Virus record (IMG/VR): IMGVR_UViG_3300027659_000257
Span: 1-21,125 of that record
DNA: 21,125 nt
Source: a virus
Direction: 5' to 3' (one strand)
Shown here: one piece after another, positions 1 to 21,125 of the stretch
How positions within the stretch are numbered: position 1 is the stretch's first letter
Layout of the letters: each line of letters starts with the position of its first letter
The notes under the pieces: generated by a model
Told to the model about the DNA's origin: nothing
Database searches by the model: none
What the model saw: only the letters and a program-made list of their open reading frames with translations
Translations under genes and position numbers: made by a program

Positions 1-253
1 CATTTTGCTTGGTTTTAATTGTAGCAAATGTTTCAACATAGGGCGCAATTATTTCTTCGGGTATTTTGCCCTCAACAATGCGCTCGTAAGCCGCAAAAAT
101 CTCATCCCTGCGCTTTTTGTTCTTTTCTTGCTCACGTTTAAACTGTTTTTTGAGCTTATCGGGGCCAGGATCATGGGTGTCATCAAGGTAAATTAGGGGG
201 TTGTCCCATAAAGCAACGCCCCATTCACCTGTTCCCCATATGGCCTGTGACAT
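1..253 (-). CDS. Partial virion-associated protein following the portal (3' end cut off)
   Basis: An open frame runs from the ATG at 253 to the left window edge (84 codons, no stop), so the C-terminus is missing. The product starts MSQAIWGTGEWGVALWDNP, with regularly spaced Trp-Gly motifs, and continues with a very basic, charged stretch (about residues 30-52, many Lys/Arg/Glu) and then a helical segment ending in KTKQN. It lies 31 bp downstream of the portal gene on the same strand, at the place where head or head-tail joining genes are usual. I recognise the WG-rich start from genes next to phage portals but cannot name a function. The start is the first ATG after the portal stop. The ribosome binding site is weak, so translation may depend on reinitiation after the portal. 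Confidence 0.7.
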   Translation of the reverse strand, partial: MSQAIWGTGEWGVALWDNPLIYLDDTHDPGPDKLKKQFKREQEKNKKRRDEIFAAYERIVEGKIPEEIIAPYVETFATIKTKQN

Positions 254-284
254 TACGCAAGCCGCAAAAGTTTAATGGTTTCAA

Positions 285-2627
285 TCATTTGACAACTTCC
301 ATGCCAATAGCTTTACCGTCAGGGCCACGAATAATCCTCTTAGGCGCAGAAATCATCTCAGCCACAGATTTCATCATTTCTTTGTTGTCAGTCTGATTTT
401 TCATCATTTCTTGCATTGTTCCAACAGTATTACTGTGGCTTTGCATGACTTGCTGATTTGAATTGTTTACCGTGTTCATCATGGCCTCAATCATGCTTCG
501 CAAGTCTTGATTCATCATTGATTGAACTTGTTGTTGAGCAGTTATGTCATCAGGGTGCATAGACGCTGAGTGGTTAATCTGAGCAACACGAATTTTAGTG
601 TTAGCATCCAGTTCAGCTTTAAAACGCTCCATTTGTTGCTCACGCTCAAGTTTTGCGCTTTCCAATTGAGCCGTAAATTGCTGTTTTTGCGCCTCTGCTT
701 GCATTTCTGCTTGCATCTTCATTTGCTCCATTTGCATTTCGGCCTGTATCTTGGCTTGATGTAATTGAGCATCAAATTGCGCTTTAGCTTGCGTAGCTTG
801 CATATCTGCTTGAACTCGCATTTGCTCTGATTGTTGCTGTGCTTGCAACTTAATCATTTCGGGGTCAGGCTTGGGCTGCTGTGGTTGTGCCATCTTTTCC
901 TTGATTTGGTCAAGCGCTTGGTCAATGACACCCTCAAGTTGCTGTGATGACTTAAACGCACTTACGCCGAACTTCATGACTTCCATCAATACAGGTGTCA
1001 TTTCGGGGCTTGATTGTGCAATAGGCATGGCTTGCTGTAGGAATCCCGCAAACGCACCAATAAACTCGGTACGCTCACGCTTCATTGCCGCTTCATCCAA
1101 TTGCACCAAACTATCTGCCGCCACCTCAATCCTAAAGTTACGCAATGGCTTGTCTTTAATCAACGCCAAAGCCTGTGGAATCATTTGCTGATCCACGGGT
1201 TGCATCTGACTTGCCGCTGCATACATCATTATTGTTTGCGGCTGAAACTTGGTGCAAATAATTTGCGCTTTGAGTCTAATCAAGTCAGAAGCAAAAATTG
1301 CCACTTCTTCTTGCATAGAACGCAATCTAAGGCTTGCAAATTGTCCCTTGATCTGTTGGGCAGTAGCTGTTTCGCTTGCTTGTGATGCGCCCCTTAAAAT
1401 GTCTGACAAACCCGTGATTTCATAGATTTGTTGCTTAATCTCTTGTCTTGCTCGGTAGCATTGAAGCAAAGCATTAGCTAAAGTGTCCAATGGGATAAGG
1501 TCAATTGCACCCTTTAAACCACCTTTTTCACTAAACGCCATCCATTTATCAACAGGAATCAGAGTGTTATTGTCACCCTCGGTCAATAGTCGTTGCAATG
1601 CGGGGACGCTTGAATCGTAAACACCACGAACACGCAAAGACTTGACTAGGCCATCAATGCGGTCACTCAAGATGTCTAACTCATTGGCTTGGTCTTGATA
1701 CAGCACAAAATCAGGCACAGGCACAAGGCTGTCGCTTGTCATCGTTGCATACAAAGGCTTGCAACATGGGAAAAACTGCTCTAACTCTAACGGGTCATCC
1801 CGCACATCAATAAATTTGTTGCCTTGTCTGCTAAACCAATAGACCTTGGCAGTCTCTTTGTCCCATAACTCACAAATTTTTGCCCGTGTATATTCTCTTT
1901 GGCTACTTGCGTAGTTCGACAAAGGATCAGGGCCGCTATCCAACGGGATGTTGCGTGCCGCATCCTCACCAAAACGCTCAATCAGCGCATCTTTGGTCAT
2001 GTACACCCAACGCCAAACTTGGGTGACTTCTTCCCATGTACGGGCAACGCTATGACCAAAATCAGCCCAATGGACGTAATCAGTAGGTGCGCACTCGTAC
2101 TCTATCTGTTCCATTGGCTCAACTTGACCAGCGGTGTAGTCTTTGGTTTCTGCCTCGTCCGCATCTTCGGTGACTTGCAAGCCGTCATCGTTTTCAGGAG
2201 TTTCGGGCAGGCCAGGCACTTGGACAACGTGCGGCTCATAACGAACCCAAGCCACGCCACGGCCTCCCAAGAACCGATCTTCCACGGCATGACGCATTGT
2301 GCTTCTAAAGTCGGTGTAATGCTCGATTTCAAAATCTAACGCACGCTCAACCAATATTGACGCAACACGCCCGATTGGGTCATTGTCGCCAAACCTACGG
2401 CTGACATCAGCTTTTGGCATCTTGCTGTAAACAGCGGGTATCAAAGTTGATACGTTTGACCAAAGAATATTAAATTTAGCAGTGTCATTGCCGCTTGCGC
2501 TTCGGGTGTCATCCCTGTAACGCCTAATAATCTTCTTGGTGCGTGCTTCCCACTTCTTAAACTCGTTGTCGTAAGTGGCAATAAGGGTGTTGTACTTGTC
2601 AACTTCCGTTGGGACTAATTCAGCCAT
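285..2627 (-). CDS. Portal protein
   Basis: A 780-aa protein that should form the dodecameric ring at the capsid vertex where the terminase docks and DNA passes. The first 500 or so residues look like a portal clip/stem/wing body: EFKKWEARTKKIIRRYRDD near the start, conserved aromatic and acidic stretches, then ILRGASQASETATAQQIKGQ, a portal signature near residue 410. The last 200 residues are a long Gln/Met/Ala-rich coiled coil (repeated QAEMQMEQMKMQAEMQ), as in podovirus portals with long barrels. A longer frame reaches 2687, but the ATG at 2627 was chosen. It has GAAAG upstream and gives only an 8-bp overlap with the preceding gene. The position after terminase supports the call. Identification rests on composition, motif and context rather than a search. 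Confidence 0.88.
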   Translation of the reverse strand: MAELVPTEVDKYNTLIATYDNEFKKWEARTKKIIRRYRDDTRSASGNDTAKFNILWSNVSTLIPAVYSKMPKADVSRRFGDNDPIGRVASILVERALDFEIEHYTDFRSTMRHAVEDRFLGGRGVAWVRYEPHVVQVPGLPETPENDDGLQVTEDADEAETKDYTAGQVEPMEQIEYECAPTDYVHWADFGHSVARTWEEVTQVWRWVYMTKDALIERFGEDAARNIPLDSGPDPLSNYASSQREYTRAKICELWDKETAKVYWFSRQGNKFIDVRDDPLELEQFFPCCKPLYATMTSDSLVPVPDFVLYQDQANELDILSDRIDGLVKSLRVRGVYDSSVPALQRLLTEGDNNTLIPVDKWMAFSEKGGLKGAIDLIPLDTLANALLQCYRARQEIKQQIYEITGLSDILRGASQASETATAQQIKGQFASLRLRSMQEEVAIFASDLIRLKAQIICTKFQPQTIMMYAAASQMQPVDQQMIPQALALIKDKPLRNFRIEVAADSLVQLDEAAMKRERTEFIGAFAGFLQQAMPIAQSSPEMTPVLMEVMKFGVSAFKSSQQLEGVIDQALDQIKEKMAQPQQPKPDPEMIKLQAQQQSEQMRVQADMQATQAKAQFDAQLHQAKIQAEMQMEQMKMQAEMQAEAQKQQFTAQLESAKLEREQQMERFKAELDANTKIRVAQINHSASMHPDDITAQQQVQSMMNQDLRSMIEAMMNTVNNSNQQVMQSHSNTVGTMQEMMKNQTDNKEMMKSVAEMISAPKRIIRGPDGKAIGMEVVK

Positions 2628-2913
2628 TGTTATTTCTTTCAGAAATTGCTTTTGCCTTGGCTCGGGCATCTTCTTTAGACGATGCACCCCATGCCTTTAA
2701 AGCAAGTGCCAACCGTGTGGGTTCGCCATTCTTTTCCATTGGGCCATTAGTAGCGCCCATCCGTGCAAGAAAAGATGCACGCCTTGGGTTATCGCCTGAC
2801 TTTACGGGGGGCTTTAGCTTGCCACCTGTTTCCGCTGCATAACTCGCCCGCCCTTTGGCGTTCAACCCGCCTTCAGGGTTTTTACCTTCTTTGCGAGTCC
2901 ATGCGGCAGTCAT
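2620..2913 (-). CDS. Small basic phage protein, DUF6321-like
   Basis: A 97-aa Lys/Arg/Gly-rich protein beginning MTAAWTRKEGKNPEGGLNAK. It contains KPPVKSGDNPRRASFLARMG (about residues 34-53) and an Ala/Lys-rich C-terminal helix, SSKEDARAKAKAISERNN. This order of motifs matches, from memory, DUF6321, a family of short phage proteins of unknown function usually found beside terminase and portal genes. The conserved RRASFLARMG core and strong positive charge would suit DNA or RNA contact, but no catalytic motif is visible. Its ATG overlaps the preceding stop by 4 bp (ATGA) and its stop overlaps the portal start by 8 bp, so it is translationally coupled in the packaging operon. Confidence 0.8.
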   Translation of the reverse strand: MTAAWTRKEGKNPEGGLNAKGRASYAAETGGKLKPPVKSGDNPRRASFLARMGATNGPMEKNGEPTRLALALKAWGASSKEDARAKAKAISERNNNG

Positions 2914-3065
2914 TTGTTCTCAGGCTTTGCAGTCTTAGCGGCTTGTTTAAAATCTTTGTCGGTAGGGGCGTCTTTACTGCCCACTTTGTTCATCTTTTCG
3001 CCTGAACCCGCCTTGATTCGCTCTTGTTTTGCCAAAATATTGGCATAAAGTCCTGCTTTAGACAT
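2910..3065 (-). CDS. Small conserved phage protein, 51 aa
   Basis: The product reads MSKAGLYANILAKQERIKAG, then SGEKMNKVGSKDAPTDKDFK, then a Lys/Ala-rich tail ending PENK. I recognise this pattern (LYANI.AK..RI..GSGE.M...GSK.APT...FK..AKTAK) from many phages, where it stays uncharacterised and often lies next to a DUF6321-like gene, as it does here. It is basic and soluble with no membrane segment. It begins 2 bp after the stop of the upstream structural gene, and its TGA overlaps the next ATG (ATGA), so the four small genes between terminase and portal read as one coupled block. Confidence 0.8.
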   Translation of the reverse strand: MSKAGLYANILAKQERIKAGSGEKMNKVGSKDAPTDKDFKQAAKTAKPENK

Positions 3066-3067
3066 GA

Positions 3068-3379
3068 TTAAGCCGAGAAAATGCCAACACCCAACACCTC
3101 AACACCCGCACCTGTGGTGATTTTCCATGCGCCATTTTTTGATCTGGTGTTGAACTCGATGTTATAAACGCCAATGCCATCGCCAGGCGAGTTAGGCAAC
3201 ACCACATGGCTAGTACTGCCATCAAGGACGGTAACAGTGCCTGTTGCGGCAGTTGATACAGTGCAAACTATGCGGTGAAGATAATCACCTATTGCGCCTG
3301 TGCCACCCAATATTTGCGCAGTTTGACTTGCGGCAACGTGTTCGTATTGGTAGCGGTAAGGGTCTGTTGTTCCACTCAT
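3068..3379 (-). CDS. Small beta-rich structural protein (head decoration or similar)
   Basis: A 103-aa protein rich in Gly, Thr and Val with alternating hydrophobic residues (HRIVCTVSTAATGTVTVLDG, then VVLPNSPGDGIGVYNIEF), which suggests a beta-sandwich with no enzyme motif. The N-terminus contains YRYQYEHVAASQTAQILGG. Proteins of this kind occur between terminase and portal in related phages and are usually called structural or hypothetical. A capsid decoration or stabilising role is inference. Its ATG overlaps the terminase stop by 4 bp. It resembles the 123-aa protein at 18072-18443 in size and beta-rich composition, but the sequences do not obviously align. Confidence 0.68.
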   Translation of the reverse strand: MSGTTDPYRYQYEHVAASQTAQILGGTGAIGDYLHRIVCTVSTAATGTVTVLDGSTSHVVLPNSPGDGIGVYNIEFNTRSKNGAWKITTGAGVEVLGVGIFSA

Positions 3380-4716
3380 ATTCGATTACTCCTTGCGGTT
3401 TGTTTGTGGATTGCCCACATATCGTTCATTGTGACTTCGTTTTCAGGGCCAACAATCAACACTTTACTTGGGTCAGGCGGTTTAACTGTGGGTTCTTCCC
3501 GCCAACTAATTGCTAACATCCTCATGGCATCAGCGGGGTGACTTGTCCAATCATGCTTGGGCGTTTGCCTAAAAGCCTTCTTGTCCTCATCGTACTCACG
3601 CTGATACTGTCTCAAAGCCTCAATGCCATCTGCGCATTTCTCAGCATCAAACCAACATCTAGGCAACGCCATGCGCACCGCTTGGATGCCATCTTGAACC
3701 GTCAAACTAGGCACAATCGCCAAGTTGTTAATGCCCAAGTGCGCTGCCATCTGCTCAATTACTGACTTCCCACCGCTTGCCAAAGTTCTAGCCCTTGCAT
3801 CATGCGGTAGGTAGTGCTTTCCGTAATTGTAGGGTTTTTCTTTGATTTTTGCCACAAATTCTTCAATTGTTCCACCAGAAAGGGCAAAAAAATCAACAAT
3901 ATGAATTTCACCCGCAATGACTTGATACCACCAAATTGCCGTGTCATCGGTGTGGCCTAAGTCCCAAGCCGTGTGTGTCTTGACTTCAATTTGGTTCTCA
4001 ACTTTAGTGATGCGCCCATCTTCACTAGCCCTACGCATCTCAGTTCCCCATATTGCGCCAACAATTGCCGCCTCAAAGCTGCACTCATACTCTTGCAAAT
4101 ACTGATCTTCTGCTAGTTGTGCTTGCGCTGCTTGTAACTCTGATTCGGGCAATAACTTGGATTTACTGGCGGGCAATGACAAGGTAAACCACTCATTTGG
4201 TAGCTTTCTGCTTGTCTCGTAGATGTCCCAAAACTGATTTTTACCCTTGGGCGTGCCACCAAAGACGCACCAGCCCTGTTTGTCAGATAAGGCGGGCCTC
4301 ACCACGTTACCCCAAACACTAGGCTTAAAGTCGCCATATTCATCAAGGTAAAGGCCATCAAAGCCTAAACCACGCATGGCATCGGCATTGTCTGCACCAA
4401 ATAGCCTAATCTTTGCACCGTTTAACAACTCAATGATTAAGTCGGCCTCATTACTTTGCTTAGTGATGGGACGGGAAAAGTATTTTAGATAGTCCCACGC
4501 CACGCTCTTAGCTTGGCTTCTATACGGGGCAACATACCCAAACAAGGGCATGGGGCTTTTGCAAGTGATTGCCGCCCTGATAAGGTCATTGATGGCCGCC
4601 ACGGTCTTACCCGCCCTTCGGTGAGCTACTAAACAAGCCCACCTCTCGGTTCTAGCGTGAAACTCCCTAAACTGCTTTCTAGGGCTATAAGGTATTTCTA
4701 TGATTCCGCTTGCCAT
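3376..4716 (-). CDS. terL: Terminase large subunit
   Basis: A 446-aa ATP-driven DNA packaging motor and nuclease. The ATPase domain shows Walker A, AHRRAGKT (residues 31-38), and Walker B, GLYLDE (121-126), followed by the GGTPKGKN coupling-type motif (153-160). The C-terminal nuclease has an acidic metal-binding start, TAWDLGHTDDT (249-259, Asp252 and Asp257/258), and a late acidic motif, HPADAMR, near the C-terminus, as in RNase H-like terminase nucleases. The length is normal for the family. It overlaps terS by 19 bp and the next gene by 4 bp. The sequence alone does not show whether packaging is headful or cos. Confidence 0.96.
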   Translation of the reverse strand: MASGIIEIPYSPRKQFREFHARTERWACLVAHRRAGKTVAAINDLIRAAITCKSPMPLFGYVAPYRSQAKSVAWDYLKYFSRPITKQSNEADLIIELLNGAKIRLFGADNADAMRGLGFDGLYLDEYGDFKPSVWGNVVRPALSDKQGWCVFGGTPKGKNQFWDIYETSRKLPNEWFTLSLPASKSKLLPESELQAAQAQLAEDQYLQEYECSFEAAIVGAIWGTEMRRASEDGRITKVENQIEVKTHTAWDLGHTDDTAIWWYQVIAGEIHIVDFFALSGGTIEEFVAKIKEKPYNYGKHYLPHDARARTLASGGKSVIEQMAAHLGINNLAIVPSLTVQDGIQAVRMALPRCWFDAEKCADGIEALRQYQREYDEDKKAFRQTPKHDWTSHPADAMRMLAISWREEPTVKPPDPSKVLIVGPENEVTMNDMWAIHKQTARSNRI

Positions 4717-5027
4717 TTAATGACCATCTCTTGCGGGCCACCATCTGCGCCTGTTACTTCTGAACGTGCCAACTTAGGTACATGGTACTCAACAACGCTT
4801 TGGAACAACTCAAACGCCTTGGCGGGGTTTGGCTTTACATCGTTAGTTGGATCACCCTCGGCAACGGCATCGAGCCATTCTGCGAGCCTGTGGGCGTTTC
4901 CATCGACAAATGAGGCTATGGCCTGTCTTGCCTCTTGCGTGACCTTGTTGGGTACTCCTGATGGCCTACCGTTGGGGTTATTGGTCTTACCCTTGCGGCT
5001 TTGTTTAGTTTTGTTGTTTTCAGTCAT
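4698..5027 (-). CDS. terS: Probable terminase small subunit
   Basis: A 109-aa protein that should recognise the packaging site and recruit the large subunit. The N-terminus is basic (SRKGKTNNPNGRPSGVPNK), a GRP-type DNA-contact segment seen in DUF5681-like and TerS proteins, followed by a helical region, VTQEARQAIASFVDGNAHRL, and an oligomerisation-type helix, PAKAFELFQSVVEYHVPKLA. A GTG at 5036 could add three residues, but the ATG at 5027 was chosen because AAGGTG, a good Shine-Dalgarno sequence, lies about 6 nt upstream and includes that GTG. The gene directly precedes and overlaps terL. The family assignment is by motif and position. Confidence 0.82.
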   Translation of the reverse strand: MTENNKTKQSRKGKTNNPNGRPSGVPNKVTQEARQAIASFVDGNAHRLAEWLDAVAEGDPTNDVKPNPAKAFELFQSVVEYHVPKLARSEVTGADGGPQEMVIKWQAES

Positions 5028-5135
5028 TGCTTGCACCTTGTTGGGTGAGGGCGTTGATTTGGTCTTTAACTATGTGTGCGAGAAAACAGGAAAATTACAC
5101 ACTTGACATCCTCAATTGCCTGTTTAACCGCCCTC
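5028..5135 (-). other. Leader of the terminase operon, with vestigial reading frames
   Basis: This 108-bp gap between the DUF5856 gene and terS has no gene with a normal start. On the minus strand one frame encodes AVKQAIEDVKCVIFLFSRTHS and stops. A second frame then encodes VKDQINALTQQGASND and ends inside the terS start. Together they look like a small gene broken by a frameshift or one using an unusual start. The heptamer GAGGGCG at 5047-5053 is repeated inverted at 5129-5135. The gap could also hold packaging-site sequence, which cannot be judged here. Confidence 0.35.
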
Positions 5136-5507
5136 TTAATCTAGATACTTTAGTTTGTATAGGGTTGAATCAATGTTTTCTTGGATGTTATCCACAAGTT
5201 GATTTAGTTCTGAGTCTTGAGGTAGCTCTTTCCTAATGTCCATTACAAACTTAGATAGAACTTCAAAGTATTTAATTGGGTCAGCATTTGGCGGGTGATA
5301 CTCATTGGGAAACTTCTTGAGCTGCCCGTATTTGCCCATATAAGCCTCGGCATAGGCGTCTGTTTGGTCAACGATCAAGTCATAGAACGTGCCAAGAGCC
5401 ATGTGCTTGCTAAAGCTATTGGTTGTCCAGTGCATTAAGTGGGCGTTAGTGCCGCAGTGCAGTAGTGCAAGAACAAAGTTTGAGACAAAGCCAGCGTACT
5501 TATCCAT
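5136..5507 (-). CDS. DUF5856-like, ferritin/Dps-like protein
   Basis: A 123-aa helical protein. The N-terminal half reads FVLALLHCGTNAHLMHWTTN, then SFSKHMALGTFYDLIVDQTD, then AYAEAYMGKYG. This fits the phage DUF5856 family and has the layout of a Dps/ferritin-like four-helix protein. His23, His35, Asp50 and Glu54 keep the spacing of the E. coli Dps iron ligands His51, His63, Asp78 and Glu82, while the Asp67 position is Gly39. The His-Trp pair at 26-27 also recalls Dps. A DNA-protecting or iron/oxidant-handling role is inference. It is the first gene after the 5518-5558 terminator, with AGGA upstream of its ATG, and would be co-transcribed with terminase. Confidence 0.75.
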   Translation of the reverse strand: MDKYAGFVSNFVLALLHCGTNAHLMHWTTNSFSKHMALGTFYDLIVDQTDAYAEAYMGKYGQLKKFPNEYHPPNADPIKYFEVLSKFVMDIRKELPQDSELNQLVDNIQENIDSTLYKLKYLD

Positions 5508-5517
5508 GCTTTTTCCT

Positions 5518-5558
5518 AAAAAAAGTGGTGAGATTGCATTTTAGTACAGTCTCACCAC
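5518..5558 (-). terminator. Factor-independent terminator before the late genes
   Basis: On the minus strand a perfect 9-bp stem (GTGGTGAGA with TCTCACCAC) encloses a 16-nt loop and is followed at once by seven T. It lies between the HNH nuclease gene and the DUF5856 gene, only about 10 bp before the latter's start. The AGGA ribosome binding site follows the T-run. It should end most leftward early transcription, so expression of terminase and head genes would need readthrough or antitermination. Confidence 0.88.
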
Positions 5559-5575
5559 AAGGCAACTACAATTTT

Positions 5576-5581
5576 ATTATA
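5576..5581 (-). promoter_or_regulatory. Candidate late promoter -10 (TATAAT)
   Basis: A perfect TATAAT on the minus strand overlaps the stop codon of the HNH gene. No good -35 is found at 15-18 bp spacing and there is no extended -10 TG. Transcription would begin near 5569 and meet the terminator after a transcript of about 50 nt. This resembles the lambda pR'-tR' arrangement. The isolated hexamer may be chance in an A/T-rich stretch. Confidence 0.35.
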
Positions 5582-5897
5582 TCGGAATTGGGACATCTTT
5601 GGGCCATAGATTATTTTCAACCAAGTTATCCACGGTGCTTTGATGGGCTTTTTGCCACATTTTTTTGCGTTCATCCTTGGATAGATGCGCCCCTTGGTCT
5701 ATTTCGTAATGGCATTTGAGGCACAAAGCCGCCACTAGGTTGTCATCGGCCTTGATACTTTTACCCTTGCCACCACCCCAATTGCTGTGAGCCGCTTGAA
5801 CCCCGTTATCTATGCCACAGTTTTGACAGGCTAAACCCGCTACTAGCTTTAGGAGTTTCTGGCTTCTCACATACTGATGCTTCAAATATTGTGTCAT
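5577..5897 (-). CDS. HNH-type nuclease, YbcO/DUF1364-like
   Basis: A 106-aa protein with a zinc-bound HNH-like core: Cys24-x2-Cys27 (CQNC), AAHSNWGGGKGKSIKADDN (about 35-53, with His37), then LCLKCHYEID (58-67) giving Cys59, Cys62 and His63. This matches the small YbcO/DUF1364-type phage nucleases. They are often in nin-like regions with recombination genes, as here with NinB and RusA. Homology as I recall it begins around YVRSQKLL (residues 9-16), so GTG at 5870 or TTG at 5885 are alternatives to the ATG at 5897. None has a clear ribosome binding site. Any of these starts overlaps the upstream zinc-ribbon gene in another frame by 65-92 bp. Confidence 0.8.
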   Translation of the reverse strand: MTQYLKHQYVRSQKLLKLVAGLACQNCGIDNGVQAAHSNWGGGKGKSIKADDNLVAALCLKCHYEIDQGAHLSKDERKKMWQKAHQSTVDNLVENNLWPKDVPIPI

Positions 5898-6027
5898 CGG
5901 TTATTGCATATTCTCTTGTTAGGTATTTATGTCCATCAGCGCAAATTCGCCTTCTGAGGATAAATTCAGGGTTTGCCCTAGTGTCTAAAACTTTGTTATG
6001 GCGGGTTTTGCATACGGGACACATCAT
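5806..6027 (-). CDS. Zinc-ribbon protein, NrdR N-terminal-like
   Basis: A 73-aa protein. MMCPVCKTRHNKVLDTR and ILRRRICADGHKYLTRE resemble the NrdR zinc ribbon (CPxC...DSR...RRRxxC..C..RFTTYE). The metal ligands appear to be Cys3, Cys6, Cys29 and His33, with His replacing the last Cys. The ATP-cone domain of true NrdR is absent, so it is not a full nucleotide-reductase regulator. A nucleic-acid-binding role is likely. The last 25 or so residues (FEASVCEKPETPKASSGFSL and beyond) lie over the start of the HNH gene in another frame. Its ATG overlaps the upstream stop by 4 bp. Confidence 0.72.
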   Translation of the reverse strand: MMCPVCKTRHNKVLDTRANPEFILRRRICADGHKYLTREYAITDDTIFEASVCEKPETPKASSGFSLSKLWHR

Positions 6028-6656
6028 GTGTGTTTTTCCTCAATGTCATAAAACCAATCATCGCCCGCTGACCATTTGCGTGTGCCATCTACCGTCCAAA
6101 GTCTTTGTGCGGCTTTAAAATCGGGGTGTTTTGTTTCTGAGGGAATCAGGCTTTGGTCATACCACAAACATCGGTTATTGGGCTGACAGGCAAATTGCCC
6201 ATTGTCCAACGCAATAAAGTTAAAACTCTTATGTTCTTCGGCCTGTTCGGTAAAGCCCGTGTCAAGCTCCATGCCATCAGCGCAAAAGTCCACGGTAAAC
6301 AAATATCGCCCAAAATGCCATTGTTTATCCTTGCCTAAAAACTTAACACCTAAGTTTCGCAAGCCAATTTTCTCAAGAATTGTAAACTTGTAACCCATGC
6401 AATCCCATAACTGCAAGGTGTCTATAGGCAAATTACCCGCATCGGTATGCCAAACATAGGCATGGATGGGTAGCTTGTCATACAAAGCCCCATATGCGGG
6501 TAGTAGTGATTCTATGCGGAATACTTGACCCCTCAAGGCTTTAAGACTTACCCATATTGCGGGTTCTAACTCACCATGCCCCTTGTGATCGTTGTATAAA
6601 AACTCACGTTTTACAAAACATTTCATGGGGGGTAGGGATGCAATGATGTAACTCAT
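6024..6656 (-). CDS. Conserved phage protein of unknown function, 210 aa
   Basis: A soluble 210-aa protein rich in aromatic residues, with FVKREFLYNDHKGHGELEPA near the start, WVSLKALRGQVFRIESLLPA, then HAYVWHTDAG and LPIDTLQLWDCMGYKFTILE. I have an impression of similar proteins in betaproteobacterial phages but can name no domain. No transmembrane segment, P-loop or clear catalytic triad is visible. The start at 6656 is supported by AAAGGA upstream and an ATGA overlap with ninB. An internal Met11 (6626) lacks a ribosome binding site. It lies in the nin-like block among nucleic-acid enzymes, so a role in DNA metabolism or host takeover is possible. Confidence 0.75.
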   Translation of the reverse strand: MSYIIASLPPMKCFVKREFLYNDHKGHGELEPAIWVSLKALRGQVFRIESLLPAYGALYDKLPIHAYVWHTDAGNLPIDTLQLWDCMGYKFTILEKIGLRNLGVKFLGKDKQWHFGRYLFTVDFCADGMELDTGFTEQAEEHKSFNFIALDNGQFACQPNNRCLWYDQSLIPSETKHPDFKAAQRLWTVDGTRKWSAGDDWFYDIEEKHT

Positions 6657-7054
6657 GCCTCAATTCCTTTCTGTGCCATCCAGCACAACAACCATTCAAT
6701 AAACTCCGAACCTTCTTCTTTAGTGAATTTATGGCTTTGAACCCCTAGTTGCACCACCCTTTGACCGTCTAGGCTTGGTACTACCCGCCCAATCTTGCGC
6801 CCTGTGTCGTTAGCCCAAGCATCAATAAGCAGCCTTTTCCAACACTCGGCATCCCAATCTGACCCCGCAACTTTCATTTCTTTGGTCACTTTGTCAATTA
6901 GGGCGTGAAACATATCGTTTTGCTCATTGCTTCGGTTGGCCTTTTTGACCTCTAAGCGCAATTGCTTGCCCGCTTGCAAAGTTTCTTTAATCTTGGGCCA
7001 CAGGTCTTTTAGGACGGTGTGGGCTTGTTGGCTGTTGTGTAAGGTAAAAATCAT
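6653..7054 (-). CDS. ninB: NinB-like recombination mediator
   Basis: A 133-aa protein beginning MIFTLHNSQQAHTVLKDLWP. It has the NinB/Orf pattern: LRLEVKKANRSNEQNDMFHA (about residues 35-54), then MKVAGSDWDAECWKRLLIDAW, PSLDGQRVVQLGVQSHKFTK and SEFIEWLLCWMAQKG at the end. NinB (lambda Orf) binds single-stranded DNA and SSB and substitutes for RecFOR-type mediators in phage recombination. The frame is open to 7090, but the ATG at 7054 is the start: it gives the expected N-terminus, has AGGA upstream and overlaps the previous stop by 4 bp. The rusA gene lies just upstream, as in lambdoid nin regions. Confidence 0.9.
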   Translation of the reverse strand: MIFTLHNSQQAHTVLKDLWPKIKETLQAGKQLRLEVKKANRSNEQNDMFHALIDKVTKEMKVAGSDWDAECWKRLLIDAWANDTGRKIGRVVPSLDGQRVVQLGVQSHKFTKEEGSEFIEWLLCWMAQKGIEA

Positions 7055-7140
7055 GGCTTGAATCCTATAAAGTAAGCTACCAATCCCCAATGGACAATAA
7101 TTAGAACAACCAAAATGGTGTACACGGCTTTATTGCTCAT
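7051..7140 (-). CDS. 29-aa single-pass membrane protein
   Basis: A 29-codon gene reading MSNKAVYTILVVLIIVHWGL then VAYFIGFKP: a short polar N-terminus, about 19 hydrophobic residues and a Lys-Pro end. It is tiled exactly between two real genes. Its ATG overlaps the RusA stop by 4 bp (ATGA) and its TGA overlaps the NinB ATG by 4 bp. That fit makes chance unlikely. No function is known to me. It may modulate membrane or lysis timing, or simply couple translation of rusA and ninB. Confidence 0.72.
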   Translation of the reverse strand: MSNKAVYTILVVLIIVHWGLVAYFIGFKP

Positions 7141-7556
7141 GCTTGCCTCACCATAACTTCAACCTTTGCCACTTCACCATAAACCTTTGTGCTATGGATT
7201 GATGTAATTTGCGAGTCGTTAAAAAATACGATTTTGTCCATGCCATCAATGACCGCTTTAATCACGTTGTCCAAATCGGGGCGTTTAGTGTGTTTCTCGG
7301 TATCGCTTAAACAAGCCTCAGTGCGTTTTTTTGAGTATGAGGCGGGAACAGGAAAGGTAACGTAAATAAACGCCTCTAATGCCCCTTCTAGGGCTTCTGA
7401 CGCACCCATTGCCGCCTTTGCCATCATTCCAACCTCGGATTCATAGGTCTTGGTCTTTTCGGGTGTGTACGCAACGGGAAACTTTCCCCTTGTGGAAAAC
7501 CTTGGCCTACCTTTGGCAACGGGGTGTCCATACACCGTAAACATGATAGAAATCAT
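7137..7556 (-). CDS. rusA: RusA-like Holliday junction resolvase
   Basis: A 139-aa endonuclease that should cut Holliday junctions and branched replicating phage DNA before packaging. RusA features are GHPVAKGRPRF near residue 10-20, TPEKTKTYESEV (31-42), and the catalytic acidic motif RPDLDNVIKAVIDGMDKIVF (92-111) followed by NDSQI. Asp94, Asp96 and Asp114 correspond in spacing to the RusA catalytic aspartates. The start at 7556 overlaps the upstream stop by 4 bp. Met5 (7544) is an alternative. Length is slightly above the E. coli RusA of 120 aa. Confidence 0.93.
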   Translation of the reverse strand: MISIMFTVYGHPVAKGRPRFSTRGKFPVAYTPEKTKTYESEVGMMAKAAMGASEALEGALEAFIYVTFPVPASYSKKRTEACLSDTEKHTKRPDLDNVIKAVIDGMDKIVFFNDSQITSIHSTKVYGEVAKVEVMVRQA

Positions 7557-7732
7557 TTCTTGTCCTTTTGTTCGTTCATGCGCTTGCGTAGGTCATCGGC
7601 AGCCGCTTGCCCACGCTTCTTGGCTATGTCCAACAAGGTCTGTTGCCACCAATATTGAGCTTCCCCCCGCCCTTCCTCTAGCGCTTTCTTGCGGTAGCGC
7701 CTGATCCATTCCAATGCTTCCGTTTGCTTCAT
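7553..7732 (-). CDS. Small phage protein, 59 aa (DUF7696-like)
   Basis: The product reads MKQTEALEWIRRYRKKALEE, GRGEAQYWWQQTLLDIAKKR, then GQAAADDLRKRMNEQKDKK. It is charged and helical. I recall phage proteins of this pattern (TEALEWI.RYR..A.EEG...A..WW...L.DI.K.RG..AA..LR..MN), named something like DUF7696, with no known function. The frame extends upstream to ATG 7822, where it would make an ATGA overlap with the Mom-like gene. The homology-like part begins at the 7732 ATG (GGGAG just upstream), and the upstream segment is the antiphase of another small gene. So 7732 is preferred and 7822 remains possible. It ends ATGA into rusA. Confidence 0.65.
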   Translation of the reverse strand: MKQTEALEWIRRYRKKALEEGRGEAQYWWQQTLLDIAKKRGQAAADDLRKRMNEQKDKK

Positions 7733-7832
7733 AGTCTCCCGTAAGTTCAAGCGCTCTTGTAATGACAAAGTGGCTAAATTGTTGGCCTTCTCTGACACGA
7801 TTAAGGATTGCTGTGGCTTCATGGTGTGTCAT
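7593..7832 (-). CDS. Small phage protein overprinted by the 7553-7732 gene
   Basis: The frame opens MTHHEATAILNRVREGQQFS then HFVITRALELTGDYEANG. The pattern (T..EA..IL.RVREG...P...IT.AL..TGD) is one I recall from short phage proteins of about 35-45 aa. Here no stop follows TGD. The frame runs on for 40 or so low-information residues (MDQALPQESARGRAGGSS and beyond) inside the next gene, giving a 140-bp overlap in two frames. The start overlaps the end of the Mom-like gene by 14 bp. There is no clear ribosome binding site. It is either a genuine overlapping gene with an extended tail or a shadow that mimics the family by chance. Confidence 0.45.
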   Translation of the reverse strand: MTHHEATAILNRVREGQQFSHFVITRALELTGDYEANGSIGMDQALPQESARGRAGGSSILVATDLVGHSQEAWASGCR

Positions 7833-8634
7833 GGCTGCGTTTTATGTAAGGTTTAACCAAATGCTCAATAGCCTTCAAATGTTTTTTTTGAGTGTTTTGA
7901 GTGCCTATAAACGCAAAATATCTGCCTTTGCTGTGTTGTTTAATTTTTTGCACAGTTGGAAAATATTTTTTAATGTTCTCAAATTGGGTATTACCACATA
8001 TAGCCCGAATACTTCGAGATGTCCAAATTTTGCCGTTGATTAGCCATCCATCACGGTCTAGCTTGCGGCTTTTGACTTTAGGGTTGCCATCACGCATTGA
8101 GCCAACGTAATGAAAACCACAGGCTTGGTAAATCGTGCCAATTTCGCCCGCAGCTTCATCAACCGTGGATGTGACAACTTCAAACTTTTTAGGCAGCATT
8201 TTCATGCTTTGGCGTATTAACTTGCTTGCGCTGTGCGGATGCGCCCAATGGACACAAGCACCACGGCTTAAAAGGATCATTTTTCCTTCATATCCGTATT
8301 TAGACCAATCAGCGCCAGCCAATCCTTTTTCACGGGTTATCTTGCCCAAATTCTCGGAATATTCAGGGCCATAACAAACTACTCCCGCACAGTAACCGTC
8401 AAAAAATATGCCATAGCAATGCCAAACTACTGCGGGCATACAACCCAACCATTCGTAATCTTTGATAATTTTTTCAGCCATTTGGTAAGTAACTTCCTTT
8501 ACCACGGCTTTTTTTATGTCAACGTCAATGTCTGACCACCAATCACCCAACAAATCAGAATCAAGGTTTTCTATACGCCTTTTTTCTCGAATTTGCTTTT
8601 GCCATGCAGTTGCAGTATCTAGCAATAAATTCAT
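7819..8634 (-). CDS. Mom-like GNAT-fold DNA modification protein
   Basis: A 271-aa protein whose first 180 residues resemble the phage Mu Mom family, GNAT-fold enzymes that modify adenine in phage DNA and so block restriction. Seen here: YEWLGCMPAVVWHCYGIFFD (60-79), AGVVCYGP (83-90), LLSRGACVHWAHPHSASKLI (121-140) and STVDEAAGEIGTIYQACGFH (156-175). The last is the GNAT-type substrate/cofactor region with a Tyr-x-x-x-Gly-Phe motif. Residues 185-271 form a second basic region (LINGKIWTSRSIRAICGN, then KGRYFAFIGT) that also occurs in phage Mom-like proteins and may bind DNA. It starts ATGA after the replication gene, so modification would begin with early leftward expression. Exact chemistry cannot be read from sequence. 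Confidence 0.78.
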   Translation of the reverse strand: MNLLLDTATAWQKQIREKRRIENLDSDLLGDWWSDIDVDIKKAVVKEVTYQMAEKIIKDYEWLGCMPAVVWHCYGIFFDGYCAGVVCYGPEYSENLGKITREKGLAGADWSKYGYEGKMILLSRGACVHWAHPHSASKLIRQSMKMLPKKFEVVTSTVDEAAGEIGTIYQACGFHYVGSMRDGNPKVKSRKLDRDGWLINGKIWTSRSIRAICGNTQFENIKKYFPTVQKIKQHSKGRYFAFIGTQNTQKKHLKAIEHLVKPYIKRSHDTP

Positions 8635-9377
8635 GCTCTTGCCCTCAATGCCGCCATCTTTGCCAAAACCTCTAAAGATGGAGGAACTGCCTTTTTGTCA
8701 TCAGCTTTAATCTTTTCCAATGCGGCATCAGGCTCATTTTTTGATGGAACTGTGAGCCTCACAACGTCATAAGGGTTTTGTTTAGGTGCGTTGGTGCTTC
8801 TCACCCAATTACGCCATGTTGCAAACCAATCTAGCTTGACACCCTTCTGACCCGCTTGGGCTATCCAATAATCTTTAAACTGGTCAAAGGTTTTGACAGG
8901 ACTAAGTTCTGGTCTTGTCTGTTGGCAAAACTGCTCCCATTCCAATGGACAAGAAAAATCAGAAGCGAGGCGTTTGCCGAGTGTCTTCTTTTGGTTATTG
9001 GTTATTGGTTTATGGTTTATGGTTGCTATTGGGGTAGCATTAGGGAGGCTAATAGCCTCCTCATAGGGGGGCTTTGACCACCTCTTAGCCGCCCCACGTT
9101 TACCTGCTTCAGCAAACTCTTTATATTGCTTGATTTCCTTATCAGCCCTTGGATTTACAAAGCCTTCAGGTGTGGATAAAAAGAATTCGTTTAACACGGT
9201 CATAACGTCTTCTTCATGGTCACGCATACCAATTTGACGGGCAATGTCCCTGTGTTTAATGGGTTGCTCATGTAAAAAATAGAAGTCAAGCAGCCTTCTA
9301 TATGCCAAATCTTCCAACAAGGAAAGATGGTGCGTGTGGCTTTTATAGTCACCAATGTGAAACTGGTAATAGTGCAT
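8631..9377 (-). CDS. DUF1376-domain replication protein (lambda O-like position)
   Basis: A 248-aa protein. Residues 1-95 form a DUF1376/YdaU-type domain (MHYYQFHIGDYKSHTHHLSL, LEDLAYRRLLDFYFLHEQPI, then a winged-helix-like stretch ending PRADKEIKQYKEFAEAGKRG). A low-complexity linker covers 101-140. Residues 143-190 (CPLEWEQFCQQTRPELSPVK, then YWIAQAGQKGVKLDWFATWRNW) resemble DnaT/primosome-type C-terminal regions. Such proteins start phage replication by binding the origin and recruiting host helicase machinery. The frame is open to 9449, but the ATG at 9377 matches the family N-terminus and has AAGGCGG upstream. The linker DNA holds tandem repeats and a hairpin. It directly follows the Cro-like gene, as lambda O follows cro/cII. 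Confidence 0.85.
   Translation of the reverse strand: MHYYQFHIGDYKSHTHHLSLLEDLAYRRLLDFYFLHEQPIKHRDIARQIGMRDHEEDVMTVLNEFFLSTPEGFVNPRADKEIKQYKEFAEAGKRGAAKRWSKPPYEEAISLPNATPIATINHKPITNNQKKTLGKRLASDFSCPLEWEQFCQQTRPELSPVKTFDQFKDYWIAQAGQKGVKLDWFATWRNWVRSTNAPKQNPYDVVRLTVPSKNEPDAALEKIKADDKKAVPPSLEVLAKMAALRARA
8989..9023. repeat. Five tandem 7-bp repeats inside the replication gene
   Basis: On the plus strand five heptamers lie end to end: TTTTGGT, TATTGGT, TATTGGT, TTATGGT, TTATGGT. A degenerate sixth (TATTGGG) lies at 9027-9033. Seven is not a multiple of three, so the period is not explained by protein repetition. The array encodes the linker NHKPITNNQ of the DUF1376 protein. The repeats are A/T-rich on one side and fit iterons or an unwinding element of an origin placed inside its initiator gene, as in lambda. 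Confidence 0.6.
9044..9060. repeat. Perfect hairpin beside the heptamer array
   Basis: GGAGGCT, loop AAT, AGCCTCC form a perfect 7-bp inverted repeat. It lies 20 bp from the tandem repeats and still within the linker-coding part of the replication gene. No T-run follows on either strand, so it is not a terminator. It may be part of an origin or simply local RNA structure. Confidence 0.6.
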
Positions 9378-9477
9378 AACCGCCTTTTTCACCCCTAAAA
9401 AAGAAACTGCGGCAGGAGAGGGGATAACTCTTTTCGGAACGGGGATCAATCCATTCCTAGCCGTGTTTCAAACAATT

Positions 9478-9633
9478 TTAAACAATAAACCAATCAGGCC
9501 GCAACACCATCAATTGATAAAGCCGCCCATCAGGAAGTGTTTTCCATTGATGTACCGCTGCCCTAGTGATTCCTAATATTCGAGCTAGCTCACTCTGTGA
9601 GCCTGCAAGTGTGATAGCTTTTTGTTTGTCCAT
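9478..9633 (-). CDS. Cro-like HTH repressor, 51 aa
   Basis: A 51-aa protein reading MDKQKAITLAGSQSELARIL then GITRAAVHQWKTLPDGRLYQ and ending RPDWFIV. SQSELARILGITRAAVHQWK is a clear helix-turn-helix, and the fold and size fit Cro/YdaS-type regulators. It should bind operators in the 9634-9777 gap and repress both divergent promoters. An upstream ATG at 9672 would add 13 residues, but 9633 gives the normal family N-terminus. No ribosome binding site precedes 9633. An extended -10 placed 6 bp upstream suggests a leaderless mRNA. A 100-bp gap with no gene separates it from the replication gene. Confidence 0.85.
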   Translation of the reverse strand: MDKQKAITLAGSQSELARILGITRAAVHQWKTLPDGRLYQLMVLRPDWFIV

Positions 9634-9639
9634 TTGGCA

Positions 9640-9648
9640 AGTATAGCA
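9640..9648 (-). promoter_or_regulatory. Promoter of the leftward operon (extended -10)
   Basis: The minus strand reads TGCTATACT, an extended -10 (TGn-TATACT). Exactly 6 bp separate it from the Cro-like ATG, so transcription would start at or beside the A of that ATG. No consensus -35 is found at 16-18 bp spacing, which an extended -10 can tolerate. One of the two 12-bp repeats abuts and partly covers this element, fitting autorepression. Confidence 0.55.
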
Positions 9649-9688
9649 ATATTTACATACACTTATTTGCAAAAAAGCAACATTTACA
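9646..9688. promoter_or_regulatory. Two 12-bp direct repeats, candidate operators
   Basis: GCAATATTTACA at 9646-9657 and GCAACATTTACA at 9677-9688 match at 11 of 12 positions. They start 31 bp apart, about three helical turns, so both face the same side of the DNA. A smaller inverted repeat, TTGC-N6-GCAA (9667-9680), lies between and runs into the second copy. The copies sit in the divergent control region next to the Cro-like gene, the first against its promoter. Confidence 0.6.
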
Positions 9689-9743
9689 AATATTTTTATA
9701 AAAGTCTTATTTTTTGTTTAGATTGGTTTACAGTAGCGTCATG

Positions 9744-9767
9744 CCCTGAACTTCTCGGGGTCTTTTT
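9744..9767 (+). terminator. Terminator-like hairpin in the rightward leader
   Basis: CCCTGA, loop ACTTC, TCGGGG form a 6-bp stem with one G-T pair, followed by TCTTTTT. It lies between the control region and the first rightward gene, ending 10 bp before its ATG and just before the TAGGA ribosome binding site. It would act as an attenuator of the rightward operon or hide its ribosome binding site. No clear rightward promoter was identified; TTTACA at 9683 and TATAAA at 9697 are possible parts but are badly spaced. Confidence 0.55.
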
Positions 9768-9777
9768 AGGAAACCAA

Positions 9778-10050
9778 ATGACTGACTACAAACTCCACTA
9801 TTACTTTGATGACGTTGTGTCTTATGACAGCGGCACAACGCTTGAAAACGTCAAAGTAGGTTATGACTACTACCCCGCAGAAATCAATATGCCGCATGAC
9901 CACAACTCAGCAGAAATCTACGATGTGTTTGTGTTTAACCTAAAAGGTGACAACATTTCTTGTGATCTGCCTTTATCCGAATTTCAACACATCATGTCTG
10001 AAACCAAGATTCACCACGCCCGTATGCTGAAAGAACAAAATGAAATCTAA
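9778..10050 (+). CDS. First gene of the rightward operon, unknown, 90 aa
   Basis: A 90-aa acidic protein reading MTDYKLHYYFDDVVSYDSGT, then TLENVKVGYDYYPAEINMPH and a C-terminus of DLPLSEFQHIMSETKIHHAR and MLKEQNEI. It is rich in Tyr, Asp and His, with no membrane segment or known motif. The frame is open from 9622, but the ATG at 9778 has TAGGA at good spacing and lies after the leader hairpin. As the promoter-proximal early gene it occupies the place of lambda N or host-takeover proteins. It is not basic like N, and I do not assign antitermination. It overlaps the next gene by 11 bp. Confidence 0.75.
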   Translation: MTDYKLHYYFDDVVSYDSGTTLENVKVGYDYYPAEINMPHDHNSAEIYDVFVFNLKGDNISCDLPLSEFQHIMSETKIHHARMLKEQNEI

Positions 10051-10132
10051 AATTATCCAAACCTTGATTGAGTGCGTGTTAGCCATCATCATTTTTGGCG
10101 GCATTGGTGTATTACTAGCTTGGAGAGGCTAA
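10040..10132 (+). CDS. 30-aa single-pass membrane protein
   Basis: The product reads MKSKIIQTLIECVLAIIIFG then GIGVLLAWRG: two Lys at the N-terminus, a hydrophobic helix of about 20 residues and a Trp-Arg-Gly end, as in an inner-membrane micropeptide. It overlaps the previous gene by 11 bp, and its TAA shares one base with the next ATG (TAATG). Such exact packing supports a real gene. Function unknown. Confidence 0.7.
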   Translation: MKSKIIQTLIECVLAIIIFGGIGVLLAWRG

Positions 10133-10317
10133 TGATTGAACAACTTAAAGATTATTTCCGTTTGCCATCAGCTAAAGAACTAGCGGTTTCAGAACTTGAA
10201 ATGGCTCACCGTAAGCTGCTAGTGGCTCTCAGCGCCCAAGAATATGCAAAGCGTATGTGTGACTACCACTCAGACCGAATCAAACGCCTCACGGCTTATT
10301 TAAAGGAAGAAGCATGA
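10132..10317 (+). CDS. Small conserved phage protein, 61 aa, helical
   Basis: The product reads MIEQLKDYFRLPSAKELAVS, ELEMAHRKLLVALSAQEYAK, then RMCDYHSDRIKRLTAYLKEE and A. It is almost wholly helical and amphipathic. The pattern LPSAKELA..EL..A...LL.A.SA.EYA......Y...R..RL is one I recall from many phages, next to recombination genes and without known function. The frame is open from 10072, but the ATG at 10132 follows directly on the previous stop (TAATG). It overlaps the annealing-protein gene by 4 bp (ATGA). Confidence 0.75.
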   Translation: MIEQLKDYFRLPSAKELAVSELEMAHRKLLVALSAQEYAKRMCDYHSDRIKRLTAYLKEEA

Positions 10318-10868
10318 ACGTCCAAGAACTACTCAAACTGAATGTCAATGAACATACAGAAAAGAAAGCAAATTTAACCTATCTGTCATGGGCTTGGGCA
10401 TGGGCTGAAGCACTTAAAGCTGACGCTAAAGCTACGTTCAAAGTGGAAATGTTTGGTGACAAATGTTTCATGGACATTAACGGCACAGCAATGGTGTGGG
10501 TCACAGTCACCATGTTTGACAAGCCAATGACTTGCCAACTACCCGTGATGGATCATCGCAACAAGGCTATCCAAAGCCCTGATGCCTTTCAAGTCAACAC
10601 AGCAATCATGCGCTGCATGACCAAAGCACTTAGCTTGCATGGCCTCGGTCTATACATCTACGCTGGAGATGATATTCCGCAGGGTGAAGAACCCGAGTCA
10701 ACCATTGACCCAAACAGCATGACAGAATTATTCTTAGCTATCCACAACGCTAGTACACAAGATGAACTGAAACTAGCCTACAGAGTAGCTTATGCGGCTT
10801 GTGATGGTGACAAGGGTTGGCAGATTAAAGTAATTGCAGCAAAAGATGAAGCAAAGGGGAAATTATGA
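10314..10868 (+). CDS. DUF1071 / Sak3-like single-strand annealing protein
   Basis: A 184-aa recombinase that should anneal complementary single strands made by the neighbouring exonuclease. DUF1071 features are LTYLSWAWAWAEALKADAKA (about residues 21-40), MFGDKCFMDINGTAMVWVTV, TCQLPVMDHRNKAIQSPDAF (77-96) and VNTAIMRCMTKALSLHGLGL YIYAGDDIP (98-126), the conserved core with the Lys-Ala-x-x-x-His-Gly-Leu-Gly motif. The family is grouped with Sak3-type phage annealing proteins. The C-terminal 50 residues are variable, as usual. It overlaps both neighbours by 4 bp and forms a Red-like pair with the exonuclease. Confidence 0.9.
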   Translation: MNVQELLKLNVNEHTEKKANLTYLSWAWAWAEALKADAKATFKVEMFGDKCFMDINGTAMVWVTVTMFDKPMTCQLPVMDHRNKAIQSPDAFQVNTAIMRCMTKALSLHGLGLYIYAGDDIPQGEEPESTIDPNSMTELFLAIHNASTQDELKLAYRVAYAACDGDKGWQIKVIAAKDEAKGKL

Positions 10869-11491
10869 TTGAAATGATTGAACAACGCTCAGACCAATGG
10901 TTTGCAGCACGAATTGGTAAGGTCACCGCATCCCGTGTGGCCGATGTGCTTGCCAAGACTAAAACGGGCTATTCAGCAACCCGTGACAACTACATGGCTC
11001 AATTGGTGTGCGAACGCCTAACGGGTGAAAAGGGGGAAAGTTTTACCAATGCCGCCATGCAACACGGTACAGACACAGAACCCCTTGGAAGAGCTGCGTA
11101 TGAGGCTCTTAAAGACGTTTTAGTAGATGAAGTGGGGTTTGTACCCCATCCCTCAATCATCATGGCGGGTGCGTCCCCTGATGGCCTTGTGGGGGATGAT
11201 GGTCTATTAGAGATCAAATGCCCTAACACCGCAACGCACATTGAAACTTTGCTGTCTCAGACAGTGCCAGGCAAGTACAACACCCAGATGCAGTTTCAAA
11301 TGGCTTGCACAAATCGTAGTTGGTGTGACTTTGTGTCATTTGATAACCGCCTACCCCAAGAGCTTCAATTGTTTGTTAAACGTGTTCCTCGGGACAATAT
11401 GTATATCAGACTAATGGAAGAAGAAATTGTCAAATTCTTAAATGAACTTGATGTAAAAATTGCTCAACTTATGGAAATTAAAAATGTCTAA
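10865..11491 (+). CDS. YqaJ / lambda-type exonuclease
   Basis: A 208-aa nuclease of the PD-(D/E)XK superfamily that should resect double-stranded ends. Motifs are QRSDQWFAARIGKVTASR (7-24), AMQHGTDTEP (64-73, His67 and Glu72) and AGASPDGLVGDDGLLEIKCP (101-120), giving Asp106 and Glu116-x-Lys118. The start at 10865 has GGGGA upstream and overlaps the annealing protein by 4 bp (ATGA). Met4 (10874) is less likely. Length is close to lambda Exo (226 aa). With the annealing protein it forms a complete two-component recombination system. Confidence 0.93.
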   Translation: MIEMIEQRSDQWFAARIGKVTASRVADVLAKTKTGYSATRDNYMAQLVCERLTGEKGESFTNAAMQHGTDTEPLGRAAYEALKDVLVDEVGFVPHPSIIMAGASPDGLVGDDGLLEIKCPNTATHIETLLSQTVPGKYNTQMQFQMACTNRSWCDFVSFDNRLPQELQLFVKRVPRDNMYIRLMEEEIVKFLNELDVKIAQLMEIKNV

Positions 11492-11723
11492 AATTTACGA
11501 AATCACCGTTGTTTCAGGTAAATACAAAAACAAAGATGGTGTGGAAAAATCACGCTATCAAACCATTGGATCGGTCATTGAGACTAAGAACGGCCCAATG
11601 CTCAAGTTAGACGTTATTCCTTTGCCTGATGGCGGTTGGAACGGTTGGGCTTATCTCAACACGCCCAAGCCTAAAGAGGACTACAAAGGTCTGCCACGGG
11701 ATGAGGAAGAAATCCCATTTTGA
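11484..11723 (+). CDS. Small SSB-like protein with acidic IPF tail
   Basis: A 79-aa protein: MSKIYEITVVSGKYKNKDGV, then EKSRYQTIGSVIETKNGPML and LKLDVIPLPDGGWNGWAYLN, followed by a Pro/Lys-rich linker and the end PRDEEEIPF. The alternating beta pattern fits a small OB-fold. The acidic tail with a terminal Ile-Pro-Phe closely resembles the C-terminal tip of bacterial SSB (DDDIPF) that recruits partner proteins. A role as a minimal phage SSB, or as a decoy for SSB partners, is inferred from this tail and from its place right after the annealing protein and exonuclease. The frame is open from 11460, but the ATG at 11484 overlaps the exonuclease by 8 bp and is preferred. Confidence 0.7.
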   Translation: MSKIYEITVVSGKYKNKDGVEKSRYQTIGSVIETKNGPMLKLDVIPLPDGGWNGWAYLNTPKPKEDYKGLPRDEEEIPF

Positions 11724-11804
11724 TTAACGGGGGGAACGCTGTTTTTTACTTTTTTGAAAGCTAGTAGGCGAGCAGCCAGTACCCCCACCCACTTAGGAAC
11801 AATC

Positions 11805-12125
11805 ATGGATTACAAAAGAATGTTTGACAGAATATTTCCCGAATTCCCAAGAGTCAGAGCCAATGACCCCGTAACGTCATTTGAGGCAGCGGAGTTGATT
11901 AAAGACGCTGTGTCTCAGCACCACCAAACCATTTTGAATTGTCTCCAAAAACACGGTGCTTTAGGCAAAGATGGGATTTCAGCCCGTACAGACCTTGACA
12001 GCAATCAGGTTGCTAGGCGTTTAAATGAAATGAAAGTCATTGGGCTTATCCAATTGACAGGCAACACCGTGAAATCTAATTCAGGCAGAAATGAAAGAGA
12101 ATGGCAATGTATCCAATCGGACTAG
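11805..12125 (+). CDS. Winged-helix DNA-binding protein
   Basis: A 106-aa protein: a short N-terminal part (MDYKRMFDRIFPEFPRVRAN), then DPVTSFEAAELIKDAVSQHH and a winged-helix domain, QTILNCLQKHGALGKDGISA RTDLDSNQVARRLNEMKVIG LIQLTG, with recognition helix SNQVARRLNEM and a basic wing (VKSNSGRNERE). The NDPVTSFEAA opening is typical of small phage proteins of this kind. It probably regulates transcription or binds DNA ends. The frame is open from 11754, but the ATG at 11805 has AGGAA upstream. An 81-bp gap with a G-run (GGGGGG) and no convincing hairpin precedes it. Confidence 0.78.
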   Translation: MDYKRMFDRIFPEFPRVRANDPVTSFEAAELIKDAVSQHHQTILNCLQKHGALGKDGISARTDLDSNQVARRLNEMKVIGLIQLTGNTVKSNSGRNEREWQCIQSD

Positions 12126-12286
12126 GCGGCAATCAGCCCGTTCACAGATTACGATCTTGTAATAAATGCGATGAAGTCAAGCCCCCCGAGGGCGGGGTTG
12201 ACATGGGGCATAAGTGGATTTGTCAATTGTGCTGGATTGCTAGAATTACAGGCAAACATTTGAGGCAAAACAATGACAAAAGATGA
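12101..12286 (+). CDS. Small zinc-finger protein, 61 aa
   Basis: The protein starts MAMYPIGLGGNQPVHRLRSC. Cys20-x2-Cys23 (CNKC) and Cys41-x2-Cys44 (CQLC) bracket KPPEGGVDMGHKWI, forming a four-cysteine zinc site of treble-clef or ribbon type. The KPPEGGV...KW.C..CW pattern is one I recall from small phage proteins of unknown function. It overlaps the winged-helix gene by 25 bp in another frame. Met3 (12107), with GAGA at better spacing, may be the true start. It overlaps the next gene by 14 bp. Confidence 0.7.
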   Translation: MAMYPIGLGGNQPVHRLRSCNKCDEVKPPEGGVDMGHKWICQLCWIARITGKHLRQNNDKR

Positions 12287-12467
12287 CTTGGTTGCATTGC
12301 TACGCATGACAGGCGTTCAAGAAGCCTCTATAGAGGCCGTATGCGCTGCTTATGACGCTGGTTGGAACGATGCCCTTGACGATTACGCAAAACGCTTAGA
12401 GGCGCTTTCTTTTGGCAAAGACACAATAGACAGTTTTAGCGTGTTTATCAAGTCAGCTAAGAAATAA
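12273..12467 (+). CDS. Last gene of the rightward operon, unknown, 64 aa
   Basis: An acidic helical protein: MTKDDLVALLRMTGVQEASI, EAVCAAYDAGWNDALDDYAK, then RLEALSFGKDTIDSFSVFIK and SAKK. AYDAGWNDALDDYAKRL recalls the AY..GW.DAL motif found in many short phage proteins encoded beside replication genes. No function is known to me. It overlaps the zinc-finger gene by 14 bp. Its 3' end overlaps the endolysin gene of the opposite strand by 15 bp with no terminator between them. Confidence 0.75.
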   Translation: MTKDDLVALLRMTGVQEASIEAVCAAYDAGWNDALDDYAKRLEALSFGKDTIDSFSVFIKSAKK

Positions 12468-12956
12468 AACCACTTCTGCTTTGCGTCTTTTGACAAGCCC
12501 TGAAATTTCTTTTCCACCCGCTTTTGTCCAACTCATAAAGGCTTCAGCAGCGCCCTCCCAATCACCACGGTTAACTTTCATGCGAATGGTTGACCTTTGG
12601 TAGTTGCCTAGACCTGCGTTGTACGCAAAAGATGTAACAGCGTCGAATTTGCTTTGATGACTAGCAAGATTAGGAGAAAGTCGAAGAACACCACGTTCAA
12701 AAGTATCGATGTCACTTTTGAACAAATTGACCAATTCATCTTTAGACCAAACACGGGCATCCCCTTCTTTTAGTTGATAGTCAGACCTTATCAATCCTGT
12801 GTAACCCTCTTTTCGCACGTTGGGTAGGTTTAATTGGTCTGGGTACATTGCGTGTCCCCATCCCACCGTCCAAATTGCGGCACTGCACCGATACGGTTTA
12901 GCCCTGTAGCCTTCAAAGAAGTGCATCAGATGTTCGCCTTTTTCGCTGATTTTCAT
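12453..12956 (-). CDS. Endolysin, GH24 (T4/P22-type) lysozyme
   Basis: A 167-aa muramidase that cuts cell-wall peptidoglycan. FFEGYRAKPYRCSAAIWTVG WGHA (13-35) is the GH24 active-site region. Glu15, Cys24 and Thr30 keep the E-8aa-D/C-5aa-T spacing of the catalytic triad, with Cys in place of the T4 lysozyme Asp20. SFAYNAGLGNYQRSTIRMKV (about 108-127) and the C-terminal SGLVKRRKAEVVLFL are further family signatures. There is no signal peptide or signal-anchor helix, so export should need a holin. It overlaps the upstream holin-like gene by 4 bp (ATGA). Confidence 0.95.
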   Translation of the reverse strand: MKISEKGEHLMHFFEGYRAKPYRCSAAIWTVGWGHAMYPDQLNLPNVRKEGYTGLIRSDYQLKEGDARVWSKDELVNLFKSDIDTFERGVLRLSPNLASHQSKFDAVTSFAYNAGLGNYQRSTIRMKVNRGDWEGAAEAFMSWTKAGGKEISGLVKRRKAEVVLFLS

Positions 12957-13456
12957 TTCTTAGCCCAACTTCTACTTCCGAACCAAAATCCTATAATTCC
13001 CCCCAACATGGCCATTTCATCAGAACTAAAAATAACGTCAGTAACCCTAATCAGATCATCCATGTTGTTGACCAAATTAGGTCTGCTGTAAACATAGTAG
13101 GCAATCCATGCGTTGATTGCACACAACTCAAAAATAAAGATGTAAGTAACAATAGGTCTTACAGTACCAACAAAGTTAACCACCCAAGTGCTTGCCTTTT
13201 CCATAATCTTTTCATCATGTTTTAAAGCAGCCTCTGTCATTTGGGCATCAGTCTGCATGGCAATTTGGTCTGTACGAATCTCCTCCATACGCTCTTGAGC
13301 TGCAAAGCCTTGAGCCATCATCTGTAGCTGTAACTCTACTTGAACCCTAGCCAAAGCAAGTTCATGCCTTTGGTCATCTTTGTTTTGGAAGTAATCAAGA
13401 AGTTTGGGTAAGCCTGAAATAAGCAAACCACCAAGGGTAGAAAATAAAGATAGCAT
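12953..13456 (-). CDS. Holin-like membrane protein (3TM / GTA-holin type)
   Basis: A 167-aa protein with an N-terminal hydrophobic stretch (MLSLFSTLGGLLISGLPKLL), a long coiled coil (about 25-90, rich in Gln, Met and Ala) and two C-terminal hydrophobic segments (VTYIFIFELCAINAWIAYYV and MAMLGGIIGFWFGSRSW). This order resembles the three-TM holin family first named for gene transfer agent release. Directly upstream of the endolysin (4-bp overlap), it is the best holin candidate, releasing the enzyme through the inner membrane. The long internal coiled coil is more than a minimal holin needs. Confidence 0.75.
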   Translation of the reverse strand: MLSLFSTLGGLLISGLPKLLDYFQNKDDQRHELALARVQVELQLQMMAQGFAAQERMEEIRTDQIAMQTDAQMTEAALKHDEKIMEKASTWVVNFVGTVRPIVTYIFIFELCAINAWIAYYVYSRPNLVNNMDDLIRVTDVIFSSDEMAMLGGIIGFWFGSRSWAKK

Positions 13457-13605
13457 TACAGTCCAATCATTCCAAGTAATTTATTAACAATCTTGTCCGA
13501 CAAGTCATCAGGCAAAAAGCGAAGCAGTCCAAGCACCCACCAAGCAATGCAAAGCCTGACAAAAACTTTGAGAAAAAGGTCAAATTGCTTTTGGTACTCA
13601 TTCAC
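13456..13605 (-). CDS. 49-aa membrane-associated protein with GTG start
   Basis: The product reads MNEYQKQFDLFLKVFVRLCI, AWWVLGLLRFLPDDLSDKIV, then NKLLGMIGL, with one hydrophobic segment (about residues 11-31) and an amphipathic C-terminal helix. The GTG start overlaps the upstream stop by 4 bp (GTGA), and the TAA shares one base with the holin ATG (TAATG). That exact fit makes it convincing although it lacks an ATG. A different frame of the same DNA, from ATG 13601, lacks this fit. It may be an accessory holin or antiholin; this is inferred only from size and place. Confidence 0.72.
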   Translation of the reverse strand: MNEYQKQFDLFLKVFVRLCIAWWVLGLLRFLPDDLSDKIVNKLLGMIGL

Positions 13606-14096
13606 CGCCCACACCTTGTTTTGGCGCACAAATTGGTTATTTCAGCAATACCCCATCCTATTGCGCCAATAAACATCACAATAATAACAACGGCAACCGC
13701 CCATTGCATTTGTTCGGCTTCAGCTTCTTTTTGTTTTTTTTCCTCAGCTTTGGCTTGCCTTGCTAAATGAGCATCTTCAATGTCCATTTGTTGCTGACGC
13801 TCTTTAATCTTTTGCCATACGTCTATGCGGCCAGATTGCATAAAAAGCATCTGTAATTCCGCTTCAAAGCGTTTGGCCTCATCCAAAGCCATTTCAATCT
13901 GTAACGCTGTTCCTAAGTTGGATTTATTGCCTGACCGTTTGGCCTCAACCATTGCCTTTGTTGCAACGCTTTTAGCGTCAAACATCTTGGCAATCATGGG
14001 GGTCAGACCCGCTAGATCGTTAGCGACCTTGCTTGCTTTTTTAACAAGCCCTATGGCGGTTTGTAGCCCTTCTAGCGCTGTTATGGGGTCTATCAT
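13602..14096 (-). CDS. Membrane-anchored coiled-coil protein, lysis cluster
   Basis: A 164-aa protein: N-terminal MIDPITALEGLQTAIGLVKK, then a helical region with LTPMIAKMFDAKSVATKAMV, a long charged coiled coil (about 70-130; KIKERQQQMDIEDAHLARQA, KAEEKKQKEAEAEQ) and a C-terminal transmembrane helix, WAVAVVIIVMFIGAIGWGIA. I recall proteins with this layout beside lysis genes in other environmental phages, without assigned function. It could be a spanin-like or tail-lysis connector, but no lipobox or outer-membrane part is visible in it. The frame is open to 14126. The ATG at 14096 has GGAG directly upstream and an ATGA overlap. Confidence 0.7.
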   Translation of the reverse strand: MIDPITALEGLQTAIGLVKKASKVANDLAGLTPMIAKMFDAKSVATKAMVEAKRSGNKSNLGTALQIEMALDEAKRFEAELQMLFMQSGRIDVWQKIKERQQQMDIEDAHLARQAKAEEKKQKEAEAEQMQWAVAVVIIVMFIGAIGWGIAEITNLCAKTRCGR

Positions 14097-14248
14097 CTCC
14101 GTACAACCTTTTCCCACTGTAGGCAAACAACTTTGCGGTTATAAACATCACCCGTCCATGCCCACCGTACACATCGATATTCAGTTTTCTTTTCTTGGCT
14201 AGATGCTAACAATGTAAAAAATATTGGCAAAATTATTAGCCATTTCAC
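14093..14248 (-). CDS. Small exported protein, 51 aa, with two cysteines
   Basis: With a GTG start at 14248 the product reads MKWLIILPIFFTLLASSQEK, KTEYRCVRWAWTGDVYNRKV, then VCLQWEKVVRR. Residues 1-18 form a typical signal peptide. Cys26 and Cys42 could form a disulfide in the periplasm. The C.RWAWTGDVYNRKVVC.W motif is one I have seen in environmental phage proteins. The frame is open to 14329, but the GTG overlaps the previous stop by 4 bp (GTGA) and gives a signal peptide. Its location in the lysis cluster would suit a spanin-related or superinfection-exclusion role; this is inference. Confidence 0.68.
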   Translation of the reverse strand: MKWLIILPIFFTLLASSQEKKTEYRCVRWAWTGDVYNRKVVCLQWEKVVRR

Positions 14249-14337
14249 GGCATTGCCCAAAGGATAATGTGACCGCACACCATGACAAAACAAAGAAGAA
14301 AGGCTAGAGCAATAATAGCTTCTAGCCAATCCATCAT
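14245..14337 (-). CDS. 30-aa single-pass membrane protein
   Basis: The product reads MMDWLEAIIALAFLLCFVMV then CGHIILWAMP: a short acidic N-terminus and about 22 hydrophobic residues. It is tiled exactly, with ATGA overlap to the upstream holin-like gene and GTGA overlap to the exported 51-aa gene. ATG 14334 would remove one Met. It may be a lysis accessory. No family is recognised. Confidence 0.72.
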   Translation of the reverse strand: MMDWLEAIIALAFLLCFVMVCGHIILWAMP

Positions 14338-14558
14338 TTTTTAAGCCACGTTTGCCAGATAGCGCCAGCAGCCATGATTAACCCACCCACCCAAAGAATA
14401 GGCTTGGCGGCAGAGGCAATCCATCCCAAGACTTTAAAAGCCCCTTGCAAGGCATCAAAAGCCTCTACAAGCCCTTTTGTGTTCTTGTCTATGCTATCTA
14501 CCTTAGTCTCTACTTCAAGCAGTCTCTCGTAGATTTGAGCATGAGTTACTTCTGACAT
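14334..14558 (-). CDS. XhlA-like membrane protein, possible holin partner
   Basis: A 74-aa protein with a coiled-coil N-terminal half (THAQIYERLLEVETKVDSID KNTKGLVEAFDALQ) and a C-terminal hydrophobic half (WIASAAKPILWVGGLIMAAG AIWQTWLKK). This layout, a short heptad coil followed by one membrane helix and a basic tail, resembles XhlA/haemolysin-type holin partners. It begins right after the stop of the kinase fusion gene and ends ATGA into the next small gene. With the 167-aa protein it gives two different holin candidates in one cluster. Confidence 0.7.
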   Translation of the reverse strand: MSEVTHAQIYERLLEVETKVDSIDKNTKGLVEAFDALQGAFKVLGWIASAAKPILWVGGLIMAAGAIWQTWLKK

Positions 14559-15344
14559 TTAGACACCCATTTGTTTTCTTATTTTGGTTGCTGAAATAGC
14601 GTGAGTAGCATTGTCAAAAGATTCCTGTTCAATCTTATAACCTACATCTCTGCCATAGGTGATATTAACAATATTTGGTACAAGTTGAATTTCATATTGA
14701 CCCTGATACAAAGGGTCAAGATCACGCTTGATAAAGTCTTTGACTTGATTAGCCGCAAACGGGTTTGAGCCGTTCCACCCCTGACAGTCTCTGATCTGGA
14801 TAACCACTTGACCAGTTTTAGCTAATGCTCTCTCAAACAGCTTACGATGGCCTTCATGCCAAGGTTGCCATCTGCCAAGCATCTGAACAGTCTCTTTCTG
14901 CCAATCAAAGACAGGGCGTTGGCGGTCATCCAAGATGTGTGCGGCAATAAACTCACCCCACTTTTCAGCCTTTTGCTCGGTAATTCTAAAATCGTACTGT
15001 TCAGGCGCAACAAACACCTTGTTGGTATCTTCAAAGCGGCCTTGGTTAATGGTGTCAACCCAAACAGTCCAATCAGCTTTAAAGTTGTTGCGCATTTCAA
15101 CCAATGGGGCAACAAAGTCGCAGATTACATAATCTACATCGTAGCTGTCAGCAAGTTCACGCATCCGCAAGCTCTGACGAATACGGCCTTCATGCGAAAA
15201 ATCCCAATCGTTGTATTTCTTACGCACATCATCAGCGTTCAACCACATAACTGTTTTGCGGTTGCTTTGCAAGTGGTCAAGAATATGCTGTGCAAGGTAA
15301 GTTTTCCCAGCACCAGGCAAGCCCATGATTAGAATTCTTTTCAT
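14559..15344 (-). CDS. APS-kinase-like / nucleotidyltransferase fusion
   Basis: A 261-aa two-domain protein. Residues 1-150 form a P-loop kinase resembling adenylylsulfate kinase (CysC): Walker A GLPGAGKT (8-15), LNADDVRKKYNDWDFSHEGR (35-54, matching the D-x-x-R and FSxxxR substrate regions) and CDFVAPLVEMRNN (75-87, like FISPFRxxR). The usual Asn after FSxxxRxxN is not conserved. Residues 155-261 form a cytidylyl/adenylyltransferase: GRWQPWHEGH (157-166) with the HxGH site, GWNGSNPF (189-196), GRD (231-233) and ISATKIRKQMG (250-260). The order kinase then transferase is that of animal PAPS synthetase, but the second domain looks closer to NMN adenylyltransferases. It overlaps a sulfotransferase gene by 4 bp. 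Confidence 0.82.
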   Translation of the reverse strand: MKRILIMGLPGAGKTYLAQHILDHLQSNRKTVMWLNADDVRKKYNDWDFSHEGRIRQSLRMRELADSYDVDYVICDFVAPLVEMRNNFKADWTVWVDTINQGRFEDTNKVFVAPEQYDFRITEQKAEKWGEFIAAHILDDRQRPVFDWQKETVQMLGRWQPWHEGHRKLFERALAKTGQVVIQIRDCQGWNGSNPFAANQVKDFIKRDLDPLYQGQYEIQLVPNIVNITYGRDVGYKIEQESFDNATHAISATKIRKQMGV

Positions 15345-16162
15345 CCCTTAACCTTATAAAGTTGTTTCATTGCAAACTCAGGTGCGGGTGTGCGCCAAAA
15401 GTCTTTACCACTGTACTTTTCCCATACAGACTTAGGAAGAATAGATGGGCGTTCTACCCATGTTACTTCTTTCCTAACTGTGTGCAGACTTTTCATGTTC
15501 AAGGCTTTATCATAAACCTCGTTCTCATACTCAACATTCTTAAAGTCATGGTCAAAGTAAGGCTTGCCAATAAACCCATAAATCTCACGCATAACGCTCT
15601 CAGGCTTTTTGCATAAAGATTCATACTCCACCAACATAATCATGTCGGGGTTTAACAGTAAACCTTCTTCTAGGAAGTAATAAGGCTTGACCACTTGGCC
15701 TTCCTTCTTTACATCCATTAGGGCATCGCATCTGGTTGTGACTGTCTGCCGTGCTTCGTCATCTGTGAGGGTCGCACCATACAAAGAGTTCTTGGCAGCA
15801 ATACGCTCAAAGCTGTCCAGTATCCAAGGCAAATCACGCACACAGCAAATAATCTTTGTCTGTGGGTACAAGTCTTTCAATAAAGAAGTCTTAGAAGTCC
15901 AACCCCTGCTAGTGTCAAACACTACATTTGGCGTGACTGCTTTGTAGTAAGCGTTAATCAAGTCTTTAAGTATTTGCTTGCGTCTGTCTTCATCTACTAG
16001 GTGATTGCTCTCACTTCCCGTAATAACATTGATGGTCGATGCCACCAAGCCTTGTACGGGTGAGGATATATCTGCATAGAACTCAGGGTTTTGACGCAAG
16101 ATAGCCGAGAGCAGGGTTGAGCCTGACCTTGGTAAACCTGAGATAAAGTAAAACTCTTTCAT
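15341..16162 (-). CDS. PAPS-dependent sulfotransferase
   Basis: A 273-aa protein of the sulfotransferase family (Sulfotransferase_3-like). The 5'-phosphosulfate-binding loop is FISGLPRSGSTLLSAIL (6-22). The 3'-phosphate motif is IICCVRDLPWILDSFERI (104-121), with Arg109 and Ser117. FDTSRGWTSKTSLLKDLYPQ (82-101) precedes it. It should move sulfate from PAPS to a hydroxyl on sugar, lipid or protein. No signal peptide is present, so it acts in the cytoplasm. It lies between the adhesin genes and the kinase fusion with ATGA overlaps on both sides, so the pair probably makes and uses the sulfate donor and targets a phage fibre or cell-surface precursor. Confidence 0.88.
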   Translation of the reverse strand: MKEFYFISGLPRSGSTLLSAILRQNPEFYADISSPVQGLVASTINVITGSESNHLVDEDRRKQILKDLINAYYKAVTPNVVFDTSRGWTSKTSLLKDLYPQTKIICCVRDLPWILDSFERIAAKNSLYGATLTDDEARQTVTTRCDALMDVKKEGQVVKPYYFLEEGLLLNPDMIMLVEYESLCKKPESVMREIYGFIGKPYFDHDFKNVEYENEVYDKALNMKSLHTVRKEVTWVERPSILPKSVWEKYSGKDFWRTPAPEFAMKQLYKVKG

Positions 16163-16593
16163 GCTTGAGCAGTCTGGGCAACCCAGTTAACTGTAGCTTC
16201 GTCCCATTGATAGCGAACATTGCCACCGTTCATAACGGCATCAGCGGGTCTTGCTACGGGTGCGGCCCATGTCATTGTGTCCAAGTAACCAATCCAAGAT
16301 GGATAAGGTTTGCGAGCTTCATGCTCAATAACTTTGGCTGCATTAAATTCTGCTTCTGTTAAGACTTGCAAAACACCCGCAATGGTAGTGTCGGCATCGT
16401 CATCACAAGTGCCATAGTATTTAGGCGCACGTAGGTATGTGCCATCAGATGCTGTGGATACAGGCCATGTAGAACTGTCGTGCCATAAATGAGTCCAACC
16501 TTTGATGGCTGGCATGGATGGGCCTGTGCGCTGTGGCTCAGAAGTGCAGACTATTTTAGTTACTGCGTCTACTTCGGTAATGCAAATGTACAT
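16159..16593 (-). CDS. Tail-fibre-associated protein, unknown, 144 aa
   Basis: An acidic, Trp-rich protein (MYICITEVDAVTKIVCTSEP at the start; WTHLWHDSSTWPVSTASDGT; YPSWIGYLDTMTWAAPVARP; then NGGNVRYQWDEATVNWV). It has no enzyme motif. It lies just downstream of the twin adhesins, where fibre-assembly chaperones or fibre tips are often encoded, and the W-x-W-rich C-terminal part fits either. I cannot choose between them. AAGGAG precedes its ATG, and its end overlaps the sulfotransferase start by 4 bp. Confidence 0.6.
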   Translation of the reverse strand: MYICITEVDAVTKIVCTSEPQRTGPSMPAIKGWTHLWHDSSTWPVSTASDGTYLRAPKYYGTCDDDADTTIAGVLQVLTEAEFNAAKVIEHEARKPYPSWIGYLDTMTWAAPVARPADAVMNGGNVRYQWDEATVNWVAQTAQA

Positions 16594-16613
16594 TGTGATG
16601 CTCCTTATAAAAT

Positions 16614-17333
16614 TTAAACTGCAACTCTGCGGATGGCACGGACATGGGTTGAATAGTTTTTAAACTTGAAGTAATACTGGTATCCATTACTAAAGTCCTG
16701 ACTCCATGCGTAAACCGCAGAAAACTCAGTACTAGACCAGTAAGTGACACCCGTAAATTTTTCTGCGCCTGTACTTCTAAAATCGGTAGCTGACGTTTGC
16801 GATGGTGTTCCAGCCGTGTAATTACTTGCTCTTGCAGGGACTGCATTTGCATTTATGCCGTATGATGTATTGTTACTTGTTGTCGTTGGTTTCAAGTTGT
16901 AGTAACACACTTCCAACTCGTTTTTCGCTGGCATATACCAATCACTAAACCCACCAATGGTCAAACCTTCACAGAACTGTGCGGCAGGATGGCTTGCATT
17001 ATTCATCGCTGTACTATTAGCAGGCCCGTCAATTACTGATGTTGTACCAGCAGTTGTTGTATTAGTTGTTTTCCATTGTTTACTTGTTTGTTGTGCGGAT
17101 GCTACTGGCCCAACTACTAAGTTGTAATCAGCAATGCTATTACCAGCAGTTGAAATTTGCCCTGCAAAAAAGCCGCCACCAAAAGCCTGACCAATAACTA
17201 ATGGAGGACTGGGCCATAACCCTTGCTTCTGTAACTGCATAGCTTGGTCAATAGTCCACATCCCACTAGCCGCAGAACTTGTTGGTGCTACAGGGCTTTT
17301 AGTAATAAACCCGCCTGGATATTTTTGGCTCAT
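16614..17333 (-). CDS. DUF1566/Lcl-domain tail adhesin, copy A
   Basis: A 239-aa probable receptor-binding protein. The N-terminal half is Gly/Ser/Thr-rich (SAASGMWTIDQAMQLQKQG, PPLVIGQAFGGGFFAGQI). The C-terminal half is a DUF1566 (Lcl C-terminal) domain, a C-type-lectin-like fold: FCEGLTIGGFSDWYMPAKNE (120-139), LEVCYYNLKP, then YWSSTEFSAVYAWSQDFSNG and the ending VRAIRRVAV. It has the same length as the next gene upstream (17343-18062) and aligns with it almost end to end, so the two arose by duplication. AAAGGA precedes the ATG. The last 45 residues look like the variable regions of diversity-generating retroelement targets, but no reverse transcriptase is in the window. Confidence 0.8.
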   Translation of the reverse strand: MSQKYPGGFITKSPVAPTSSAASGMWTIDQAMQLQKQGLWPSPPLVIGQAFGGGFFAGQISTAGNSIADYNLVVGPVASAQQTSKQWKTTNTTTAGTTSVIDGPANSTAMNNASHPAAQFCEGLTIGGFSDWYMPAKNELEVCYYNLKPTTTSNNTSYGINANAVPARASNYTAGTPSQTSATDFRSTGAEKFTGVTYWSSTEFSAVYAWSQDFSNGYQYYFKFKNYSTHVRAIRRVAV

Positions 17334-17342
17334 GGTTGTCCT

Positions 17343-18062
17343 TTAAACTGCAACTCTGCGGATGGCTCGGACACGATATGCAGAATTCTTATTAAAGTTG
17401 TAGTTTTGACTGCCGTTGCCTAAATACTGTGACCATCCTTGTGTTGCAGATTTTTCGGTACTAGTCCAATAAAGTTGGTCTGTAAAAAATTCTGTTCCAC
17501 TAATATTTATAAAGGCCGAAACAGTAGTTTGTGCTGGGTTTCCAGAAGTATAGTTACTTGCTCTGGCAGGGACAGCGTTAGCGTTTATTCCTGAAGAAAT
17601 ATCGTTAGCTGTTGTTGTTGGTTTTAGGTTGTAATAACAAACTTCTAGTTCGTTTTTAGCGGGCATATACCAATCTGAATAACCGCCAATAGTTAACCCT
17701 TCACAAAACTGAGCCGCTGGATGACTTGCATCGTTCATTGATGCACTATTAGCAGGGCCATCAATGACTGAAGTTGCGCCAGCATCGCTTGTGTTTGAGG
17801 TTTTAAATTGCAACGCAGTGCTGGCAAATGCAGATGCTTTAGGCCCAACAACAAGGTTGTGTGTGGCAACACCGCTAACCCCAATTTGCCCTGCATAAAA
17901 ACCACCAGCGTAGGCTTGACCAATGACAAGAGGTATCCCTGTCCAATTTCCAGCAGCTAACGCTTGTAACTGTTGTGGAAGTGTCCATACCCCACTAGCA
18001 GCACTAGTAGAAGTTGTTGGGGCAGTAGCGGAAATTACACCGCCTTTGTATCGCATGGACAT
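17343..18062 (-). CDS. DUF1566/Lcl-domain tail adhesin, copy B
   Basis: A 239-aa paralogue of copy A. The shared core includes SVIDGPANS, HPAAQFCEGLTIGG, SDWYMPAKNELEVCYYNLKP and GINANAVPARASNYT. The region just before the C-terminus differs (YWTSTEKSATQGWSQYLGNG against YWSSTEFSAVYAWSQDFSNG in copy A), and both end VRAIRRVAV. Codons differ at many silent positions in the core, so the copies are old and kept by selection on the protein. The last 24 nt including the stop are identical in the two genes. AAGGA precedes the ATG. Two fibres could give a two-receptor host range or a mixed trimer. Confidence 0.8.
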   Translation of the reverse strand: MSMRYKGGVISATAPTTSTSAASGVWTLPQQLQALAAGNWTGIPLVIGQAYAGGFYAGQIGVSGVATHNLVVGPKASAFASTALQFKTSNTSDAGATSVIDGPANSASMNDASHPAAQFCEGLTIGGYSDWYMPAKNELEVCYYNLKPTTTANDISSGINANAVPARASNYTSGNPAQTTVSAFINISGTEFFTDQLYWTSTEKSATQGWSQYLGNGSQNYNFNKNSAYRVRAIRRVAV

Positions 18063-18071
18063 GGGTAGTCC

Positions 18072-18443
18072 TTATGTGATTTCTTCAAAGCTAATCGTAG
18101 CAACCAAGTCACCAGCCGCACTAGCTAGCGCACCAATTGATTGATTTTCTAGCAAATAAAACGCTGTAGTTTTGTCAGACACAATCAATGAAGCATCTGC
18201 GGGGACTGAAATAGTTGAGGCTATGGCTAATGCCGTACCGCCCAAAGCTGCCGCAGAGTAGATATTTACAGTGACATCAGCCGCAGATGTGCCATCAATG
18301 TTAGCAATTAAGATTGTGTTAATCTTAAATACTTTGCCACTTGATGCAGCGTTTGAGGCCAATTGCGTTGCACTTGTACCAACAGCAACAGATAAAGAGT
18401 TGCCAAGAATACTTGTTACGTTGACGATATTAGGATTTGCCAT
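18072..18443 (-). CDS. Small beta-rich structural protein, 123 aa
   Basis: A Ser/Ala/Thr/Val-rich protein (VTSILGNSLSVAVGTSATQL, VFKINTILIANIDGTSAADV TVNIYSAA, STISVPADASLIVSDKTTAF YLLENQSIGALA) with strictly alternating hydrophobic residues, as in an all-beta sandwich. Similar small proteins occur next to tail-fibre genes of environmental phages and are taken as virion decoration or tail-fibre proteins. No catalytic motif is seen. AAGGAA lies upstream of the ATG. Confidence 0.7.
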   Translation of the reverse strand: MANPNIVNVTSILGNSLSVAVGTSATQLASNAASSGKVFKINTILIANIDGTSAADVTVNIYSAAALGGTALAIASTISVPADASLIVSDKTTAFYLLENQSIGALASAAGDLVATISFEEIT

Positions 18444-18452
18444 AATAGTTCC

Positions 18453-19184
18453 TTAAAAACCAAAGATCATTGCAAATGCAATGGATTTGCCTGCTGTAAT
18501 GCCAGAAGCTGCGGGGGTTGTTGACTGCCACGTTGTGCCGTTACTGGTCAGCACATTTCCGCTTGTGCTAGGTGCTACAAACAAAGGTGCGCTTGTCCCA
18601 TTTCCCAAGATAACATTGTTAGCCGTGAGGGTTGTTAGGCTTGTACCACCGTTTGCAACTTGCAAAATTGATGGGTTAATCAATTGAAACCGAGTTCCAT
18701 CGTATTCAATTAGATAAAGTTGACCACTTACAATATCACCCGCAACCAAAGCGGTTGTGCCTGATTTTGTAATGCTTTTAGCGCCCAAACTGTTTAGGTT
18801 AATTGTGGCTGCGCCCGTATTTGTAGCAACTGCAACAAAAGAGAACAAATTGCCTGTAGCATAAGCAGTAATGGCGGGCGCTAAAGTACCCGTCAATGTG
18901 TCTGTGCCTGAAACCGTTGCAATAGTGGTTGCACCCGCTTGCAATTGACCATATTGAGCCGCATCAGTAGCCGCAGAACCCGCACCTAAACCTGTAATTT
19001 TAAACGTCCCCATCGGAATGTTCGCAGTAGGTGTGGTTTGTCCATCTTTGGTCAACGCAGTGGTTAAACCTGAAGCCAAATCAGCAGTCAGCAAATTAAA
19101 TGCCGTGCTAGTGATGGTTGTGCCTGTAACAACGGGTTGACCCGCTGTGTTGATATTGAACGTGCCCGTACCGTTGTAACTCAT
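18453..19184 (-). CDS. Tail-fibre-like structural protein, 243 aa
   Basis: The start, MSYNGTGTFNINTAGQPVVT, with TTITSTAFNLLTADLASGL and TKDGQTTPTANIPMGTFKIT (about 45-64), is a recurrent pattern in phage tail fibres, with the GQ...MG..KITGL phrase as in fibre shaft or anchor domains. The middle is Thr/Ala/Gly-rich beta repeats (ATNTGAATINLNSLGAKSIT), and the C-terminus has the GNVLTSNGTTWQSTTPAASG motif that commonly precedes a receptor or attachment tip. The last residues, SIAFAMIFGF, are hydrophobic. It likely forms the fibre base or shaft that carries the adhesins downstream. AAGGATA is upstream of the ATG. Confidence 0.78.
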   Translation of the reverse strand: MSYNGTGTFNINTAGQPVVTGTTITSTAFNLLTADLASGLTTALTKDGQTTPTANIPMGTFKITGLGAGSAATDAAQYGQLQAGATTIATVSGTDTLTGTLAPAITAYATGNLFSFVAVATNTGAATINLNSLGAKSITKSGTTALVAGDIVSGQLYLIEYDGTRFQLINPSILQVANGGTSLTTLTANNVILGNGTSAPLFVAPSTSGNVLTSNGTTWQSTTPAASGITAGKSIAFAMIFGF

Positions 19185-19193
19185 TTTGTATCC

Positions 19194-21125
19194 TTATCTG
19201 CCGTATTGGTCAAGGTTTTGCCCGATTATTGAGCCACCACCCGTTTGCAATTGCGTTGATCGTTGGTTTAAAGCACGAATCAATGCCGCTGTGTTTTCTA
19301 CTTCTAATTGACCTGTTGGGCCACGCAACAACAACATTTTAGCTAGTTCATTGCGTGTTGTCTCAGGCATTTGATTGATTACTTGACCAATCCTGTTTTT
19401 AACATTTACCGCCTCACCCGCAGCCGCCATTGGGCTACCCGTAGCCGCACTTGCTACCGCTTTGCCCGCTGCCATTGTGGTTGGCATAACGCCCAAATCT
19501 TCAGCGCCAGCCATCCTAGAGAAAGTTCCCGATCCTCTGCCGACTTGCTCTAATGGCTTCAATCTAGCTTCTTTGGCAACATCTTGAGCAAACTTTTGAT
19601 AGTTGTCGCCAAATATCTCTTTTAGTCTGTTGCTTGTAGCGGGTTCTTTCCACATTTTTAACAATGAAGTCTGACCCGCCTCTGTGCCAACTTTATCCTT
19701 CAAAGATTGCAACGCACCTATGCGGAAAGCCTCTAATTCGCTTGGCGACATATTGCCCATCAAATCAGACAAGGCAATATCGTCTTGCTTCATGGCAGTT
19801 CTGCCCTTGACAACGGCATTGCCTAGTTGTGACGGGCCTGCATAAGCATCCAAGGCTTGACGGTAAATTGAGCCATTTTTATCTGTAGGCGATAAGGCTT
19901 CAAGTTTCTTTGTCAATGACACTCGCAAATCGTCATAAGCGCGGCTTGTGTTTGTTGCTTTACCAAACTCACCACGGGCCGATTCACCCAAGTCATAAAG
20001 TGATTGCTTGACAATATCCAAAACATTAAGAGGAACGTCATCGCCCGCTTTTAATTTAGAAATATCAAGTGGCAATTGCCTCTTTAATTGAGTCAACAAT
20101 TCGGCTTTACCATGCGCAGACGTTGAGGCTTGAATTAAAGATTGCAAATCATCGTCAATTTTGACCGATACGTTTTCAAGTTTTTTGTATAAAGGATCAG
20201 CAGTAGCTTTTTTAACCGCAGTCAATGCGTCCAATGTGGCGGTAAAACCTTTACTTTGAGTGCCTAGAGCCTCATCTGCCGCATTTGCAAGGCGTTCGGG
20301 TCTAAACATCTGTTGCTCACGAATTCTGCGTTCTACAAGCGTTTTGGCTTGGCCTGGCATCGATGCCAACACATCCAACTGAGCCAACGCACTTGGGCCA
20401 CCCGCTTGTGCAATGCTTGCGTTAGGGTTTAACCCCATTTCACGCTCAACACGGTTTAACACGGTGTTTGAGCCATCCGCACTTGAGCCACGTTGTAAGG
20501 CTTGAGCAAGTTTGATTCGTGCCGCATCTTTAGCACTTTCGGGAATGTAACGCTGTGCAACATTGCTACCCACGTTATAAACGCCTTGCCCTGCGCCTGA
20601 TAAAACACCGCCCGAGGCGGCAGCAATTGCCCCTTTTTTGGCAATATCTTGAGCATATTCTGTGGGGTCAGTGACAGGATTGATGTCAGAAGCGCCAACT
20701 GCTGAAATAGTGCCTTGCGTACCCGCCATTTTTGCAGCCATTGACATTTTTTGTGCCGCTGACAATGCGTCTGCCGTTTGCTTGGCTTTGCTTGTCATTC
20801 CCAAAGGTGTGAGCAAAAGTGGCAAGCCACCAACTACCTCACTTGCAAATGCCGTTTTAGGGTTGGTTTCCCTAAATTGCTCATTTACGCCTTTGATGTA
20901 ATCACGGGTATTTGCGTAAGTTTCGGTCGGAGTGGAATCAAAACCACGTTGCAAGATGTCCATCCCCGCTGCGCCCGCACCCGCAATCTTTGGTGCAAAG
21001 TTAAAAGTTAAACCTTGAGCCGCTGCCAAACCCATTTTGCTTGGCATTGACAAGTCAGCTTGGCGGCCTTGCACCATTGCGGGGGATTCAACCGTTCTAT
21101 CTACAGCGGGTTGAGATGTTGGGGC
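19194..21125 (-). CDS. Partial internal virion / ejection-like protein (5' end cut off)
   Basis: The frame stays open to the right window edge. Sixteen codons precede the first ATG (21077), so the N-terminus is missing. The visible 643 residues are Ala/Gly/Gln-rich and helical. A hydrophobic or amphipathic region (GLAAAQGLTFNFAPKIAGAG, GAIAAASGGVLSGAGQGVYN) is followed by long helices (KGFTATLDALTAVKKATADP, YDDLRVSLTKKLEALSPTDK). The C-terminal part has PTTMAAGKAVASAATGSP and ends GGGSIIGQNLDQYGR. This resembles large podovirus internal core or DNA-ejection proteins that make a channel through the cell envelope. A lytic domain, if any, would lie in the missing part. It is upstream of the fibre genes in the same operon. 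Confidence 0.65.
   Translation of the reverse strand, partial: APTSQPAVDRTVESPAMVQGRQADLSMPSKMGLAAAQGLTFNFAPKIAGAGAAGMDILQRGFDSTPTETYANTRDYIKGVNEQFRETNPKTAFASEVVGGLPLLLTPLGMTSKAKQTADALSAAQKMSMAAKMAGTQGTISAVGASDINPVTDPTEYAQDIAKKGAIAAASGGVLSGAGQGVYNVGSNVAQRYIPESAKDAARIKLAQALQRGSSADGSNTVLNRVEREMGLNPNASIAQAGGPSALAQLDVLASMPGQAKTLVERRIREQQMFRPERLANAADEALGTQSKGFTATLDALTAVKKATADPLYKKLENVSVKIDDDLQSLIQASTSAHGKAELLTQLKRQLPLDISKLKAGDDVPLNVLDIVKQSLYDLGESARGEFGKATNTSRAYDDLRVSLTKKLEALSPTDKNGSIYRQALDAYAGPSQLGNAVVKGRTAMKQDDIALSDLMGNMSPSELEAFRIGALQSLKDKVGTEAGQTSLLKMWKEPATSNRLKEIFGDNYQKFAQDVAKEARLKPLEQVGRGSGTFSRMAGAEDLGVMPTTMAAGKAVASAATGSPMAAAGEAVNVKNRIGQVINQMPETTRNELAKMLLLRGPTGQLEVENTAALIRALNQRSTQLQTGGGSIIGQNLDQYGR

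Follow-up and report, generated by a model that had tools for sequence, protein, structure and literature searches.

A virus record of 21,125 nt (IMGVR_UViG_3300027659_000257), analysed over its whole length and called the window here, carries a gene for a protein of 261 residues in which a kinase is followed by a nucleotidyltransferase (NT), next to a sulfotransferase (ST) gene. The question raised by this locus is whether so small a protein makes PAPS, the sulfate donor, from ATP and sulfate, as an earlier reading made from the sequence alone had proposed with NAD salvage as the alternative. The evidence described below favours, with a rough probability of 0.6, a bifunctional PAPS synthetase of minimal size that supplies the co-encoded ST and has a new sulfurylase derived from NadM. 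In the open-access literature neither a described phage PAPS synthetase nor this NT domain was found, and a published account calls the role of phage sulfotransferases unclear (PMC10580990).

The fusion gene in the window

The predicted order of a P-loop kinase and then an HxGH nucleotidyltransferase in 261 residues is borne out by GLPGAGKT at residues 8-15 and GRWQPWHEGH at residues 157-166 (Table 1). Judged by its conservation, the open reading frame is confirmed as real and not a chance one: all 51 viral homologues compared, a diverse set reaching down to ~38% identity, keep the motif residues unchanged, relatives of the fusion are encoded by 597 of the ~600 viral stretches picked up by pattern scans, and the protein matches phrog_10255 over residues 1-260 (3.5e-50). 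The ST gene does overlap the fusion gene, by 4 nt, its TGA stop lying inside the ATGA (15341-15344) that starts the fusion gene. The ST matches Pfam Sulfotransfer_3 (PF13469; 3.3e-17, 63.9 bits against a cut-off of 27) and, weakly, the protein-tyrosine sulfotransferases (0.005), and its GLPRSGSTLL and VRDLPWILDSF stretches look like the 5'- and 3'-phosphate binding motifs, respectively.

Table 1. Features of the cassette and its surroundings, in window coordinates
Feature	Position	Strand	Basis or remark
Kinase-nucleotidyltransferase (NT) fusion gene, candidate PAPS synthetase	14559..15344	-	261 aa, ATG at 15344
APS-kinase-type domain, residues 1-140	14925..15344	-	Pfam PF01583, PDB profile, AF2 + Foldseek
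P-loop GLPGAGKT, residues 8-15	15300..15323	-	sequence; G8, G13, K14 invariant
APS-pocket residues D38, R41, F49, R54	15183..15233	-	identical 51/51; contacts per PMC4373884
Mini HIGH-type NT domain, modelled residues 144-261, core ~150-261	14562..14915	-	profile, AF2, Foldseek
GRWQPWHEGH nucleotide-binding motif, residues 157-166	14847..14876	-	invariant positions in 64/64
GRDVGY family-specific loop, residues 231-236; candidate oxyanion loop	14637..14654	-	conservation; role inferred
R185, candidate oxyanion contact	14790..14792	-	64/64 + haloarchaea; role inferred
ISATKIR second nucleotide-binding motif, residues 250-256	14577..14597	-	conservation
ATGA overlap, ST stop / fusion start	15341..15344	-	sequence
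Sulfotransferase (ST), 273 aa, PF13469	15341..16162	-	Pfam; motifs from sequence
144-aa protein between tail genes and cassette	16159..16593	-	phrog_7759, unknown
Lcl_C (DUF1566-type) tail-associated protein, copy 1	16614..17333	-	Pfam, PHROG
Lcl_C (DUF1566-type) tail-associated protein, copy 2	17343..18062	-	Pfam, PHROG
Phage lysozyme (lysis-type gene)	12453-12956		

The cassette follows tail-type genes, including two of the Lcl_C/DUF1566 type, and precedes lysis-type genes, so it is probably located in a late region. From its position, the 144-aa protein is possibly a tail fibre assembly protein. The two Lcl_C/DUF1566 copies stand in tandem and are 64% identical, with a divergent C-terminal stretch; DUF1566-type folds are often the variable proteins of diversity-generating retroelements, and no reverse transcriptase was recognised within the window. 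In addition, a Mom-family protein (7822-8634, minus strand; PF25680, 2e-18) suggests that this phage may have a DNA modification like that of Mu Mom.

The kinase and nucleotidyltransferase domains

The N-terminal domain had been called APS-kinase-like, and this is borne out. Pfam APS_kinase (PF01583) matches it at 1.3e-9 (38.7 bits, cut-off 21.1), the best matches of a PDB profile search with 51 viral homologues are all APS kinases (2yvu first, 7e-16), and the AlphaFold2 model (mean pLDDT 91) gives nearly exclusively APS kinases as best Foldseek matches, some of them APS-bound. In Mycobacterium tuberculosis CysC the contacts to APS and phosphate are Asp480, Arg483, Phe492, Arg497 and Lys456 (PMC4373884); their equivalents D38, R41, F49, R54 and K14 are identical in 51/51 viral sequences and also in the Microvirga and haloarchaeal relatives. 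The outcome named beforehand as contrary, that is, a kinase matching nicotinamide riboside kinases and no APS pocket, did not occur. Compared with CysC (PF01583), the fold, the P-loop, DxxR, the F and R pocket residues and the F-x-x-P loop are common to both, whereas the fusion kinase stays below the NCBIfam apsK equivalog cut-off (27.6 against 138.7 bits) and its lid is 11-12 residues shorter in the phage and SAR11 forms, which lack the full lid with equivalents of Arg559, Lys562 and Phe576. This trimmed lid, which is complete in the haloarchaeal forms, speaks against a PAPS synthetase. On sequence and model grounds there is nevertheless a strong case for a domain of the APS-kinase type, and homology, pocket residues and genomic context together argue strongly that PAPS for the ST comes from the kinase.

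The NT domain carries its motifs, GRWQPWHEGH, NPF, YGRDVGY and ISATKIR, in residues ~150-261, and its Pfam match to CTP_transf_like (4.4e-4) is just below the cut-off (20.9 vs 21.0 bits). P161, H163 and H166 of the expected PxHxxH at 161-166 are present. This motif had been thought to fit both ATP sulfurylases and NMN adenylyltransferases, and GRWQPWHEGH to be closest to the latter. The second family was indeed the nearest in the profile search, with NadM-type enzymes at 3e-10; the PDB profile matches at E<=10 include no ATP sulfurylase and PF01747 is absent from the best 25 of 34 Pfam families at E<=1. The main NadM match covers the first ~80-85 of 118 profile positions and its C-terminal stretch is marginal at most, a full-length NadM domain with the NMN-side C-terminal half was not found, and the fusion misses the TIGR01527 (NadM) cut-off by 28.4 against 181.2 bits. 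The GRxQPxHxGH motif, the NPF segment and the ISxTxIR motif are common to NadM-type enzymes and the NT domain, but in the latter the distance from NPF to ISxT is roughly halved, the NMN-side segment is absent, R185 and YGRxVGY are specific to the family, and the genomic context is one of sulfation.

Structure prediction, which had been proposed for both domains, pointed to APS kinases for the kinase and gave generic superfamily matches for the NT. Because the kinase dominates the Foldseek search of the whole model, the NT was modelled alone (AF2 pLDDT 89). Its matches belong to the HIGH superfamily in general (PPAT, NMNAT, pantothenate synthetase, ATP sulfurylase), none below 3e-3, and ATP sulfurylase comes only at rank 26 with E=0.025, which is against a PAPS synthetase. 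The QxRN loop of ATP sulfurylase contacts sulfate (PMC3779200); in the NT domain these contacts are absent and G157-R158-W159-Q160 is in their place. With neither a Sat-family model match nor QxRN, the protein cannot be classed by descent with the Sat-family PAPS synthetases, and in terms of family membership the NT domain belongs neither to the Sat-family sulfurylases nor to the NadM enzymes.

A number of NT positions are invariant among 64 sequences. H163-x-x-H166, the HxxH common to the whole superfamily, is kept in 64/64, as are G157, R158, Q160, P161, G165, R185, R232 and Y236, R185 also in haloarchaea. In GRDVGY, G231, R232, V234, G235 and Y236 are invariant and D233 is variable, so that, compared by sequence alone with the GRD loop of Sat, an invariant G231-R232 is followed by a variable third residue and then by VGY, not HAG. 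R185 and the GRxVGY loop are specific to the family and are candidate oxyanion contacts.

Distribution and genomic context

Among 80 viral ST relatives of the window's lineage, the kinase directly follows the ST in 77, with the identical gene overlap in 54 of these loci; two of the other three lie at a contig edge and one (L519) has a truncated kinase only. The partner is kinase plus NT in 52 loci and kinase only in 17 (L519 included). The kinase-only partners have a kinase identity of ~46-54%, although the identity of their ST is 90-94%; the NT is thus an optional part of a partner whose constant element is the kinase, and phages of one lineage have swapped the one partner type for the other. 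Kinase-only loci beside a near-identical ST are L476, L479, L481-L483, L485, L490, L492-L494, L496, L508, L509 and L524-L526. In a control of 22 records with a related terminase, one had both ST and kinase and 21 had neither. Relatives of this ST occur in only 10 of 50,697 phage records, so their co-occurrence with the kinase by chance is unlikely. Furthermore, the NT never occurs without the kinase in the phage and plasmid collections.

Beyond this lineage, a recognisable ST is found at ~14 of 36 kinase-or-fusion clusters (70% identity). Nucleotide-sugar epimerases, 2OG oxygenases and a glycosyltransferase are also encoded nearby, consistent with work on surface glycans. A PF13469 ST is absent from five complete genomes carrying the fusion, namely four Casjensviridae and Stenotrophomonas phage DLP_6; these phages may use host or unrecognised STs, or the enzyme may do something else in them. 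In the Casjensviridae (L005, L007, L008, L009) the kinase-NT gene shares its start with an overlapping NADAR gene, and a gene annotated as cysteine dioxygenase and MazG lie upstream; the NADAR neighbour is confined to this lineage. A plasmid-borne prophage-like region of Rhodoferax contains tail fibre assembly, ST and kinase-only genes.

Cellular relatives occur in SAR11 and SAR86, where kinase and NT are either fused or encoded by two adjacent or overlapping genes. SAR11 is described as having neither cysDNC nor sat but as having AprBA, an enzyme able to form APS out of sulfite and AMP (PMC5069961), so that AprBA could be the main alternative source of APS in SAR11. Twenty carrier genomes, mostly SAR11/SAR86 and one Rhodospirillaceae, were examined, the SAR11 genomes being mostly incomplete. 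None of the 20 has Sat, 15 have a Sulfotransfer_3 protein, and 18 have a NadD match (15 over the cut-off), so most of them do not depend on the NT for NAD. A CysD match was found in one carrier, the Rhodospirillaceae genome, together with an intact NT, which is against a PAPS synthetase. Among 147 Pelagibacteraceae genomes, NT is present in 80, ST in 64, Sat in 5 and CysD in 8 plus one marginal case. NT and ST occur together in 44 of the 147 (p=0.0018), and NT tends to be absent where CysD is present (1/8 with both, p=0.017), both values being uncorrected for phylogeny and incompleteness. Also opposed to a PAPS synthetase are the joint presence of Sat and NT in four SAR11 genomes and the place of the split kinase/NT pairs of SAR11, which lie near genes of the glycine-betaine or ergothioneine type and not near STs. 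In one such SAR11 locus (L268), two large secreted-looking repeat proteins are encoded between the kinase and NT genes, and the neighbours look, by their sequence, like ergothioneine biosynthesis genes (EgtB/EgtD-like).

In the nodulation cluster of Microvirga lotononidis (L003) the order is nodI-nodJ-ST-[fusion]-cysD(nodP)-cysN(nodQ). The NodQ (12181-13770 of this locus) matches the CysN part only, at positions 9-441 of a bifunctional model with 632 positions, and lacks an APS-kinase (CysC) domain; its C-terminal end is a DUF2061 stretch. Therefore, the kinase of the fusion most likely supplies the APS-kinase function in Microvirga. This kinase is intact and the NT domain is changed at seven residues that are conserved in the other relatives (G165S, P195R, Y230H, R232L, V234L, I250V, R256Q), a decay as expected if NodPQ makes it redundant. 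A neighbouring PF01507 match, at first look a PAPS reductase, proved to be CysD/NodP, which a simple SGGKDS motif search did not recover. On haloarchaeal plasmids the fusion is annotated as cysC and lies immediately downstream of an ST. Compared with NodPQ and CysDN-CysC, the predicted product, PAPS for an ST, is the same, and in Microvirga the fusion takes the place of the missing APS-kinase domain of NodQ; the fusion differs in having its predicted sulfurylase chemistry in a HIGH-type domain without a GTPase.

A possible minimal PAPS synthetase

If the protein is a minimal PAPS synthetase, its C-terminal NadM-like domain of the HIGH superfamily would transfer AMP from ATP to sulfate, giving APS and PPi, and its N-terminal domain would phosphorylate the 3'-OH of APS to PAPS, the step with strong support. 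The ST would then sulfate a target with PAPS as donor; from the tail-gene and glycan-gene neighbours, plausible targets are a tail-fibre protein and a surface glycan of the host. The second domain would be a sulfurylase in its own right and no cut-down Sat or CysDN, and the NT would be kept where there is no other source of APS and be lost or decay where one exists.

It is unlikely that the protein works in vivo as an APS kinase only, with a non-catalytic NT for APS/ATP binding, scaffolding or regulation and with APS from host CysDN or SAR11 AprBA. Kinase-only versions in phages and prophages and the formation of APS from sulfite and AMP by AprBA (PMC5069961) would agree with this, but the catalytic-type HxGH, R158 and ISxTxxR are invariant in essentially all of the 64 sequences, which is more than a mere binding domain would need, the NT often has a gene of its own next to the kinase gene in SAR11 and SAR86, and it decays where NodPQ is present.

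Similarly unlikely is a scheme in which the NT adenylylates or cytidylylates another oxyanion or a phosphorylated compound, the kinase acts at the 3'-OH of the nucleotide, and the supposed ST moves the resulting group, in a logic comparable to that of the CDP-phosphoramidate kinase of Campylobacter. An NT pocket unlike that of all known sulfurylases and the presence of the fusion in phages without a recognised ST would suit such chemistry; the interchange of kinase-only versions and fusion beside near-identical STs, and the place of the fusion with NodP/NodQ, point instead to ordinary PAPS.

The least probable is NAD salvage during infection, with the NT as NMN adenylyltransferase and the kinase phosphorylating a nicotinamide nucleoside: it keeps the NadM-like GRWQPWHEGH and first ~80 residues and the overlapping NADAR gene, but the similarity to NadM ends in mid-domain before a remainder about half as long, the kinase matches no riboside kinase, NadD is present in most SAR11 carriers, the recurrent ST and nod/CysD neighbours make no sense for NAD, and NADAR is a neighbour in one lineage only.

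The distribution of the NT, its coupling to the ST and the loss or decay of the domain suggest indirectly, and with moderate confidence, that it makes APS; by function, as judged from genomic context, the most likely role of the whole protein is that of a PAPS synthetase. Animal PAPSS1/2 likewise carry an APS kinase and then a HIGH-superfamily adenylyltransferase in one chain and convert ATP and sulfate to PAPS, the same overall reaction as predicted here. Unlike PAPSS1/2 (~620 aa), the fusion has only 261 residues, a trimmed kinase lid, a C-terminal domain outside the Sat family (no PF01747, no QxRN) and no PUA-like domain. The chances are about even that the NT represents a new ATP sulfurylase family of ~110 aa, derived from NadM-like enzymes and spread by phages, distinct from Sat within the superfamily and different in kind from CysDN, which would be the missing sulfate activator of SAR11, SAR86 and some haloarchaea.

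If this is true, the known ATP sulfurylases would be joined by a third type and the PAPS synthetases by a very small one, and the source of the donor for phage and SAR11 sulfotransferases would be explained. Phages would bring a complete sulfation module, with donor synthesis and transfer, beside their tail genes. Moreover, relatives of the fusion are present in very abundant ocean bacteria previously thought unable to activate sulfate, and such organisms would gain a route to PAPS and to sulfated surface molecules.

Follow-up and report, generated by a model that had tools for sequence, protein, structure and literature searches.

The two tandem adhesins of this phage, here called A and B, are with a probability of roughly 0.78 former targets of a diversity-generating retroelement (DGR) that now make up a small fixed set of binding heads, the element itself being gone from the phage. 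We favor this reading because complete DGRs are present on close syntenic relatives and no reverse transcriptase (RT), Avd or template repeat (TR) is found in the window, that is, in the whole linear virus record of 21,125 bp (probably an incomplete genome) that was analyzed; and because of the codon imprint in A and in the RT-less relatives as a set, the deletion scars in relatives, and their frozen variable regions (VRs). Against it stand the lack of a scar in the window itself, the near absence of an imprint in B, and the incompleteness of the record. The initial annotation had compared the C-terminal ends of the pair to the VRs of DGR targets: with respect to fold, layout and ancestry (syntenic DGR loci, structure match) this view of the family is right, whereas activity at the present day is probably wrong, as no DGR was found.

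The adhesin pair and its predicted fold

Among the other genes of the window are a terminase gene, a portal gene and tail-like genes; Rhodoferax phage P26218 has a terminase with 44% identity to the one encoded here. The features of the region, in the direction of transcription, are as follows:

18453..19184, minus strand: 243-aa tail-like gene with a conserved N-terminus, upstream border of the exchanged module
18072..18443, minus strand: 123-aa gene, upstream neighbor also in relative L005 (51% identical there)
17343..18062, minus strand: adhesin B, 239 aa, Lcl_C/DUF1566, first of the tandem pair
17355..17474, minus strand: stretch of B homologous to DGR VRs, LYWTST...VRAIRR, 40 codons, aligned to the VR and TR of L005 and L048
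17334..17342, minus strand: 9-nt spacer between B and A, AGGACAACC, with the likely ribosome-binding site of A inside it
16614..17333, minus strand: adhesin A, 239 aa, Lcl_C/DUF1566, second of the pair
16626..16745, minus strand: stretch of A homologous to DGR VRs, TYWSST...VRAIRR, 40 codons, with a DGR codon imprint
16594..16613, minus strand: 20-nt spacer between A and the 144-aa gene, site of avd-TR-RT in DGR-bearing relatives
16159..16593, minus strand: 144-aa gene, which in relatives follows the adhesin or the DGR cassette
15341..16162, minus strand: sulfotransferase gene, part of the same syntenic block as the 144-aa gene

The description of A and B as tandem 239-aa DUF1566 proteins holds: they lie 9 nt apart on the minus strand, and both pass the Pfam cut-off for Lcl_C (DUF1566), with 44.7 and 42.6 bits against 34.9. 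Equally correct were the fixed C-terminal frame (YW.STE.SA...WSQ...NG.Q.Y, then VRAIRRVAV) with all the residue differences listed between its fixed positions, the identity of the final 24 nt, which include the stop codon (the 25th nucleotide differs), and the silent differences, which are present throughout, C-terminal part included. The shared 24-nt end is not peculiar to this pair, the last 27 nt being conserved across the family (on average 20.2 of 27 identical between phages and 21.6 within an array). Gene conversion from twin to twin was considered as the source of the identical end and rejected, given this family-wide conservation and the small excess within arrays. The aligned bodies of A and B share 70% DNA identity and differ in 59% of shared four-fold codons, and the two genes are therefore old paralogs. 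They fall on separate branches of a tree of the domain core in which most forks are weakly supported, A near L095, L098 and the DGR target L005, and B nearest to L017; the silent differences between them are explained by this placement, A and B not being copies written from one template.

The AlphaFold2 model of A is of moderate confidence (mean pLDDT = 68, pTM = 0.69). Foldseek against the PDB gave nothing at E ≤ 0.001, the best match (0.002) being the Legionella Lcl domain; with a second structural aligner, from which the following Z-scores derive, the model matches the C-terminal domain of Lcl (8q4e) with Z = 11.6 over 126 residues at 24% identity, and the Bordetella phage Mtd (1yu1, 1yu2, 1yu4) with Z = 5.5 over about 113 residues at 11–13% identity. 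The model thus places A among the C-type-lectin-like folds, and its VR lies on the C-terminal strands. Among bacteria, the adhesin's best relative, 57% identical, is in a gammaproteobacterial MAG. A and B are best read as phage receptor-binding heads, their location on the tail and host binding being suggested by family and position; together they would probably provide two binding specificities, which is the presumed purpose of the two copies.

DGR loci and deletion junctions in related phages

The closest RT-bearing relative found, L005, whose adhesin is 67% identical in amino acids to both A and B, carries a complete DGR: adhesin at 1084-1806, Avd-like gene at 1829-2188, TR at 2319-2444 and RT at 2447-3574. 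Of the 126 positions compared between its VR and TR, 23 are different, each of them at a TR adenine, and the TR has asparagine codons at sites that are variable in the adhesins of the window. In a second DGR lineage (L046, L048, L049 and L108) 20 of 21 VR/TR differences are at TR adenines. The Avd and the RT pass the Pfam cut-offs for bAvd and RVT_1, respectively, and the RT contains the motifs LPIGNLSSQ and YVDD, which we take to be consistent with RTs of the DGR type. The order adhesin, avd, TR, RT is found at about twenty distinct loci, in most of which the 144-aa gene comes next; at every RT-bearing locus read, the target is followed immediately by avd, TR and RT.

The gene order 243-aa-like, 123-aa-like, adhesin, X, 144-aa gene, sulfotransferase, kinase is common to L005 and the window; X stands for avd-TR-RT in the former and for adhesin A in the latter. 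In L048, too, avd-TR-RT takes the place that A has in the window. The distance from the last adhesin to the 144-aa gene is correspondingly 20 nt in the window versus about 1,750 nt in the DGR loci. By homology, and by the gene order shared with the DGR loci of L005 and L048, A and B belong to the DUF1566/Lcl_C family of DGR targets. A locus with several targets also exists: in L306 (6841-9986) three tandem VRs are served by a single TR, from which they differ at 12, 16 and 17 positions, all TR adenines, and this arrangement is a possible forerunner of the RT-less tandem arrays.

The initial annotation had seen neither an RT nor a template repeat in the window, and the searches agree with it. 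The RVT_1 profile matched no RT in the 21 kb, tblastn searches with the L005 Avd, RT and TR peptides returned nothing, and the only VR/TR-like repeat is that of A with B, with no TR or further VR copy. The 20-nt spacer behind A has no avd or RT remnant and is too short for an Avd gene at its usual site, and no deletion scar of the cassette was recognized in the window, scars being seen in relatives only. Nor was an RT found in 50 backbone or neighbor-gene relatives, five of them 31.7–32.9 kb long; backbone relatives that carry the adhesin family and have no RT include L226 (a 32,260-bp record) and G001 (27.9 kb). A search of 150 whole records for RT gave 5 positives, from two lineages. Few backbone relatives carry this adhesin family because the stretch from the 243-aa gene to the lysis genes is an exchanged host-recognition module of which the family is one of several contents. 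When window positions 12453-19184 are compared with the close relatives L204-L236, the injection-type protein is 85–98% identical and the part running from the 243-aa gene to the lysis genes is almost entirely different. The sulfotransferase (15341-16162) is 78–93% identical in several related phages while the adjoining adhesins change; the gene that follows it, 14559-15344, codes for a protein combining an APS-kinase-like P-loop portion with a cytidylyltransferase-like one.

At the cassette site behind the target, relatives show eight different deletion junctions between avd and RT. The 167 nt past the last adhesin of L034 begin with the first 86 nt of an intact cassette, fused to its nt 1660-1736; over the two halves the identity is 96%. 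The other junctions are these:

L107: 26 aa of avd, then the RT tail
L445/L446: 23 aa of avd, RT 344-373
L448: short avd start, RT tail read by eye
L449: 18 aa of avd, RT 351-375
L430: 47 aa of avd, RT tail read by eye
L438: whole avd, RT 324-366
L441-L443: 52 aa of avd, RT 319-366, target more distant

None of 400 shuffled scars matched. Shorter remnants of the cassette are present in L057, L080 and L109; L072 and L104 were too weak to be counted as scars. Over 23 codons compared with the TR of the relative L071, the VR that precedes the scar has no mismatch at 43 non-A sites in either L034 or L448, with mismatches at 7 and 12, respectively, of the 26 A sites, and this pattern indicates that diversification preceded the deletion. 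Among RT-less orthologs (L016/L017, L004/L006/L007, L018/L019) the VR residues are unchanged and silent sites change, at a body DNA identity of 87–96%. On this comparative evidence phages have more than once discarded the cassette while keeping the variants that it wrote.

Two or three of these adhesins are found at 72 of 123 loci (some contigs being counted twice), mostly spaced by 8 or 9 nt, and only in L034 do traces of avd or RT occur among the arrays. The first adhesin ORF of the scarred L034 array (5895-6560) stops early, at 221 aa and short of the variable region; tblastn places the remaining adhesin domain directly behind it, so that a broken copy heads the array. Past the kinase of the same locus, the ORFs at 10088-11813 were read by eye as cytidylyltransferase-, cupin-, phosphatase- and carbohydrate-kinase-like, and look like parts of a sugar-nucleotide pathway.

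It could be argued, as a sub-variant of the favored reading, that the lineage of the window never had the cassette and that its array was built by module exchange from written copies of DGR-bearing phages. The placement of A and B on different branches, the swapping, in close relatives, of the segment bounded by the 243-aa gene and the lysis genes, and the conserved gene ends and 8–9 nt spacers are in accord with this scenario, which we nevertheless regard as rather unlikely: no pair of RT-less genes was found in which a common VR is joined to clearly different bodies, as VR swapping would produce, and the present state that it predicts is the same as that predicted by loss in place.

Third-base imprint of the template

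The asparagine codons of the TR (AAC or AAT) mark the variable sites, and since a DGR alters their two adenines and spares the third base, the resulting codons are of the type NNY. At TR-AAY columns, the third base is a pyrimidine in 153 of 154 codons of intact DGR targets and in 587 of 644 codons of 46 RT-less genes with VRs of equal length. When only four-fold codons of the RT-less genes are considered, 217 of 242 (90%) are pyrimidine-ending at TR-AAY columns versus 2978 of 5577 (53%) in the bodies of the same genes (bootstrap range over genes 0.855–0.935 for the former), related sequences being counted in these codon tests as partly independent. At the single lysine column (AAR in the TR) only 4 of 20 codons of the RT-less genes end in a pyrimidine. 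The discordance between genes with respect to pyrimidine or purine is 0.19 at TR-AAY columns versus 0.43 in the bodies, saturation being at 0.50. The choice of C or T as third base also agrees with the TR column by column, but a permutation of column labels, a fair test here because the sequences share ancestry, is only moderately significant (16/1000). Taken as a set, the RT-less relatives clearly carry a DGR codon imprint. Silent divergence drops from 0.61 to 0.46 at the VR border; this step includes the last codons, past the TR homology, and a DGR alone is therefore an insufficient explanation for it. Tyrosine occupies 20% of the variable sites of the adhesins, as opposed to 1 in 16 for random NNY codons. 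A rule by which the imprint is stronger in the last copy of an array was rejected, the difference between that copy and the others being only a trend (+1.2 of 10, p = 0.083, n = 13).

With respect to the window itself, A shares its third base with the TR of L048 in 12 of 14 columns (a hand count from the codons; 9 of 10 in the reduced set), and over 23 codons A has mismatches to the TR at 5 of 43 non-A sites and 11 of 26 A sites (Fisher p = 0.007). B has drifted much further from the TR pattern, with 3 of 10 third bases matching. On these counts A looks like a former DGR product, and B may be either a drifted one or a gene that never was.

These results can be weighed against a reading in which A and B are ordinary paralogs that were never DGR targets, with the scaffold dictated by the fold and the variable sites produced by positive selection for host binding. 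The age of the two genes, the variation in loop length among RT-less genes, and the lack of adenine bias in B (mismatches at 12 of 43 non-A versus 10 of 26 A sites) are what one would expect from it, and for B alone it could hold. For the pair we consider it improbable: selection on the protein leaves unexplained the four-fold pyrimidines at TR-AAY columns and the purines at the AAR column, the nearest members of the family are DGR targets, and scarred loci exist. We give equally little credence to a DGR that is still active, with its RT and TR in an unsequenced part of the genome or acting in trans from another replicon, so that A (perhaps also B) is still being rewritten. The record is incomplete, A keeps its imprint, and trans-acting DGR components have been argued for in Thiohalocapsa (PMC10907252); however, the site directly behind the target, occupied in all RT-bearing loci read, is empty in the window, the 50 relatives surveyed (including those of 31.7–32.9 kb) have no RT, the frozen VRs of RT-less orthologs argue against rewriting, in trans included, and several non-A sites of both A and B depart from the known TRs.

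If A and B are former targets, the following sequence of events may be envisaged. In DGR-bearing members of the family, with avd, TR and RT directly behind the target gene, cDNA of the TR, carrying random bases at adenines, overwrites the 3' end of the gene. A would have been written in this manner by a DGR within its own ancestry, after which the lineage either lost the element or received A already written; in the phage of the window the element would be lost, the scaffold and the diversified sites being kept as a fixed pair of variants inherited in the normal way. A broader proposal, which we offer tentatively and with more doubt than conviction, is that aquatic phages write heads by DGR, repeatedly delete the element near-completely, and stack the written heads in arrays. 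If this were true, the generator of diversity and the fixed repertoire of several heads would be alternating states of one locus.

Comparison with known systems

DGRs are usually detected through their reverse transcriptase, and targets that outlive it are overlooked; a codon test based on third-base pyrimidines at template-asparagine sites recognizes such targets with neither RT nor TR at hand. The junctions show that hypermutation has been lost repeatedly and its products retained; phages with versus without the cassette thereby allow direct tests of what it costs to carry a DGR and of how much a fixed repertoire of several heads is worth for host range. Several components of this picture are already known: DUF1566 DGR targets, DGRs with multiple VRs, broken DGR loci in a bacterium, and a crAss-like target without a DGR. 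Within the part of the literature covered, we found no report of recurrent near-complete excision of the cassette in phages with surviving imprinted targets.

According to PMC6642488, no Pfam domain is more common among DGR targets than DUF1566, and there are multi-VR DGRs that include DUF1566 ORFs. A and B resemble these targets in their domain, C-terminal VR, scaffold residues, gene order shared with element-bearing relatives, and tandem arrangement; they differ in that searches of the window yielded no RT, Avd or TR, the two copies are divergent, and the imprint is seen in only one of them. With Legionella Lcl and Bordetella phage Mtd the likeness of A is one of fold, the former being a bacterial collagen-like adhesin and the latter a protein targeted by an active DGR. 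Tentaclins and other two-target phage DGRs (PMC10743442) resemble the window in combining two target proteins of the lectin type in a single phage, but those are two protein types served by an active element, as opposed to two members of one family without an element.

Degenerate DGR loci have been described in the bacterium Thiohalocapsa PB-PSB1 (PMC10907252), where target genes likewise stand at loci whose RT or other machinery is missing or broken. That bacterium, however, has intact DGRs elsewhere and transposons at the loci, whereas the present phages show near-complete cassette deletions at one conserved site, with no RT found elsewhere. Finally, as cited in a review (PMC8867640), a tail collar target of crAss-like phages is conserved in phages without a DGR. 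The case is similar in that the family is retained by DGR-less phages, and different in that the present family has a codon imprint and deletion junctions, which give the direction of change.
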